Source: Geobacteraceae bacterium
GTDB lineage: Bacteria > Desulfobacterota > Desulfuromonadia > Geobacterales > Pseudopelobacteraceae
Direction of reading: 5' to 3'
Length of the DNA stretch: 64,000 nucleotides
Assembly (NCBI GenBank): GCA_013336525.1
Contig: JAAXTM010000001.1
Span: 124,001 to 188,000, forward strand
Below are positions 1-64,000 of the stretch, in pieces. How positions within the stretch are numbered: position 1 is the first letter of the stretch; each line of letters opens with the position of its first letter. The notes under the pieces were generated by a model. It did no database searches. It was given only the letters and a program-made list of their open reading frames with translations, and was not told the DNA's origin. Both the position numbers and the translations under genes were made by a program.

Positions 1-86
1 TTTGACAACAAACTAGAGTACCACGCCCTTCACCCCGGTATGTTTTAACCGGCTGCCATTTTAGCCGTATGCCTAACCACAGACGT

Positions 87-656
87 TTATCCGGCATATT
101 TGACATCCGATGATTCGAAGCGGGCAATACAATACCGCCGGCGACGTGCCGACTTTTCTTGCTTCCGCTGTTCGAGCAGTGCTGCCAGCTTCCTGTGTCG
201 CTGCATTATCAGCCTGTACCACACCATCATCACTATGATGCCGGTGGCATCAATCGCGAATCCCAGCCATGGGACCCAGAAATAGAGGATGGTGCTCATG
301 ATGACAACAGTGCTTGTCGCTTTATTTATCCGCTTTTGCATGCGCTCCTGCTGATCCATGATGCTATGCACCCCCTCCTGAACCAGATTATCGACCAGAG
401 ATAAATAGTCACATGCAATCGATACAAACGCATCGGCCTCATTGCGACGTCGCTTGTTATCCATCAGCTGTTCCAGCCACGGTAGCCGCGGATGCCAGAT
501 GTTTGCCTTAACAATCAGCGGTTGCCATGATTCGACCGTAATATCCTTCCGCAACCGCTCGCCAGGCGTGATATCGAAGTTGATTATTGCCGTTCTGATA
601 TTATTCAGGGTACAGCAAGCATTGTTGTCTGAGACAAAAGGGTCACTCTTACTCAT
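87..656 (-). CDS. Hypothetical two-TM membrane protein
   Basis: I do not recognise this family. The protein is about 189 residues from the ATG at 656. That start overlaps the stop of the upstream 64-residue ORF by 8 bases (ATGAGTAA), which suggests translational coupling. An in-frame start further up (704) would give 205 residues but overlaps the upstream gene more. The N-terminal two thirds is polar. It is followed by two adjacent hydrophobic stretches (around VVIMSTILYFWVPWLGFAI and TGIIVMMVWYRLIM), then a basic arginine/lysine-rich tail, so it is probably a membrane protein with a cytoplasmic tail. It is the last gene of a small operon at the left edge of the accessory region. Function unknown. 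Confidence 0.5.
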   Translation of the reverse strand: MSKSDPFVSDNNACCTLNNIRTAIINFDITPGERLRKDITVESWQPLIVKANIWHPRLPWLEQLMDNKRRRNEADAFVSIACDYLSLVDNLVQEGVHSIMDQQERMQKRINKATSTVVIMSTILYFWVPWLGFAIDATGIIVMMVWYRLIMQRHRKLAALLEQRKQEKSARRRRYCIARFESSDVKYAG

Positions 657-843
657 GGTTGCTGAATCCGAACTTGCGAGCATGCCGCACTGATTCAGCT
701 GCATAGAGCACTAGAACTGCCGAACCAATAGTCGTAGCTGTAGAGTATTGATGGCCGACGGATGCCATCCAGTGCAGCGGTAACATACAGAAATGAGCTC
801 CCCATCGCAGCAGATCATGATACCTGTCAAGTAGATCAAGCAT
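649..843 (-). CDS. Small hypothetical membrane protein (64 aa)
   Basis: A 64-residue ORF with an unusually good translation signal: a purine-rich GGAAAGGGGG lies 7 bases before the ATG at 843. A consensus-like promoter lies upstream (894-922). The protein is moderately hydrophobic (HFCMLPLHWM and TTIGSAVLVLYAA), consistent with one or two short membrane segments. Its stop overlaps the start of the 189-residue ORF, so the two form an operon. No family recognised. Confidence 0.45.
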   Translation of the reverse strand: MLDLLDRYHDLLRWGAHFCMLPLHWMASVGHQYSTATTIGSAVLVLYAAESVRHARKFGFSNHE

Positions 844-893
844 ATATACCCCCTTTCCATTATAGTGATGGTCAAGCCATCAACTCGGAGTAT

Positions 894-922
894 ATTATAC
901 GCTAAATAGTGTATATAATGAA
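894..922 (-). promoter_or_regulatory. Sigma70-type promoter for the 64-aa/189-aa operon
   Basis: On the minus strand a TTCATT (-35, 917-922), a 17-bp spacer and a perfect TATAAT (-10, 894-899) precede the 64-residue ORF by about 50 bp. It lies downstream of the RHH gene stop, so this operon can be transcribed independently. Confidence 0.5.
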
Positions 923-948
923 CCAAAAAAAGGGCCGGCTACAAAAAG

Positions 949-1275
949 CTAAAACAATGAATCAATTGCGGAGGCATTTACAGAGAGGTAGGTTGCGACT
1001 AGGCGGCGGAGGGCTACAGCTTTCGGGCAGTTTTCACGGGCAGCGACGCTGTCGAGCAGGGCGGCGTCGTCAGGAGTCAGGTAAAGGTTGGCTCGTTCAG
1101 GGCGGGGAATGTCCTCGTCTGCCACAAGCGTGGCACCATGGAGCTTCCGGATCGCCTGCCTGCCGATTGTTGATATGGACAGTCCAGCCTCGCGCAAGCG
1201 CTGCACCTGGTCTGACTGCGGCCTGGTCAGATAAAGAAAAAAGCGGACCTGAGCGGGGTTCGAGGGCGTTTTCAT
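949..1275 (-). CDS. Tandem ribbon-helix-helix DNA-binding protein, putative regulator of the type I R-M operon
   Basis: About 108 residues if started at the ATG at 1275. The sequence reads as two consecutive RHH units: a strand FFLYLT with helices around QSDQVQRLREAG and SISTIGRQAIRKL, then a strand ANLYLT with helices around PDDAALLDSVAARE and KAVALRRLVATYL. Most RHH regulators are single units that dimerise; two in one chain would make a pseudo-dimer. The ATG sits inside the palindrome at 1273-1289 and has no Shine-Dalgarno, so translation may be leaderless. A TTG at 1314 is an alternative start. The same palindrome core lies upstream of hsdM. From this I infer that the protein controls itself and the restriction operon, like a controller protein, though it is not a helix-turn-helix C protein. 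It could also be a stray antitoxin; no toxin is next to it. Confidence 0.6.
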   Translation of the reverse strand: MKTPSNPAQVRFFLYLTRPQSDQVQRLREAGLSISTIGRQAIRKLHGATLVADEDIPRPERANLYLTPDDAALLDSVAARENCPKAVALRRLVATYLSVNASAIDSLF

Positions 1276-1289
1276 ACTATGATAGTATG
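1273..1289. promoter_or_regulatory. Palindromic operator CATACTATGATAGTATG overlapping the RHH start codon
   Basis: A perfect 17-bp odd-centred palindrome whose left three bases are the complement of the ATG of the RHH gene. The 13-bp core TACTATNATAGTA recurs at 8293-8305 and 57214-57230. A TTGACC on the minus strand at 1309-1314 could be a -35 element, placing the palindrome over the -10 region and the transcription start. Confidence 0.6.
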
Positions 1290-1378
1290 TGGGCGGCGGC
1301 GCCAGACAGGTCAATCTTGCAAAGTGCCACAGTCGCGGTCATATATTGACAATAATAATTCATTCGGGTTCTCCCTTC

Positions 1379-4378
1379 TTATCGGCCTGCAGCCGGCCTG
1401 GTGAACGGTTGAACTGGCGGCGGAGCTACGCCTGGTCTGTACGTTGTATCGAAAACCGTATCGGTCAGCCAGCGCTTGAAGCCGGGGTTGTCGCTGAACT
1501 GTTTGAACAGCTCCGTGTGATCCGACAGTAGCTCCAGGATCACCCTGTTAAGTGCTTTGTCGTGCTCCAGTCGCGCGTTCTGCCTGTCAGAGTGCTGTGC
1601 CGCATTCTGGTATGCCGTGTCCTGGGCAACGCGTTGCGGTATCTCCTCGGCGATGACCTTACCGATCTTGTCGCCGTCTTTCCACTCGATATTGCCGAAT
1701 AGATCGTTAAAGGTCTTGATGATGTTCGACAGCTTGTCAATGTCAAGATCGCCGCCGCCACCGCCGCCACCCTGAGGTGCTGGTTCTACCTCGCCGTCGG
1801 CATCGTCCATTCCCATGCTCAGTGTAACCTTTACCTCGGGCCGATAGCTGTCCATGTCGATGGTGTCAAGGACGCCCTTGGACAGATCATCTTCCTTTGG
1901 TGCCGGCAGCTTCGGTATCAGAAAATTCAAGAAGATTGACAGTTTTTCCCAGGCCGGGTAGCCGTAAGTAAGGATAGCGCCGAGGAAGCCGTAACTGCGC
2001 ACAAAAGTCTTGGCTTTGCCCTTAAACTCGACCTGCTGGCTCTCATTCAAGGTTCTCATATAAATTTCTACACAGCTATCCAGGATTGGGTCAAGCTTGT
2101 CGCGATCCGCCCCTGTGATGTACAGCGCCACCAGATCCTCGACCTGCTGCAACGAATAGACCTGGGACCTGTCGAGGTCGCTCTTCAGGTCATGCAGCTT
2201 GTTGGGATCGGTTTCGCCGACCTGCACCGTAGCGCAGTAGTATTCCTGAAAGGCTGCTTTCACTGCCTCGGCATTATCAGCGAAATCGAGTACAAAGGTG
2301 TCGTGCTTCTGCGGGTGGGCACGATTGAGGCGCGACAGGGTCTGGACCGCCAGAACGCCGGCCAGCGGTTTATCGACGTACATTGTGTGCAGCAGCGGTT
2401 CGTCAAAACCGGTAGTGAATTTGTTGGCGACAATAAGAAAACGGTATGGGTCCTGCTTCAGCTTGGCCGGTATATCCTTGCTCGGGAAATCATTCAGGTC
2501 GGCCTCGGTAACCTTCTTGCCTGCGACCTCCTGATCGCCGGAAAAGGCGACGATGGCCTTGAACGGGCTCTTGACCTCACGCAGGTATTCCGTGACCTCG
2601 CGGTAGTAGTCAATGGCCCGCGCGATGCCGCTGCAGACGATCATCGCCCGTGCCTGTCCGCCGATCTTGCGTTTGCCCGCAACCTGCGCGATAAAATGGT
2701 CGACCATAATCTCGGCCTTGCGCCGGATCGCTTTGTCGTGCGACTCGACATAGAGGCGGATCTTTTTCAGCGCCTTGACCTTGTCGAAGTCGGGGTCGTC
2801 GGCCACCGTCTTGGCCACCCGATAAAAGCTGTCGACAGGGGTGTAGTTTTTGATCACATCCAGGATAAAGCCCTCCTGGATGGCCTGCTTGGTAGTGTAA
2901 GTCAATTCGACCGGTGAACGGAAATGGGGCTTGTCGCCCTCAAGGGAGCGTTCGCCGAACAGCTCCAGTGTCTTGTTTTTTGGTGTGGCAGTAAAGGCGA
3001 AGTAGCTGGCGTTCGGCAGCATCTTGCGCGACTCGATCAGCCGGTTTATCGTGTCCTCCACCGACTCTTCGTCATCCTCATCATCGCCGGGTGCCGATGA
3101 CAGGGCCATGTGCATCTTGGCCGTAGTCTTGCCACCCTGGCTTGAGTGAGCCTCATCAATTAGCAGAGCAAAGTTGCGAGAGCCGAGATCACCAAGCTCG
3201 TCCAGGATAAACGGAAACTTCTGCACCGTAGTAACAATGATCTTCTTGCCCTTGTGCAGAAAACCGCGCAACTCTTCGGCGCTATCGGAGTGACCAAAGA
3301 TCGCTGCCACATGGTCGTAGCCCTTGATGGTCCTGGAGATTTGCGTATCAAGTGCACGTCGATCGGTGATGACGACGATAGAGTCGAACTGGGCGATACC
3401 GCTATCGCTGATCTTTTTGAGTTCTACCAGCTGATGTGCCAGCCAGGCGATGGTGTTGCTCTTGCCGCTGCCGGCGGAGTGCTGGATCAGGTAGCGGCGA
3501 CCCACGCCGTCGACGCTGCAGCGGCGCAGCAGGGCCTGTACGGTGCGCAGCTGATGAAAGCGCGGAAATACCTGTTTGCGCTTTTTTTTGCCGCGCTCGT
3601 CATCCTCTTCGACAACCTGGGCGAAGTTTTCGACTAGGATGGCCAGTGATTCCTTGGTCAGCACCTGCTTCCACAGGTAGTCGGTCTTAAGGCCGGCCGG
3701 GTTGGGTGGGTTACCGGCGCCATTGTTCCAGCCCTGGTTGAAAGGCAGAAACCATGACTTCTTACCGGTCAGGTGGGTGCAGAAAGCTACTTCGGTGTCG
3801 TCAACAGCGAAATGCACCATACAGCGTCCCAGCTGGAACAGCAGCTCACGTGAATCTCGATCGGTCTGGTACTGTGTAATGGCGTCGGCCACGGTCTGTT
3901 TGGTCAGGGAGTTTTTTAGCTCGAAGGTTGCCACTGGCAGGCCATTGATGAAAATTGCCATATCCAGGGAGCGTGCAGTTTCATCGTTGCTATAGCGCAG
4001 CTGGCGGGTGACACTGAAGATGTTGCGGGCGAAATTGTCGGCGGCGCCGGCATTGCCGGGCGTCGGCAGAAACTTATACAGGTCGACGTGCACAGGGCCG
4101 TGGCTGACGCCCTTACGCAGTACGTCAACCACACCACGTTTGGCAACCTCACCCTGTAGCCGGTGCAGGAACATGGTGCGCTTCATGCCGTCTTGCTCCA
4201 GCTCCAATGTGGCGGTTACCTCAGGCTGGGTGACCTGCAGGAAGTCCAGCAGCTTCGCCACATCCAGAGCTACGTCGCGGTTATAGTCAGTCGGTAGCCC
4301 TTGAATGTAGCCTGCGGCGATCAGGTCTCGTACGATCAAGGTTTCGAGGCCCTTTTCACTGGTGTCAGTCGTCGCCAT
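1379..4378 (-). CDS. hsdR: Type I restriction enzyme, R (motor/nuclease) subunit
   Basis: About 999 residues, normal for HsdR. It cleaves and translocates DNA in complex with HsdM and HsdS. Visible motifs in order: a PD-(D/E)xK-type nuclease element with FELKN near residue 175, Walker A SAGSGKSNT near 320, a DEAH box (LLIDEAHSS), motif III FTATP, and later helicase motifs including ANKFTTGFDEP. A Gly7 tract from GCC-type repeats (1752-1773) sits in the C-terminal third and may be a linker. I start at the ATG at 4378 because GGAGG lies 6 bases upstream; a longer frame reaches 4477 but lies inside hsdS. The start overlaps the hsdS stop by 14 bases. No disruption is seen, so the enzyme looks functional. 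Confidence 0.95.
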   Translation of the reverse strand: MATTDTSEKGLETLIVRDLIAAGYIQGLPTDYNRDVALDVAKLLDFLQVTQPEVTATLELEQDGMKRTMFLHRLQGEVAKRGVVDVLRKGVSHGPVHVDLYKFLPTPGNAGAADNFARNIFSVTRQLRYSNDETARSLDMAIFINGLPVATFELKNSLTKQTVADAITQYQTDRDSRELLFQLGRCMVHFAVDDTEVAFCTHLTGKKSWFLPFNQGWNNGAGNPPNPAGLKTDYLWKQVLTKESLAILVENFAQVVEEDDERGKKKRKQVFPRFHQLRTVQALLRRCSVDGVGRRYLIQHSAGSGKSNTIAWLAHQLVELKKISDSGIAQFDSIVVITDRRALDTQISRTIKGYDHVAAIFGHSDSAEELRGFLHKGKKIIVTTVQKFPFILDELGDLGSRNFALLIDEAHSSQGGKTTAKMHMALSSAPGDDEDDEESVEDTINRLIESRKMLPNASYFAFTATPKNKTLELFGERSLEGDKPHFRSPVELTYTTKQAIQEGFILDVIKNYTPVDSFYRVAKTVADDPDFDKVKALKKIRLYVESHDKAIRRKAEIMVDHFIAQVAGKRKIGGQARAMIVCSGIARAIDYYREVTEYLREVKSPFKAIVAFSGDQEVAGKKVTEADLNDFPSKDIPAKLKQDPYRFLIVANKFTTGFDEPLLHTMYVDKPLAGVLAVQTLSRLNRAHPQKHDTFVLDFADNAEAVKAAFQEYYCATVQVGETDPNKLHDLKSDLDRSQVYSLQQVEDLVALYITGADRDKLDPILDSCVEIYMRTLNESQQVEFKGKAKTFVRSYGFLGAILTYGYPAWEKLSIFLNFLIPKLPAPKEDDLSKGVLDTIDMDSYRPEVKVTLSMGMDDADGEVEPAPQGGGGGGGDLDIDKLSNIIKTFNDLFGNIEWKDGDKIGKVIAEEIPQRVAQDTAYQNAAQHSDRQNARLEHDKALNRVILELLSDHTELFKQFSDNPGFKRWLTDTVFDTTYRPGVAPPPVQPFTRPAAGR

Positions 4379-5786
4379 CGTCATCCTCCGTTTCGGTATC
4401 CGATTCGTCATCGGCCAGCGCCGCAAGATTAATATCGGCCACCACGTCATCCGGCCCGGGTATCCAGCCGCGTACATCTACCTGACCTGTAACCACATCG
4501 GCAATCAGGCGATCACGATATTCGCGGATCAGCTTGATCTCTTCTTCGGTGCGGTGAATTGCCTCTTCCAGTGGCCTGCACTCTGAGTCGATCCAGCGAC
4601 AAATCAACTCCTGCTCGGCAGAGGGCGGAAGTGGCATCACGGCATTCTTTACATCATGCTTCGACAACGCAAAACGCGTGACACCTGTTGCCAAAACATG
4701 AAACTGCTCGGTTATTCGGGTCGCCCCAAGGGAGCGAAATAGGTACTCACCATGGACCTTGCCAGATACAGGCCGGAGCAGGCCCAGATGATATGCGCAT
4801 ACGACGCCCGACAAATCTGCTGGCACCCAAGCAGGCACGGCAATATCGCTTGGCGTTTCGGAATCCTTTGTGATGATCACATCACCAGCTTTCAGCGTCA
4901 GCCGAAAAATCTCTGCTGATGTGGCAGTGGCGTGCATTAAGTTCATGTCTGCGGTAATAACGTCGTTTTTGTAGACGTCGGTGTAATTACAGAGCCGAAC
5001 CGGGATTTCATGGTCATGAGAGTGCTTATCTACACCACTGAACCGCACCTCTGATATGTGCTTCAAAAGAGCAACATCCCAATGACTCGGGATATTTCCC
5101 AGCCAGTCGATGCCCGAGGGTTTCAATTTGACCGACGCATTGAGGCCGCGCGTGACGGCCTGATCGATGATGCGGAGCTTTTGCTCGGTCAGCAACCCTA
5201 TCAGTTCGCGTTTTGCTTTGATGAAGCGGGCGATATGGGCGTCCTGCGCCCGCAGGTAGACGACAATCTGGTCCTGTTCGGGGCGTGATGGAAGCGGAAT
5301 CGGAAGAGACGCAAATCGATCAGAGTACAACCTCAAGAAACCCGATGTGCCAGTGCCAAGACCCTTTGACTCCGATCTGAATAAGCCCCGCATTGGTGCA
5401 GACCGAAACAGGTGTCCGAGATATTCTGGATTATCGTTACGTAGTGTTCGAAACACGGCATAGTCGGGGCTCACCAGCCCGGACAGAGAACTACGAAAGA
5501 ACATCGCGTTACCGGCCTGCATTCGGTTTAGGACTAGTTCGTTTGGGAATGTGCGCTTATAACCGATCAGGTGTTCTGCACCAATGTGCTTGTTAGATAC
5601 ATCGTTGTGCGGGACCAGTCCACGGTACTGACGCATCGACAACAATATTTCCTCTCCGGTCGTAGAGCGGTCGTCAATCTCACGCAAAAAATTCTTGGCA
5701 CGGAGATATTGCCAAGTCAAAGGTATCTGTGGCACCCAGCGCGACAATGTGAGCTGATAGTTCGGATAGGCTGGTAGTTGCTTCAT
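4365..5786 (-). CDS. hsdS: Type I restriction-modification specificity subunit
   Basis: 473 residues with the two-fold HsdS layout. Each half has a variable target recognition domain followed by a conserved spacer helix. The conserved elements are LPIPLPSRPEQDQIVVYLRA leading into a coiled coil ending LLTEQKLRIIDQAVTRGL, and PLPPSAEQELICRWIDSE leading into IREYRDRLIADVVTGQVDVR. The C-terminus is an acidic Asp/Glu tail. It gives the methylase and nuclease their bipartite DNA target, which cannot be predicted here. The ATG overlaps the hsdM stop by one base (TGATG). Confidence 0.93.
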   Translation of the reverse strand: MKQLPAYPNYQLTLSRWVPQIPLTWQYLRAKNFLREIDDRSTTGEEILLSMRQYRGLVPHNDVSNKHIGAEHLIGYKRTFPNELVLNRMQAGNAMFFRSSLSGLVSPDYAVFRTLRNDNPEYLGHLFRSAPMRGLFRSESKGLGTGTSGFLRLYSDRFASLPIPLPSRPEQDQIVVYLRAQDAHIARFIKAKRELIGLLTEQKLRIIDQAVTRGLNASVKLKPSGIDWLGNIPSHWDVALLKHISEVRFSGVDKHSHDHEIPVRLCNYTDVYKNDVITADMNLMHATATSAEIFRLTLKAGDVIITKDSETPSDIAVPAWVPADLSGVVCAYHLGLLRPVSGKVHGEYLFRSLGATRITEQFHVLATGVTRFALSKHDVKNAVMPLPPSAEQELICRWIDSECRPLEEAIHRTEEEIKLIREYRDRLIADVVTGQVDVRGWIPGPDDVVADINLAALADDESDTETEDDDGDD

Positions 5787-8167
5787 CAGTCCGCACCGAC
5801 GATCATGTGTAGTAACCCCTCGGTCTGCTGCTCCAGCGCCAGAATGTCAGCACGGATCTGATCCAGAGTCCGCAATGGAGCAGGCCGATAGAAATATCGG
5901 GCGAAGGAAATTTCATAGCCGTTCTTGGTGGCATCCGTCGTGATCCAGGCATCGGCCGCATGTGGCAACACCTCACGGCGGAAGAACGCCTCGATGCCAC
6001 CGGCTTCCTTCAGCGGTACCTGTTCGGTATCACGCAGATCGCTGTCCGGTTCATACTCAACAGCAAAGCGTTCCTTGCCAACATTCTCCAGATATGTGCC
6101 GTCAATGCCCGGTTTGAACTCCACGCCTGCCTTCAGCTTGGTACGCTTGGCAATTACCGGCGGCGCAGCTTCATCGCGCCAGCTGACGGCCTTGTATATC
6201 GCCTTCTTCTCTGCAGCGCCGATCTTCTTATTGTGCTGCTTCATTGCAGCATCGAAGCGGGAACGGAATTCGTTATGGTCGTCGAATATGCCGTCGCCCA
6301 GATCCTGCTGCGCCAGTCGGGCCAGCTCGATCAGGGTCTTGTCGCGAAGCCAGGTGAAAGGATCAAGTAGTTTTTTCCGGCGTTTCTCCGGTACTGTCTT
6401 CTTGGCGACCTTATTGTCATCTTCCTCGCCGTCATCGTCGCCATCATCGTCAGTTTCATCCCCTTTGAGCCAGGCCTCGATTTCAGGCCGAATTACTGCA
6501 ATCTGGTCATAGAGTTTGTTGCCCCAGCGGCTGTACATCTCACTGCGCAGGCTTTCATCGCCGGCAGCGAACCGTAAGGATTCGATGGCGCTACGCTTGA
6601 GCTGGCTCTTGAGGCGCAGCGGGCGCTCGACGGTGATCTTCCAGTAGCCGAAGTCGGCATTGTCGAACCACTTTGACTCCACTGCGGCCTTGGCTGCCGT
6701 ATCAACCGCCGGTGGCTGCGACAGGTATTGGTCAAGGATGCGGTTGATATCTGCTCCAGACAGTTGGCAATTCTTCTTGCCGAGGTTGCGGCGCAACGGC
6801 TCAAACCACTGGGTGGCGTCGATAAGCTGTACCTTACCTTGGCGGTGCTTGGCTTTGCGATTGGTAAGGACCCAGATGTAGGTGGCGATGCCGGTGTTGT
6901 AGAAGATGTTGAGAGGCAGCGCGATGATTGCCTCGAGCCAGTCGTTCTCGATCACCCAACGCCGTATGTTGCTCTCACCCTGACCGGCATCGCCGGTGAA
7001 CAGCGCCGAGCCGTTATGTACCAGCGCGATCCGGCTTCCGAGAGGGGTGTCGTGCTTCATTTTCTGAAGCTTGTTGACCAGAAACATCAGTTGCCCGTCA
7101 CTAGAACGGGTGATCAGTTTAAACTCCGCGTCACCACCATGGTTGACAATAAAGCGCGGATCGCTGAAACCGGCTTTACCGCCCATCCGCTCGAGGTCGG
7201 TTTTCCAGCTCTTGCCGTAAGGAGGATTTGAGATCAGAAAGTCGAATTCGCGTGACGGAAACTGGTCGGCCGACAGTGTGGACTTATCGGCGCCGCCGAC
7301 AATGTTCTCGGCCTCATCACCTTCGCCCTTCAACAGCAGGTCAGCTTTACAGATAGCGTAGGTTTCCGGGTTGATCTCCTGGCCAAACAAGTGGATGGAG
7401 ACTTCCTTATCGTGGCTGCTGGCCAGTGCTAGCAGTTCTTCCTCAGCTACGGTAAGCATACCGCCGGTGCCGCACGAGCCGTCGTACAGTGAGTAGGTAC
7501 TTGACTCGATCTGGTCCGCGATGGGCAGAAACAGCAGTTTGGCCATCAACTGGACCACATCACGTGGTGTGAAATGTTCGCCGGCCTCTTCATTATTTTC
7601 TTCGTTAAAGCGACGGATAAGCTCCTCGAACACGGTGCCCATGCCATGATTGTCAAGGGCAGGCATCTTGATGCGGCCTTCGGCATCAAAGACCGGCAGC
7701 GGAGAGAGGTTGACGTCAGGGTTGAGAAAATCGGTGATGAGGTGACCGATAATGTCTGCATCTACCATCGTCTGTATCTGGTCACGGAATTTGAACTTGG
7801 TCAGGATCTCCTGCACGTTAGGCGAAAAACCGTCAAGATAGTCGATGAAGTTGTTGCGCAGACGTTGCCCTTGCCCACTGGCAGTCAGACGCGGCAGCGT
7901 GAACTCTGAGGTGTTGTAGAAAGCCTGCCCTGCCGCCATGCGCAACGCACCATCCTGATCAACCACGCCGTGCAGGTCAAGGAACGTTTTGCGCTCCATC
8001 ACTGCGTTTTTTGTGGATTCAAGTACCGCATCCAGGCGGCGCAGAACGGTGAATGGCAGAATCACATCACGATATTTTCCGCGGACATAAACGTCGCGCA
8101 GTCTGTCATCGGCAATATTCCAGATAAAATCGGCAACCCACTTGAGTTGGCCTTGATCTACAGTCAT
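5786..8167 (-). CDS. hsdM: Type I DNA adenine methyltransferase, M subunit
   Basis: 793 residues, longer than the classic ~520-residue HsdM. Motif I for S-adenosylmethionine is DGSCGTGGML and the N6-adenine catalytic motif IV is NPPYG; an N-terminal HsdM helical domain precedes them. The extra C-terminal ~250 residues include a very acidic run (around DETDDDGDDDGEEDD) and a region typical of the larger M subunits found with ~1000-residue HsdR proteins. It is the first gene of hsdMSR. The long upstream region (8168-8535) carries the TACTATNATAGTA palindrome 126 bp before the start. Only a weak Shine-Dalgarno is seen. Confidence 0.93.
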   Translation of the reverse strand: MTVDQGQLKWVADFIWNIADDRLRDVYVRGKYRDVILPFTVLRRLDAVLESTKNAVMERKTFLDLHGVVDQDGALRMAAGQAFYNTSEFTLPRLTASGQGQRLRNNFIDYLDGFSPNVQEILTKFKFRDQIQTMVDADIIGHLITDFLNPDVNLSPLPVFDAEGRIKMPALDNHGMGTVFEELIRRFNEENNEEAGEHFTPRDVVQLMAKLLFLPIADQIESSTYSLYDGSCGTGGMLTVAEEELLALASSHDKEVSIHLFGQEINPETYAICKADLLLKGEGDEAENIVGGADKSTLSADQFPSREFDFLISNPPYGKSWKTDLERMGGKAGFSDPRFIVNHGGDAEFKLITRSSDGQLMFLVNKLQKMKHDTPLGSRIALVHNGSALFTGDAGQGESNIRRWVIENDWLEAIIALPLNIFYNTGIATYIWVLTNRKAKHRQGKVQLIDATQWFEPLRRNLGKKNCQLSGADINRILDQYLSQPPAVDTAAKAAVESKWFDNADFGYWKITVERPLRLKSQLKRSAIESLRFAAGDESLRSEMYSRWGNKLYDQIAVIRPEIEAWLKGDETDDDGDDDGEEDDNKVAKKTVPEKRRKKLLDPFTWLRDKTLIELARLAQQDLGDGIFDDHNEFRSRFDAAMKQHNKKIGAAEKKAIYKAVSWRDEAAPPVIAKRTKLKAGVEFKPGIDGTYLENVGKERFAVEYEPDSDLRDTEQVPLKEAGGIEAFFRREVLPHAADAWITTDATKNGYEISFARYFYRPAPLRTLDQIRADILALEQQTEGLLHMIVGAD

Positions 8168-8292
8168 TGGTTACTCGTCTCTTTGGTATGAAGTTTGAAT
8201 TAATGAAAACAGCTGATTGTTTCGGCGCAGATTAAGCTAAAAACCGCAAATACACAAGTTTCGCGTTATCGGTGGGGTGGTGATGACCTTCC

Positions 8293-8305
8293 TACTATCA
8301 TAGTA
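8293..8305. promoter_or_regulatory. TACTATNATAGTA palindrome upstream of hsdM
   Basis: Same 13-bp core as in the RHH promoter (1273-1289) and at 57214-57230. It lies about 126 bp before the hsdM start codon on the minus strand. Inferred operator for the tandem RHH protein. Confidence 0.55.
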
Positions 8306-8398
8306 TTTATTTGCCGGTTGATGCCCTGCATTGCAGGCACAGTCATAAATGGAGTGCCGCCTTAATTTCCTGCCTCCATGTCGATATGTAACAGGAAC

Positions 8399-8418
8399 CA
8401 CTTTCGCTATCGAAAGTG
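8399..8418. promoter_or_regulatory. Inverted repeat upstream of the kfrA-like gene
   Basis: Perfect 8-bp arms CACTTTCG / CGAAAGTG with a 4-bp CTAT centre, about 120 bp before the gene. Plasmid KfrA proteins are known to bind their own promoter, so an autoregulatory operator is a reasonable inference. Confidence 0.4.
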
Positions 8419-8535
8419 CGACTGTCAACGGTTGCGCAACACGTTTCCGAAAGCTATGGTGTCACCAACCAAAGCAGCCGATGTAGGAGCGTACCATTAC
8501 ATTCATAACATTCATATCATGGTAGAGGAGGCATT

Positions 8536-9312
8536 ATGGCATACGTCGAAAAGCTGGAAACAGAGCATATACTTGCGGCGATGAAATCGTTCGGATGGGC
8601 GCCCGGTAAGAGGCCGCCAACCTACGTTGACCTGCGGTTGAAATGCAAGGAGCTGTTTGACAACGGTGGAGATGGCAACAGGCTTAAAGAAATGAGGGAA
8701 CAGGCGATTGCCATGGAGAGCGGAGTCTCACTGACCAAAAGTGAGGATGAGCCTACTCCGCACCAGTTGCCGGACGATCTTCAGGGTGAGCTTAGAGCTT
8801 TTGCTCGCGATTTTGGCGAACGTTTGACTCGGTTTGACAGAACCACCGGAGCATATCTTGCTCGGCACTGCGCCGCCGCTGATGCAGGTGCCAGTGCTCG
8901 CATCAATGCAAGCCGCCGCGAAGTTTCAGAGCAGTTGGAAGCCTGTGATGAGGAAATATCGGCAGCTTTGTCAGCGATCCAGGCACGCGACTCGATCATT
9001 GAGAAACTTGAGGCAAAACTGTCTTCGGCGCTTACAAACACTGCACATGCTGAGGGTAGGGCGTCGATCCTTTCTGATCAGGTCGAAGGGCTTAAAGCAA
9101 AAATCCTGGAGCTGGAATTGAAGTTCGGCGCATCTAAAAAAGGAGGTGTGAAGAAGACGGAGACAACAAAACCGTCTGGTGCTGCCCAAGCGCACGTTAA
9201 ACATAAACTTTCGCAAAAGACCAGCGCTACTCCCAGCAAAACTATAGTAAATTCGATCGGCGGCAATGAGGCGGCTCACCAGGATGCTGCTCCTGCTGAA
9301 GGTGGTGAATAA
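8536..9312 (+). CDS. KfrA-like N-terminal DNA-binding / coiled-coil protein
   Basis: 258 residues. The first ~60 residues (around AMKSFGWAPGKRPPTYVDL) resemble the KfrA N-terminal DNA-binding domain. A long alpha-helical coiled coil follows (about 95-205), with heptad-rich stretches such as RREVSEQLEACDEEISAAL and EGLKAKILELELKFG. The C-terminal ~50 residues are a polar Ala/Lys/Thr-rich tail. KfrA proteins are plasmid-borne accessory partition and regulatory proteins; I cannot show that role here. The start has a strong GAGGAGG 5 bases upstream. Its stop overlaps the next start by one base (TAATG), so the two genes are an operon. The setting, between an R-M system and a resolvase, suggests a mobile-element origin. 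Confidence 0.6.
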   Translation: MAYVEKLETEHILAAMKSFGWAPGKRPPTYVDLRLKCKELFDNGGDGNRLKEMREQAIAMESGVSLTKSEDEPTPHQLPDDLQGELRAFARDFGERLTRFDRTTGAYLARHCAAADAGASARINASRREVSEQLEACDEEISAALSAIQARDSIIEKLEAKLSSALTNTAHAEGRASILSDQVEGLKAKILELELKFGASKKGGVKKTETTKPSGAAQAHVKHKLSQKTSATPSKTIVNSIGGNEAAHQDAAPAEGGE

Positions 9313-9620
9313 TGCCAGCTGGAATGATCCAAATGGTTTTTTCAGGTGAAGCAGGGGTAGTTAATGCGCTACATGATCATGTGCAGGCAAAAATGCCACG
9401 CGGTCAACACGGTGCGGTCAAGTATCAAACTCGGTTAAAGGAGAACGCTGATGGTGTTACTGCCCGTCTGAGCGTGGAGGTGCCGCCGGGGTTTTTTGAC
9501 GATTTTTTGGGCAAGGAGTGGCGGCCGACCGGAACCGCACCATCAGACGGTACATCTAGTAACGATCCTGGTTGCAGACCGACAGGCCGATACACAATCG
9601 ATTATATCGGGGGCAAGTGA
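9312..9620 (+). CDS. Hypothetical protein, partner of the KfrA-like gene
   Basis: 102 residues, no family recognised. It is compact and mixed in character up to about residue 70, then has a polar tail ending GRYTIDYIGGK. Start overlaps the upstream stop by one base, so it is translationally coupled to the KfrA-like gene. The last ~25 codons resemble the end of the open frame at 10260-10394 (DRYIIDY versus GRYTIDY, with matching nucleotides around GATACA-AATCGA-TAT). That points to a duplicated or split copy beyond the repeat array. Confidence 0.5.
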   Translation: MPAGMIQMVFSGEAGVVNALHDHVQAKMPRGQHGAVKYQTRLKENADGVTARLSVEVPPGFFDDFLGKEWRPTGTAPSDGTSSNDPGCRPTGRYTIDYIGGK

Positions 9621-9629
9621 CATACTACA

Positions 9630-9646
9630 TTTTTTTTTGGGGGGGG
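9630..9646. repeat. T9-G8 homopolymer tract
   Basis: Nine T followed by eight G just after the stop of the 102-residue ORF and ~90 bp before the tandem array. Such tracts slip easily. On the minus strand it would sit near the 3' end of the open frame that crosses the array. Confidence 0.6.
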
Positions 9647-9735
9647 CTTGTATAGGGTGGTGACCGCATGGTATTATATTCTCGTTGAATCGGTTTTCGC
9701 AGAACAGACGGTTTAGCAATACCAAGCCGTTTGCC

Positions 9736-10084
9736 GCCGAACAGGCAGACAGTATCGCTGCCGAACAGGCAGATAGCATCGCTGCCGAACAGGCAGTCAG
9801 TATCGCTGCCGAACAGGCAGTCAGTATCGCTGCCGAACAGGCAGATTGTATCGCTGCCGAACAGGCAGACAGTATCGCTGCCGAACAGGCAGTCAGTATC
9901 GCTGCCGAACAGGCAGTCAGCATCGCTGCCGAACAGGCAGACAGTATCGCTGCCGAACAGGCAGTCAGCATCGCTGCCGAACAGGCAGACAGTATCGCTG
10001 CCGAACAGGCAGACAGTATCGCTGCCGAACAGGCAGATAGCATCGCTGCCGAACAGGCAGTCAGTATCGCTGCCGAACAGGCAG
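9736..10084. repeat. 24-bp tandem repeat array (14 full units plus a partial)
   Basis: Units begin GCCGAACAGGCAG and end ATCGCT; 14 complete copies span 9736-10071 and a 13-bp partial copy ends at 10084. Only unit positions 14, 15, 16 and 18 vary. Each unit boundary contains CTGCC-GAACA-GGCAG, a small hairpin. Because 24 is divisible by 3, several frames stay open. On the plus strand AEQADSIA (9685-10089) and PNRQTVSL (9731-10150) run through; on the minus strand CLFGSDTV (9625-10119) does. In the AEQADSIA frame the C/T changes fall at third positions, which favours that frame weakly. However, it begins with a TTG and has no ribosome binding site, so I list a repeat and not a gene. Confidence 0.85.
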
Positions 10085-10150
10085 TTTAGTAACACTGGCC
10101 AGAGGGAAGCCGAGGCCAAACCACTTCGCCTGCGAATAGGCGGTACATGA

Positions 10151-10192
10151 AAACGCCCTGTTGATTTGTTTCAACGGGGCGTTTCTTTTGTG
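10151..10192. terminator. Rho-independent terminator after the repeat array
   Basis: AACGCCCTGTTGA and TCAACGGGGCGTT form a near-perfect stem with a short loop, followed by TTCTTTTG. It would end plus-strand transcripts coming through the array. Confidence 0.7.
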
Positions 10193-10259
10193 CGCCAGGC
10201 ACCCACAGATTTTTTTCCTTCAGCAGACAGCTACTATCCACAACTCATCCCTACAAATA

Positions 10260-10394
10260 TCATCTGCTACCAGCGACGTCGCATCCGACAGGGAAGGGTC
10301 GCGGCCTGACGGTTTGCCATCTGCCGGCAGATCGATTGACGACAACCCGGTTGGTGGTGACGCGGGTGATCGATACATAATCGACTATTGCTGA
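10260..10394 (+). pseudogene. Possible C-terminal remnant related to the 9312-9620 gene
   Basis: The open frame 10161-10394 has no ribosome binding site. Its last codons (AGDRYIIDYC) resemble the end of the 102-residue protein (TGRYTIDYIGGK), and the DNA is similar over the last ~60 bp. Most likely a leftover of a duplication or of an insertion that split a gene. Confidence 0.3.
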
Positions 10395-10407
10395 TGCAGG
10401 TGGCCAA

Positions 10408-11025
10408 TCATTTTCGATTTGCCTTATTAAACAACTTCTGGCCATCATCGCGCAAAGTGCCATCAGGCGCAACGTGCCTATAAAGTGTCTGTCGCGTCAT
10501 TCCCAGTTCTTGACACAGTTCAGCGATCTTGGTTTCCGGCTTACCCATCGCCGCCATGGCAAGTCTCAGTTTGGCGGGAGTCATCTTATAAGGAGCACCG
10601 CCGATGCGACCACGCGCCCGGGCTGCCGCCAGGCCGGCCACAGTTCGCTCCCGTATGAGTTCGCGCTCAAATTCGGCAAGTGCTGCAAATATTGCAAAAG
10701 CCAGCTTGCCCGAAGGGGTGGTTGTGTCGATAGGCACACCGGTAAGGACCTTAAAGCCAATTCCCAGCTCATCTAGGTTATGGACCGTCGTAACAAGGTG
10801 CGCCAAGTTTCTGCCAAGGCGGTCGAGTTTCCAAACCATTAACACGTCGCCCGTACGACATGCCTTCAAGCAGGCCTCGAGCTCTGGCCTAGAGTCGATG
10901 CTCCCAGATGCCTTGTCTTCGTATATTTTCTCGGGATCGACACCTGCGGCGATAAGAGCGTCGCGTTGTAGATCTGTACTCTGGCTGCCGTTGGCTTTGC
11001 TGACCCGCATATACCCGATAAGCAT
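10408..11025 (-). CDS. Serine recombinase (resolvase/invertase family)
   Basis: 205 residues. The N-terminal catalytic domain begins MLIGYMRVSKANGSQ, with the catalytic serine in YMRVS. It continues through DKASGSIDSRPELEACL, MVWKLDRLGRN and FAALAEFERELIRERT, all signatures of the Tn3-resolvase/DNA-invertase family. The C-terminal helix-turn-helix is around KIAELCQELGMTRQTLYRHV. I chose the ATG at 11025; a longer frame to 11106 exists. A run of eight G (C8 at 11028-11035) takes the place of the Shine-Dalgarno. No transposase accompanies it, so it may be left from a transposon, plasmid or phage. It may resolve dimers or invert a segment; the substrate is unknown. Confidence 0.88.
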   Translation of the reverse strand: MLIGYMRVSKANGSQSTDLQRDALIAAGVDPEKIYEDKASGSIDSRPELEACLKACRTGDVLMVWKLDRLGRNLAHLVTTVHNLDELGIGFKVLTGVPIDTTTPSGKLAFAIFAALAEFERELIRERTVAGLAAARARGRIGGAPYKMTPAKLRLAMAAMGKPETKIAELCQELGMTRQTLYRHVAPDGTLRDDGQKLFNKANRK

Positions 11026-11175
11026 TTCCCCCCCCAGTTCTGTAACATTAACGATCGATTGCGTGACAGAGCTTATCGGCCGCAATATGGCGTCTATAAG
11101 TGTCACATGATAAGTATTATAAACTATGTCACTATAACCTGTAAATATTTGTATATGTTACAGTTCACGGAATAG
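11026..11175. promoter_or_regulatory. Resolvase promoter region and possible res site
   Basis: AT-rich with repeated TGTCA/ACTAT elements: TGTCACATGATAAGTATTAT, then ATGTCACTATAA. An inverted pair CTGTAA...TTACAG lies at about 11151-11175. Resolvases normally bind several dyads next to their gene, so this is the natural place for a res site. No exact match to a known res is claimed. Confidence 0.3.
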
Positions 11176-11576
11176 GTGGCCAAGACAGTGCATAACCAGG
11201 AAAATTGACGGCGCTAACGGCGCCGGCTAAATGCCTATACAGGTAAGCCTGCAATTCATAACTGCCCACCAACGACAATAACCAACTCAGATTGATACAT
11301 TCAAAGCAGTATAGCGGAGTCAGTGCGGGTAACGTCGCCCTCAATCGGTCTTATGCAAAACGATGAACACGTTTTACACAATCCCTCAATCGTGATCGAC
11401 TCGCGCTTGTTGCGCGTACGGCTCATAGCTGATATCAGCAGTTTGTTTTTATTCGCTCACGCTTTCCAAAACCGACAGGCGAAACCACCGCCCATATCGA
11501 TTTGATTAACAAATCGATCCACCGAAAGCGATTACAGTAGTTTTTCATCGCACTCTTGCGCTTTTTGAGTAAATAT
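11176..11576. other. Non-coding stretch between the resolvase and IS200 remnants
   Basis: I see no supported gene. Short frames at 11323-11505 (+) and 11301-11426 (-) lack ribosome binding sites and recognisable content. Confidence 0.4.
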
Positions 11577-11637
11577 CCCCCACCAGAGGTGGGGGCTTTA
11601 TGATTGCTGGCCCCTCAAAGGGGCCTTACCGCAATCA
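11577..11637. repeat. IS200/IS605-type hairpin end plus a second nested hairpin
   Basis: CCCCCACC-AGA-GGTGGGGG (11577-11595) is the same hairpin found at 11708 and 12554. Immediately after it, TGATTGC...GCAATCA encloses GCCCCT-CAA-AGGGGC (11601-11637). Probably one end of an IS200-like element; a structured RNA is possible but unsupported. Confidence 0.4.
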
Positions 11638-11684
11638 ACTACGTCAAAATCAAAAACCGAAACTGCAACATCTAAGCATAATTC

Positions 11685-11747
11685 CGGAACTGTCGAACTT
11701 TGGGAGTCCCCCACCATAGGTGGGGGTTTACCTAAAAGAAATTAAGA
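11685..11747. repeat. IS200-like left-end repeat, copy 1
   Basis: A stretch containing GGAACTGTCGAACTTTGGGA, then hairpin CCCCCACC-ATA-GGTGGGGG (11708-11726) and TTACCTAAAAGAAATTA. It matches 12532-12592 closely in the same orientation. The latter lies ~60 bp before an IS200 transposase start, so both are IS ends. Confidence 0.6.
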
Positions 11748-11767
11748 CATTCATACGGAGGTGAGCG

Positions 11768-12175
11768 ATGCGCGAAACTACTTTTTATGACGGATGGGTC
11801 GAAACATTAACGATATCCGTTATAGTATTATCTCTATTTGCGACAATTTTATTGTTCGGTCTATGGTGGCAGTATAGAAACAGAAAAAAAGAGCCCGACA
11901 CCCCCTCTGGCTACACCTTTAAAAGTTACGTTAAGTGGTATTTTGATGGATTTGGCGGCGATGTATTCAAGGTGCTAAAATGGGGCATAACAGTGGTGTT
12001 GGTTATTGTTGCTATTGCCGCTGCAATAATATTTATCCCTTTGGCGTGGGGTGCGATCACAGCGGGTATCGACGCAATATCCGTAAAGGGTATTTTAATT
12101 GTTATAGCAGTTCTACTAACCTTGATAGTGTTGAAGTTGAGGTACCCACGGGCCCAAAAGTGCATGCCAGAATAG
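11768..12175 (+). CDS. Hypothetical membrane protein, 3' end replaced by IS sequence
   Basis: 135 residues with three hydrophobic segments: about 14-38 (ISVIVLSLFATILLFGLWW), 70-92 (GITVVLVIVAIAAAIIFIPL) and 105-122. A strong ribosome binding site GGAGGTGAG precedes the ATG. The last ~11 codons (from about 12142) are read from the antisense of the truncated IS200 transposase, so the original C-terminus is lost or altered. No family recognised. Confidence 0.45.
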   Translation: MRETTFYDGWVETLTISVIVLSLFATILLFGLWWQYRNRKKEPDTPSGYTFKSYVKWYFDGFGGDVFKVLKWGITVVLVIVAIAAAIIFIPLAWGAITAGIDAISVKGILIVIAVLLTLIVLKLRYPRAQKCMPE

Positions 12176-12471
12176 TTTATATTTTGACCAAGGTACATTC
12201 GGGCAACATAGATGGCGCTTTTACCCTTGATGAAACCGATCACCTGTGCAACGGAGTATTTTGGTGGGATCGATATCAATATGTGAATATGATCAGGCTG
12301 AAGATGGCCTTCCAGTATCTTGCACTCTTTCTGCCTCAAAAGGCTGTGTAACAGGTCGCCAAGCTCTTTTCGTATACGGCCAAACAGAACCTTGCGCCTA
12401 CATTTAGGGATCCATACAATATGATACTTGCAATCCCATTTCGTGTGACATAAACTTTGTGCGTCGTCCAT
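12142..12471 (-). pseudogene. tnpA: IS200-type transposase (TnpA), C-terminally truncated
   Basis: Starts MDDAQSLCHTKWDCKYHIVW with AGGAGG 5 bases upstream. It carries the HUH metal-binding element (PDHIHILISI) of Y1 transposases and continues to GMHFWARGY. There the match stops at about 12142 and the sequence runs into the neighbouring membrane-protein gene. The helix with the nucleophilic tyrosine lies beyond this point in the family, so the enzyme must be inactive. Confidence 0.85.
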
Positions 12472-12531
12472 TGAAGCCTCCTTTTCGTGTACTTTGAGCG
12501 GTTCACTTTAGGGAGGCTTCTACATATTTCA

Positions 12532-12592
12532 GGAACTGTCAAACTATTGGGGTCCCCCACCAGAGGTGGGGGATTACCTAAAAGAATTTATT
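12532..12592. repeat. IS200-like left-end repeat, copy 2
   Basis: A stretch containing GGAACTGTCAAACTATTGGG, then hairpin CCCCCACC-AGA-GGTGGGGG (12554-12572) and TTACCTAAAAGAATTTA, upstream of the truncated tnpA. Direct repeat of 11685-11747. Confidence 0.65.
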
Positions 12593-12717
12593 CCAGGAGA
12601 TTACATGCTCCTTGCTGTGAGCGTGTATCACCTCAGTCGGAATTGGACTTTCAAGCCGCTTGATCTAAAGGTAAGTCAGGATGGACTGGAATAATAGGTA
12701 AAATTTTGATATTGAGT

Positions 12718-13423
12718 TCATCCCGCATCAATATAATTCTTCTCATCAACGATACGACCGTCACTGACCTGGAATATCCGGTCGAAACCTTCTACCATGC
12801 GATGATCGTGAGTGACAACCAGGATCGCGGAATGGTTTTCCACCGCCAGTTTCTTCAGGAGCGCCATGACATTCTTGCCATTCTCGGTATCAAGCGCTGC
12901 GGTCGGCTCATCGGCCAGGATCACCCTGGGTTTGGTTGGCTAAGGCACGTGCAATAGCCACCCGCTGGGCTTCGCCACCGGAAAGCGCTGAAGGGTAATT
13001 GCCCAGTCTGTGGCCGAGATTGAGGGAAGTTAGCAACTCTGTTGCACGGCTTTTGGCTTCACTTTTTGTCATGTTGTTGATCTCCAACGCAATCATGACA
13101 TTTTCCTGAGCGGTCAGAAACGGTATCAGGTTGTGTGCCTGAAAGATGAAACCGAGCTTTTCCTGGCGCATCCGCTTCAGGTCAATACCGCTTTTCCAAC
13201 CTTCATCTGCAACAGCAGTACCATCGATAACGACCGTGCCGTGGGTCGGCTTATTGATCAGACCGATGGAGGTCAGTAGTGTAGTCTTACCTGAGCCGGA
13301 CGGTCCGAGGATGGCGACCAACTCCCCAGGCTTTACCTGAAGGGCGGCCTCTGCAATGGCGGTTACTGCCGTCTCGCCTTTCCCGTATATCTTTGTCAGA
13401 TTATCCACTTCTATCGCGTACAT
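12718..13423 (-). pseudogene. ABC transporter ATPase (MacB/LolD type), frameshifted
   Basis: Frame 1 (13423 down to about 12920) starts MYAIEVDNLTKIYG and has Walker A GPSGSGKTTL, the Q-loop FIFQAHNLIPF and signature [16 protein letters not shown]. The frame then shifts. Walker B ([12 protein letters not shown]) and the H-loop VVTHDH continue in the next frame to 12718. One indel near 12920 would restore a ~235-residue protein. It is a paralogue of the intact ATPase at 27321-28031. The start overlaps the end of the decayed permease gene. Confidence 0.85.
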
Positions 13424-13427
13424 GGTT

Positions 13428-14248
13428 TCACCCACCTAGAGCCTCCGCTGGTTCGACCTTCAAAGCCTTCCGTATGCCGACAAAACTTGAGAGCGTGCAA
13501 ATAACCATAACGATGACAAAGAGCACCTGCAGATCAAAAGCTTCCAGCACAATCCGCCGTGGAAAATTCTCATAGGTCAGCAGGATTAGACCTTAGCCGA
13601 TAGCATAGGCGATCACTCCCATCAGGAGCGACTGTTGTATGATCATGCCGATGATCACGCGATTCCGCGCACCGATCAGCTTTAGGGTTGCAATCACCTT
13701 GATCTTATCGATTGTCGAAGTATAGATGATCAGCGAAATGATGACCGCCGAGATCACGAGTAGAATGACCCGGAAAAGCCCGATTTGCATCCGAGACTTC
13801 TCTATCATCCCCTTGGTTAGTATTTTGGTCTGTTCCTCGACTGATATTGGCCGGAAATGGTTCCAGCGACTGATCTGCTTCTGTATCTCATAGAGGTTTG
13901 CTCCGGGTATCAGCTTGGCAACTACTGTGTTAACCGTATGGGTAGATTCCGTGATGCCGGCGATGTTCTGCTTCAGGTATTTTGCTTGGACCGGAGAGAG
14001 TGATTGGATGGCGGCCAGATTGGTATCGATCCGCTCCCGGTCGTTCCTGATGGCGTCGTTGTTTTTTTGAATTGGATATCTTGGGCATCCGACAGGCTCA
14101 CATAGGCTACCGGGTCGCCACCTGACAATACAATCTTGCCGGTGATCCCCACTACAGTATAGTCATGAATCCCCAGATGAATCTTCTCACCAATTTAATC
14201 TTCATCGCCTTGGCAACTACCATTTCATAGTGCTTCTGGCGGACGATC
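13428..14248 (-). pseudogene. FtsX-type ABC permease, multiply disrupted
   Basis: Pieces of a permease like the one at 26117-27319 can be read in order. KHYEMVVAKAMKIKLG comes first, then after a frameshift EKIHLGIHDYTVVGITG, then after a shift near an A/T run at ~14060 a long stretch through ANLYEIQKQISRWNHFRP and IKVIATLKLIGARNRVI. A stop follows IAYAIG at about 13593. The last piece ends RKALKVEPAEALGG, like the intact ALKVDPAEAIGG. The 5' end is cut by an IS200 fragment. Dead gene. Confidence 0.8.
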
Positions 14249-14364
14249 TTTCCAACTTCGACGCGGAGACGGCCAAAAAGCACCTTCTTACGGTACTTCG
14301 GGACGATCACTACATGGTATTTGCACTCCCATTTAACATGGGATAAACTTTGTCACTCTCGCAT
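14249..14364 (-). pseudogene. IS200-type transposase, N-terminal fragment
   Basis: Reads MRE-stop-QSLSHVKWECKYHVV then VPKYRKKVLFGRLRVEVGK, closely like the start of the tnpA at 12471, with an in-frame stop at codon 4 and an abrupt end in the permease remnant. An AGGAGG precedes the ATG. Confidence 0.8.
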
Positions 14365-14444
14365 GGTATTTCCTCCTGTTGATTACCCTTCGGGGCTTTC
14401 CTCAGTAGGAAGTGTCGCAGTAACGGCATAGCCTTTTCAAGTCT

Positions 14445-14461
14445 CACCGGCAGAGCCGGTG
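14445..14461. repeat. Hairpin at the end of the second IS200 remnant
   Basis: CACCGGC-AGA-GCCGGTG, about 80 bp upstream of the tnpA fragment, in the position of an IS200-type left end. The rest of 14365-14621 shows no gene. Confidence 0.5.
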
Positions 14462-14621
14462 GTTTGCTGAAAGGCATCAATTATCTTTTATTATATGTTA
14501 CCAGGAGGGAAAAGAATGATGTTAACCAGGTATTCCATGTTGTGAATCGGTATATTGATCACGCAATTTCTACCTGTATTGTCCGCGATATATGCCCATG
14601 ACTCTCGTCTTTTAAAATCAA

Positions 14622-15215
14622 TTACGGCTCCACCGGGGTAAGCAGCTTATTCAAACTGACCAGCATAAGATGACCTTCGGCAATCAAATCAAAACCATAA
14701 TTTGAAAGACGCCACTTGGTCACAATATAGCGCATAGAGCCAATTATGATGCGAATCAGTTCCTTCTCTGGAATTTGTTTGCAAATCTCCCCGTTCTCTT
14801 GCCCTTTCAGAATGGCGCATGACAGCGCCTTTTCCTGCATGTTCAAAAGCTGATGCACCTCTTGTGAAAGGAGGCTGTCATTTTGAAAGATACTCTCCGA
14901 GAAAACAACCGATGCAACCGATGGAAACTCGGTAAAGTATTTGAAGTTGTTGCTGAACAAATACTCAATTTTTTCTATGGCGGGCAGGTCTGACGTGCAA
15001 GTTTTTTCCATATTTTCTTTTGCACGCTTTTGAAACATCCTGAGGATTCCGAGTAAAATAGCTGCTTTACTTTCAAAATGACGGTAGATTGCTCCATCTG
15101 TGACTCCAAGTTTATTTGCCAGATTTTTTATTGTTAATTCTTGGATTGACTTCTCAGCAATCAACTCGATTGCCTTGCTTATTATTTGTATCTGGCGTTC
15201 TGAGTACTCAGACAT
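14622..15215 (-). CDS. TetR-family transcriptional regulator
   Basis: 197 residues. The N-terminal TetR helix-turn-helix reads ELTIKNLANKLGVTDGAIYR followed by HFESKAAILL. The C-terminal ligand domain is helical and not assignable. Start at ATG 15215, with GGAGGG six bases upstream; a GTG at 15221 is an alternative. Divergent from the respiratory island that starts at 15503. The 281-bp gap holds two perfect palindromes (15327-15345 and 15457-15480), so it very likely regulates itself and the island. Inducer unknown; NO, heme or a quinone are guesses only. Confidence 0.88.
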   Translation of the reverse strand: MSEYSERQIQIISKAIELIAEKSIQELTIKNLANKLGVTDGAIYRHFESKAAILLGILRMFQKRAKENMEKTCTSDLPAIEKIEYLFSNNFKYFTEFPSVASVVFSESIFQNDSLLSQEVHQLLNMQEKALSCAILKGQENGEICKQIPEKELIRIIIGSMRYIVTKWRLSNYGFDLIAEGHLMLVSLNKLLTPVEP

Positions 15216-15326
15216 ATACACCCTCCACTTTCCTGATCATAAACAGCGATTAACTAGGACGAACATAACACCTATAAACAGCAGTATGGTGAAAAAACAA
15301 GAATATTATCGGTTGCCGCAGAGTAT

Positions 15327-15345
15327 AGAGTATACAGTATACTCT
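15327..15345. promoter_or_regulatory. Palindrome AGAGTATACAGTATACTCT in the TetR promoter
   Basis: Perfect 19-bp odd-centred palindrome ~110 bp upstream of the tetR start on its transcribed side. Candidate operator. Confidence 0.5.
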
Positions 15346-15456
15346 AAATCCAGCCCAAGAACAAACATCTAATACCGCCTCCATTCATTACTTTTCAACA
15401 AAATTTCACTACCCCAAAAAAAAACTTGCATCACCCTGACTATTGGACTAAACAGT

Positions 15457-15480
15457 ATGTAAGTAAGCGCTTACTTACAT
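15457..15480. promoter_or_regulatory. 24-bp perfect palindrome upstream of the respiratory island
   Basis: Half-site ATGTAAGTAAGC followed by its exact reverse complement, ending ~22 bp before the start codon at 15503. Length and position fit a TetR operator overlapping the promoter. Confidence 0.65.
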
Positions 15481-15502
15481 CACAAGAAAAGGAGGGAATT
15501 GC

Positions 15503-17023
15503 ATGAACACATGGGCTAACCGAAGAGACTACCTTTTTCGGTCCACCAAAGGATTGATAGCTTTGGCTATTGCCTTGATTGCGCTGATAACCGCAGTCTG
15601 GGGGACACTGTCGGGGCCGATGGCAGAATGGGGAGTCAGGGACATAACCATCCGCATACTCGGCATGGACATCCACCCGGAACAGCGAGAGGGCAGAATC
15701 ATCATGCTCTATCACGTCATTGCGATGGCCGTTGTTGCCATTGAGACCTACATGATCACCTCTACGGTACGGATGAGCAAAGAGGAACAGGGAAACATCA
15801 ACGGCTTGGTAACCATTGGTTATCTACTGACAATGTTTTTCGGCCTCGGATTTGCCTATTTCGGCCATAACTACGCTTTCCATGGCCTTTTCATCCTCGG
15901 TCAATCCCTTCTTTTCTTCGCCGGATGTCTGTTGGCAAAGGTACTCTGGCCATGGAACAAGAGTACCTATCTTGAAAAAGGGTCACCCTACGCCAAAACC
16001 CCAAAAGGGATTGATCTGGAGCGCGTCGCCTTCTTTACCATGACCGTTGCGACTCTTGGCTCGGCCTGTTTCGGGGCGGTTACCGGCTCTTTCTGGGGAA
16101 ATGGCCATGAAACATTCCTGGCAGAAGACCTCATCAGACTACCGCACAAAACGCCACTTCAGCTTTCCATTATCGGCCATCTGCACATCATGCTTACCCT
16201 GGTTGCTGTCGCTATAACGCTGCTCGTTGGGCGCTGGCTGGACTTCAAAGGAATCTGGCACAAGATTTCGATGCCATTGATGATCTTCGGCTCAATCACC
16301 ATCACGCTCGGTGTTTGGACGGTTGTGCCATATCAAAACCTCGCCCATACGATCATCTACGTCGGAGCCGTGTTCACGATGACGGCAGCGTTAATGCTCG
16401 TCATATTCGGTTGGAAAAAACTTATCAGCGAGCGTCTGGCAGAGCAAGGGATTACAAAAGCAAATGTATTCCAGGGTATCAGGGCGCTTGTTCATGACCC
16501 TCTGAAATTCGGTCCCCTGTGGCAGATGGTGTTCATGAACTTCACGGTGAGTGGCGTCGGCATCTTCATGGCGATAAAACTGGACAAAATCTTTCGTATT
16601 TGGCCAGGCCGCGAAGAGCGGATCACACTGACCGGACACTGGCACATCCTGGCTGCTTTGATTGCCACGATAATCATATTGTATTACGCCGATATGTGCG
16701 GTCTGAAAGGTAAGGCAAGGCAGTGGTTTGGCTGGGTTGTAATCATTGGCTCCGACATCGCCTTCGCCTCCATAACCATTTTTTCAATGAAACGCGGCTT
16801 TGTCAGCACCTACGACCAGCAACCACTGGTTGATTGGACGATGATATTCGCCGACTTCGGCCTTGGGGCAATCATGGTCGTGCTGGCGATGCTGCTTCTC
16901 TGGCGCATATATGACTTTATGAACGAAAAAGGGGCATGGCAACAGGAGAGCGGCGAACTGCAACTGGATAGAATTACGGCAGAAAAAAAAGACAGCGTTG
17001 AGACTGAGGAGGTGGTGCGATGA
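15503..17023 (+). CDS. Polytopic heme-copper-oxidase-like membrane protein
   Basis: 506 residues, about 12 transmembrane segments. Histidines sit in or at helix ends in a pattern reminiscent of heme-copper oxidase subunit I and NO reductases: YHVIAMAVVAIE (~73), GHNYAFHG (~120), GHLHIMLT (~227), NLAHTI (~278) and GHWHILAAL (~381). I do not see the classic adjacent HH of the CuB/FeB site or the usual subunit I signature, so the exact family is open. Support from context: a heme O synthase-type gene lies two genes downstream in the same operon. It may reduce O2 or NO or be a cofactorless relative. Good ribosome binding site AAGGAGGG; its stop overlaps the next start (ATGA). Confidence 0.55.
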   Translation: MNTWANRRDYLFRSTKGLIALAIALIALITAVWGTLSGPMAEWGVRDITIRILGMDIHPEQREGRIIMLYHVIAMAVVAIETYMITSTVRMSKEEQGNINGLVTIGYLLTMFFGLGFAYFGHNYAFHGLFILGQSLLFFAGCLLAKVLWPWNKSTYLEKGSPYAKTPKGIDLERVAFFTMTVATLGSACFGAVTGSFWGNGHETFLAEDLIRLPHKTPLQLSIIGHLHIMLTLVAVAITLLVGRWLDFKGIWHKISMPLMIFGSITITLGVWTVVPYQNLAHTIIYVGAVFTMTAALMLVIFGWKKLISERLAEQGITKANVFQGIRALVHDPLKFGPLWQMVFMNFTVSGVGIFMAIKLDKIFRIWPGREERITLTGHWHILAALIATIIILYYADMCGLKGKARQWFGWVVIIGSDIAFASITIFSMKRGFVSTYDQQPLVDWTMIFADFGLGAIMVVLAMLLLWRIYDFMNEKGAWQQESGELQLDRITAEKKDSVETEEVVR

Positions 17024-17931
17024 ACAGAATGAAAGTTATCACACTCATGACGGTTGCTTTACTGGCCGGGGTATCAACAGGCACAGCATGCGCCCAGGAG
17101 AACAGAAAAATCCCGATCTTTGATACCGGCATTAACCCGAATAGTTGGGTGACTGTTGCCAAGGGGGACTTTTTCAAAGGCCAGCACAAAAAGGAAACTG
17201 CCGTTAATTATGACTATGAAATCATGGTGACACCGGTCACAAACGCACAGTATGCGGAATATCTGAACAGCGCCTCAGCTAAGGGCACCATTACAACCAA
17301 AGACAACAAGGTCTTTGGTTTCTATCCCGGTGACAAATTCCATAAGTATAAACATGAGTTCGAGATCAAAGCGGGTGACAAGCTGCATATGGCGCTTGAT
17401 GCACAAGGGCTGGCTATCGAAGCGCGTGATGGAAAGTTTGCAGTAAAAAGTGGTTGGGAAAACCACCCGGTCGTGCAGGTAACCTGGTTTGGAGCGAAAG
17501 CATACTGCGACTCCAAGGGGGGAAGAATTCCCACGGAAATAGAATGGGAGAAAGCAGCCCGTGGCACCGACACGAGAGCGTATCCCTGGGGCAACGAAAT
17601 AACTTCCGCCCACGCAAATTTGTATGCCAGCAAAGACCCGTTTGAAAAGGGCTTCGGCAAACAAGGAACAACCACACCGGTCGGCTTTTACAATGGCCGT
17701 TCCTACAACGGATTCCAGACCAAAGACGCTCGTTCACCATATGGCCTGTACGACATGGCCGGTAATGTCTGGCAATGGTCAGGCGATGTGTTCCCCAAGA
17801 CACACTACCGCTGGATGCGCGGCGGCAGCAAAAGCAACTATGACTTTGAACTACGCGTTTACAACAAAAATTCCGCCGGTCCTGATTTTCATGAAATCGA
17901 CATCGGCTTCCGCTGTGCCAAAAACAAGTAG
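17020..17931 (+). CDS. Exported formylglycine-generating-enzyme-fold (SUMF1) protein
   Basis: 303 residues. Signal peptide up to about residue 25 (LMTVALLAGVSTGTACA). The FGE/sulfatase-modifying fold is recognisable by VTPVTNAQYAEYLNSA near the start, HPVVQVTWFGAKAYCDSKGG, RIPTEIEWEKAARGTD and YPWGNE, GLYDMAGNVWQWSGD, and the ending RGGS...IGFRCAK. The family includes true formylglycine generators, EgtB-like oxygenases and NirV-type proteins of nitrite-reductase clusters. No sulfatase is nearby, so the NirV-like structural or assembly role is the better inference. Four-base overlap with the preceding gene. Confidence 0.75.
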   Translation: MNRMKVITLMTVALLAGVSTGTACAQENRKIPIFDTGINPNSWVTVAKGDFFKGQHKKETAVNYDYEIMVTPVTNAQYAEYLNSASAKGTITTKDNKVFGFYPGDKFHKYKHEFEIKAGDKLHMALDAQGLAIEARDGKFAVKSGWENHPVVQVTWFGAKAYCDSKGGRIPTEIEWEKAARGTDTRAYPWGNEITSAHANLYASKDPFEKGFGKQGTTTPVGFYNGRSYNGFQTKDARSPYGLYDMAGNVWQWSGDVFPKTHYRWMRGGSKSNYDFELRVYNKNSAGPDFHEIDIGFRCAKNK

Positions 17932-17989
17932 CAGATAACAGGTACGGCTTGGTTTAACACCTTACACCGACCTTGAAGGGGGATTCACA

Positions 17990-18883
17990 ATGAAAATCTC
18001 ACAAAGACAATCCGGCATCATAAATGTCGTTAAAAACAATATCAAAACATACCTCCCGCTCATCAAGAGCCTACAAACAGGCTTGTTGTTGGTAACCGGT
18101 GTAACAGGGTATCTCAGCGCCCGCTGCCCGGTAATGACTATCGGTGTCTTTGTCGGGTTGGTAGGGAGCCTGCTCCTTGCTATCAGCGGCAGTACCATCC
18201 TGAACATGGTGTATGACCGTGACATCGACGCCCTGATGCGTCGGACCGCCAATCGGCCACTGCCGAGCGGCGCGGTACATGTATGGAAAGCACTGCTGCT
18301 TGGTTTGTTCTGTTCAGCTGCCGGGGTTCTCTGGGGATATGTGCTTGATCCGCTCTATGCCCTGGTTGTCTTTGCCGGCCTGTTCATTGACGTTGTCATA
18401 TACACCATGTGGCTCAAGAGAAGCACCCCCTGGGCCATCGTCTGGGGCGGTATTTCCGGCGGCATGCCGATCTTCGCCGGTCGGGTACTCGCTACCGGTT
18501 CGATCGATCTGGTCGGAATTCTTTTCGCTGCAACGATTCTGCTCTGGATACCGACACACATACTCACCTTCAACATTCGCTACGCCGATGATTATCGGCG
18601 GGCCGGTATTCCTACTTTTGTTTCCTCTTACGGCATCAACAAAACACGAATTATCATCGCCATTTCCAGTGTTGCCGCCGCTATCAGCATGGCAGGCTGC
18701 CTTGTTGTGCTCGGTTTTTCCTGGGGCTATTTGAGGGTGCTGGCTCTCCTGACAATAGGCATCATCGGCATAGCGTTCAAAAGTATCGCATTCCCTTCTG
18801 ATGAAACTGATTCCAGACTGTTCAAAGGTGCATCGCTCTACATGCTCGGCTCCATGGTCACAGTAACTCTGGGTTCGTTGTAG
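17990..18883 (+). CDS. ctaB: UbiA-superfamily prenyltransferase, heme O synthase type
   Basis: 297 residues, about 9 transmembrane segments. The family's first Asp-rich motif is NMVYDRDIDALMRRTANRPL, the arrangement specific to protoheme IX farnesyltransferase (CtaB/CyoE). It adds a farnesyl tail to heme b to give heme O. Good ribosome binding site AAGGGGGATT. In the operon with the heme-copper-like protein, which suggests that protein uses an O- or A-type heme. The genes normally found around ctaB (coxA/B/C) are absent here. Confidence 0.85.
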   Translation: MKISQRQSGIINVVKNNIKTYLPLIKSLQTGLLLVTGVTGYLSARCPVMTIGVFVGLVGSLLLAISGSTILNMVYDRDIDALMRRTANRPLPSGAVHVWKALLLGLFCSAAGVLWGYVLDPLYALVVFAGLFIDVVIYTMWLKRSTPWAIVWGGISGGMPIFAGRVLATGSIDLVGILFAATILLWIPTHILTFNIRYADDYRRAGIPTFVSSYGINKTRIIIAISSVAAAISMAGCLVVLGFSWGYLRVLALLTIGIIGIAFKSIAFPSDETDSRLFKGASLYMLGSMVTVTLGSL

Positions 18884-18918
18884 AAAACCACCGGTGCACA
18901 AACTTTAAGGAGATTTAC

Positions 18919-19896
18919 ATGGTCAACGAAACGTCGAAAGTACAAAGAATTTTCGCAGCGATTGTCGCAGGTGTAGCAGGGATTTATTTCCTTGCCTTCG
19001 CACCAACTGCGGCGATGCGAACATTGAAGATTGCTCTGGAGCAGGCTCTCCTGCGCCTCATTCCGCATGATTATGATTTCTACCCGGCCATTCCACTTTT
19101 AAGTGCGACCTATTCCGGCTGGATCATACTGATTTTTCTTGCCGGTGGACTCAGCATGATGTTGATCTGGCCTCTTTACCAAGGTAAAACCTGGGCACGG
19201 GCAACAGCACTGGGAGCTTACGGGCTTGCAACCGTCGGTGGCATGGCAATGACAATCCCCTGGTTCGTGCTGGTACTGGCCGAATATCCACACAAAGGCG
19301 TACCACCACATACGGTAACCGGCATGCCCCCGGTTATGGCAATATTATTTCTCGGCCTCGCCTTCTATTACAGCATGTTATATTCCGATCAGGACACCCT
19401 TAAAAACAAACTGCTGAAATGGATTCCCTACACCGCTATCGGCATTGTATCCGGCATGGTTTTCATGAATGCCCAACATGGCGCCCGCTATTTCATTCAT
19501 ATCAATGGTGAATATTTTCCGGAGAACGCTCCAAACATTTTATCTCCCCTTGATCATTTCATCACAAATCTTGATTATCTCGACTGGAAAACATTCGATG
19601 TAGTCCATACTGAGGCGGTGTACAGCGCTCAGACACTTACCTTGTTGCTGGGCGGGTATGGCCTTTATATCGCCTCGGTCATAATGATCCTCTCAATTCC
19701 CTTCATGTTCATGAAAAAGAGAATCGGCTGGTACATGGCGACCGGTGCAGCCGTTGCAACGGCCGTAGCAAGCTTTCAGGGGTATATTGTCCGCCATTCC
19801 TTTGAATGGGGCCAGGGGTGTGCAATGTCAACCGCGTTGCTGCTCATCCTGCTCATCCCTTATTACAGAAGAATGTTTCTGCCGGAAGGTGACTAA
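18919..19896 (+). CDS. Hypothetical polytopic membrane protein
   Basis: 325 residues with about eight hydrophobic segments (for example FAAIVAGVAGIYFLAFAPTA, SGWIILIFLAGGLSMMLIW, LLLGGYGLYIASVIMILSI). No family recognised. It lies between ctaB and the FadL-like gene with a clean AAGGAG site, so it is probably part of the same membrane system. A histidine-containing loop (NAQHGARYFIHING) is notable. Confidence 0.6.
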   Translation: MVNETSKVQRIFAAIVAGVAGIYFLAFAPTAAMRTLKIALEQALLRLIPHDYDFYPAIPLLSATYSGWIILIFLAGGLSMMLIWPLYQGKTWARATALGAYGLATVGGMAMTIPWFVLVLAEYPHKGVPPHTVTGMPPVMAILFLGLAFYYSMLYSDQDTLKNKLLKWIPYTAIGIVSGMVFMNAQHGARYFIHINGEYFPENAPNILSPLDHFITNLDYLDWKTFDVVHTEAVYSAQTLTLLLGGYGLYIASVIMILSIPFMFMKKRIGWYMATGAAVATAVASFQGYIVRHSFEWGQGCAMSTALLLILLIPYYRRMFLPEGD

Positions 19897-19992
19897 CGGT
19901 TTATCCCTGATTTGTCCCGCAGTAAGGACCGCCTTCACACTGTCAAGAAGGCCTACCAAAACCATGATACAAAAAGACAAGGAGATTCCCAC

Positions 19993-21183
19993 ATGAAAAG
20001 AAAAAATATTGCCCTCACATCCCTGATGCTGGTCCTTACTTCATCATCAATTGCTCTGGCCACAAACGGCGACAACACGCTTGGCCTTACCGCCCTGGAG
20101 TGGGCGCGTGGTGGCGCTATCGTCGCATCACCGGTCGATATCCCCAGCATGATGTATAACCCGGCGGCAGCGGGGGAGTTCAAAGTAAACAAAGGTGGCT
20201 TTGACATGAGCCTCGGCCTGCTCAACGCGAGCCGTTCGATCGATACCAAGACTAAATCAACAGATAGTGATGCAGACAACTATCTTGCCATGGGGGTCGG
20301 CGCCGTTGCTCGTGCCTCCGACAAGATGTTTTTTGGTATCGCCGCCGGCGGCGTGGCTGGTCTCGGCGTTGACTTTGCCGGTGGGACTTTATCCCCCGCA
20401 ACATCCGTCGGCGTCACAACGACCAAAAGCCTGTTCAAGATCGCGCCGACCATGGCTTATGTTGTCAACGACAAGCTGACAGTCGGTGTTTCACCACAAA
20501 TCGGCTATCAGTCTATGGCCATGCGAACCGCTCAATTTACCCTGCCACAAACCGGCGTATTTGGCCTTGGCGGCTCAGTTGGTGCTATTTATCATTTTAC
20601 ACCAACGCTTCAAGCCGGCCTTTCGTACACATCCAAAATGTTTATGCAGGAATATACGTTTAATGGCATTGCGGGAGCAACAGAAGGTAAATACAAGATG
20701 GAGATGGATGTACCCCAATCCGTTGCAGGCGGGGTTTCTTTCAGGCCAATGCCAAAACTTCTTTTAGAGGCTGATGTAAAGTGGATTGATTTTTCCGATG
20801 TCATGGATCGCGTTGAACTTATTGGGCCTGCCGGAGCAGTTGCCCAGACGCTCGCATTTGGCTGGAAAGATCAGGTAGTGTATTCACTCGGAGCAGAGTA
20901 TGAAGCGCTCCCCGGTCTCACGTTACGCTCCGGCTACAACTACGGCGCTTCTCCTATTGGCAAAGAGGATGTAACCAGCAACTATGGCTCAATTGCCGTT
21001 ATCGAGCATCACCTGTCAGTGGGAATCACCAAACAGTGGAGCCCTGCCGTGTCCACCTCGGCATCATACACCCACGGCTTCAGTAATAAAGTAACTTCAA
21101 ATAACGCACCGGCGGCCCTTGCTCCTGTCAGTATCGAGGCAACGCAGAACATTGCCTACGCCCAGCTGAGCTTCCGTTTTTAG
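19993..21183 (+). CDS. Outer membrane protein of the FadL/TodX transport family
   Basis: 396 residues. I start at ATG 19993 (AAGGAG upstream); a longer frame exists. Signal peptide ends around SSIALA. The N-terminal region NTLGLTALEWARGGAIVASP and SMMYNPAAAGEF matches the plug of FadL/OMPP1 porins (usually GxxxAxxNPA). Repeated beta strands end with the terminal aromatic YAQLSFRF typical of outer membrane barrels. Imports hydrophobic molecules in known members; substrate here unknown. Confidence 0.8.
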   Translation: MKRKNIALTSLMLVLTSSSIALATNGDNTLGLTALEWARGGAIVASPVDIPSMMYNPAAAGEFKVNKGGFDMSLGLLNASRSIDTKTKSTDSDADNYLAMGVGAVARASDKMFFGIAAGGVAGLGVDFAGGTLSPATSVGVTTTKSLFKIAPTMAYVVNDKLTVGVSPQIGYQSMAMRTAQFTLPQTGVFGLGGSVGAIYHFTPTLQAGLSYTSKMFMQEYTFNGIAGATEGKYKMEMDVPQSVAGGVSFRPMPKLLLEADVKWIDFSDVMDRVELIGPAGAVAQTLAFGWKDQVVYSLGAEYEALPGLTLRSGYNYGASPIGKEDVTSNYGSIAVIEHHLSVGITKQWSPAVSTSASYTHGFSNKVTSNNAPAALAPVSIEATQNIAYAQLSFRF

Positions 21184-21205
21184 TCGTGCATGAATTGGCA
21201 CTGCA

Positions 21206-21649
21206 ATGAATTGCTTCCTTAAACCAGCTGTTGACCGGAGGGGTCTATTATTGCTTGCAGGCCTTCTCTGGAGCGGTGCCGGAGCACTGCTTATCAGTTT
21301 TGCTGTCCGGTGGCTGGCTGATCTTCACGGCCACCCGGCGCTCATCGTCGCAACAACTGTTGCAGGTCTTATGCTGGGTAGCTCAATCGCTCTGTTCGGT
21401 TTTCGCCGGATGGCCAGGCGCAATATCAACAGAATACAGGCAATGCCAGAGCGCAGTTGTATTTTTGCTTTCCAGAAGTGGCAAAACTATTTTCTGATCG
21501 CGTTCATGATGTCGCTGGGGATTTTTATGCGACGCACACACATCCTGTCTCCCATATACATGTCCATCATGTATATGGGGATAGGCACCGCGCTCTTGAG
21601 CACAAGCCTGCTTTATTACAGAAGTATTGTAACAAGACAGCAGCCATAA
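21206..21649 (+). CDS. Hypothetical small membrane protein
   Basis: 147 residues, four predicted membrane segments (LLLLAGLLWSGAGALLISFA, LIVATTVAGLMLGSSIALFG, YFLIAFMMSLGIFM, SIMYMGIGTALLSTSLLYY). No family recognised. Ribosome binding site is weak, so the start is uncertain. Confidence 0.5.
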   Translation: MNCFLKPAVDRRGLLLLAGLLWSGAGALLISFAVRWLADLHGHPALIVATTVAGLMLGSSIALFGFRRMARRNINRIQAMPERSCIFAFQKWQNYFLIAFMMSLGIFMRRTHILSPIYMSIMYMGIGTALLSTSLLYYRSIVTRQQP

Positions 21650-21718
21650 TTTTATTACTCAGTCTTTAAAGAACACTTAAAACTCAATAAAAACAAGAAC
21701 AAAACAAAGGGGAACAAT

Positions 21719-21991
21719 ATGAATAAAATTATAGTCGCCATGTTTGCCGTAATTGCTTTTAGCGGCGTAGCCAGCGCCAAGGATCAACTCGTATTAAAGA
21801 TCGAAAACAAGGATGTGAAATTCAATCACGCAAACCATGTCAAATATCAGAAAGACAACTGCGCCGCCTGCCATCCAGCCGTACCTCAGAGCGAAGAAGC
21901 GGGAAAGGTAACCTGGATGTTTTGTCGAGGGTGCCATGACCAGTCGCTGAGAAGTGGCGGCATCAAACCTCAGCCAATTGTTAAGAAATAA
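21719..21991 (+). CDS. Small periplasmic diheme c-type cytochrome (c7/c3-like)
   Basis: 90 residues. Signal peptide to about residue 20 (SGVASA). Two CxxCH motifs (CAACH, CRGCH) and extra histidines (FNHANHVKY) suitable as sixth ligands, as in the cytochrome c7/c3 family; one heme fewer than the usual triheme c7. Probable periplasmic electron carrier. A decayed copy follows at 22656-22780. Confidence 0.75.
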   Translation: MNKIIVAMFAVIAFSGVASAKDQLVLKIENKDVKFNHANHVKYQKDNCAACHPAVPQSEEAGKVTWMFCRGCHDQSLRSGGIKPQPIVKK

Positions 21992-22051
21992 GACATGACG
22001 GTTTTACCGAATGGGAATTTACAAACAACCATTCATTCGAGGAGCGGATAT

Positions 22052-22585
22052 ATGAAGAAGATAATATTTGTAGTGTGGTTTGTATTATTGACTGTTTCAT
22101 CGGCTTTCGCGGCTGAGATTAAAGTTGGCGACAAGGCTCCGGACTTTAAACTGAATGATTCAGCAGGGAAGGAATACTCGCTTAATGTCCCGCAATTCAA
22201 AGGAAAGGTACTGTATATCGCGTACGTGGATCCTGACGAGAAGGACACAAACAACCATGTAGAGGAGGCGCTGAAAAAAGAGCAGGATTCAGGCGCTCTG
22301 GATAAGGCCCGATACGAAAATTTCTGGATCGTAAATCTCAAGGCTACCGTAAAGCCCAATTTCATAATAAAGTCAGCCCTCAAGAGTAAGCAGAAGAATA
22401 CGGGCGCCACCATTATTCTGGACCCTGACTACACCATCCTGAACCTGTGGGGCGTAAAAAATGACTCATCTAACGTAGTGGTCCTCGACAAGGAACGGGT
22501 TTGCCGCTATGTCCATAACGGCAAGTTGTCGTCTGAAGAGGTCGTCAAGTTGGTTAAGGTCATCAAGGAATATCAGGCGAAGTAA
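22052..22585 (+). CDS. YtfJ-like exported thioredoxin-fold protein
   Basis: 177 residues from the ATG at 22052 (GGAG upstream). Signal peptide ending SSAFAA. Then KVGDKAPDFKLNDSAGKEYS, as in AhpC/TlpA-type folds, VLYIAYVDPDEKDTN and TGATIILDPDYTILNLWG. There is no CxxC redox motif, which fits YtfJ-like proteins of unknown function. Confidence 0.65.
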   Translation: MKKIIFVVWFVLLTVSSAFAAEIKVGDKAPDFKLNDSAGKEYSLNVPQFKGKVLYIAYVDPDEKDTNNHVEEALKKEQDSGALDKARYENFWIVNLKATVKPNFIIKSALKSKQKNTGATIILDPDYTILNLWGVKNDSSNVVVLDKERVCRYVHNGKLSSEEVVKLVKVIKEYQAK

Positions 22586-22655
22586 TGCTTTTGACCGACA
22601 AACAGTCTTCCGAACGCTCAGTTGCTTTAAAGCACCCTGCCTTTTGATGGGAGAT

Positions 22656-22780
22656 CAACGGAAAATAGCGGAAATATCAAAAAATAAATACGTTGGGTGC
22701 CACTCTACCGTACCGCAGATTGCTGAAACTGCAAAGGTAGATTGGATGTTTTGCTGAGGATACCATGATCAGTCGTTTGT
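22656..22780 (+). pseudogene. Decayed copy of the small diheme cytochrome
   Basis: The translation KISKNKYVGCHSTVPQIAET then AKVDWMFC-stop aligns with KYQKDNCAACHPAVPQSEEA and GKVTWMFCRGCH of the gene at 21719. The first heme motif has lost a cysteine, a stop replaces Arg in the second, and the second His is Tyr. No start region remains. Little else is visible in 22586-22928. Confidence 0.7.
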
Positions 22781-22928
22781 ATACGGTCACCTTAAATCTC
22801 AAGGTATCCATAAGTAATGTTTTTAGGATGTTTAACCGGCAATTAACTGTTCTGTTATCGTCACCTGACGGGTTTTAGGTCAGGTGCAGTCCGGTGGCTA
22901 TATAAACCACATCACTGGAGGAAAAACG

Positions 22929-23177
22929 ATGGAGATGAAGTATATAAGACATGAAGAGCAAGGTTTTATTCTCTGGCCGGTAGTGGACGGTGACCCTCTT
23001 TGGCATAAGCATATGGGTCATTTAGTGACCGAAAAATGCCACGGCGGTAGAATCCTATCCGCTGGCTTTGTGAGATTCATAAATGGAAAACCGGTATGCT
23101 ATGGCGAATCCATTAGTCTTGAGCTTACAAAGCATCCAGATGATAACGTGGCATTAGCACAACAACTTGGAATTTAG
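22929..23177 (+). CDS. Hypothetical protein (82 aa)
   Basis: Starts MEMKYIRHEEQGFILWP with GGAGG 9 bases upstream; a longer frame from 22884 lacks a site. Soluble, His/Gly-rich centre (WHKHMGHLVTEKCHGG). Family not recognised. Followed by a strong terminator. Confidence 0.5.
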   Translation: MEMKYIRHEEQGFILWPVVDGDPLWHKHMGHLVTEKCHGGRILSAGFVRFINGKPVCYGESISLELTKHPDDNVALAQQLGI

Positions 23178-23231
23178 TACGTATGACCAATTGGCTGGAA
23201 GAGTACATACTGCCATTTGTACTCTTTTATT

Positions 23232-23265
23232 TGCCGGGGAGTACCTTTCCTCCCCGGCATTTTTT
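23232..23265 (+). terminator. Rho-independent terminator
   Basis: TGCCGGGGAG / CTCCCCGGCA stem with an 8-nt loop followed by six T, 55 bp after the 82-residue ORF. Confidence 0.85.
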
Positions 23266-23287
23266 AAACTAAATCCTGTGAGAGCTA

Positions 23288-24209
23288 ATGGCAAAGATCC
23301 TATTTTATATAACATTGACTCTCTACGGTGCTGCTGCACTGATGTGTCTTTAACCGACTCCTACACAATGCCTTCTCCGTGGCCAAACGAGTCCGCACGG
23401 AAACGACAATCGCATCAGCAGCAGTATCGGTTTCATTTGCCGCAGTAGAAAGAGCTAAAATGATCTTCGATTCCCTGACCGACAAGACCGTACTTTTAAT
23501 TGGCGCCGGAGAAATGTGTGAACTTGCGGCAAGACATTTTCTGGCAAACGGGGTAAAAAAGATCATGGTGGCTAACCGCACCTTTGAGCGGGCAGAGCGG
23601 TTGGCAAAAATGTTTGGCGGGACGGCGATACGATTTGATGCGCTGCTTGACCGCCTCCACAAGGCTGATATAATTCTTACTTCCACCGGATCCCCCCTCT
23701 TCATCATCACTCCGAAGGACCTCGAAGAAGTCATCTACACGCGCCGCAATAAGCCCATGTTCTTTATTGATATTGCCGTTCCAAGGGATATTGATCCGGA
23801 AGTAAACAAACTTGATTCGATCTATCTGTACGACATGGACGACCTGCAACAGGTCGTCTCTGCTAATTTGGAAAACCACAAAGGGGAAGCCTAAAAAGCT
23901 GAATTGATAATTGCCGAAGAGATAGGCTAGTTTTCTAAATGGTTAGCCGCACTAGAGGTAACTCCGTCAATTACCGCAATGCGCAAACAGTTTGAGGAAC
24001 TTCGTCAGGCTGAATTGGCCCGTACTATGTCTAACTGGAAAGATGCCCCGGAAAATGCCGAGCAACGATTGGAATCCCTGACAAATTCAATAATAAACAA
24101 ATTATTACACAAACCCACCGCTGTTTTAAAAGGAGCAGGCACGCATCATGGTAGCCGCACTGAATTGTACTTGGACACGCTACGAACACTGTTCAAGCTA
24201 ACATCCTGA
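23288..24209 (+). pseudogene. hemA: Deleted hemX-hemA remnant (glutamyl-tRNA reductase)
   Basis: The region opens with a 21-codon frame [20 protein letters not shown] at 23288 that looks like the N-terminus of a HemX/CcsA-type membrane protein. From about 23361 the middle of glutamyl-tRNA reductase follows: [47 protein letters not shown] and [16 protein letters not shown]. Two in-frame stops lie at 23892 and ~23928, and then the C-terminal part continues in the same frame to 24209 (ITAMRKQFEELRQAELARTM). The N-terminal catalytic domain is absent. So a hemX-hemA pair has been fused by an internal deletion and inactivated. Confidence 0.8.
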
Positions 24210-24263
24210 ACAAATACTTGAACATTCGGCGGCAGTTTATGCTTGACTAATATCTTGTTTCAC

Positions 24264-24299
24264 TACATAAAGATAGTAATCAATTACTATCTTTATGTA
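24264..24299. promoter_or_regulatory. 36-bp inverted repeat upstream of the second tetR
   Basis: Perfect 17-bp arms TACATAAAGATAGTAAT and its complement around a CA centre, ending 10 bp before the tetR start. Very likely the autoregulatory operator for the exporter operon. Confidence 0.75.
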
Positions 24300-24309
24300 A
24301 GGAGCCGGT

Positions 24310-24918
24310 ATGCGTCCACCCTCCAAGAATCTCCCCGCTGATGAACGAAAAGCCGTTACGGTGCAAACAGTTGTCAAGCTGGCAGCAGAGCAAAACCCCA
24401 ACGACATCACCACATCCGCGATTGCCAGCGCCATGGGACTGACCCAGGGTGCCCTTTTCCGCCACTTTGTCAGCAAGGATGCTATCTGGCAAACAGTTAT
24501 GGAATGGGTGGCCGATTGCCTGCTGACACGGGTTGACAATGCAACCGATGCGGCTCCATCACCACTTGCAGCCCTTGAAGCGATCTTCATGACCCATATT
24601 GATTTTGTTACCCAGCACCCGGGGGTGCCGCGCATGCTGTTGGCGGAACTGCAGCGTGCCGGCATGACACCGGCCAAAAAAATGGTGCAGACCCTGCTCA
24701 AACGCTACGAAGAACGGATTTGCAGTTTAATTGAGCAGGGGAAGTCGTGCGGTGAACTGGAGCCGACCGTGGCAACAGCGTCCGCCGCCACCCTGTTTAT
24801 CGGCACTATTCAGGGTCTGGTGATTCGGTCGTTATTGACTGAAAATCCTAAAAAAACGCAAAGCGATGCGGCAGCGGTATTTGCCGTTTATCACCGTGGT
24901 GTGAGGAGCACGCAATGA
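24310..24918 (+). CDS. TetR-family regulator of the exporter operon
   Basis: 202 residues. Helix-turn-helix ITTSAIASAMGLTQGALFRH then FVSKDAIW. Ribosome binding site AAGGAG. First gene of an operon: its stop overlaps the fusion-protein start (ATGA), and the following genes are also coupled. The 36-bp palindrome upstream indicates self-repression with induction by an exported compound. Confidence 0.9.
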   Translation: MRPPSKNLPADERKAVTVQTVVKLAAEQNPNDITTSAIASAMGLTQGALFRHFVSKDAIWQTVMEWVADCLLTRVDNATDAAPSPLAALEAIFMTHIDFVTQHPGVPRMLLAELQRAGMTPAKKMVQTLLKRYEERICSLIEQGKSCGELEPTVATASAATLFIGTIQGLVIRSLLTENPKKTQSDAAAVFAVYHRGVRSTQ

Positions 24919-26120
24919 AGAATTTCCTGTCGACCCATGGCCGAGCCTTGGCAGTTGCCGCTGTTTTGGTGCCTTTACTGGTCTTACTGGTCTTACTGGT
25001 CTACGTAGCCCTGCGCTCCGGGCCGCTGGCACCTGTGCCGGTGACCTTGGTGACGGTAGAGAGCAGGGCGGTAACACCTGCGCTCTTCGGTATCGGTACC
25101 GTCGAGGCGCGCTATACTCACAAGATCGGACCGACGTTCGCAGGGCGCCTCAGGCGTGTAGATGTACAGCCTGGCGATCACGTCAAGGCGGGGCAGTTGC
25201 TCGGTGAAATGGATCCGGTCGACCTGGACGACCGCATAATTGCACAGACCGCAGCTCTCAAACATGCCGAGGCAAACATTCTCGCCGTCAAAGCACAAAG
25301 CCAGGAAGCTGCTGTCCGCAACTCTTTCGCCGAAGTTCAGGCAAAACGTTACGAGCAACTGATGTCCATTCATTCTGTCAGCGAAGAAAACACCGAAGCG
25401 AAGCGGCAAGAGTTGCAGGTCACGCACTCTGTCTTATCAGCTGCACTCGCCAACCTCGACGCATCACGCCAGGAATTTTCACGCCTGCGATCTGAACGTG
25501 AAGGTCTGATTCGGCAGCGAGGCAACCTCCGTTTGGTATCGCCGGTTGATGGAGTCGTGTCCCGGCGCGATATGGACCCGGGCACCACTGTGGTCGCCGG
25601 TCAATCGGTGGTTGAAGTGATTGAACCCGGGAGTATCTGGATCAACGTCCGCTTTGACCAGCAGCGCGCAATGGGGCTGAAAAACGGCCTGCCGGCACAG
25701 ATAACCCTCCGTTCACGAGCAGATGAGCCGCTGGCGGGACGGGTGTCGCGGGTTGAGCTCCATGCCGATCCGGTTACCGAAGAAATTCTGGCAAAGATTG
25801 AGTTCAAGCTGTTACCCCACACACTCCCCCCTTTAGGCGAGCTGGCCGAAGTCACCGTTGCCCTCCCCGCGCAGAAGCCGATGCCCGTTGTGCCTAATGC
25901 CAGCGTACAACGTGTCGACGGGCGGCTTGGTGTATGGATCGTTGAAGGCGACCGCCTGCGCTTTGCTCCGGTTAAGACGGGCGTATCCGACCTCGACGGT
26001 CGGGTGCAGATTGTCGAGGGTCTGAAAGGGGGCGAGCGGGTCGTGGTTTACCGCCAGAAAGCGCTTAAATCCGGAAGCCGCATCAAGATCGTGGAGCGCG
26101 TCATGGGTAAGTCATCATGA
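24915..26120 (+). CDS. Membrane fusion protein of a tripartite ABC exporter (HlyD/MacA family)
   Basis: 401 residues. N-terminal membrane anchor (VLVPLLVLLVLLVYVAL), then a split biotinyl/lipoyl domain: first half RLRRVDVQPGDHVKAGQLLG, second half RLVSPVDGVVSRRDMDPGTT. A coiled-coil hairpin lies between them (~110-190), and beta-barrel and membrane-proximal domains follow. It bridges the inner membrane permease and the outer membrane channel. Overlaps both neighbours by 4 bp. Confidence 0.9.
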   Translation: MKNFLSTHGRALAVAAVLVPLLVLLVLLVYVALRSGPLAPVPVTLVTVESRAVTPALFGIGTVEARYTHKIGPTFAGRLRRVDVQPGDHVKAGQLLGEMDPVDLDDRIIAQTAALKHAEANILAVKAQSQEAAVRNSFAEVQAKRYEQLMSIHSVSEENTEAKRQELQVTHSVLSAALANLDASRQEFSRLRSEREGLIRQRGNLRLVSPVDGVVSRRDMDPGTTVVAGQSVVEVIEPGSIWINVRFDQQRAMGLKNGLPAQITLRSRADEPLAGRVSRVELHADPVTEEILAKIEFKLLPHTLPPLGELAEVTVALPAQKPMPVVPNASVQRVDGRLGVWIVEGDRLRFAPVKTGVSDLDGRVQIVEGLKGGERVVVYRQKALKSGSRIKIVERVMGKSS

Positions 26121-27319
26121 TCAGCCTGGCCGGACGTGACATCCTGCATGCCTGGGGCAAATTTGTCTTTACCGGCATCGGACTAGGGCTCTTGATTGGT
26201 GCAACGTTCACCATGGCAGGCGTGTACCGCGGCATGGTGGATGATGCCAAGGTGATGCTCGACAACAGCGGGGCCGATCTCTGGGTGGTCCAGCAGGACA
26301 CCCTTGGGCCGTATGCGGAGCCGTCCAGCATTTATGACGACACCTATCGCAGCATTCTCAGCATTTCCGGCGTCGCACGCGCCGCCAATGTCACTTATCT
26401 GACCATGCAGGTACGCCAGGGGGAGCGTGACGTACGCGTGTTGGTAACCGGCGTGACAGCCGACGGTCCGGGCACACCCGGCTGGCCGCCGTATCTTGTC
26501 GCCGGTCGGCAGATCACCCGTAGTCACTACGAGGCCGTGGCCGACATCGCCACCGGGTTCAAGCTCGGCGACCGTCTCCAAATCCGCCGCAACCAGTACA
26601 CCGTCGTCGGCTTGACCAGGCGCATGGTCTCCTCAAGCGGTGACCCGATGGTGTTTATCCCGTTGAAAGATGCCCAGGAAGCACAGTTCCTCAAGGACAA
26701 CGACGCCATCGTGCGAAGCCGCGCGCGCACATCCCAAAACCCGGCACTGAATCGTCCTGGGGTGCCAGGACTGCTTGACGCCGTCATCACCTCGCAAAGC
26801 ACCAACCCTTACGTCAACGCAGTTCTGGTGCAACTCGAAGCGGGCCATGTCTCGGAGGATGTGGCGGGATCAATCAGCCGCTGGAAGCGCCTGAAGGTAT
26901 ATGACCGCGCCCAAATGGAGAATATCCTGGTGGGGAAGCTGATCGCCACATCGGCCCGACAGATCGGCATGTTCATGATGATTCTGACGATTGTCAGTGC
27001 TGCGATTGTCGCCTTCATCATCTACACCCTGACCATGGGCAAGATCCGTGAGATCGCGGTGCTCAAGCTGATCGGCACCAGGAACCGCACCATTGCCGCT
27101 CTGATCATGCAACAGGCGATCGCACTGGGTCTGATCGGATTCGTGGTGGGCAAGATCACGGCAACCCTCTGGGGCCCGTTTTTTCCGAAACACGTGCTGC
27201 TCTTGCCGCTCGACGCCGTAATCGGGTTAGTCGCCGTGGTTGTCATCTGCATATTATCGAGCATTATCGCCATTCGCGCGGCACTCAAGGTCGATCCGGC
27301 CGAAGCCATTGGGGGTTGA
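26117..27319 (+). CDS. FtsX-family ABC transporter permease
   Basis: 400 residues. One N-terminal membrane helix (VFTGIGLGLLIGATFTMAGV), a ~230-residue periplasmic domain, and three C-terminal helices with EIAVLKLIGTRNRTIAALI. The C-terminus ALKVDPAEAIGG is typical of MacB/LolC-type permeases. Unlike MacB the ATPase is a separate gene. Intact paralogue of the decayed permease at 13428-14248. Confidence 0.92.
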   Translation: MISLAGRDILHAWGKFVFTGIGLGLLIGATFTMAGVYRGMVDDAKVMLDNSGADLWVVQQDTLGPYAEPSSIYDDTYRSILSISGVARAANVTYLTMQVRQGERDVRVLVTGVTADGPGTPGWPPYLVAGRQITRSHYEAVADIATGFKLGDRLQIRRNQYTVVGLTRRMVSSSGDPMVFIPLKDAQEAQFLKDNDAIVRSRARTSQNPALNRPGVPGLLDAVITSQSTNPYVNAVLVQLEAGHVSEDVAGSISRWKRLKVYDRAQMENILVGKLIATSARQIGMFMMILTIVSAAIVAFIIYTLTMGKIREIAVLKLIGTRNRTIAALIMQQAIALGLIGFVVGKITATLWGPFFPKHVLLLPLDAVIGLVAVVVICILSSIIAIRAALKVDPAEAIGG

Positions 27320-27320
27320 T

Positions 27321-28031
27321 ATGGTAGGCAAAGGTATTCGCATCGAAGGCCTGAAAAAAAGATACGGCAATGGAGATACCGCCGTCGATGCCTTGAAGGG
27401 CATCGATATGCAGGTTGCCCCGGGTGAAGTGGTCGGCCTGGTCGGGCCGTCCGGCTCCGGCAAGAGCACGTTGCTCAAGTGTCTGGGTGCCGTGATCGAA
27501 CCGACTGCCGGGCGGATGATTCTCGGCGATGAGGTGATTTATGACGACGGCTGGAAGGTCACTGATCTGCGGGCACTGCGCCGCGACAGGATAGGGTTTG
27601 TATTCCAGGCGCCCTATCTCATCCCTTTTCTGGATGTTACCGACAATGTTGCCCTGCTGCTGATGCTGGCGGGGCGCCCTAACGGTGAGGCACGCTCGCG
27701 GGCGATGGAGCTGCTTGAAGCACTGGATGTGGGGCACCGGGCCAAGGCGATGCCATCGCAACTTTCTGGCGGAGAACAGCAGCGGGTGTCCATTGCCCGA
27801 GGCCTCGTCAATCGCCCCCCGGTTATCCTGGCCGACGAGCCTACCGCGCCGCTCGACAGCGAACGGGCTCTGGCGGTGATCAGAATCCTGAACGACATGG
27901 CACGCAAATACGACACCGCGATCATTGTCGTCACCCACGATGAAAAGATCATTCCGACGTTCAAACGGATCTACCATATCCGTGATGGGGTGACCTACGA
28001 GGAAGCCGGCGAAGGGCGCGCCTTTGATTGA
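27321..28031 (+). CDS. ABC exporter ATPase
   Basis: 236 residues from ATG 27321. Walker A GPSGSGKST, Q-loop FVFQAPYLIPF, signature LSGGEQQRVSIARGL, Walker [10 protein letters not shown]-loop VVTHD. Powers the permease encoded immediately upstream. All catalytic motifs intact. Confidence 0.95.
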   Translation: MVGKGIRIEGLKKRYGNGDTAVDALKGIDMQVAPGEVVGLVGPSGSGKSTLLKCLGAVIEPTAGRMILGDEVIYDDGWKVTDLRALRRDRIGFVFQAPYLIPFLDVTDNVALLLMLAGRPNGEARSRAMELLEALDVGHRAKAMPSQLSGGEQQRVSIARGLVNRPPVILADEPTAPLDSERALAVIRILNDMARKYDTAIIVVTHDEKIIPTFKRIYHIRDGVTYEEAGEGRAFD

Positions 28032-28059
28032 AGCCCCAAAAAAAATCAAGGAGCTTTCC

Positions 28060-29568
28060 ATGGAAGCCATTTTCAATACAAAAACCGCTGTACGAGAAGG
28101 AATGAAATCCCCGTTACGCACGTGGATGGTTCGTGGTGCCGGCTTCGCCCTCTGCCTCGGAGGGATCGCAGGGTGTACCGTCGGACCTGTTTTCAAGCGT
28201 CCTGATGCTCCGCAGGTATCAGGCTTTACAACGACCCCTGTTGCGGAGCAGACAGTCGCGAGCCCGGGGATTCTCGGCAATGAACAGCGGCTTGTTACAG
28301 CGCAGGTACCTGCCGGTTGGTGGAAAGAGCTGAAATCTGCCAAGCTCAACAGATTGATAGAACTCGCATTTAAAGCCAGCCCGACACTTTCGGCGGCCCA
28401 GGCAACGTTACGCCAGGCCGAACAGAACTACGCGGCCCAGTCCGGTTCAACAGCGCTTCCACAGGTCAATGCAAAACTCGGTGCCCAGCGCCAAGGCACC
28501 AACAGTGCGGCGATGGGCCTGCCTGGCGGTGAACGCACCTCCAACCTCTACAACACCTTTGTTGCGGTCAGCTACGACCTCGATCTGGCCGGAGGCTCCC
28601 GCCGGGGGCTTGAAGCACTGGCGGCGCAAGTCGACTACCAGTCTTTCCAGCTCGAAGGGGTGCGCCTGGACTTGGCAGCCAACGTCGCCCTCGCCGCAAT
28701 ATCCCAGGCGCAGTTGACTGAGCAAATTAAAACCAGCAAAGAGATCCTGCGTGCGCAGCAAGAGCAACTGGAAATCACACACAAACGGCTCGATGCCGGT
28801 GCCGCCTCGGAGAACGAAGTCCTGGCGCTGCAAACTGAAGTCGAACAAACTCGGGCAGGCATTCCCGGGCTGAACAATCGCCTGGAGCAGTCCCGCCATT
28901 TATTGGCCGTTCTGACGGGGCAGTTTCCCGGTGCGGCTGACGTGCAAAGTTTTACGCTGGCGGATTTTTCCTTGCCGGCTGACTTGCCGTTGAGTGTGCC
29001 TTCAGAACTGGTACGCAGACGCCCGGACATCAGAGCCTCAGAGGCGCTGCTTCACGCGGCCACTGCGCAGTACGGCGTTGCCATTGCCAAGCTCTACCCG
29101 CAGTTGACCCTGACCGGCACCCTCGGATCGCAGGCTCTGACGGCAGCCAGTCTCTTCGGCCCAGGCTCGCTGATCTGGAGTCTTGGCGGCCAACTGGCAC
29201 AGCCCCTGTTCAATCCAGGTTTACGCTCCAACACCCGGGCAGCCGAAGCCGGCTTGGATGCCGCAGGCGCTAACTACAGGCATACGGTGTTGCAGGCATT
29301 GCGTAATGTGGCGGACGTCCTTCGCACTATCGAGAGTGACGCAGAGGCTCAGTTGTCACTGGTGACCGCCAACGAATCGGCGCAAAAATCATTGGGGCTG
29401 GTTCAGCAGCAATACGCTCTTGGCGCAGCCAGCTATGTGCAGCTGCTCCTGGCTCAACAGCAAGCGCAGCAGGTTCGCATCAATGTGCTGGCGATCCAGG
29501 CTCAGCGCCTGGTCAACACAGTTGCCTTGTACCAGGCAATGGGGGGCGACTGGGTGGAGCCCCGGTAG
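28060..29568 (+). CDS. Outer membrane efflux lipoprotein (NodT/OprM family)
   Basis: 502 residues from ATG 28060 (AAGGAG upstream). Lipobox GGIAGC near residue 40, then the duplicated TolC-type helical repeats: ASPTLSAAQATLRQAEQNYA in the first half, RRRPDIRASEALLHAATAQY and LGSQALTAASLF in the second. Completes the tripartite pump. The substrate is unknown. Confidence 0.92.
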   Translation: MEAIFNTKTAVREGMKSPLRTWMVRGAGFALCLGGIAGCTVGPVFKRPDAPQVSGFTTTPVAEQTVASPGILGNEQRLVTAQVPAGWWKELKSAKLNRLIELAFKASPTLSAAQATLRQAEQNYAAQSGSTALPQVNAKLGAQRQGTNSAAMGLPGGERTSNLYNTFVAVSYDLDLAGGSRRGLEALAAQVDYQSFQLEGVRLDLAANVALAAISQAQLTEQIKTSKEILRAQQEQLEITHKRLDAGAASENEVLALQTEVEQTRAGIPGLNNRLEQSRHLLAVLTGQFPGAADVQSFTLADFSLPADLPLSVPSELVRRRPDIRASEALLHAATAQYGVAIAKLYPQLTLTGTLGSQALTAASLFGPGSLIWSLGGQLAQPLFNPGLRSNTRAAEAGLDAAGANYRHTVLQALRNVADVLRTIESDAEAQLSLVTANESAQKSLGLVQQQYALGAASYVQLLLAQQQAQQVRINVLAIQAQRLVNTVALYQAMGGDWVEPR

Positions 29569-29618
29569 CTCCGATGATATCTACGCAGAGGATGCAGTTG
29601 AAGGAGGGAAGCTTAAGC

Positions 29619-30587
29619 GTGAAAGATTTCAAACTGCCTATCGTTACAACCGTTGTCGTTTTTATAACCCTTGCCATGATTGAGGTCATGGTTAAGAAAC
29701 CACTGCTTTTGCTGGACAGGTTTTATCCGGGAGCCGGGTGGCTTCAGGTCATTCTCATTTCCGCCTACGCCTTTGTCGTGGCGTATAACATGCAAGATCC
29801 GGCAAAAGCGGCTCTTTGGCGGCGGCGCACATGGCTGCTTTTTTCTATCGTATTTTTCGGCCAGTTGCTGCTTGGCTTGTTTGCTTCGCCAATTTTTCTG
29901 ATGTCAGGGGCATTGCACTTACCGATTCCGGCCATGATTGTTGCGGCACCTCTGTTTCGGGGCGAACTCTCGATGATGCCGTTCCTTTTTCTTACAACGA
30001 TTATTTTGTCTGGGCCGGCCTGGTGCAGTCATATCTGCTATTTTGGCGGCATAGACGCTCTTGCGGCGACAGGCAAAACAGTGAAAACAGCTGTCAGAAA
30101 TAAATTTGCAATCAAACACAGCATACTGATCGCAGTGATAGCCGCCAGTCTGCTGCTCAGGCTTCTCGATGTGCCGGTCCTTTGGGCGGTTCCGCTGGCA
30201 CTTGGCTTTGGCTTGGCGGGGGTAGCGGTAATATATCTGTTCTCGCGCAAACAGGGGAGAATGGTGCATTGCACCATGTATTGCCCCATCGGCACGATTG
30301 TTCAGTATGCCAAATGGATTTCTCCTTTTCGGATGCGCATCCAGCAGGATTGTTCGGCGTGCGCACGCTGCTCTAATTCCTGCAAATACGATGCGTTGAA
30401 CCGCGCAGACATTCTGAACCATAAACCGGGGTTATCCTGCACTCTTTGCGGAGATTGCATTACCTCATGCCATAGCAGTTCAATTCAGTATAAATTTTTC
30501 AATTTTTCCAACGTTTTTTCACGAAAAGTATGGCTATGCATTTCAATAGCTTTGCACGCGATTACACTTACGCTGGCGAGAATCTAG
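29619..30587 (+). CDS. NapH-like polyferredoxin membrane protein
   Basis: About 322 residues if translated from the GTG at 29619 behind AAGGAGGG; ATGs at 29574 and 29592 are alternatives. Around five membrane helices. Cys motifs in the membrane part (GPAWCSHICYFGG, CTMYCPIG) are those of NapH/CcoG/NosR-like proteins. The C-terminus carries two ferredoxin-type 4Fe-4S sites (CSACARCSNSCKYDA and CTLCGDCITSCHSS). Probably passes electrons from quinol or ferredoxin towards the periplasm. Directly precedes the octaheme cytochrome. Confidence 0.75.
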   Translation: MKDFKLPIVTTVVVFITLAMIEVMVKKPLLLLDRFYPGAGWLQVILISAYAFVVAYNMQDPAKAALWRRRTWLLFSIVFFGQLLLGLFASPIFLMSGALHLPIPAMIVAAPLFRGELSMMPFLFLTTIILSGPAWCSHICYFGGIDALAATGKTVKTAVRNKFAIKHSILIAVIAASLLLRLLDVPVLWAVPLALGFGLAGVAVIYLFSRKQGRMVHCTMYCPIGTIVQYAKWISPFRMRIQQDCSACARCSNSCKYDALNRADILNHKPGLSCTLCGDCITSCHSSSIQYKFFNFSNVFSRKVWLCISIALHAITLTLARI

Positions 30588-30679
30588 TCAGCGTAAGGTA
30601 GTAACCTCCATCCCTCTAAACAGACCTACGATAAGATTCACCTATGTAAGCATTTATTTACCACTTTTTTATGCGGAAT

Positions 30680-30693
30680 TTGATTTTGGTCAA
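30680..30693 (+). promoter_or_regulatory. FNR/CRP-family box TTGATTTTGGTCAA before the octaheme cytochrome
   Basis: TTGAT-N4-GTCAA centred about 40 bp before a plausible start downstream of TAATGT (30712-30717), the spacing of a class II activator site. The same type of box precedes other nitrogen-stress operons in this window. Confidence 0.6.
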
Positions 30694-30774
30694 TTTCCTT
30701 GTACACTCGTTTAATGTATACACACAAGTTAGACAGGGTGTAACAAATCCAGAGGGAGAAGGGGGAAACAAAAA

Positions 30775-32028
30775 ATGAGTAAAATCGAGAGGACATGTCG
30801 CATGGTGGTCTTCATGGTAGCATGTTTTGCTTTGGTCCCGGCTCTGGCATTCGCCAAGCCGTCCAAATGCGAGAGCTGTCACGCCAAGATTTCACCAAAA
30901 ATGGTGCAGGACTTTAACCGCGGCAAGATGTCCAAGTCTTTGACATGCGAAGCCTGCCATGGCACGGCCCACACCAGCGAGAAGGATGTAGAGAAGGCTC
31001 AGTTACCAACTATCACCACCTGTAAGCAGTGCCACCCTGATCAGGCCAACCAGTATATGGACGGCAAGCATGTCTTGGGACAGGTTGCACTGGATGCCAT
31101 GCCCCGTACACACCAGCAGCCCAAGGCCTTTATGGCCGGCCAGAAAGGGTGCGGCGGTTGTCATACCCTGGGACTTATTGACGCAAAGGGCCGTGAGACC
31201 GAAGCCCGTAAGTATTACAAATACGGTATGGACTGCCAGAACTGCCATACCCGCCACGCCTTCTCCAAGGCAGAAGCCAACGAGCCTGAGGCCTGCCAAA
31301 CCTGCCATATGGGTTTTGACCATCCTCAGTGGGAGATGTGGTCCGGCTCCAAACACGGTACCACCTACCTGACCAATCGCGCCATTAACCCCAAGGCCAA
31401 AAACCGCGCTCCAAAATGCCAGACCTGCCATATGCACAAAGGTAACCACCGTGTCATGTCCGCCTGGGGTTTCCTTGCCGTGCGTCTCCCTGAAGCAGAT
31501 GCCGAGTGGATGGGCTATCGCGCCACCATTCTGAAAGGTTTAGGTGTACTTGACCCTACCGGCAAACCGACCGGCAGACTGGATGTAGTCAAGGCTGGCA
31601 AAGTTGCCCGCCTGACCAAGGAAGATTTCGACAATGAGCGGGGCAAATATGTGGCGATCTGCCAGCAGTGCCACTCTCCCAACTTTGTGAAGGAGAACTT
31701 CAAAAACGCCGACCAGATGGGTAAAGAGGCCGACAAACTTTTCAGTGAGGCGATCAGTATCGTGGGCGATCTGTATCAGCAGGGGATTATCAAGCAAAAA
31801 AATGGTCAACCATATGCCTATCCTGATCTGTTGACCTTCTACGATGTTGATACCAAGATTGAACAGACCCTGTACGAGATGTTCATGGATCACCGAATGA
31901 AGACCTTCCAGGGTGCGTTCCATTTGAACCCGGACTACACCACCTGGTACGGCTATGCCAAGATGAAAAAAGATCTGGTTGAGATACGCGAGATGGCAAT
32001 TGACATGAAGAAGAAGTCTGGCAAGTAA
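30775..32028 (+). CDS. haoA: Octaheme hydroxylamine-oxidoreductase-like cytochrome
   Basis: 417 residues with a signal peptide (MVACFALVPALAFA). Eight CxxCH motifs: CESCH, CEACH, CKQCH, CGGCH, CQNCH, CQTCH, CQTCH, CQQCH. Spacing, length and the segments NHRVMSAWGFLAVRLPEADA and DYTTWYGYAKM fit the HAO-like group found in non-nitrifiers, where it is thought to reduce nitrite, NO or hydroxylamine towards ammonium. Whether the tyrosine that crosslinks the catalytic heme in nitrifier HAO is present cannot be decided by eye. It has its own FNR-type box and terminator. Confidence 0.85.
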   Translation: MSKIERTCRMVVFMVACFALVPALAFAKPSKCESCHAKISPKMVQDFNRGKMSKSLTCEACHGTAHTSEKDVEKAQLPTITTCKQCHPDQANQYMDGKHVLGQVALDAMPRTHQQPKAFMAGQKGCGGCHTLGLIDAKGRETEARKYYKYGMDCQNCHTRHAFSKAEANEPEACQTCHMGFDHPQWEMWSGSKHGTTYLTNRAINPKAKNRAPKCQTCHMHKGNHRVMSAWGFLAVRLPEADAEWMGYRATILKGLGVLDPTGKPTGRLDVVKAGKVARLTKEDFDNERGKYVAICQQCHSPNFVKENFKNADQMGKEADKLFSEAISIVGDLYQQGIIKQKNGQPYAYPDLLTFYDVDTKIEQTLYEMFMDHRMKTFQGAFHLNPDYTTWYGYAKMKKDLVEIREMAIDMKKKSGK

Positions 32029-32035
32029 GACACTC

Positions 32036-32078
32036 TAACGCCACCGGTGACCCAAACGGGCTGCCGGTGGCGTTTTAA
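32036..32078 (+). terminator. Rho-independent terminator after haoA-like gene
   Basis: AACGCCACCGG / CCGGTGGCGTT stem followed by TT-rich sequence. Confidence 0.8.
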
Positions 32079-32301
32079 ATTTGTATGTAGATGAAGATAC
32101 GGTGGAATAATGGCTGATCAATCCATCATACTCTGGATCATCGGGGCAATATTAACCTTCACGGGCCTGGCAGGTGAGCAAACGAATATAATCAGATTAA
32201 ATGCCGGCCTATTAACCAGACTACGATGATAGTAAATATGAAACCGATCCTTTTCCAAATCAGCCTAGTGGAGTACAACGATTCAGCAGTCCGTTGACCG
32301 A

Positions 32302-32454
32302 TCATTTAACTCCGCTGGTTTGCTGCAGCTTGCCTTTAGTGATCTCACACTTCAGTCTCTTTTTGCGCAAGGCAGCACGCGTGCCGAAGAACCCGCCGGC
32401 AGCTGTCAATACCCAGATAGTTGCTGTAACCGCTATTTCGCTCGTGGTGATCAT
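32302..32454 (-). CDS. Small single-pass membrane protein (50 aa)
   Basis: Reads MITTSEIAVTATIWVLTAAG, then GFFGTRAALRKKRLKCEITK and a short polar end. One hydrophobic helix is followed by a basic patch, so N-out/C-in topology is likely. GGAG lies 8 bases before the ATG at 32454. It lies just downstream of the hemerythrin gene in the same direction and is probably the last gene of that operon. No family recognised. Confidence 0.5.
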   Translation of the reverse strand: MITTSEIAVTATIWVLTAAGGFFGTRAALRKKRLKCEITKGKLQQTSGVK

Positions 32455-32476
32455 ATTTTATTCTCCGAATTCAAGA

Positions 32477-33025
32477 CTATTCCTGCTCATACTGCGTAAC
32501 AACGGCTTGATAACGACTTTCAAAACCGGGCGATACTTGGGCTTCTGCGGATTGATATTCCTGCAGGATGCTGGTACGCATAGTCTCTGGAATGACACGT
32601 TCTGCTAACGGGTAAAGAATTTCGTCTTCCTTACTGATATGGTCCCGCAGCAGAGCAGCATACCCCAGGGCATTATCTGCAATTGCCTGATACGTGTCTG
32701 TACGACCCGCTTGTGCCTCATGAACAGCAGATTCCATTGCGCGGACAAAGTTCCGGCCCTGATCATGTTCCATCAGCATGGCGGCAACCGGACTGTTTTC
32801 TTTCGGCATACCGTTGTCAACCAATGCTTTGAAAAGGACGTCTTCTTCTTTGGCATGATGAAAACGATCAGCATACTGACGGATGAACTCGATGCCATCA
32901 AGATAGAATTGCCAGTTGAGGTACTTCCCTTCAGCCGTTTGAGGGGCATTTTTTTCAAGCAATGCAATCATGCGCAGAATTAGGCGATGTTCTTCCACCA
33001 ATGTTGTGGTGATGTCTACTTTCAT
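32477..33025 (-). CDS. Hemerythrin-domain protein
   Basis: 182 residues. HHE cation-binding motifs in order: LVEEHRLILRMIALLE, YADRFHHAKEEDVLF, AMLMEHDQGRNFV, LRDHISKEDEILYP. These supply the His/Glu ligands of a di-iron centre. Such proteins bind O2 or NO. AGGAG precedes ATG 33025, which overlaps the stop of the upstream gene (TGATG). Confidence 0.88.
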   Translation of the reverse strand: MKVDITTTLVEEHRLILRMIALLEKNAPQTAEGKYLNWQFYLDGIEFIRQYADRFHHAKEEDVLFKALVDNGMPKENSPVAAMLMEHDQGRNFVRAMESAVHEAQAGRTDTYQAIADNALGYAALLRDHISKEDEILYPLAERVIPETMRTSILQEYQSAEAQVSPGFESRYQAVVTQYEQE

Positions 33026-33480
33026 CAATTTCTCCTATTGCCGTCAATACCAATTACGACGGTTTCCAGAGGAATATCCCGACCACTTTTCTGAATCGCA
33101 TCCTCAACCATGATATCAAGTCCTTTGCAGCATGGCACTTCCATGATTGCCACGGTGACACGAGGGGTTTCGTTTGTCGAAAAGATCGTGGCCAACTTGT
33201 CAACGTACGTACCCGTATTATCCAGCTTCGGGCAGGCGATTGCCAAGGCCTTCCCCTTCAGTAGATCCTGATGCATACTGCCCATGGCGAAAGCCACACA
33301 GTCTGCGCAGACAAGAATCTCAGCATCTTTGAAGTACGGAGCGGTTGGTGGGACCAGATGGAGTTGCACCGGCCACTGTCTGAGTTCAGAGACGGCCTTT
33401 ATGTTGTTTGTTTCGTCTGTTACCGGTCTTTCGATTACCTTTACCATGCTGCCGGAGCAGCCACATCCCAGATTTCCCAT
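33025..33480 (-). CDS. Putative iron-sulfur/redox protein (151 aa)
   Basis: Begins MGNLGCGCSGS. The body (QLHLVPPTAPYFKDAEILVC, ADCVAFAMG, LAIACPKLDNTGTYVDKLAT and MEVPCCKGLD) matches the C-terminal domain of anaerobe ferredoxin proteins often found near hemerythrins, but the N-terminal 4Fe-4S ferredoxin domain is missing. Conserved cysteines in CADC and PCCKG could bind a metal or cluster. Function unknown; coupled to the hemerythrin gene. Confidence 0.6.
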   Translation of the reverse strand: MGNLGCGCSGSMVKVIERPVTDETNNIKAVSELRQWPVQLHLVPPTAPYFKDAEILVCADCVAFAMGSMHQDLLKGKALAIACPKLDNTGTYVDKLATIFSTNETPRVTVAIMEVPCCKGLDIMVEDAIQKSGRDIPLETVVIGIDGNRRN

Positions 33481-33483
33481 GAG

Positions 33484-33705
33484 TTATTCTCCTTTTTTAG
33501 CTAAATGCTCGTTGATTTCCTGCTCAATTTTTGCTTCGTCTTCCTTGGATAAGCCGTGAATGGACACAACATCCTTCAGCAGACAGATCCCCACCTTGCA
33601 GGTGGTGCAGCCGATGTCGTAACGAGCAAGTATCTCGCCGATCTCCGGGTAGGTCTGCATCACATCCTGTATTGCTTTATCACCAAGTTCGTTATTGAAG
33701 TTCAT
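33484..33705 (-). CDS. DUF1858-like redox disulfide domain protein
   Basis: 73 residues: KAIQDVMQTYPEIGEILARY followed by DIGCTTCKVGICLLKDVV. This is the small domain often fused or adjacent to hybrid cluster proteins and hemerythrins, with a CxxC-like cysteine set. First gene of the minus-strand hemerythrin operon; AAGGAG before the ATG and an FNR-type box at 33764. Confidence 0.7.
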   Translation of the reverse strand: MNFNNELGDKAIQDVMQTYPEIGEILARYDIGCTTCKVGICLLKDVVSIHGLSKEDEAKIEQEINEHLAKKGE

Positions 33706-33763
33706 GGTTTGTCTCCTTGCTTTGTAATGATTCTGAGATTAGCAAAGAAATCGGCGCATGCGT

Positions 33764-33777
33764 TTGACCTGAATCAA
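33764..33777 (-). promoter_or_regulatory. FNR/CRP-family box TTGACCTGAATCAA
   Basis: TTGAC-N4-ATCAA, about 60 bp upstream of the DUF1858-like gene start on the minus strand. Candidate activator site for the hemerythrin operon. Confidence 0.55.
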
Positions 33778-33809
33778 TAAACCGGATTCAATGAAGTAAG
33801 TCGGATAAT

Positions 33810-33823
33810 TTGACATAGGTCAT
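33810..33823 (+). promoter_or_regulatory. Weaker FNR/HcpR-like box TTGACATAGGTCAT
   Basis: TTGAC-N4-GTCAT, one mismatch from a perfect dyad, ~70 bp before the plus-strand gene at 33893. With the box at 33764 it makes a divergent regulatory region. Confidence 0.4.
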
Positions 33824-33892
33824 GCTTGTCAGAAACACAGTAGGTCAAGGTGTTGTCAGATTTAGATTTGATATTATCAAGAGGAGAAGGTT

Positions 33893-34183
33893 ATGTGTGA
33901 TTGCGGATCAACCAAAACACCGGGGGCAGGGCCATTTGCATCAGGCAGGGAACTTGTGGAATTTGTGCTTGCAGCCCATGGTGGAGCAATAGCCGTGTCT
34001 CCAGTACCGAACGGTGGACTGACTTCAGCATGTCAGGGATGCGGAGCATCTTTTGTGCTCAAAACTTTCGTTCAGGCTTGCCCTGAGTGCGGTGGCGTGC
34101 ATGCCGTATCGCCGCCTCGCGCCAACGAGCCGACTGCTATTCAGTTTGCCGGGAAAGATTTTGTGCTGATAACGGCATCATGA
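33893..34183 (+). CDS. Small zinc-ribbon-like hypothetical protein
   Basis: 96 residues. Cysteine pairs SACQGCGASF and QACPECGGVH look like a zinc or iron ribbon; the N-terminus has another CDCG. Ribosome binding site GAGGAGAAGG. Stands between two nitrosative-stress operons with an FNR-like box upstream. No named family assigned. Confidence 0.55.
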   Translation: MCDCGSTKTPGAGPFASGRELVEFVLAAHGGAIAVSPVPNGGLTSACQGCGASFVLKTFVQACPECGGVHAVSPPRANEPTAIQFAGKDFVLITAS

Positions 34184-34234
34184 TTATTTTTCTGATCGAC
34201 AAGTGGCCTCCCGCTTAACTCAACAGTTTCAAAC

Positions 34235-35245
34235 TCAATGACTCAAGTATGGCACCATTGGTATGAGCCGCTGATAATCAGCATAATCCAACGAGCTTTG
34301 CCAGTGCCCACTAGCCATTCCAGTACCGATTCCCGCGATAAAAATGGTCAGGACAACTGTCGGAAAAACCCAAAATGGTAGCGGTCGCTTCCAAAAGCCA
34401 GGTTGCATGGCGAGCACATTTCGCTCTGGACAACTTGCTACACAAGTGAGACACCCAGTGCATTCTGGTGAAGTAACAGTTGTTCTGGAATGAATTAAAA
34501 GACTGGAAGGACAGACGTTGGAGCAGCGTTGACATCCGGTACAACCAGTCGAGTCCCGTCGGATTTTAAAAGGGCTGAAAATACTTGTAAGTCCCAGTAA
34601 TGCACCATAAGGGCAGAGATACCGACACCAGAACATTTTGTAAAAGAGTGATAATAATGTCTGGATCGCCAGAACAACTATGGTCGTTAAGGACATGCTC
34701 GTGAAGAAATGGAGCATTTTGACGTCGCTAACTGCCCAATATGGAGCATCCAGAAATCCGCCAAGCGCTTCGACTGACATGTCCACCAGGATAAATTTCA
34801 CAAACATCAGCAATAGCAGATATTTGATACTCCGTAATCCATAGTCAAGCCATCTCCATATGCGATAATTCCGGCCAACTAACTTCCGGCCAATCTTGAA
34901 TGCCCCTTCCGAAAGAGTGCCGACCGGGCAAAGCCATGAGCAAAATGATTTCTTGGCAAGCAGACTCATGAGCAGAATTGTCACGAATATTACCAGTGCA
35001 GCTGGATGTACCGGATGGATTTCTCCTGAAAACAGCCAGTACTTCAGACTTGTTAGAGCTCCGATTGGCAAAAAGCCTTCCACACCCGGAGGGCGGGATA
35101 CCAGCGGAACGGCTGCGCCACGTTCTACAGAACTGACAAACATGCCGAAGCGGATGCCAATCCCGATAACCCACAACATAAAGCACCACTGAACAACAGT
35201 CCGTATTGTACTGGCAGATTTTGTAAAAACCCCATTTAGGTACAT
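34235..35245 (-). CDS. NapH/CcoG-like membrane polyferredoxin
   Basis: 336 residues from ATG 35245 (GAGGAT upstream). Membrane Cys motifs FCSWLCPVGTLSEG and WCRYLCPYGALLGL, then two 4Fe-4S sites CTGCQRCSNVCPSS and CTGCLTCVASCPER. Around five membrane helices. Last gene of the minus-strand operon with the PAS, ric, thioredoxin and ccdA genes; may feed electrons to the CcdA/thioredoxin pair or to a periplasmic reductase. Confidence 0.75.
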   Translation of the reverse strand: MYLNGVFTKSASTIRTVVQWCFMLWVIGIGIRFGMFVSSVERGAAVPLVSRPPGVEGFLPIGALTSLKYWLFSGEIHPVHPAALVIFVTILLMSLLAKKSFCSWLCPVGTLSEGAFKIGRKLVGRNYRIWRWLDYGLRSIKYLLLLMFVKFILVDMSVEALGGFLDAPYWAVSDVKMLHFFTSMSLTTIVVLAIQTLLSLFYKMFWCRYLCPYGALLGLTSIFSPFKIRRDSTGCTGCQRCSNVCPSSLLIHSRTTVTSPECTGCLTCVASCPERNVLAMQPGFWKRPLPFWVFPTVVLTIFIAGIGTGMASGHWQSSLDYADYQRLIPMVPYLSH

Positions 35246-35309
35246 GATTATCCTCTTCGTATCATGGGAATTTGCCAAGATACTCTTCTCAATCGCTGTT
35301 TATAAGCGC

Positions 35310-35996
35310 CTAGAATGCCTGCCAGATAAACCAGGCCCCGGCAAGGGAGATTATGAAACCACTTACCTTCCTGCTCCAGTTAGAAAAGTTGAGCACCCCT
35401 CGCGTTTTGGCAAAAGACTCCACAAAACCGGTAAACGTACCGGCAACGAGCATGAGTAGACAATGGCCGACAGCATAGCTAAACATCAGCATGATGCCGT
35501 AGAGAACCTGACCCTTGCCGGTGACGACAGTCAGTAACACAACCATTACTGGTGTGGCGCAGGGCGAAGATACAAGGCCAAAGAACAGACCAAGCATGAA
35601 CGCTCCAATGATACCGCCCTGTCTTGGCTTGAAATCGCGCTTGATCGGCAGACGAATTTCATACAACCCCATCAGCTGACCACCCATTACCAGAGCCACG
35701 GAACCGGCAATCGCATACCACCAAACACCGACTACCCCGAAAACTGTGCCCAGCAATCCGGCGGCAGCGCCGAAGGCTGTGAAGGTGAGAGACAATCCAA
35801 CGATGAACATCAGGGAATAGCGGAATGCCTTCCAGCGGTCACCATCGCTATAACCGCCGACGAATCCGACTACAAGCGGGATGGTGCTGAGAACACAGGG
35901 TGAAGCTGAAGAAATAACCCCTGCCAGAAATACTGCGCCGAAGGCCAGCAGCGGGTAGGCAGTAATGATCTGCTCAATGTTGTCGATGAAGGTCAC
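35310..35996 (-). CDS. ccdA: CcdA/DsbD-type disulfide electron transporter
   Basis: 228 residues, six membrane helices. The two functional cysteines lie in SSASPCVLSTIPL and LVSSPCATPVMVV, as in CcdA. Carries reducing power from cytoplasmic thioredoxin to periplasmic thiol proteins, here presumably the exported thioredoxin encoded just upstream; starts overlap (ATGA). Confidence 0.88.
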   Translation of the reverse strand: MTFIDNIEQIITAYPLLAFGAVFLAGVISSASPCVLSTIPLVVGFVGGYSDGDRWKAFRYSLMFIVGLSLTFTAFGAAAGLLGTVFGVVGVWWYAIAGSVALVMGGQLMGLYEIRLPIKRDFKPRQGGIIGAFMLGLFFGLVSSPCATPVMVVLLTVVTGKGQVLYGIMLMFSYAVGHCLLMLVAGTFTGFVESFAKTRGVLNFSNWSRKVSGFIISLAGAWFIWQAF

Positions 35997-36376
35997 TTGA
36001 GCCCTGCCGACTTCAATCCTTTGATGAGATCTTCTTTGCCCATAAAACCGGTATGTCGTTGTACTTCTTTTCCTTGATGGTTGATGAAAATCTGGGCGGG
36101 AAGCATCTGAACGCGGAACTTTTGTGCGGTTGCCTGGTCAGAACGTACATCGATGAAGAGAATATTGGCACGACCCCGGTAATCATTGGAAAGTGATTCC
36201 AGGTAGGGCGCCATCTTCTTACATACGGGACAGGTGCGCAGGCCGAAATCAATCAGCGTCGGTTTGCCGGACGACAGGGCCTGATTGACTGTTGTCGCGG
36301 TAGCTGCAGGGAGTTCGGCCCTGGCAGCACTGGTAAGCATCACGATTATGGCTAACACCGTAAAGGGCAGTCTCAT
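35993..36376 (-). CDS. Exported thioredoxin-fold protein
   Basis: 127 residues from ATG 36376. Signal peptide (FTVLAIIVMLTSAARA) then a thioredoxin domain with CPVC active site (DFGLRTCPVCKKMAPYLES) and the cis-Pro region MLPAQIFINHQG. Partner of CcdA, overlapping it by 4 bp. Confidence 0.85.
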   Translation of the reverse strand: MRLPFTVLAIIVMLTSAARAELPAATATTVNQALSSGKPTLIDFGLRTCPVCKKMAPYLESLSNDYRGRANILFIDVRSDQATAQKFRVQMLPAQIFINHQGKEVQRHTGFMGKEDLIKGLKSAGLK

Positions 36377-36600
36377 AACATCCCCTTGATTTCGGCTACT
36401 GACAACAATTTGCCCGAACACTTGAGCTGACCATCGATAACCAGCGCGGGTAGAGTGGTGACGCCATATTTTAACATTGCGGTTATTTCAACTACCTTCA
36501 GCACCTCGCCCTGTTTCCCGCTTTCATCGAGTGCTTTCTTTGTATTCTCGTAAAGTGTTATGCAATCGGCACAACCGGTGCCTAATACTTGTATTTTCAT
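36373..36600 (-). CDS. Small redox-active disulfide protein (thioredoxin-like, 75 aa)
   Basis: MKIQVLGTGCADCITLYENT with CADC active site, and TTLPALVIDGQLKCSGK. Cytoplasmic thioredoxin/glutaredoxin-like family common in anaerobes and archaea. Overlaps the exported thioredoxin by 4 bp; a likely electron donor to CcdA. Confidence 0.8.
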   Translation of the reverse strand: MKIQVLGTGCADCITLYENTKKALDESGKQGEVLKVVEITAMLKYGVTTLPALVIDGQLKCSGKLLSVAEIKGML

Positions 36601-36630
36601 GGCATTACTCTCCTACATAGAGGTCGATGG

Positions 36631-37359
36631 TCACAGTTGTGATGCTTTGGGGAAGAGGATGTTGTTCTCCAGGTGGACGTGCTTGTGGAGATCATCCTCA
36701 AACTCTTTGAGCATTTGATAGGTGATCATGAATTTATTGCACGTGTCTTTTGGTAGTGCATAATCCTTTGAAAGGTGTCGAATTGCGTGGATAGCATCGC
36801 CGATCTCTTCGTGCTCGCGGCCGAATTTTTCAAGGGATGCCTTAATCACATTGGAATCTTCCTTTGATGGTGAATTGCCGATTTTTCTTTCAGTATCGGC
36901 CCGTTTTACCGCTGGGAAGAAAACTTCTTCCTCCTCCCGGAGATGGGCTGTCATATCTGTGACTATCTTTTGGAAGATAGTGGCGATATCGACCACCTCG
37001 GGATGATGAGCACCATGTACTTCCGCAATCTTTCGAGCGTAAGCGGCAATTTGTTCGTCGTTTTCTTTGAGATATGCATGATGGGTATTGACTATGTAAT
37101 CCACCAAAAAGGGAAGTTCCCATGAGGTATAATTTTGGCTTCGATCAATCTTTTCCGTTTTGATCGCTGCGATTTCCTGCAATAATGTATCAGGATTGAC
37201 ACCCTTCTCCTGGCATATTGCTGATAGAGCAACCTTGCCACCACAGCAAAAGTCAATCCCGTGAGTCTCAAAGACCTTGGAGGTTCGATAATCGGCGGCA
37301 ACTATTTCTCCGATTGTTGTATCTAGTGATAAATTTGCTTGAAGAGTCGATTCTTGCAT
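36631..37359 (-). CDS. ric: Iron-sulfur cluster repair di-iron protein
   Basis: 242 residues. The N-terminal ScdA_N domain has TIGEIVAADYRTSKVFETHG then IDFCCGGKVALS. The hemerythrin-like domain has NTHHAYLKEND, HGAHHPEV, HLREEEEVFFPA, FGREHEEIGD and HVHLENNILFP. Known Ric/YtfE/ScdA proteins repair clusters damaged by NO or oxidants. Length and motifs complete. Confidence 0.93.
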   Translation of the reverse strand: MQESTLQANLSLDTTIGEIVAADYRTSKVFETHGIDFCCGGKVALSAICQEKGVNPDTLLQEIAAIKTEKIDRSQNYTSWELPFLVDYIVNTHHAYLKENDEQIAAYARKIAEVHGAHHPEVVDIATIFQKIVTDMTAHLREEEEVFFPAVKRADTERKIGNSPSKEDSNVIKASLEKFGREHEEIGDAIHAIRHLSKDYALPKDTCNKFMITYQMLKEFEDDLHKHVHLENNILFPKASQL

Positions 37360-37424
37360 GGGTGTTCTCCTCTTAGTCAGTGTTGGCTGGGATTAGCCTG
37401 CCATCTGACTGATTTTGTTGAAAC

Positions 37425-37859
37425 CTACACATGTGATCCTGCCAGTTTTGATTCACAAACGGTCAATCGCTCTTTCAATTCCTTCTCCTTTTTCCATCGC
37501 TCAGTGACATCCCGCATGATTGAGGCACAACCCGTTATGTCACCGGCTTCGTCGCGCAAAATCACCATGCTGAATTCCAGTGAGACTCGAACCCCGTCTT
37601 TGCGAATACCCGGTGAGGAAAGCAGTCCGGTTTTGTATTTCGTCTCGCCGGAGGCCATCACACGATGATAGCCTTCCCAGTGACGAACGCGCAGATTTTC
37701 AGGGATGAATAGATCAAGTGATTGTCCAACTGCTTCTGCTGCAGTATAGCCAAACATCTGCTCTGCACCGCTGTTCCAGAAGCGAATAATTCCTTCCCGA
37801 TCCGAAATAAGCATCGCGTCCGGTGCATTGTTAACCAACTGTTTCAATAATTTGTCCAT
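37425..37859 (-). CDS. Stand-alone PAS domain protein
   Basis: 144 residues from ATG 37859 (GGGAGG upstream). One PAS domain: NNAPDAMLISDREGIIRFWN, then SGAEQMFGYTAAEAVGQ. A short helical tail follows the PAC region (EAGDITGCASIMRDVTERWK). No output domain. First gene of the ric/thioredoxin/ccdA operon, so perhaps a redox or NO sensor by partner binding. A broken paralogue sits in the nar operon (45091-45429). Confidence 0.8.
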   Translation of the reverse strand: MDKLLKQLVNNAPDAMLISDREGIIRFWNSGAEQMFGYTAAEAVGQSLDLFIPENLRVRHWEGYHRVMASGETKYKTGLLSSPGIRKDGVRVSLEFSMVILRDEAGDITGCASIMRDVTERWKKEKELKERLTVCESKLAGSHV

Positions 37860-37930
37860 ATATCCTCCCATGGCGGCGTTTGATAGATATCTAACTGTTA
37901 GTACCCTACAGTAACGCCGGATAGATCAGA

Positions 37931-37944
37931 TTGACCCAAGTCAA
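37931..37944 (-). promoter_or_regulatory. FNR/CRP-family box TTGACCCAAGTCAA
   Basis: Perfect TTGAC-N4-GTCAA dyad ~70 bp upstream of the PAS-ric operon. Confidence 0.6.
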
Positions 37945-38011
37945 TAACGGATCGAAACACAGAAAACCCTCTATGGTTGCTAAAGAGAGGAAATAAACAA
38001 ATGAGCTTTTC

Positions 38012-39331
38012 TCACTGATCGTCGCTAGAAGCTTCACCGTCCTGTAAAATGGTCCCACAGCAAGTTTCAACCCGGTTTCTCCCCGCCTGTTTAGCAGCGT
38101 ACATGGCATCATCGGCACGCTTGATAAAAGACTCCGCCGTGTCGTCCGGATAAAACTGAGCGACACCGAAACTGCAGGTCATGGTTCCTATCTGCGGGAA
38201 ATTATGCTGTTCCACATTCGATCTAATCTTTTCCGCCAGCTCACGCCCCGTCTTGACATCGTTTTTGTGCACAAGAACTACAAACTCCTCGCCTCCAAAT
38301 CTTGCAAAAATGTCGGTCTGGCGGACCATGCCGGTAACAATGCTGCTAAGTTCCTGTAACACATTGTCGCCAGCTTCATGACCATAGGTGTCGTTAACTG
38401 TTTTGAAATGATCAATGTCGAAAAAAATGAGCGCCAGTGGCATTGCGTAGCGCCTTGACTCCTGTATTTTCATGTGGAGTAATTCAAGAAACTTTCGTCG
38501 GTTGCAGATGCCAGTCAATGAGTCGGTTGTTGCCTGATTTTCCAGAATAGCATTCACCCGTTTCAGTTCTTCTTCGGCGCAATCACGCTCCTCGGTGCGG
38601 TGTCGTAACCCCATATAGCCAACATACAAACTGATAAGCCCAAGCGACCACATGACGCCATGTCCCGCCAAAAGCAATCTGGCTTGTTTGCGAATGACAG
38701 GTTCAAATATCTCCATGGGTAATCTGATGCTGATGCCACCACGGATATCTCCCTTCTTGTACCCCTGATGGAGATGACAGGAAAGGCAGCTTTCTTCAGT
38801 TATTAAAGGACGTATAAGCCGCATATAACGAAGCCCATCTTCCGTTACAATACTGCTAATTTCCTTCTTGCCGCGTTCGAAATCCTGCAAAGCAGTTTTT
38901 TCCCACGCATCGGCCTTATTCTCAGGCCGCAATGGCTTGAGACTGGTAATTCGTCCGGATGCTTTATGCTCTTTTTGAGCAAGTTCGTAAATCTGTCGCG
39001 TCATATATGCCGGGTTGACCAGAGTCAGGTGACGTCCTGAAGGTGTTATAACGTCACGTTCCTGAATAGTATCAGGCAAGTAGGGATTGGGGGTGACCCC
39101 CATGTCGGCGACAACATAGATACCGCTATGAAGAGCATTCCAGTTACGGTAGAGGATATCCTTGTCGATATATGCCCGGGCGACATTCAGGGCAATAGTT
39201 ACGATTTCCTGACGATGAATAGTAATGCTTGCCATAAGGGATACGGCAATGACACCTGTCCAGCCAAAAGCAAGGAGAAGGGAATAGTTCTTCGGATGGG
39301 CGAAGGATATTTTTTGTTTGAACCTTATCAA
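38012..39331 (-). CDS. Diguanylate cyclase with c-heme periplasmic sensor domain
   Basis: 439 residues from a TTG. N-terminal membrane helix, periplasmic domain of the DUF3365/Tll0287-like type with one heme site ESCLSCHLHQG, and a second membrane helix (HGVMWSLGLISLYVGYMGL). The GGDEF domain has an intact active site GGEEF and an RxxD inhibition site (RQTDIFARFGGEEF). Predicted to make cyclic di-GMP in response to redox state or a heme ligand such as NO. Shares the upstream box at 39393 with the divergent chemoreceptor. Confidence 0.88.
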   Translation of the reverse strand: MIRFKQKISFAHPKNYSLLLAFGWTGVIAVSLMASITIHRQEIVTIALNVARAYIDKDILYRNWNALHSGIYVVADMGVTPNPYLPDTIQERDVITPSGRHLTLVNPAYMTRQIYELAQKEHKASGRITSLKPLRPENKADAWEKTALQDFERGKKEISSIVTEDGLRYMRLIRPLITEESCLSCHLHQGYKKGDIRGGISIRLPMEIFEPVIRKQARLLLAGHGVMWSLGLISLYVGYMGLRHRTEERDCAEEELKRVNAILENQATTDSLTGICNRRKFLELLHMKIQESRRYAMPLALIFFDIDHFKTVNDTYGHEAGDNVLQELSSIVTGMVRQTDIFARFGGEEFVVLVHKNDVKTGRELAEKIRSNVEQHNFPQIGTMTCSFGVAQFYPDDTAESFIKRADDAMYAAKQAGRNRVETCCGTILQDGEASSDDQ

Positions 39332-39392
39332 CGCAAAGTGAACCTTTCAATCCTATTTTCCAACAAACTAGCACAAATAGATTCGGTAATGT

Positions 39393-39406
39393 TTGATGTT
39401 GGTCAA
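39393..39406. promoter_or_regulatory. FNR/CRP-family box TTGATGTTGGTCAA between GGDEF and MCP genes
   Basis: TTGAT-N4-GTCAA in the divergent intergenic region, ~60 bp from the cyclase start and ~150 bp from the chemoreceptor start. Confidence 0.55.
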
Positions 39407-39557
39407 CAATACGCTGTTTTTTTGAATCGTAGTATTGAGAGGCTATTTTCAATATTTTTATTGTTCCACCATGTTCTTCAGAAATTAATTGACTCCATTT
39501 TGCTTCTGTGTGACTTTTGTATTTTAATTAAGCACGCTCCACAAGGAGAATTACTAC

Positions 39558-41543
39558 ATGTTGAAGGACCTTAAAATCGGGACTAAGATGTTGATCATGC
39601 TGCTGTTGCCAATTGTCGGCATGCTCTATTTTGCCGTAAAGGATGTCGTATCCCGTTATGACGTGGTTGAAAATGCAGAATCATCAAGAACTCAGGCATC
39701 GCTTGCAGTAGCATCAAGTTCGTTAATTCATGAACTCCAGAAAGAACGAGGCATGACAGCAGGGTATCTGGCTTCTAAAGGGGAAAAGTTTAAAAGCGAA
39801 TTAACAAAGCAACGTGAGGACACCAATAACCGGATAAAAAAACTGAATGATTTTGTCACCGCCAATGCTGCTCGCCTGGAAATGGTTAAATCATCACTTG
39901 GGCAAGCAGGCAGCAAGCTGGAAAAGCTCTCCGACACCAGAAGTAGTGCTGATGGCCTGAAACTGGAGGGTAAGGAGTCTTTTGCCTTCTATACACAAGC
40001 TATCGGTAGCTATATGGATATTATTTCTTCAATTGCCACATCAAGCACTCAAGCTGATGTCGTTGCAGATGCTGTCACGTATTTCTCTTTCCTGAACCTG
40101 AAAGAGCAAGCGGGACGTGAACGGGCAACTTTAAACGCAGTTCTCAGCGCCGGTCTTTTTGAGGATGAAACCTATCGCCGTTTTCTCGGTGTTATAGCTG
40201 CCCAGAACGAACATCTTGCTATGTTCTCCAAATTTGCACACCAGAATGTCCTCACTTACGCCCGAGAGAAAATGAGTACTCCTGCTGCCACCAAAGTTGA
40301 TGAAATGCGTGCAGCAGTTTTGGCAAAATCATCAACAGGTGACTTTGGTATTCCTCCTGAAACTTGGTTCACGACGATCACAGAAAAAATCAACACGATG
40401 AAAGAGGTGGAAGACCATCTTTCCAAACATCTCATAGAAGGTGCTGAGGAACTTAACAGTTCTGCAAAACGGTCATTAAGCCTTAGTATTGCCATAGCTT
40501 TGATCATGACAGTAGCAGCCTTGGCAATTGGTTTTATGCTCTTTGTAAGCATCAGACGCCCGCTTAAAAGTATGGTGTCTATGCTGAAGGATATAGCTGA
40601 AGGAGAGGGAGATCTTACCCGACGTCTTGATGAAGATCGACGTGATGAATTTGGTGAGGTTTGTCACTGGTTCAACAAATTTGTTGAAAATATGCATAGC
40701 ATTATTTCACAGGTATCAAGCACAACCAGACAGGTAACATCTTCCGCAGCTCAGCTTCACAGTACAGCAGAACAGATTGCAACTGCAGCAGAAGAGGTCG
40801 CTTGTCAGTCAACTACCGTGGCAACGGCCAGTGAAGAGATGTCAGCGACTTCTAACGATATTTCCCATAACTGTACATTAGCTGCAGAAGTTTCCAACCG
40901 TGCAACTGATAATGCACGGGGCGGAGCTCAGGTAGTGCAGGAGACTTTAGAGGGTATGCAGAACATCGCTGAACGAGTTCGAGAATCAGCACACACCGTA
41001 GAAAGCTTAGGGGCGCGTTCCGATCAGATCGGCGCAATTGTCGGCACGATTGAGGACATAGCCGACCAGACAAACCTCTTGGCATTAAATGCAGCAATCG
41101 AAGCGGCCCGTGCCGGTGAGCAAGGCAGGGGTTTTGCAGTTGTTGCTGATGAAGTGAGGGCTTTGGCGGAACGTACAACTAGAGCCACCAAAGAAATCGG
41201 TACGATGATCAAAGGTATTCAGCAAGAAACCAGCGGGGCGGTCAGTAGTATGGAAAGCGGTGTCACTGAGGTTGAGAGGGGCATGGAAAGCTCCCGCAAG
41301 TCAGGCGAAGCGTTGCAGCAGATTCTGGACGCAATCAATGATGTCACGGTACAGGTTCACCAGATTGCTACGGCCGCAGAAGAGCAGACTGCAGTTACGG
41401 GCGAGATTTCTTCTAACATCAGTCAGATTACCGATGTTGTTCAGGAAACTGCAAATGGAGCCCATGACACTGCTAGAGCAGCGTCGGCACTCAACCGGTT
41501 AGCAAGCGACTTGGAACAGCTGGTGGGTCGATTTAAACTGTAA
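39558..41543 (+). CDS. Methyl-accepting chemotaxis protein with NIT (nitrate/nitrite-sensing) domain
   Basis: 661 residues. Membrane helix near residue 12-25, then a periplasmic NIT domain with the hallmark [19 protein letters not shown] second membrane helix (~310-330), HAMP domain ([20 protein letters not shown] region) and a long signalling domain with the conserved tip [20 protein letters not shown] follow. Known NIT domains bind nitrate or nitrite, so it probably steers the cell along nitrate gradients. Fits the neighbouring nitrate genes. Confidence 0.92.
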
Positions 41544-41614
41544 TTTCTCATTCATGTCGGTTACAACTACTGACTGTGTACTTATAGTTGTTAACGATTT
41601 CATAATGTTAGACA

Positions 41615-41658
41615 AAACCACAAACGCCTCGCAGATGTCTGCGAGGCGTTTGTGGTTT
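41615..41658. terminator. Bidirectional terminator between the MCP and hcp genes
   Basis: Perfect 21-bp arms starting AAACCACAAACGCCTCGCAG, with a TG centre, between two convergent genes; A-rich on one side and T-rich on the other. Confidence 0.9.
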
Positions 41659-41678
41659 AAATACTGCCAGACTGGATA

Positions 41679-43280
41679 TTATCCCAATATCGCCTTCATA
41701 TCAGCCTCAACCGTGGTAATCGGGCCGACATTGAAGTTCTCGACCAGGAAGTTGAGAACGTTCGGCGTGATGAAGGCCGGGAGTGATGGTCCAAGCTTGA
41801 TGTTTTTGATGCCGAGGTGGAACAGGGTCAGGAGGATAACCACCGCCTTCTGCTCGTACCAGGAGAGAATCATCGAGAGCGGCAGATCGTTGACGCCGCA
41901 TTCAAAGGCGCCTGCCAGAGCTACCGCGATCTGGATGGCCGAGTAGGCGTCGTTGCACTGACCGACATCGAGCAGACGCGGGATGCCGCCGATATCTCCG
42001 AAGTCCAGCTTGTTGAAGCGGTATTTGCCGCAGGCCAGAGTCAGGATGACCGTATCCTGCGGGAGCTTCTCGGCAAATTCGGTGTAATAGTTGCGCCCCG
42101 ATTTGGCGCCGTCACAGCCGCCGATCAGGAAGAAATGCTTGATAGCGCCGGATTTGACGGCGGCAATGACTTTGTCGGCGACGCCGAGTACGGCATTGTG
42201 GCCGAAGCCGGTCAGGATTTCCTGGCCCGGGTTGTCCGGCAGGCCCGGGAGCTCAAGAGCTTTGTTGATGACTGCCGAGAAGTCCCAGCCGTCGACATGT
42301 TTGACATCGGGCCAGGCGACCAGTCCCCAGGTGTAGAGGCGGTCTTTGTAACTGTCGGACGGTTTCTGAATGCAGTTGGTGTTGAAGATGATCGCGCCGG
42401 GGAAGTTGACGAATTCTTTCGCCTGATCCTGCCATGCCCCGCCAAAGTTGCCGACCAGATGGGTGTATTTCTTCAGGCCGGGGTATCCGTGTGCCGGGAG
42501 CATTTCGCCGTGGGTGTAGATGTTGATGCCTTTGCCTTCGGTCTGCTTGAGCAGTTCTTCGAGCATTTTCAGGTCGTGGCCGGTGACCAGGATCGCTTTG
42601 CCCGCTTTGGTACCGAGCTGCACCGGCGTCGGTACTGGATGGCCGTAAGCATCGGTATGGGCGGTGTTGAGCAGACCCATGACGGTCAGGTTCTGCTTGC
42701 CGCATTCCATTGAGAGGCCGACATAGTCCATCAGACCAAGGTTGGCATCAGTCGTAGCGGCAAGTGCTTTCTGGAAGAAGGCCATGACTTCATCATCGGT
42801 TTTGCCAAGAATCATGGCGTGATCCATATAGGCTGCCATCCCTTTGAGGCCGTACATGAGGATTTCGATGACGGAGCGGATGTCTTCGTTGACGTGCTGG
42901 GTATTGATGCCGTAGGCCTCACCCTGAGCGGTCATGCCGGCCAGATCATCAGCCGGTTTCCAGTCGGCAACCGGGCCGGACAGCGTAACACCGGCGGCAG
43001 CTTTGGCTTTTTCTTTCAGCTCGTAGCAGCGCTTGATCATGCCGCCGATGCGAGCCGGTTCAAAATCAACGTTGGTAACGGTTGTGAAAAGCGCTTCAAT
43101 GGTGAAGCGGTCGATTTCGGCATTGCGCCCCAGTTTGTCGGCGTAGAGCGCCAGGCTTTTCAGCCCGTACAGCAGGTGATCCTGCAGTATCGCTACCTCG
43201 GGTTTTTTGCCGCATACGCCGGAAATGTTGCAGCCGGTGCCGTTTGCTGCCTGCTCGCATTGGTTACAAAACATACTCAT
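41679..43280 (-). CDS. hcp: Hybrid cluster protein (hydroxylamine/NO reductase)
   Basis: 533 residues. N-terminal cluster cysteines CNQCEQAANGTGCNISGVC (C-x2-C-x8-C-x5-C, the anaerobe class I pattern). Further hybrid-cluster ligands are in GGCDGAKSGRNYYTEFAE, LACGKYRFNKLDFGDIGGIP and GQCNDAYSAIQIAVAL. Known to reduce hydroxylamine or NO and to mediate S-nitrosylation. Ribosome binding site GGGAGGAAG. A near-match TTGATGGTAGTTAA box lies at 43375-43388. Confidence 0.95.
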   Translation of the reverse strand: MSMFCNQCEQAANGTGCNISGVCGKKPEVAILQDHLLYGLKSLALYADKLGRNAEIDRFTIEALFTTVTNVDFEPARIGGMIKRCYELKEKAKAAAGVTLSGPVADWKPADDLAGMTAQGEAYGINTQHVNEDIRSVIEILMYGLKGMAAYMDHAMILGKTDDEVMAFFQKALAATTDANLGLMDYVGLSMECGKQNLTVMGLLNTAHTDAYGHPVPTPVQLGTKAGKAILVTGHDLKMLEELLKQTEGKGINIYTHGEMLPAHGYPGLKKYTHLVGNFGGAWQDQAKEFVNFPGAIIFNTNCIQKPSDSYKDRLYTWGLVAWPDVKHVDGWDFSAVINKALELPGLPDNPGQEILTGFGHNAVLGVADKVIAAVKSGAIKHFFLIGGCDGAKSGRNYYTEFAEKLPQDTVILTLACGKYRFNKLDFGDIGGIPRLLDVGQCNDAYSAIQIAVALAGAFECGVNDLPLSMILSWYEQKAVVILLTLFHLGIKNIKLGPSLPAFITPNVLNFLVENFNVGPITTVEADMKAILG

Positions 43281-43402
43281 TGTTCTTCCTCCCTTTTGAT
43301 GGTTACGATTAAACTCGCAGAAGAGTTTTTTGTTTCTGTTTCAGACAGAGTATACGACCTCAACAAGCAAATAATTGATGGTAGTTAAGTTATTCAATGA
43401 AA

Positions 43403-45019
43403 TCATTTTTTTACTTCATCCTTTTTAACTACTATCATGGCGTCATTCAGAATTTTAACACCTGCTTTGGATGCAGCGATCGAACCGGTCAAACTTTCAC
43501 GGGCAAGAGCCGGATTATGGAACCCGTCGGAATTTTCGGCAGTCCAGTATTCCCAGAGAACATGGGCCTCTTCATGCTTCTCGCGAGCCTGAGCCAATAC
43601 GCTTTCAACGACACCGGCACGTTGGGCTACGGCATAGGTGTCGATCAACTGACCCAGCCAGTATTCGGATTTGCGCATTTTGCCTTTTGTGTAGTTGATG
43701 ATTGATTCTATTTCATAGAGTTTTTTCTCAACCGTACTGTCCGGGTGGCAACCCAGACAGGAAGCCTTGACCGTCATCTTGGGCTTGACCACACCGTGGG
43801 TCGAGAAAACCTTGCCGTCCTTGCCCTTCATCTTGGGCATATGACATTGATGACACTGAACTCCGGCCTTGTCATGAACACTGCCGGCAAAGGTCTCGGC
43901 CTCGGGGTGCTGGAACTTGATCAGGCGGGCGCCGGTAATGGCATGTTTGAAGTCAAAGAAGTCCAACTCTTTGTAGTGTTTCAGTAACTGCAGTGAGTTT
44001 TTGAGCGGGAAGTGGTTGGTACGCATATCATCATACCCGACCTTCTTGCCGTCGCTCGGCTGTGTACCGGCATTACAGTTGTATTCAACGTGGCACTGGG
44101 CGCACATCATGCGCGAATCAGTCTTTTCCATGACGCCAATTTTGCGGAAACCACGGAAATCAATGACTTTCAGATCTGTTTTACCATTTTTGGCGAAAAT
44201 ATTGCCGGCCTTGTCCTTCTCGATTGCCTGGATCAGACCATCGCGTACCAAACGCGGTTGGGTACCGTGCGGGTCATGGCAGTGAATACAGCCAACCGGG
44301 TTGTTTGTCGCTTTGGCAACTTCGTTGACATCGGAAGTACGATCAAACTTACCACCCTTGTCCCCCATGAATTTCCAGGTCAGCACATGGTCGGAGGTTT
44401 TGCACTGGATACAGGTCGGGTTACCGGCCATGGCGGTTTCTTTCAGCTTGAAGTCTTTCCCTTTGTCTTCCAGCACATCCCAGGTTTTACCCATCTTGTC
44501 GATGCTTTTCCAGCCGCCCTTGAATTGGTAGCGTCCGCCCTGAAAACGGTCAACCGCGAACTGATCGGTTACCATGAAGGCGTGCCCACGCGGCTCGGCA
44601 TGTTCAAAGGTAAAGCCGTGGCCAGCCAGCAGTTTGTCCTGCATTGGTGAACGACCTGCAGGAACTCCTTTTTCCTTGCGTGCTCCGCCATCACGATTGA
44701 GGGTGTAGAAACTCTCCATCTGGCTCTTGTGGCATTTGCCGCACAGTGCCTGATCAATAATTGTCACCGGTTTATTTTTTTCCGGATCCTTCATGTGCTC
44801 ATCCATTTTGTCATGGCAGACCGTACAGGCCAGCTTGGCATGCTTCGAGCCCTCCTTTAGCGCCTTGACCTCGTCGTGACACTCATAACATTTGGCGCGC
44901 CCGTCGTTGGTTACTTTAGCAACCGGTTTTGCCTTGGCAGCGGTTGTCATGGCGGGGATTGACAATACTGCGATTGCCCCGATGACGGCCGCAACAAGGG
45001 CCAGATTCTTCTTCAGCAT
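43403..45019 (-). CDS. onr: Octaheme cytochrome c nitrite reductase
   Basis: 538 residues from ATG 45019 (GGAG upstream); signal peptide ends near MTTAAKAKP. Heme motifs in order: CYECH, CTVCH, CGKCH, then the lysine-ligated catalytic CIQCK, then CIHCH, CAQCH, CHQCH, CLGCH. Three N-terminal hemes in front of a five-heme NrfA-like core is the plan of octaheme nitrite reductases (Thioalkalivibrio type). CAQCHVEYNC has Tyr-x-Cys, matching the Tyr-Cys crosslink known in that family. Reduces nitrite to ammonium in the periplasm. Last gene of the nar operon; no NrfH is seen, so its electron donor is unknown. Confidence 0.9.
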   Translation of the reverse strand: MLKKNLALVAAVIGAIAVLSIPAMTTAAKAKPVAKVTNDGRAKCYECHDEVKALKEGSKHAKLACTVCHDKMDEHMKDPEKNKPVTIIDQALCGKCHKSQMESFYTLNRDGGARKEKGVPAGRSPMQDKLLAGHGFTFEHAEPRGHAFMVTDQFAVDRFQGGRYQFKGGWKSIDKMGKTWDVLEDKGKDFKLKETAMAGNPTCIQCKTSDHVLTWKFMGDKGGKFDRTSDVNEVAKATNNPVGCIHCHDPHGTQPRLVRDGLIQAIEKDKAGNIFAKNGKTDLKVIDFRGFRKIGVMEKTDSRMMCAQCHVEYNCNAGTQPSDGKKVGYDDMRTNHFPLKNSLQLLKHYKELDFFDFKHAITGARLIKFQHPEAETFAGSVHDKAGVQCHQCHMPKMKGKDGKVFSTHGVVKPKMTVKASCLGCHPDSTVEKKLYEIESIINYTKGKMRKSEYWLGQLIDTYAVAQRAGVVESVLAQAREKHEEAHVLWEYWTAENSDGFHNPALARESLTGSIAASKAGVKILNDAMIVVKKDEVKK

Positions 45020-45090
45020 GGTTTTTCTCCTTTCCGTGGTGGACATTTACCGACTTAACGTACTCCATCTCCTTCCAAAACTTTGAGCCG

Positions 45091-45429
45091 TTACTTCAAA
45101 GCCTTTTCCTTCTGAAATCGTGCTGTAATATCTCTAATTACCGCACCTGTGTCAAGTACAGCTCCACTTTCATCACGAACGATAACCATGCTGAACTCCA
45201 GGGAGAGCCGGGAGCTGTCCTTTCGCAGGCCTGGCGCCGAAAGGAGTTCCGTTTCATAACGGGTCACTCCGCTTGCCATAACCTTGTGGTAACCCTCACA
45301 ATGCCTGCCGCGCTGGTTTTAGGGAATAATCAGGTCGAGGATGAGTCCTTCATGGTCGGCAAACATGATTGCATCGCTGTTTTTCTTCACTATTTGTTCA
45401 CTTAACCAGGCAAACGACAGATCATTCAT
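45091..45429 (-). pseudogene. PAS domain protein, internally deleted
   Basis: Starts MNDLSFAWLSEQIVKKNSDA then IMFADHEGLILDLIIP-stop. It continues in the same frame as NQRGRHCEGYHKVMASGVTR to DITARFQKEKALK. Against the intact PAS protein (37425-37859), about 25 residues including the FWNSGAEQMFGYT region are missing and a stop follows IIP. Located between narK and onr. Confidence 0.8.
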
Positions 45430-45466
45430 CAGATATTCTCCTTGCGACAAAGCAGCTCAAATCATA

Positions 45467-46843
45467 TCAACACGGCATCTCGGCGTTCTTACGGGAATAG
45501 TACCACCATGTCATGATAATGCAACTGGCGTAAAAAATTATAAAACCATAAAGAGCGGCATCCGGGCCGCCGGTCGCGGCGATCGAGGTGCCGAAACTTT
45601 TGGGGATGAAGAAACCGCCATAAGCACCGAGGGCTCCGGCAAAGCCGAGTGCGGCGGCTGCTTCCTTGGCGGCATCGACATTGATCTGCGCATCGCTGCG
45701 CCCTGCTGCGGCCCGCTGATGCTCGGTCATATAGATGACCGGGATCATGCGGAAGGTAGAGGCGTTGCCGACACCGGTCAGCGTGAACAGCAATAAAAAC
45801 ATGATCAGAAATCCCTGAAAGCTTCCTCCCTGGCCTGCATGGGGAATGAAATTCAACACGCCGACGACTGCCAGCACCATGGCTATGAAGGTCCAGAAGG
45901 TCACGCGGGCTCCTCCCAGTTTGTCGGATATCCAGCCGCCGATGGGGCGCGCGATGGCTCCGACAAAGGGTCCCAAAAAGGCGTAGGCGGTAGGGTCAAT
46001 GCCGGGAAACAGTTTTTTGGTGAGGAGGGCAAAACCGGCCGAAAAACCGATGAACGAGCCGAAGGTACCGAGGTAGAGCCAGCACATGAGCCAGTTATGC
46101 TTCCGCTTGAAGATCACTGCCTGATCGGCAAATGATGCTTTGGCAGAGGCTATATCGTTCATGCCGAACCATGCGGCAACCGTTGCGACAATAATAAACG
46201 GCACCCAAACGAAACCGGCATTCTGCAGCCACATCTGCTTGGTAACTCCCGCCTTTACCCATACCTGCGGCTCGCCACCAAGAGCGCCGAAGACTCCCAT
46301 CGTAATGACGAGCGGCACGAGAAACTGCATCACCGAAACACCCAGATTGCCGAGGCCGGCATTCAGGCCGAGTGCGGTACCCTTCTGCGCCTTGGGGTAG
46401 AAGAAGCTGATGTTCGACATGCTCGACGAAAAATTGCCGCCGCCGAATCCGCAGAGCAGGGCGAGTATGAGCATGATCGTGTAGCTGGTAGCCGGATCCT
46501 GTACGGCAAAGCCGATGCCGATTGCCGGAATCAGCAGCGATGCGGTAGAGAGCGCCGTCCATTTACGACCGCCGAAAATCGGCACCATGAACGAATAGAA
46601 GATGCGAAGCGTCGCACCGGACAGCGCTGGAAGAGCTGCCAGCCAGAAGAGCTGATTCGGTGTAAACTTGAAGCCGATATCGGGAAGCTTGACGACTACC
46701 ATCGACCAGACCATCCAGACTGAGAAGGCGAGCAGCAGCGCCGGGATCGATATCCAGAGGTTACGGGCGGCGATTGCCTTGCCCTTCTTCTCCCAAAACT
46801 CCTTGTCCTCCGGATTCCACTCAGTTATTACGCGAGATGACAT
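45467..46843 (-). CDS. narK: Nitrate/nitrite transporter (MFS, NarK family)
   Basis: 458 residues, 12 membrane helices. NarK signatures: an early FSVWMVWSMVVVKLP, GFGGGNFSSSMSNISFFYP and the related second nitrate-signature region near GFAGALGAYGGFFIPK. Imports nitrate or exchanges it for nitrite. Follows a second NarK gene in the operon. Confidence 0.9.
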   Translation of the reverse strand: MSSRVITEWNPEDKEFWEKKGKAIAARNLWISIPALLLAFSVWMVWSMVVVKLPDIGFKFTPNQLFWLAALPALSGATLRIFYSFMVPIFGGRKWTALSTASLLIPAIGIGFAVQDPATSYTIMLILALLCGFGGGNFSSSMSNISFFYPKAQKGTALGLNAGLGNLGVSVMQFLVPLVITMGVFGALGGEPQVWVKAGVTKQMWLQNAGFVWVPFIIVATVAAWFGMNDIASAKASFADQAVIFKRKHNWLMCWLYLGTFGSFIGFSAGFALLTKKLFPGIDPTAYAFLGPFVGAIARPIGGWISDKLGGARVTFWTFIAMVLAVVGVLNFIPHAGQGGSFQGFLIMFLLLFTLTGVGNASTFRMIPVIYMTEHQRAAAGRSDAQINVDAAKEAAAALGFAGALGAYGGFFIPKSFGTSIAATGGPDAALYGFIIFYASCIIMTWWYYSRKNAEMPC

Positions 46844-46866
46844 TGGTTGTCTCCTTGTTGCAGTAT

Positions 46867-48375
46867 TTATTGCGCTACGTTCGCTGCTGCGCCTTCGATC
46901 TTGCGCATATCCTTCGGGTGCTTATTCAACATCATTTTTCTGACTACGTAATGCAACGACACGAAACAGATCAGCGAAAGAGCAAACATGAACATCCAGC
47001 AGCTGCTCCAGAGTCCAGTCCATTCCAACAGATAACCGAATACTATCGGGCAGACGAAGCCCCCCAGACCGCCGATGACTCCGACCATCCCGCCGACTAC
47101 GCCGACTTCCTCCGGAAAATAGTCCGGAATCAGCTTGTAGACCGCCGCCTTGCCGATTCCCCAGATGCTACCGAGAATGAGAACTAACGCTGCAAAGATC
47201 CAGACATTGGCCTGAAAAAATATTCGCGTGACCCCTTTGGCAAGCAGTTCCTTTTTCTTCACCTGCTGCCCGGCTGCAACCACCGGCTCCTGCCACGTCT
47301 GTTTGCTGGGGAAAACTAGCATCCGGTCATCATAATTCTCCAGCGCATCTGGCTTTGCTTTTAACGGGTACGCCTGTTCCCCTACAACAACCGACATCGG
47401 TGTTACCTCTTTTACCACTCCGCTCCGTTTGGCCATAACCCCTCGTCCGGGAGAATATATCTCCATTTTCGGCACGACGATCATCAGGCTGATCAGCGTC
47501 GAGGCACCAAGTACCCAGTACATGATCTGGCGGCCACCGAATTTATCTGACATCCATCCACCCAAAGCACGGATTACACCGGACGGAAGGCTGAACATCG
47601 AAGCAAACAGGCCGGCGGTGACCAGCGGCAGGTAATAGACGTTGACGAAATAGGGTACGAGCCACTGGGAAAAGGCCACGAAACAGCCGAATACCAAAAA
47701 GTAATAGAGGCCGAAGCGCCAGACACGGACATGTTTGAGCGGCGTCAGCATCTGGGTGAACGATTTGCCGGAGCTGGCCGGTTTTTTGTTCTCGCTGAAA
47801 ATCATAAAAATTACGCCCATTGCCACCAAGATCAGGGCGTAATAGACCGGAAGCTGCCGCCAGCCTTCGATGTTGGTGCCGTTGTTGGTCAATCTGTTCA
47901 GCATCGTCGGGGCAAGTAGCGTGGTGAGGGCCGCCCCGGCGTTTCCGGCACCGAAGATGCCGAGCGCCGTCCCCTGCCGCTCGCGCGGATACCAAACCGA
48001 CGAGAAGGCGATGCCGATCGAAAAACTGACTCCGGCGAGGCCGAAACCGAAACTGCAGAGGGCAAATGAGGTAAAACTGTCGGCTTTTGATAGCAGGTAC
48101 ATCGGGATGGCGCAGATGAACAGTAGTGCGCCGAACACCGGTTTGCCGCCGAATTTGTCGGTCAGCATACCGGCCGGGAGACGGAACAACGAGCCGGTCA
48201 GAACCGGAATTCCGAGCAGCCAGCCGATCTGCACCGGTCCCCAGTTGAAGACCTGATTGTCCACAAGAAACGTTACCAGCACGCCGTTGAACATCCACGC
48301 GCCGAAGCAGACCGTGAAGGCGAGGGTGTTGAGGAAGAGGATTTTATGTGACTTCAGTGTGGCGGTTTCCAACAT
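46867..48375 (-). CDS. narK: Nitrate/nitrite transporter with an inserted beta domain (NarK family)
   Basis: 502 residues from ATG 48375 (AAAGGA upstream). NarK-type MFS core with FGAGNAGAALTTLLAPTM and IGGLGGFVCPIVFGY. Residues ~304-388 form an 85-residue hydrophilic insert between two membrane helices (around SPGRGVMAKRSGVVKEVTPM and PVVAAGQQVKKKELLAKGV) that reads like a barrel-sandwich (lipoyl/HlyD-type) domain. The insert makes the protein longer than the neighbouring 458-residue NarK. It may be a nitrate/nitrite antiporter partner of the second NarK. Confidence 0.88.
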   Translation of the reverse strand: MLETATLKSHKILFLNTLAFTVCFGAWMFNGVLVTFLVDNQVFNWGPVQIGWLLGIPVLTGSLFRLPAGMLTDKFGGKPVFGALLFICAIPMYLLSKADSFTSFALCSFGFGLAGVSFSIGIAFSSVWYPRERQGTALGIFGAGNAGAALTTLLAPTMLNRLTNNGTNIEGWRQLPVYYALILVAMGVIFMIFSENKKPASSGKSFTQMLTPLKHVRVWRFGLYYFLVFGCFVAFSQWLVPYFVNVYYLPLVTAGLFASMFSLPSGVIRALGGWMSDKFGGRQIMYWVLGASTLISLMIVVPKMEIYSPGRGVMAKRSGVVKEVTPMSVVVGEQAYPLKAKPDALENYDDRMLVFPSKQTWQEPVVAAGQQVKKKELLAKGVTRIFFQANVWIFAALVLILGSIWGIGKAAVYKLIPDYFPEEVGVVGGMVGVIGGLGGFVCPIVFGYLLEWTGLWSSCWMFMFALSLICFVSLHYVVRKMMLNKHPKDMRKIEGAAANVAQ

Positions 48376-48417
48376 TAACAAGTCCTTTCCAAAGCCTGAT
48401 TCAATCTCAATAACGCG

Positions 48418-49083
48418 TTATTTCGACCTCCACCGATACAGGATCGGCGGATCCATCAGAAAGCGGAACGGCATATAGAGTAGGTGAACCAGCTTAGTGA
48501 ACGGCAGAAGTGCCACAATCAGGAAGGCACCGGCTGCATGCAGCTTGAATACCAACGGAAAATCGGCGACATACTCGATCTGAGGATTGAAGGTCATCAG
48601 CGACCAAAGATAGGGAACTGCCGTGTGCAGATACCACTGTGAACCCCAGCGCATGAAGGTTGCGACGTAGACGCCGGAGAGCGCCTGGGCGGCCAGCAGA
48701 TAGAGCAGCACCCAGTCTGCGGCAAATGTAACTTTTTTCAGGATCGGCGTGTTGACGCGGCGGAGCAGCAGCAGTACGCAGCCGAACAGTGCGAATAGTC
48801 CGAGCGCCAGACTGATACTCTCAAAGATGATCAGGTTGTTCTGGTTGCCAAGAAATGCCTTCATCGGGGCGGGGAAGACGACGCCGAGAAAATGGGCCGC
48901 CAGCACCGGCAGAATGCCGTAGTGCCACGGATTGATTCCCCAGAAGAGGGTATCGCGCTCCAAAAACTGTGTCGAGTAAGCTGACCACGTGAGGCGGTTG
49001 GAGCAGAAACGGTATGGTGTGACAAAAATCAGCAGCGCCAGGGCGGCATACGGCATAACAACAAAGATGAAGCTGTTTAACAT
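48418..49083 (-). CDS. narI: Respiratory nitrate reductase gamma subunit (cytochrome b)
   Basis: 221 residues, five membrane helices. Histidines at helix ends (NPWHYGILPVLAAHFLG and FKLHAAGAFLIVALLPFTKL then VHLL) supply the two heme b groups. Takes electrons from quinol. Overlaps narJ by 7 bases. Confidence 0.93.
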   Translation of the reverse strand: MLNSFIFVVMPYAALALLIFVTPYRFCSNRLTWSAYSTQFLERDTLFWGINPWHYGILPVLAAHFLGVVFPAPMKAFLGNQNNLIIFESISLALGLFALFGCVLLLLRRVNTPILKKVTFAADWVLLYLLAAQALSGVYVATFMRWGSQWYLHTAVPYLWSLMTFNPQIEYVADFPLVFKLHAAGAFLIVALLPFTKLVHLLYMPFRFLMDPPILYRWRSK

Positions 49084-49618
49084 GAGTGCACCTCCTTACA
49101 ATCTTCAGCACAGAGCAGCCAGGACGCTTCAACCAGTACCTTCCAGTGGGATTCCTGCCGGGTGTCAAAGGAGTCGTGGAACCGCTCTACCCCCGGCAAC
49201 ACACATTCGGTGATGAATGACTGTCGTGCTCCGCTTTCCGCTTGACGCGCCAGATGGGCCAGAAAGCCGAGCAGCACCGAAAGATGGTCGGGAAGTTCTA
49301 CGCCGGTCGGGGTGTAGCCGCAGCGCTCGAATTCCTGTTTCAACATGATCATGTACCCCCCCTTTTTCTGGTTGTCACCGAAGAGGTGATGACCCAGATA
49401 GGGGGCGGTGGCCGGATTGAAATCGAAGCTGGCGACGTACTCCTCCTGCAGTGATGAGAGGGGAGAATCGGCGGCAAATTCGGCAAAAGAGGCGATGGAG
49501 CTGTCGAGCCGCTGCTGGTTCAGAAAGGTGCTGACAACAACATAATCAGCTTGCAGCTGCTCCTTGTTCTCCGGATAGTCGAGCAGCCTGGCGAGGGCTT
49601 CGTAACTGGCGGCGATCG

Positions 49619-49622
<4 letters not shown>
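49077..49622 (-). CDS. narJ: Nitrate reductase assembly chaperone
   Basis: 181 residues, all-helical NarJ/TorD type; EALARLLDYPENKEQL at the start and FDFNPATAPYLGHHLFGDNQ in the middle. Inserts molybdenum cofactor into NarG. Starts within the narH stop (ATGA). Confidence 0.9.
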
Positions 49623-51070
<1,448 letters not shown>

Positions 51071-51194
51071 ATCCTCACCCCCATCAAGTAGCCTTCGTTC
51101 GGATACCTGCGTTGGCTTCGTCACCGGCTCCTCGACGTATTGTTATATACGCCTGTGTCGCCGGCTCCTCGCCGCCTTGGTCTCCATCCGAATC
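51071..51194. repeat. Palindromic repeat element between narH and narG
   Basis: 124 bp with CACCGGCTCCTCGACG and CGCCGGCTCCTCGCCG as imperfect direct repeats around CGTAT-TGTTAT-ATACG, framed by TTCGGATA and ATCCGAA ends. It resembles the REP-like intergenic elements common in Geobacter genomes (from memory, not searched). May stabilise or terminate part of the nar mRNA. Confidence 0.5.
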
Positions 51195-54100
51195 CTACTT
51201 GTTTAATTTTCTGACAACCACGTAGCTGTCGCGATTAACACCGGTTGGCCCCCAGTAGTTGAAGTAATAACTGAACTGTGCGTACCCCCCCAGCATCAGG
51301 GTCGGCTTGAGGCGGATGCGGGAGAGGCTGTTGTGAACCCCGCCGCGCTTGCCGCTCTTTTTCGATTTCTTGACATTCAAGGTTCGCTCCGGTGCGTGGT
51401 ACATGATAGCCGCCCCTTTCGGGATGCGGGACGACACGACGGCGCGGCAGGTCACCACACCGTTGGCGTTAAAGACCTCGATCGCCTCATTGTCCTCTAT
51501 TCCCGCACTTGCCGCGTCTTCAGGGTTGAGCCAGGTTACCGGGCCGCCACGCGACAGGGTCAGCATGCGGAGGTTGTCGCTGTAAGTGGAGTGGATGCTC
51601 CACTTGCCGTGCGGTGTCAGGAAGTTGAGGATCAAGCCGGTCTCCCCATCAACTTCGTCCAACAATGCCGGATCGAGCTTCCCCTTGAAGGTCGGCAGTC
51701 CCTCGTGGAACTCGCCGTAGTAGGGGTGATCGAGATAGAGCGACTGGCGGCCGGAGAGGGTGCGCCACGGTACGCCATGCTCGACATTCAGTGTGTACGG
51801 GGCATAGGGACGGTTCTCGTTGACGAGGCCGCTCCAGACCGGGGTGCTGATGAAACGGCGCGGTTTCTGGGTGATTTCCTCCCAGGTGATGCGGAAGTTT
51901 CGGTCACCTTCCGAAATTTGGGCCAGCGGCTTGCCGACCCGCTTCTCCAGGTTTTGATAGGCGCGGTGGGCCAGCTCTCCGTTGGTTTCCGGGGCGAGTG
52001 CCATGATCGCATCGGCGACATTGCGCACATCCTCCAAGTCAACGTAGGTTTTGTTCCCCCAGGAGCGGGTCGGCATGGTGCTAAGCAGCTTCTCGTGGAC
52101 GTCGTCCGCTTCCCAGCTGACGCCGTGAGCATGCAGATGGCCGATGTGCGGACCGAGCGACATGAAACGGTTGTAGAGATTGACATAGTCCCGCTCGACG
52201 ATCGGCAGGTTCGGCATCGTCTTTCCCGGTATCGCTTCGCATTCTCCGAGCTTCCAGTCCTTGACACTCCGCTGGGCAATTTCGCCCGGCGTGTCGTGGA
52301 GCAGCGGGGTCGCGAGGATGTCCTTGAACGGCACCGGGAAATGGTTTGGCGACAGTTCACTGACTTTCTTGGCAATTGCGGCGAAGATGTTCCAGTCGGA
52401 TTTTGATTCCCAGGCCGGATCAACGGCGGCATCCATGCAGTTGACAAACGAGTGCATGTCGGTGGTGTTCAGGTCCGATTTCTCGTACCAGGTTGCCGCG
52501 GGGAGGACGATGTCCGAATAGAGGGTCGAGGTGTCCATGCGGAAGTTGAGATCCACGACCAGATCCATTTTGCCGGTGGGGGCTTTCTCGTGCCAGACGA
52601 TGTCCTTGACCTGCCCCTTGGCCGCCTCGGTGGCGGTAAAGCTGCTGTTGGGCGCGCCGATGACGTGTTTGAGGAAAAATTCATGCCCTTTGGCGCTGGA
52701 GGAAATGGCGTTGCCGCGCCAGATGAACCAGACCTTGGGCGAGTTACCTTCTCCGTCCGGATCCTCGATGGCGAAACGGGTCTCGCCGCTTTTCAGGCGC
52801 TTGATCAACCAGGCGCGGACTTCGTCATCGGTGGTGGCGCCGGCTGCCTCGGCCTGTTCCATCAGTCGGATCGGGCTTTCGTCGAAATGGGGTGAGAAGG
52901 GGAGCCAACCAAGCCGGACCGCTTTGGCGTTGAAGTCGGCGGTGTGCATCGGCATGCTCTTACCGGTCTCCGGCTTGAAATAGTCGACAAAATTGCGGTC
53001 GTAGCGCCACTGGTCCGAATGCATGTACCAGAAACTCGGCGTGTTCTGGAGGCGTGATGGTTTGATCCAGTCCTGTGCCATGGCGACAGAAGTCCATGGT
53101 GCGAGCGGCACGACTTTTTCCTGACCGACGTAATGGCCGAGACCGGCGCCGTTTCGGCCGACGCTGCCGGTCAGGATCAGTGCGGTGATGGCGGCGCGGT
53201 AGATCAGGTCGTTATGGTACCAGTGGTTTATGCCGGCGCCGACGATGATCATGTTGCGGCCGCCGCTCTGTTCGCCGTTCAACGCCCATTCGCGGGCTAT
53301 GGTGATCAAGCTCTCGGCGGCGATGCCGGTGTATTTCTCCTGCCATTTCGGGGTGAACGGTTTATCGTCCTGGTAGCTCTTCGGATAGTCGCCCTCAAGG
53401 CCGCGTGACACGCCGAACTGGGCCATAAGCAGATCGAACACGGTGGCGACGGTCACTTCGCCATCCTTCGTCGTGATGCGCCGGATCGGGACGTTCCTGA
53501 TCACATCGCCGTCGGCCTCGAAGGTGAAGCGGATCGCCCTGGTCGTCTGGCCAAGGTTGGTCAGAGAACAGTCGATCTCGCCGCCATCAACCATGTCCAC
53601 CATGTCGAGGTTCCAGTTCCCTTCCTGTTTGCTCCAGCGCGAGCCGAGGCTGCCGTGGGGGATGCGGACGTTACCGACGCTGTCGCCGACGCAGAGGGTC
53701 CAGTCGGCATGCTCGATATCAGCCGATCGCTCCAGGTCCGAAGCGCGCAAAAATTCACCTTGGCGCAGGATGCCGTCCTTTTCGGTCAGTTTGACCAGGA
53801 ATGGGAGGTCGGTATACTTGCGAACGTATTCGTCGAAGAAGGGTACCTGGCGGTTGGCATAGAACTCGGTCAGAATGACATGGTTGACCGCCATCCAGAA
53901 AGCACCGTCGTGTCCCTGTTCCACAGGTAACCAGGCATCGGCGAACTTGCTGGCCGCGCTGTAATCAGGGGACATGACCACCACTTTGGTGCCGCGATAT
54001 CTGGCTTCGGTGAGGAAATGGGCGTCGGGGGTACGGGTCATCGGTACGTTGGAGCCGCACAGTACGATGTAGGAGGCGTTGTACCAGTCCGCCGATTCGT

Positions 54101-54770
54101 TGACGTCGGTCTGTTCGCCCCAGACCTGCGGCGATGCAGGAGGGAGATCACAGTACCAGTCGTAGAAGCTCATTGCAACACCGCCGAACAGCTGGAGGAA
54201 CCGGGTGCCGGCCGCGTAGCTGATCATCGACATGGCTGGAATGGGTGAAAAACCGATCACCCGGTCCGGTCCATGTTTCTTGGCGGTATACAGTGAAGAG
54301 GCAGCGATCAGTTCATTCGCCTCGTCCCACGAGGCACGGCGGAAGCCCCCCATGCCGCGCTTTGTGACATAACTATCGCGCGACTCGGGGTTCTCGACGA
54401 TGCTTTTCCAGGCTGCGACAGGATCTTCGTGAATTGCACGGGCCTCGCGCCAGAGATCGATCAGCACACCCCGCATGTAGGGGTGCTTGACCCGCAGCGG
54501 TGAGTAGAGGTACCAGGAAAAGCTGGCACCGCGGGGACAGCCGCGCGGTTCGTGATTGGGGAGGTCGCCGTTAAACTGCGGATAGTCGTTGGCCTGCAGC
54601 TCCCAGCCGACGATGCCGTCTTTTACATGAACCATCCAACTGCAGCCGCCGGTGCAGTTAACACCATGGGTGCTGCGTACTACCTTGTCGTACTGCCACC
54701 GGTTCCGGTAAAATTCCTCCCATCCCCTGTCGGATGGGTTCACATCATCCTTGATCCGCTCGTTCGACAT
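51195..54770 (-). CDS. narG: Respiratory nitrate reductase alpha subunit (Mo-bisMGD)
   Basis: 1191 residues from ATG 54770 (AAAGGAGG upstream; overlaps the cytochrome stop as TAATG). N-terminal FS0 cluster ligands THGVNCTGGCSW (His-x3-Cys-x3-Cys) with the distal Cys in HEPRGCPRGASFSW. The molybdenum Asp ligand region is CGSNVPMTRTPDAHF. Reduces nitrate to nitrite. No twin-arginine motif is seen, and NarJ supports the usual cytoplasmic orientation. Confidence 0.95.
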   Translation of the reverse strand: MSNERIKDDVNPSDRGWEEFYRNRWQYDKVVRSTHGVNCTGGCSWMVHVKDGIVGWELQANDYPQFNGDLPNHEPRGCPRGASFSWYLYSPLRVKHPYMRGVLIDLWREARAIHEDPVAAWKSIVENPESRDSYVTKRGMGGFRRASWDEANELIAASSLYTAKKHGPDRVIGFSPIPAMSMISYAAGTRFLQLFGGVAMSFYDWYCDLPPASPQVWGEQTDVNESADWYNASYIVLCGSNVPMTRTPDAHFLTEARYRGTKVVVMSPDYSAASKFADAWLPVEQGHDGAFWMAVNHVILTEFYANRQVPFFDEYVRKYTDLPFLVKLTEKDGILRQGEFLRASDLERSADIEHADWTLCVGDSVGNVRIPHGSLGSRWSKQEGNWNLDMVDMVDGGEIDCSLTNLGQTTRAIRFTFEADGDVIRNVPIRRITTKDGEVTVATVFDLLMAQFGVSRGLEGDYPKSYQDDKPFTPKWQEKYTGIAAESLITIAREWALNGEQSGGRNMIIVGAGINHWYHNDLIYRAAITALILTGSVGRNGAGLGHYVGQEKVVPLAPWTSVAMAQDWIKPSRLQNTPSFWYMHSDQWRYDRNFVDYFKPETGKSMPMHTADFNAKAVRLGWLPFSPHFDESPIRLMEQAEAAGATTDDEVRAWLIKRLKSGETRFAIEDPDGEGNSPKVWFIWRGNAISSSAKGHEFFLKHVIGAPNSSFTATEAAKGQVKDIVWHEKAPTGKMDLVVDLNFRMDTSTLYSDIVLPAATWYEKSDLNTTDMHSFVNCMDAAVDPAWESKSDWNIFAAIAKKVSELSPNHFPVPFKDILATPLLHDTPGEIAQRSVKDWKLGECEAIPGKTMPNLPIVERDYVNLYNRFMSLGPHIGHLHAHGVSWEADDVHEKLLSTMPTRSWGNKTYVDLEDVRNVADAIMALAPETNGELAHRAYQNLEKRVGKPLAQISEGDRNFRITWEEITQKPRRFISTPVWSGLVNENRPYAPYTLNVEHGVPWRTLSGRQSLYLDHPYYGEFHEGLPTFKGKLDPALLDEVDGETGLILNFLTPHGKWSIHSTYSDNLRMLTLSRGGPVTWLNPEDAASAGIEDNEAIEVFNANGVVTCRAVVSSRIPKGAAIMYHAPERTLNVKKSKKSGKRGGVHNSLSRIRLKPTLMLGGYAQFSYYFNYWGPTGVNRDSYVVVRKLNK

Positions 54771-55552
54771 TATCTGATCCTCCTTTTGTAGAGAGTCAAT
54801 CCAAGTAATAACAGTACAAACAGGACTCCACCCGTCAGAGGCAGTGAAATGGTACATTCGCCCCCTTTCCCTGCGGCGGAGTCCTTGAAAAGTGCCATCA
54901 GCGCTGCGATTTCGTCATCGGTCAACGGCCGGTCGGCATAGATCTTCTTCATGGTCGGAAATTTGAGCGATTTGAGCGCCCCCTTCATTCCGGTGTCACC
55001 CATCTTATGATAGGAAGTGCTTAAATCCGCTGTGGAGAGGTTGCCGCCGGCAATGACCTGATATTTCAAGGTATGGCAGGAAATGCAAGGTGCCCCCCCT
55101 TTAGCCATGCGTAAACTCCCGGTAAAGAGTGCTTTTCCCTGGGCAATCAGCTCCGGCGTTACTGGCGTCTCCGCTTTTTCCGGTGTGGTTACTGTTGCTG
55201 TTATGCCGCCGGTTTCGGTGAGAAAGGTGATGATTTTTTTAGCATCGTCAGGACTTATGCCCAGGTTTGGCATCTCGTAGCCAGATTTCTTGACCAGCTC
55301 AGCCTGAAGCGGATCTTTGGCCGCTGTCAGTTTGTCCGGTTCGACGATGACCTTCACGAGCCAGTCTGCAGGTCGTTTTTCAACGATACCCTTCAAGTCG
55401 GGACCACCACCGTCGCCGCCGCCGATGCTGTGGCAACTGGCGCACAGTTTGTCGAACAGATCTTTACCGGGATCTGCCTGTGCGGGATTGCCGCTTGCCA
55501 ATAGAGCCAGCAATGCGATGAAACAGATCATAAGCCTGCCTGATTTTGCCAT
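54770..55552 (-). CDS. Membrane-anchored diheme cytochrome c of the nar operon (NarC-like)
   Basis: 260 residues from ATG 55552 (GGAG upstream). Signal peptide (FIALLALLASGNPAQA), two cytochrome c folds with CASCH and CISCH, and a C-terminal helix (LPLTGGVLFVLLLLGLTLYK) with a basic tail. Found at the head of some bacterial nar operons where it may carry electrons or assist NarI. First gene of the operon. Confidence 0.85.
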   Translation of the reverse strand: MAKSGRLMICFIALLALLASGNPAQADPGKDLFDKLCASCHSIGGGDGGGPDLKGIVEKRPADWLVKVIVEPDKLTAAKDPLQAELVKKSGYEMPNLGISPDDAKKIITFLTETGGITATVTTPEKAETPVTPELIAQGKALFTGSLRMAKGGAPCISCHTLKYQVIAGGNLSTADLSTSYHKMGDTGMKGALKSLKFPTMKKIYADRPLTDDEIAALMALFKDSAAGKGGECTISLPLTGGVLFVLLLLGLTLYKRRIR

Positions 55553-55729
55553 ATGCTTTTCTCCTTTCGCGGTCACTTATGAGACACTGTTTACAGATGG
55601 TTATCATACTACTTAAATTTACCGTACAATATGTCTAAAGCAAGACCTTATGAGAATTGCTGGGTCACTAACTATAATACTCACACAAATTGATGTTATT
55701 TATCATTACGCCTACTCACAGTTAAAACC

Positions 55730-55743
55730 TTGACCTAAGTCAA
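55730..55743 (-). promoter_or_regulatory. FNR/CRP-family box TTGACCTAAGTCAA upstream of the nar operon
   Basis: Perfect TTGAC-N4-GTCAA dyad ~180 bp before the cytochrome gene. A minus-strand TAATGATAAAT about 30 bp downstream could be the -10, giving class II spacing. Confidence 0.65.
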
Positions 55744-55799
55744 ATACTGTTTGTATGTGTTTTGTTGAATGTATCTGTATTGTGAAGTAACGCGTAGGC

Positions 55800-55940
55800 T
55801 TGAAGAGATTCAGGATAGCCCTGTTACAGAAACAGGGATTCAATGTTATTGATGCTGAAAAAGGCAAAGCATTGGAGCTGTATCAGAAGAATGCCGCTGA
55901 CGTTACCCTCGTAGTTACCGACGTGGGTACCAGATGGTGA
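55800..55940 (+). pseudogene. Response-regulator receiver domain fragment
   Basis: Translation ALLQKQGFNVIDAEKGKALE then LYQKNAADVTLVVTDVGT-R-W-stop resembles the beginning of a receiver domain up to the phospho-Asp region. No start or rest of the gene. Otherwise 55744-56156 holds nothing I can support. Confidence 0.5.
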
Positions 55941-56156
55941 AGGTTTATTATAGGCGGGATCTGTTCCGCATTAAGGATGCACACACATGCAGGGAGAGAT
56001 TCAAGTCAAGGCGCCTCTGCCCGGATTCAGGGGAGAATTTGAAGGGTATGCCGGCGGGAACGCAGAATACAGATGGTAAGGGATGCCCGCGTGATGGGCG
56101 CTGCAGAGGCGAAACCGTCATAATGTTGTCATACTATGAAGAGAGGGAGGATAAAG

Positions 56157-56363
56157 ATGGAGTCAGCACAAATCGAAAACGCTTTCAAGTACCACCCCCC
56201 AGCACCGGGACAGCAGGAAAAATACCAGTCAATCAGGGACAAGGCAAAGGAACTGGCCTACATGATTGACGAGATGTGCCCCAACAGTAGAGAGAGGTCA
56301 CTGGCGACAACAAACCTGGAACAGTCGGTTATGTGGGCAAATGCTTCTATCGCCAGGGAGTGA
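56157..56363 (+). CDS. Acb2/Tad1-like small protein (candidate phage anti-CBASS nucleotide sponge)
   Basis: 68 residues from ATG 56157, with GGGAGGATAAAG directly upstream; longer starts have no site. The sequence (AFKYHPPAPGQQEKYQSIRD, KAKELAYMIDEMCPNSRERS, NLEQSVMWANASIARE) matches, from memory, the small two-helix phage proteins annotated as Acb2 that bind cyclic di- and trinucleotides and block CBASS defence. It is alone, between the nar promoter and a tRNA-like fragment, not in a visible prophage. Probably phage-derived cargo. Confidence 0.65.
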   Translation: MESAQIENAFKYHPPAPGQQEKYQSIRDKAKELAYMIDEMCPNSRERSLATTNLEQSVMWANASIARE

Positions 56364-56556
56364 ATAGCACTCTTTCGTGATTATCTGCACTGACATTGGT
56401 TCGTATACAACTGGGGCAATTCCGGCAAACAAATACGCATCAATTTCACTAAACATGGGGCTTCCCGTATTGCGGTCATGTTTTGCAGCACTAACCAGTG
56501 TATCAGTCAATAAAATAAATAACTTAAAAAACCCGTCATAAAACCGTCATAATAGA

Positions 56557-56598
56557 CAAAAACAGGGACTCAACCTAATCGGCTAAGTCCCTATTTTT
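56557..56598. terminator. Hairpin terminator next to tRNA-like fragment
   Basis: CAAAAACAGGGACT / AGTCCCTATTTTTG stem with a ~14-nt loop and A/T flanks on both sides, usable in either direction. Confidence 0.7.
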
Positions 56599-56599
56599 G

Positions 56600-56660
56600 T
56601 TGGTCTGCGACAATATTTGAACTTGCGACCACTAGACCACCGGCATTAGGAACGTGCTTT
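56600..56660 (-). other. tRNA-Arg(CCT)-like 3' fragment, possible attachment-site scar
   Basis: On the minus strand TTCCTAATGCCGG, then GGTCGCAAGTTCAAATATTG and TCGCAGACCA follow the order anticodon loop, variable arm, T arm, acceptor-CCA, with mismatches and extra bases. No 5' half is found. It is directly followed by the hairpin at 56557. Integrases commonly use such 3' ends, so this may be a decayed att site. Confidence 0.35.
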
Positions 56661-57417
56661 TAACTTACTTGTTTAATTATTTTTTTCAGGTGTTTTACTT
56701 GGACTAATTAGGCCACCCATCTTTCCTGCCTCGTCACGTATGAAAGGGCTATTCCATTCGCCAGCGGTAAGACTTGGGCCTCTATCGTCTAATGGCTGGA
56801 TAACGATCTAGAAACCGATAGAGGCGCCTCTATGTTTAATTTCCGAACTACTCGAGCAACAAGATGTAAGTCTGTAAATCCATACGAACATAATTGTACA
56901 CTAAAGATGCCGAGTTGTCAATATAACTAGCTGTAATTATTGACATATTTGTTGTATTTGTGTTTTAGAAATGATACTATCGCTTCACCATATTGGATTA
57001 GCCTATCAAAACTAGATCTGGACGGGGAGCAGTGACAGATGTGGTGTACCCCCCTCAACACTTGAGTGCATTGCTGAAAAAATATCTGGTGAAATCTCAG
57101 TGAAAACTCTTACAACTTTTGCTCGACACAGATTTCAAGTAAATACGATGGCTTGATCGTTGCGATATATAACAAAGAGGTGGATACAGAACTGGACCGG
57201 TGGCGTTTACCGCTATACTATGATAGTATACAACACGTATTGGAACCCCAAATCTGCTTTAGATTTAGCGGGTAGGGGACCATAGTCCATAGTTAGTCCA
57301 TAGTGGTTATTTATGCAGGTCAACTTATTGATATCTATCAGTATCGTGTAATTGATCTGGAATCTTACATAAAATAACAGCGGATTTGTTAAATTTGTGT
57401 TTGACCGCAAATCTCTT
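56661..57417. other. Long non-coding stretch between the att-like scar and purN
   Basis: No supported gene. It contains a GCCTCTATCG...CGATAGAGGC hairpin (about 56790-56830) and a TTGACA-containing AT-rich promoter-like patch near 56940. The RHH-type palindrome lies at 57214-57230, and TCCATAGT direct repeats at ~57285-57305. Confidence 0.4.
57214..57230. promoter_or_regulatory. Third TACTATNATAGTA palindrome (TATACTATGATAGTATA)
   Basis: Perfect 17-bp palindrome with the same 13-bp core as 1273-1289 and 8293-8305, about 49 kb away and with no gene close on either side. Confidence 0.5.
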
Positions 57418-57468
57418 ATTATTGACAAAGGCCCCCGGAACTTAGTTGTGGGGGCCTTTGTCAATAAT
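57418..57468. terminator. Strong bidirectional terminator after purN
   Basis: Perfect 19-bp arms ATTATTGACAAAGGCCCCC and complement with a 13-nt loop, 18 bp beyond the purN stop. Confidence 0.85.
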
Positions 57469-57485
57469 GAATCTTGAAATTTAAG

Positions 57486-58106
57486 TTAAGCTGAAATAAG
57501 TACCCTGCGGCCATCAACCTTTATTTTGCCATCTACATACAGTTTGATTGCCGCAGCGAATGTTTGATGCTCCGCCTTTTGAATCCGCGCAGAGAGGGTT
57601 TCTTCTGTGTCGTCCTGCTCTACCGGAACTACCGATTGCAGGATGATCGGTCCGGTGTCTGTGCCGCAGTCAACAAAGTGCACAGTGCACCCTGTGTAGC
57701 GAACTCCATAGTCAAGAGCCTGTTGCTGTGCATGGAGTCCCTGAAACGACGGAAGCAGGGCAGGGTGGATGTTCATGATTGCATTAGGAAAGGCACTGAC
57801 CATAACGTCAGTCAGAATTCTCATAAAACCGGCCAGAATTACCAGGTCTACATTGTAGCTACGCAGTATTTCTACGGTTGCAGTATCGTAAGATTGCCGA
57901 TCAGAAAACCTGTAATTTTCATGGATAACAGTCGGTATTCCATGATTTGCTGCTCTGGTAAGTGCGTATGCATCAGCTTTATTGCTGATGACACAGGCAA
58001 TTTCGGCACAGATCTCTCCAGATTCTATCCGGTCGATAATGGCTTGAAGGTTGGTGCCGCTGCCTGAAACCAGGACACCTAAACGGCAGGGTAAGTTCCC
58101 TGACAT
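57486..58106 (-). CDS. purN: Phosphoribosylglycinamide formyltransferase
   Basis: 206 residues. LGVLVSGSGTNLQAIIDRI, the catalytic region NIHPALLPSFQGLHAQQQAL and GCTVHFVDCGTDTGPII are the PurN signatures. Third step of purine synthesis. Six bases downstream of purM, one operon. Confidence 0.95.
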   Translation of the reverse strand: MSGNLPCRLGVLVSGSGTNLQAIIDRIESGEICAEIACVISNKADAYALTRAANHGIPTVIHENYRFSDRQSYDTATVEILRSYNVDLVILAGFMRILTDVMVSAFPNAIMNIHPALLPSFQGLHAQQQALDYGVRYTGCTVHFVDCGTDTGPIILQSVVPVEQDDTEETLSARIQKAEHQTFAAAIKLYVDGKIKVDGRRVLISA

Positions 58107-58112
58107 AGTCTT

Positions 58113-59165
58113 TTACCCCTCCACCAGTTCTACTCGCTCATCACCGGCTCCACAAGCCGCGATGTCACCAATTACCCAAGCCGATTCTCCCAGGCCTTTT
58201 AAACGATCAATTATCTCTTCAGCCTGATTACTCGCTACCGCCAATACCATTCCGATTCCCATGTTAAAGGTGCGGTACATCTCATCGCGTTCGACATTGC
58301 CGGCCTTTTGCAAAACAGTAAAAAGATTCGGCTGCTCCCATTTGTTTGTATAAATATGGGCCTGGCAACCCTTTGGAAGCACTCGAGGTACATTTTCCAG
58401 CAGACCGCCGCCGGTGATATGGGCGATACCGTTAATAGGAAAGTCTTTCAACAGGTTTAGAATTGAACGGACATAAATTCTGGTTGGAGTCAGCAACATG
58501 TCGGCTACTGATACGCCAGATCCCGGAAATTCATCGTGAATAGAAAGGCCAAGGCGATCGAATATCAATGTTCGTGCCAGAGAGTAACCGTTACTATGTA
58601 AGCCGCTGGATGCTATGCCGATCAGAGCGTTGCCGACTGAAATACTTGAACCGTCAATGATACTTTCACGGTCAACGACACCGACTGTAAATCCGGCTAC
58701 ATCGTATTCTCCATCAGCATAAAAGCCGGGCATTTCGGCCGTTTCTCCTCCTATCAGTGCACAACCAGCCTGTTTGCACCCTTCAGCAATCCCTTTTACA
58801 ATTTCAGCAGCCTTTTCCGGCAGCAACTTTCCGGTGGCAAGATAATCGAGAAAAAAGAGCGGTTCAGCCCCTTGTACAATTATGTCATTTACACACATAG
58901 CGACCAGATCAATGCCGACCGTATCATGACGGTCTGCCATGAAAGCGATCTTCAGCTTAGTTCCGACACCGTCAGTTCCAGAAACGAGGACAGGGTTTTT
59001 ATACTTTGATGTGTTGAGAGAAAATAAACCGCCAAAACCACCAATGTCTGCCAGTACTTCCGGGCGGGACGTGGCTTTGACTAAAGGCTTGATCAGGTTA
59101 ACAAAACTGTTTCCGGCAGCAATGTCTACTCCGGAATCTTTATAGGTTACAGGTTTTTCATTCAT
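58113..59165 (-). CDS. purM: Phosphoribosylformylglycinamidine cyclo-ligase
   Basis: 350 residues from ATG 59165 (AAGGAGG upstream). Begins [38 protein letters not shown] and [16 protein letters not shown] are PurM signatures. Purine synthesis. Confidence 0.95.
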
Positions 59166-59295
59166 AGTATATCCCTCCTTAAACAAAGAATCTTTGTAGA
59201 GCATGGCCCTTAAAAAGTCAATTTCAAACTGCCCTCAAAATACATTAATCAGAATATCTCTTGACAAATCCGCATCTTTTGGGATTATTGATGCA

Positions 59296-59928
59296 ATGTT
59301 ATTGCAATTCTGCTCATATGCCTCTCATACAATTCACTGCATAAGTGTAATGTTTGTTTTTGCGCTGTTAATTCCATGCAGTGCGAACGCCGATATATAC
59401 AGGTATGTTGATGAGAATGATATTGTTCATTTCACTGATGCACCCACCGACAAACGCTTTAAAGTTTTCATGCGCGACCTCAAAAAAGATAAAGAACTGC
59501 GTACAAAACTTAAATATGCTTCATCAGTTAATCCGGCAGAGTTTGAACAGCTTATCAAGACCTGTTCTGATAAGTACGGCGTTAATTCTTGTCTTGTAAA
59601 GGCTGTCATTCATGCTGAATCCGGTTACAACCCCAATGCTGTTTCCAGTAAAGGAGCCAGTGGTTTGATGCAGTTGATGCCAAGCACTGCCAAGTCTCTG
59701 AAAGTCGCTGATCGCTTCAATCCAAAAGACAATGTTGAAGGGGGGGTGAAATACCTTCGTTTTCTGCTTGATACTTTTAAAGGCGACGTTTCATTGGCTG
59801 TAGCGGCCTACAATGCAGGACTTGGTAAAGTTGCCAAGTATGGTGGCATCCCTCCTTATAATGAAACCAGAACCTATGTAACCAAGGTTCTTTCCTATAT
59901 GAAATCCTATCAGGACAGCGGTATTTAA
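59296..59928 (+). CDS. Exported lytic transglycosylase (SLT domain) with DUF4124 region
   Basis: 210 residues from ATG 59296. That start gives a hydrophobic leader ending PCSANA; ATGs at 59203 and 59350 are also possible as no clear ribosome site decides. DIYRYVDENDIVHFTDAP is a DUF4124-type segment. Then the goose-type SLT catalytic domain: AVIHAESGYNPNAVSSKGAS, GLMQLMPSTA and AVAAYNAGLGKVAKYGGIPP, with the catalytic Glu in HAESG. Cleaves peptidoglycan. Confidence 0.9.
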   Translation: MLLQFCSYASHTIHCISVMFVFALLIPCSANADIYRYVDENDIVHFTDAPTDKRFKVFMRDLKKDKELRTKLKYASSVNPAEFEQLIKTCSDKYGVNSCLVKAVIHAESGYNPNAVSSKGASGLMQLMPSTAKSLKVADRFNPKDNVEGGVKYLRFLLDTFKGDVSLAVAAYNAGLGKVAKYGGIPPYNETRTYVTKVLSYMKSYQDSGI

Positions 59929-59930
59929 CA

Positions 59931-60524
59931 ATGATAACCAGCCAACCGAGCCAGATACTGAATCTGCCTAATATATTAACTATGATGCGTATAGCAGCAA
60001 TACCACTTCTTGCTGCACTCTTGATGTCTCCATCCAGAAATGCCTGTTTTTGGGCTGCGGCCCTCTTTTCGTTGGCATCGATCACCGATTGGCTTGATGG
60101 TTATTTGGCCCGCCGAATGGGTATTGTTACAATCTTTGGTAAGTTTCTGGATCCGATAGCAGATAAACTGATTGTTATGGCGGCCCTGATTATGATTCTC
60201 CCTTTTAATCGGGTCCCTGCGTGGATGGTGCTTGTGATTCTTGGGCGCGAAATCATTATAACCGGTCTGCGCGGGATAGCTTCGAGTGAGGGGATTGTCA
60301 TTCAGGCCAGTGATCTTGGTAAGTACAAGACAATTTTCCAGATAGTTGCCATTATCGGTCTTGTCCTGCATTATGACTACAGCTGGTTTTTCGGTATTTC
60401 GCACTCACTTCTGACTGTCAATATGCACAATGTAGGAATGTTTTTCCTCTGGATTGCCACCGCTCTGACAGTATGGTCAGGCGTTGATTATCTGGCCAAG
60501 TTTACCAAGGTGATTGTCCGCTGA
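59931..60524 (+). CDS. pgsA: CDP-diacylglycerol-glycerol-3-phosphate 3-phosphatidyltransferase
   Basis: 197 residues, membrane protein with the CDP-alcohol phosphotransferase motif DGYLARRMG...GKFLDPIADK. Makes phosphatidylglycerophosphate. Two bases after the transglycosylase stop. Confidence 0.93.
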   Translation: MITSQPSQILNLPNILTMMRIAAIPLLAALLMSPSRNACFWAAALFSLASITDWLDGYLARRMGIVTIFGKFLDPIADKLIVMAALIMILPFNRVPAWMVLVILGREIIITGLRGIASSEGIVIQASDLGKYKTIFQIVAIIGLVLHYDYSWFFGISHSLLTVNMHNVGMFFLWIATALTVWSGVDYLAKFTKVIVR

Positions 60525-60531
60525 TCCTATG

Positions 60532-61209
60532 CTATCTATTTGATTGCCCAAGCCGGATTTCAAACTTCTCCAGGTTGCGCCTGAAAAGCACCCGATCGTT
60601 CTGTACTTCTTCCACTGTGACACCTTCAATTATTGATCCGCTTGAAACAGGCATCCCATTGACGATAGCCATACTGTCGGCGTTACTGTTCTGGAACGCG
60701 ATGCCGTTAACTCTTAGATTTGGAGCTTTAGACGTATAAATCTCTTTAGTTGCTGATTCTGTAGTTATATCCGGCTTTTTTGAAATATTTGAAACAATGG
60801 CCGGGGCATTTTTTTTGACAATACTTCCCGCCAAATTCTTTTTGATTACTGACTTACTTGTCTCTTTACGTACAGTTTCACCATGGGGTTTCTTAAGGGC
60901 TGGAACGATTTCTATCTCAGTGGGGAGAGTCTCCGGGATGACTGCAGCAGGTAAATTTTGCGGCTGAAGATTATTCGCCGTAATTTCTGGTTTCAATTTG
61001 GTTTTTGGCTGTGGCGCCTTCAAGAAAAAAAAGGTGACTGCAATCCCACCTCCAAAAAAGAGCAGGAACAACAGTACCAAGGGTAGTAGTGAAATTTTTC
61101 TGGAAGAATCAGTTGATCCCAGAATATCTGAATTAATGTTCATCGATTCTGGAAAACGGCCAGACTTTTCACGCTCCAGTTTTTTTAGTGCCTTGAGAAT
61201 TGAGCTCAT
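60532..61209 (-). CDS. gspB: GspB-like secretion accessory protein
   Basis: 225 residues. Cytoplasmic start SSILKALKKLEREK, one membrane helix (LLPLVLLFLLFFGGGIAVTF), a Lys/Pro-rich linker and a C-terminal domain (LRVNGIAFQNSNADSMAIVN then GMPVSSGS) of the type II secretion GspB family. Overlaps gspA by 4 bases. Confidence 0.8.
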   Translation of the reverse strand: MSSILKALKKLEREKSGRFPESMNINSDILGSTDSSRKISLLPLVLLFLLFFGGGIAVTFFFLKAPQPKTKLKPEITANNLQPQNLPAAVIPETLPTEIEIVPALKKPHGETVRKETSKSVIKKNLAGSIVKKNAPAIVSNISKKPDITTESATKEIYTSKAPNLRVNGIAFQNSNADSMAIVNGMPVSSGSIIEGVTVEEVQNDRVLFRRNLEKFEIRLGQSNR

Positions 61210-62150
61210 TTAACGATTCCCGGAGTTTTTAGATTCAGTTGGTTGGCTGATCCGTTGTTACTGAAATAGCTAGAAGTCATAAAAAGGGTCGCGCAGACGA
61301 TAATTGTAGCAATTATACTGACTAAAGCAAGATAGTAACGCCTTCCTTGGCGTACTGTAAGAATTTCTATTATTGCCCTGACTGTGATAACTGCAGAAAT
61401 GCACCTTTTCTCATCTCCATAGCCAATCAAAAGAGCTCTGTCACAGAGAATATTAATAAGACGGGGCAAGCCACGAGTATACAGATGTATTAATTTAAGT
61501 GCGGAACGACTGAAGTAGACCCCACCTGTTTCGCCTGCAACCACCATCCGGTGACGAATATAGGTGCAGGTTTCATCCATGCTCATGGATTGAAGTTTGT
61601 ATCTTACTGCTATGCGCTGGTTCAACTGCCTTAATTCAGGCAGATCAAGAAGTGCCGACAGCTCAGGCTGACCCGCGAGGACAATCTGAATCAATTTGTC
61701 ATCTTCAGTTTCAAGGTTGGAAATAAGCCTTAACTGTTCAAGAATCTCCGGCGATAGGTTTTGCGCCTCGTCAATAACAAGGACTACGGTAAGCCCTCGT
61801 GCATTCTCTCTCAACAGAAACCCATTCAACTCGTCAAGCAGCTCGTTGGCGTATTTACTATCAGAATTAAGACCGAATTCATGGTTGATATTGCGAAACA
61901 GCTCTATGTTGGTCATACATGGATTGAAAATCAGTGCTGAACGATAATTTCGCTGGCTGAGAAGCGTGCGTAGTACGGTAGTTTTGCCGGTTCCGACCTC
62001 GCCAATCAGTTCTATAAACCCGTAATGATTATTGATACCGTACAGTAGGTGGGCAAGTGCTTCTTTATGATTCTTGCTGAGATAGATAAAACGAGGATTC
62101 GGTGTTAGCGTAAATGGTTTCTCGTTGAATCCAAAATATTTTGTGTACAT
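61206..62150 (-). CDS. gspA: ExeA/GspA-like AAA ATPase
   Basis: 314 residues. MYTKYFGFNEKPFTLTPNPR start, Walker A GEVGTGKTTVLR, Walker B VVLVIDEAQNLSPE, and LLDLPELRQLNQRIAVRY, all typical of ExeA. C-terminal membrane helix (YYLALVSIIATIIVCATLFM). With GspB it helps place the type II secretin. Confidence 0.88.
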   Translation of the reverse strand: MYTKYFGFNEKPFTLTPNPRFIYLSKNHKEALAHLLYGINNHYGFIELIGEVGTGKTTVLRTLLSQRNYRSALIFNPCMTNIELFRNINHEFGLNSDSKYANELLDELNGFLLRENARGLTVVLVIDEAQNLSPEILEQLRLISNLETEDDKLIQIVLAGQPELSALLDLPELRQLNQRIAVRYKLQSMSMDETCTYIRHRMVVAGETGGVYFSRSALKLIHLYTRGLPRLINILCDRALLIGYGDEKRCISAVITVRAIIEILTVRQGRRYYLALVSIIATIIVCATLFMTSSYFSNNGSANQLNLKTPGIVK

Positions 62151-62318
62151 GGCAGGTAACCAGTTTGAGGGCAGGGTAGCATAAAATATTATTTAGGAAG
62201 CTGTTGAATTAAGTAGTTGTGTATTTCATAAAAGCTGACTATTTTCAAGAAAAATCAATGGCATCCGCTTTCATTACAGGGTTATCCTGTATTCAATTGC
62301 CGGACAAGGTTACTGTTA

Positions 62319-63347
62319 ATGCAATACATTACTTACAGCAATATAACAATACGTAATAATAAAACAATCACTGAATCACTATGCAACTCAAGTTCAGTTT
62401 CAGCACACTATCCTGTCCGGTTGACTGACTATTATACCGGTCTTATCAGGCAATCTGGCGACGCCATCTGGAAACAGTGCATGCCGGATGCACGTGAACT
62501 TGAAGACCGGACCCAATGCCCGGACCCTTTGGACGAGTTGGCCTTAAGCCCGGTCCCGGGACTAATTCACCGCTATCCTGACAGGGTTGTTTTGCTGGTA
62601 TCCAATCGCTGCCCGGTATACTGCCGCTTTTGCATGCGCAAACGTCTTGTAGGAAGTGGTGATGCCCCGATGGGGGAAGATGATCTCCATAATGTTCTTT
62701 ACTATATTGCCGCGCATCCTGAAATTCACGATGTTATTTTATCTGGCGGCGACCCGTTAATGCTTGATAACGAGTCGTTATCAAAAATCCTTACCGGTCT
62801 GCGGGCAATCCCCCATGTATCAATCATCCGAATCGGTACACGGATTCCGGTCACATTCCCTGAACGGATAACCCCGGATCTGTGTAAACTGCTCAGCACG
62901 TTTCACCCGCTCTATATAAATACCCACTTCAATCATCCCAATGAAATAACCGGCGATTCCGCTACTGCCTGCACTTTATTGGCCGATGCCGGAATACCAT
63001 TGGGCAACCAAACGGTGCTGCTTAAAGGGGTTAACGATTCGGTTGATACCATGCGGAATCTGATGACCGGACTGTTAGCCATTCGGGTTAAACCATATTA
63101 TCTGCATCAAATGGACCTTGTTCAGGGTACAGCCCACTTCAGGACTTCTGTTAAAGCCGGCCTGGAAATAATGCGCGGATTGCGCGGTCATATATCCGGG
63201 ATGGCAGTACCGCACTATGTCATTGATCTGCCGGGAGGGAAGGGAAAGGTTGCCATTCTTCCTGATGATGTCGAAATTAACGGTTCGACACTTCTGCTTC
63301 GCACCTATACCGGGGAACGGGTGACATACCAGGATATCGTCACTTGA
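62319..63347 (+). CDS. KamA-family radical SAM enzyme (lysine 2,3-aminomutase type)
   Basis: 342 residues. Radical SAM cluster CPVYCRFCMRKR, LSGGDPLM, and PGGKGKVAILPDDV near the C-terminus that carries the PLP lysine. Shorter than catabolic KamA (~410-470 residues) and close to EpmB length, so it could beta-lysylate elongation factor P instead of acting on free lysine. Ribosome site weak. Confidence 0.85.
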   Translation: MQYITYSNITIRNNKTITESLCNSSSVSAHYPVRLTDYYTGLIRQSGDAIWKQCMPDARELEDRTQCPDPLDELALSPVPGLIHRYPDRVVLLVSNRCPVYCRFCMRKRLVGSGDAPMGEDDLHNVLYYIAAHPEIHDVILSGGDPLMLDNESLSKILTGLRAIPHVSIIRIGTRIPVTFPERITPDLCKLLSTFHPLYINTHFNHPNEITGDSATACTLLADAGIPLGNQTVLLKGVNDSVDTMRNLMTGLLAIRVKPYYLHQMDLVQGTAHFRTSVKAGLEIMRGLRGHISGMAVPHYVIDLPGGKGKVAILPDDVEINGSTLLLRTYTGERVTYQDIVT

Positions 63348-63367
63348 GAAAAGGATTGGTTGATCAT

Positions 63368-64000
63368 TCAGATTTTGCCCCCGATGATCTCGTCCACCCG
63401 TGCCCCGTCCAACGTTTCTTCCGCCTGTAGTGCCTCGGCGAGCCGATCCAGCGCGGCGCGGTTAGCGCTTAAAAGTTCGACGGCCTGCTGTTCCGCCTTG
63501 CTGATAAAGGAGGCTATTTCCCGGTCAATACGCCAGGCCATTGCCTCGGAGAAAGTCTTTTCCTCTGCGAGTTTTCTCCCCAGGAATGGGTGTTCCTCCC
63601 CCCTACTGAAGGTCATTGCTCCCACCTTTTCGCTCATCCCCCATTGGCAAACCATCTTCTCCGCAAGATCGGTGACAAGTTTCAGGTCGCTCTGGGCACC
63701 GGTGGAAACCTCACCGAACACCAGACGTTCGGCCACCCGTCCACCCATCGTCACCGCCAGCCGTTTTTCCAGATAGCTCTGCGGATAGTGATAGCGGTCA
63801 TCCTCCGGCAGCTGTTGGGTTATTCCGAGCGCCATGCCGCGAGCGATTATGGTTACCTTGTGAATCGGATCGGTGCCGGGGAGCAACCTTGCCACCAGAG
63901 CGTGCCCCGCTTCGTGGTATGCGGTGATCCGCTTCTCTTCCGGGGTGATGAACATTCTCCGTTCGCCACCCATCAGGATTTTGTCTTTTGCTTTTTCCAG
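63368..64000 (-). CDS. ftsH: ATP-dependent zinc metalloprotease FtsH, C-terminal part (cut by window edge)
   Basis: Visible residues begin LEKAKDKILMGGERR at the edge. The M41 zinc site HEAGH is in TAYHEAGHALVARLLPG; GGRVAERLVFGEVSTGAQSD and the C-terminal helical region follow. The AAA domain lies outside the window. Membrane protease of quality control. Confidence 0.93.
   Translation of the reverse strand: MEKAKDKILMGGERRMFITPEEKRITAYHEAGHALVARLLPGTDPIHKVTIIARGMALGITQQLPEDDRYHYPQSYLEKRLAVTMGGRVAERLVFGEVSTGAQSDLKLVTDLAEKMVCQWGMSEKVGAMTFSRGEEHPFLGRKLAEEKTFSEAMAWRIDREIASFISKAEQQAVELLSANRAALDRLAEALQAEETLDGARVDEIIGGKI

Follow-up and report, generated by a model that had tools for sequence, protein, structure and literature searches.

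Palindromic sites at a tandem-RHH gene suggest an autoregulatory regulator of an integrative island in Geobacterales

A 108-aa tandem-RHH protein encoded in the window (the whole 64,000-nucleotide stretch analysed here; Geobacteraceae bacterium, assembly GCA_013336525.1, contig JAAXTM010000001.1, positions 124,001 to 188,000 of the forward strand) is, on balance, better read as a regulator of the island that controls its own gene and whose operator has, in this island, also ended up in front of hsdM of a type I restriction-modification (R-M) system. Binding and repression by this protein, and any effect on R-M, are what we infer from the observed sites, island, gene family, conserved operators, covariation and predicted fold. 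The gene and the palindromes discussed below are as follows.

949..1275, minus strand: putative tandem-RHH regulator gene, 108 aa (range including the stop codon), an ORF read from an internal ATG at 1275, assigned from the structural model and Pfam
1273..1289, no strand: 17-bp palindrome covering the start codon of the RHH gene, a proposed self-operator, exact in G075 and with one base changed in G032
8293..8305, no strand: second palindrome copy, between the divergent hsdM and 258-aa ORF
57214..57230, no strand: third palindrome copy, 17 bp, close to the island right end
896..915, no strand: palindrome TATACA-N8-TGTATA (one mismatch) before the 64-aa ORF, proposed second operator, found after the stop codon in 14/14 copies

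The exact 13-bp core TACTATNATAGTA occurs in the window at 1275-1287, 8293-8305 and 57216-57228. These three sites, reported in the initial annotation, were confirmed by a window scan and an assembly search, and the genome-wide search that the annotation had proposed found no further exact match in the 3,504,294-base assembly. The reversed-control 13-mer gave 0 exact matches in the same assembly. Common occurrence of the site throughout the genome, which would have spoken against the annotated reading, is ruled out by this search together with counts from 141 genomes of the order. In those genomes, the exact 13-mer was found 21 times in 15 genomes compared with 16 matches for the reversed control, which is near chance. 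G000, G075 and G015 have three exact 13-mers apiece; G015 carries an RHH protein of the Glu class (see below) despite its three 13-mers, two of which lie inside ORFs. When up to two mismatches were allowed, the window gave 4 matches against 0.86 expected, a number reached by 2 of 100 shuffles. At up to one mismatch the assembly contains 5 sites, as many as for the reversed control (5), so the exact class alone stands out. The perfect palindrome extends over 17 bp at 1273-1289 and 57214-57230 and over 13 bp at 8293-8305. The second site lies 126 bp upstream of the hsdM ATG and 231 bp upstream of the divergent 258-aa ORF. The third has no recognised gene adjoining it and is 52 bp from the right-end repeat of the island.

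All three exact sites fall within one 60.4-kb integrative genomic island (C11:120978-181364), which makes up 1.7% of the assembly. Its right end is marked by two features.

57280..57302, plus strand: 23-bp repeat at the right end, present in the genome just once more, at C11:121136-121158
57354..57364, plus strand: right-end copy of TGATCTGGAAT, proposed recombination core, also present on the left at the 3' end of hpnH

The left copy of the 23-bp repeat (searched in the genome with one mismatch to the pattern allowed) adjoins a gene for a tyrosine integrase that lies beyond the left edge of the window, and this island integrase has a Phage_integrase match. Empty sites were identified in G009 and G018, where hpnH and purN are immediate neighbours, separated in the alignments by 73 and 65 bp, with no island between them. 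These are 2 of the 29 purN loci of other genomes surveyed (36 with purN among 39); hpnH was not in the flanks of the remaining 27. The paired ends and empty sites define the 60.4-kb island that holds all three palindrome sites, and a chance occurrence of the third site in ordinary chromosome was rejected since this site is inside the island. A 104-bp stretch of the right end shares 82% identity with G032 contig C82, with the same core at its end. No tRNA was found at the ends tested (L026, L072). The island also carries narG, narH, narI and genes encoding a prismane protein, cytochrome c552 and an HTH_17 excisionase-like protein. Among the scanned subset of island ORFs, Pfam and PADLOC named no relaxase or transfer operon.

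The initial annotation had named the regulator a tandem-RHH protein, and the AlphaFold2 model agrees. Built from a two-sequence alignment, the model (mean pLDDT 86.7, pTM 0.79) contains two strand-helix-helix units in one chain (E10-16, H18-29, H34-45, E60-66, H68-81 and H85-99), with the two-stranded sheet of the RHH superfamily and the single-chain tandem arrangement of TraY-like proteins. Pfam RHH_1 matches the second unit only (E 0.00038). The top Foldseek matches are F relaxosome chains (probability 1.00, TM 0.66, E 0.0078, 14% sequence identity), followed by DndE, and no match reached an E of 0.001 or better. From their length and fold, the matched relaxosome chains are presumably TraY. 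TraY was not returned up to E 1 in a profile search of PDB sequences, which gave only weak or chance rows. Homology to TraY together with a tra or relaxosome operon, the marks of TraY proper, was not found; the neighbours of the RHH gene are the integrase, the HTH_17 protein and hsdMSR.

A profile search identified 14 copies of the RHH family in 12 of the 141 order genomes. The two closest orthologs share 63% (G032) and 51% (G075) identity with the window protein. In a phylum sample of 395 genomes, the family was found in the window's own genome only, and the plasmid search returned no relatives. Viral contigs yielded five candidate stretches, none of which was confirmed, and the wider contig collection yielded one relative, apparently the same contig as G075 C33. 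Searches of an open-access library listed no paper on this family, which does not imply absence from print elsewhere.

The palindromes at the start of the RHH gene are conserved in part of the family. In the window, the site covers the ATG of the 108-aa gene, in agreement with the annotated position over the gene start, and it lies at the same offset in both closest orthologs: exact in G075 and, with one outer base changed, as TACTATGATAGCA in G032. G075 has two further copies of the 13-mer, one 554 bp before the RHH gene and one on another contig. A second type of start motif, TACTGT, is found in five copies (G020, two in G032, G128 and G103), and the same five carry variants of a related palindrome, TACAGTA-N2-TACTGTA, downstream of the stop codon. 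The recurrence of the TACTGT-type motif after the stop indicates that the start and stop palindromes change together. We had considered this start motif a direct repeat, a reading dropped on finding it one base off the palindrome after the stop. Together, the two motif types were recognised in 8 of 14 copies, and none was recognised in the other 6. G032 contains both, with one RHH copy of the TACTAT type and two of the TACTGT type. With a conserved operator on the own promoter as the mark of an autoregulated RHH gene, these eight copies would qualify.

The palindrome behind the gene is more widely conserved. TATACA-N8-TGTATA (at most one mismatch) was found 16-80 bp past the RHH stop codon in 14/14 copies, and the 14 loci, 198,476 bases altogether, contain just two further matches at this stringency, including one in the promoter of the G128 RHH gene. 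In the window, the core of the start palindrome (CTA-N3-TAG) is similar but not identical to that of the stop palindrome (CTA-N2-TAG); because the two differ, we infer rather than observe that a single protein would bind both.

In 10 of 14 copies, the RHH start is preceded at a distance of 6-20 bases by a hexamer that matches TATAAT in five or more positions; among the ATGs of the same loci, this holds for 196 of 3369 (5.8%). Eight of these ten copies have it at -12 to -14. In the window and in copy G032a, the better hexamer is at -9, nearer than a normal start would allow, with a weaker one (4 of 6 bases) at -14. These positions suggest that RHH transcripts are leaderless and that the palindrome lies on the -10 region. 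Sigma-70 consensus scans found no promoter overlapping any of the three window sites, including the one before hsdM.

The protein and the post-stop palindrome also covary. Nine copies have Glu at residue 11 of the RHH protein, and all nine have G at position 7, the seventh base of TATACA-N8-TGTATA, on both arms. All three copies with Arg have C on both arms, and the two copies with Ala have either T on both arms or C and T. Residue 11 is in the first predicted strand and is the sole column whose residue is constant throughout the G class and absent from all other copies. In these analyses the G058 start was set one codon late (ACG for GTG), which leaves column 11 unaffected. Six columns separate the G class from the others, four of which are in the two predicted strands (hypergeometric 0.002). 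On the tree, two changes of residue class (Glu label) are needed, a number as low in 11 of 500 shuffles, and with two class changes the covariation represents few independent events. Given that base 7 changes on the two arms in concert and that residue 11 is present once per chain, one chain per half-site can be proposed, and probably two RHH chains occupy one palindrome, one on each half.

The genes around the RHH gene in the window are listed below.

1379..4477, minus strand: hsdR of the type I R-M system (cargo), possibly starting downstream of the listed ATG
4365..5786, minus strand: hsdS
5786..8167, minus strand: hsdM (PADLOC MTase_I, 7e-250)
8536..9312, plus strand: 258-aa ORF pointing away from hsdM, a possible second target that resembles a coiled coil on visual inspection, with nothing above the cut-off in Pfam
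649..843, minus strand: 64-aa ORF of a small protein family, aligned with 8 likely relatives, with no match in Pfam or NCBIfam
87..704, minus strand: orf205, a conserved RHH neighbour with a hydrophobic stretch (hydropathy)

The small gene that follows is a recurrent neighbour. The next ORF encodes 41-76 aa in 12 of 14 copies, nine of which, the window 64-aa ORF among them, align as one family; the exceptions are G032a, with 147 aa, and G103, with no ORF of such a kind. An assignment of the 64-aa ORF as a small membrane protein was withdrawn, as its hydropathy maximum (1.17) is below the threshold of 1.6; in this family, five of nine members are above the membrane threshold and the window member is below it. 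Homologs of orf205 were found after the RHH gene in at least 4 of 14 copies (G000, G032a, G075 and G080) and homologs of orf243 in at least 8 (G000, G032a, G075, G080, G007, G015, G058 and G132), with window proteins as queries; both counts are lower bounds because some loci are on short contigs.

The initial annotation suggested that the RHH protein represses both hsdMSR and its own unit, as a controller of the type I enzyme unrelated to helix-turn-helix C proteins. On such a model, the protein would time the enzyme as C proteins time type II systems. The tandem RHH fold, the palindrome over the start codon and the rarity of the site all stood, and the 13-bp core before hsdM is identical to the self-site in a locus with the gene order hsdM-hsdS-hsdR-RHH. 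A dedicated link to R-M did not stand, since a complete hsdMSR lies beside only 1 of the 14 RHH copies, that of the window. Neither of the G075 and G032 orthologs with the start palindrome has hsdMSR. The sole result favouring a looser R-M association is in G076, where hsdR (~31% identical) and a piece of hsdS (53-residue match) lie 6-9 kb upstream of the RHH gene; no hsdM match was found there, and that genome is without the 13-mer. The check proposed in the initial annotation, whether relatives of the hsdMSR operon carry the same RHH gene and site, had a negative outcome in the flanks covered. Eleven order genomes have hsdM at E up to 1e-150, and in the ten besides the window's (50-73% identical), the ~1.5 kb flanks contain neither the 13-mer (at most one mismatch) nor an RHH gene. 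Among these ten genomes, G058 alone has an RHH gene, on the same contig but ~138 kb away. Other RHH copies stand beside other cargo: G032 has a helicase-PLD protein resembling Mokosh MkoA/MkoC, G007 a DNA methyltransferase (type II or orphan) and G076 candidate defence genes. The third site in the window, at the end of the island, is also remote from hsdMSR. R-M control as a general role was rejected on the 1/14 count and the ten hsdM relatives, and even for the window we regard a dedicated controller as improbable.

Three other explanations were weighed against the same data. The protein could be mainly an architectural, TraY-like factor whose binding would mark the ends of the island, or an origin, for excision or transfer, with autoregulation secondary. 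F relaxosome chains are its nearest solved folds, F TraY has two RHH halves in one chain and binds oriT (PMC12117103), one site is 52 bp from the right-end repeat, and an HU/IHF-type gene adjoins the RHH gene in G075 and G076. However, the scanned island proteins include no named relaxase, the similar end on G032 C82 is without the palindrome, and the island left end has no copy of it, which makes a mainly architectural role unlikely. It is also unlikely that another binder, such as the HTH_17 excisionase-like protein or a host factor, uses the sites and that their overlap with the RHH start is coincidental. The difference between the start and stop palindromes of the window and the presence of an excisionase-like gene on the island fit such a binder, but the start motif tracks the RHH class rather than the host genome, as the one TACTAT and two TACTGT copies in G032 demonstrate. 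An effect at the RNA level, in which a hairpin of the palindrome over the RHH start codon limits translation, seems very improbable. The 17-bp palindrome does cover the ATG, and a 28-codon leader ORF ends inside it (by eye), but the other two palindrome copies are away from start codons and G032 keeps the position without the full palindrome.

The autoregulatory island regulator that we favour would work through palindromic sites, by which the RHH protein probably controls its own gene and the adjacent gene. With two RHH units, each chain would be a ready-made dimer. Binding to the palindrome on its own promoter and start codon would repress its own gene (negative autoregulation), and binding to the post-stop palindrome, located in the promoter region of the small gene that follows, would repress that second gene. 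The two extra start-type palindromes would place the intergenic region between hsdM and the 258-aa ORF, and the right end, probably under the same protein. The R-M genes would be cargo of a Geobacterales-type integrative island, and either the operator was acquired or the cargo arrived beside it. Several observations speak against this reading: the start and stop palindromes of the window differ, six copies have no recognised start palindrome, the covariation represents few events, the sigma-70 scans gave no overlap with the three sites, the G032 C82 end is without the palindrome, and G015 combines three 13-mers with a Glu-class protein.

CopG, Arc and omega are short RHH autorepressors whose two-stranded sheet reads palindromes or repeats at their own promoters. 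They are homodimers of one-unit chains, whereas the units of the present family are fused. C proteins of type II systems are HTH proteins that act at C-boxes and time restriction by autoregulation. The idea of timing by autoregulation is shared, but the fold differs here and R-M linkage is present in one copy. TraY of plasmid F is described in PMC12117103 as an RHH protein that is monomeric, with the whole dimer fold in a single polypeptide. Like TraY, the present protein has two RHH units per chain, is encoded on a mobile element and has F relaxosome chains, presumably TraY, as its nearest fold; it differs in sharing 14% sequence identity and in having no relaxase or transfer operon among the scanned proteins. 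A type I R-M regulator outside the classical C proteins already has a precedent, of another fold and site, in RptR (RMS-proximal transcriptional regulator, E. coli, 2025), described in PMC12255303 as a small, self-regulating repressor of a defence island with type I R-M. According to this source, RptR has an all-alpha fold, recognises 6-bp TAGCTA repeats and is linked to type I R-M in 54/117 genomes. Like RptR, the present protein would be a small autorepressor near type I R-M with palindromes overlapping its own promoter, and neither is a classical C protein. RptR is tied to R-M, whereas the present protein is not so tied, and the RHH fold and palindrome of the latter depart from the all-alpha fold and TAGCTA repeats of RptR.

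We tentatively propose, as a possibility well below even chance, that mobile islands in Geobacterales share a core module, so far undescribed and under its own control, made up of the tandem-RHH gene and the small gene next to it. Defence cargo would be exchanged at its side (type I R-M, Mokosh-like, hsdR with candidate defence genes, and methyltransferase). Cargo could be wired in by gaining the operator, and residue 11 (Glu, Arg or Ala) would set base 7 (G, C or C/T, respectively) as a natural specificity switch. If the favoured reading is right, the type I enzyme controller would be corrected to an island-wide regulator, and the family would provide 14 natural protein-operator pairs for testing a one-residue/one-base-pair change of RHH specificity. 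It would also illustrate one route by which a mobile element may gain control of defence cargo.

The place upstream of the tandem-RHH regulator gene holds hsdMSR in the window, whereas in G032, a relative of the same order, it holds a Mokosh-like helicase-PLD protein. This 1225-aa protein is encoded immediately upstream of the RHH gene (4931–8608 of L016, the G032 RHH locus) and resembles Mokosh MkoA and MkoC (PADLOC, 1.6e-50 and 8.5e-47, respectively).

Further features were observed in the window:
1277–1363, minus strand: leader ORF of 28 codons between hsdR and the RHH gene, found by eye
9736–10084: tandem repeat with a 24-bp unit, 14.5 copies, 92% matches
11926–12471: ORF encoding an IS200-type transposase domain (Pfam Y1_Tnp)
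41679–54857: nitrate/nitrite respiration genes inside the integrative island, namely narG (NCBIfam TIGR01580), narH, narI, a prismane protein and cytochrome c552
57418–57468: inverted repeat of 25 nt, 92% complementary, immediately beyond the island end and adjoining purN

By eye, the TAG of the leader ORF falls within the palindrome at the RHH start. Several reading frames are open through the tandem array.

Second copies of the 13-mer were located in G032 and in G075, another relative. In G075, the copy (11704–11716 of L017, its RHH locus) is part of a perfect 23-bp palindrome that overlaps an ATG, like the copy at the RHH start, and the frame from this ATG ends after 22 codons. The G032 copy (L016 14127–14139) forms the middle of a longer perfect inverted repeat with arms GGCACCTGGGCGC, which sits between convergent ORFs and looks like a terminator or a recombination hairpin.

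One G032 gene, which resembles comM, is apparently in two pieces (L016 18050–18997 and 744–1385 of L072, a further G032 stretch), and this splitting suggests an insertion at that place.
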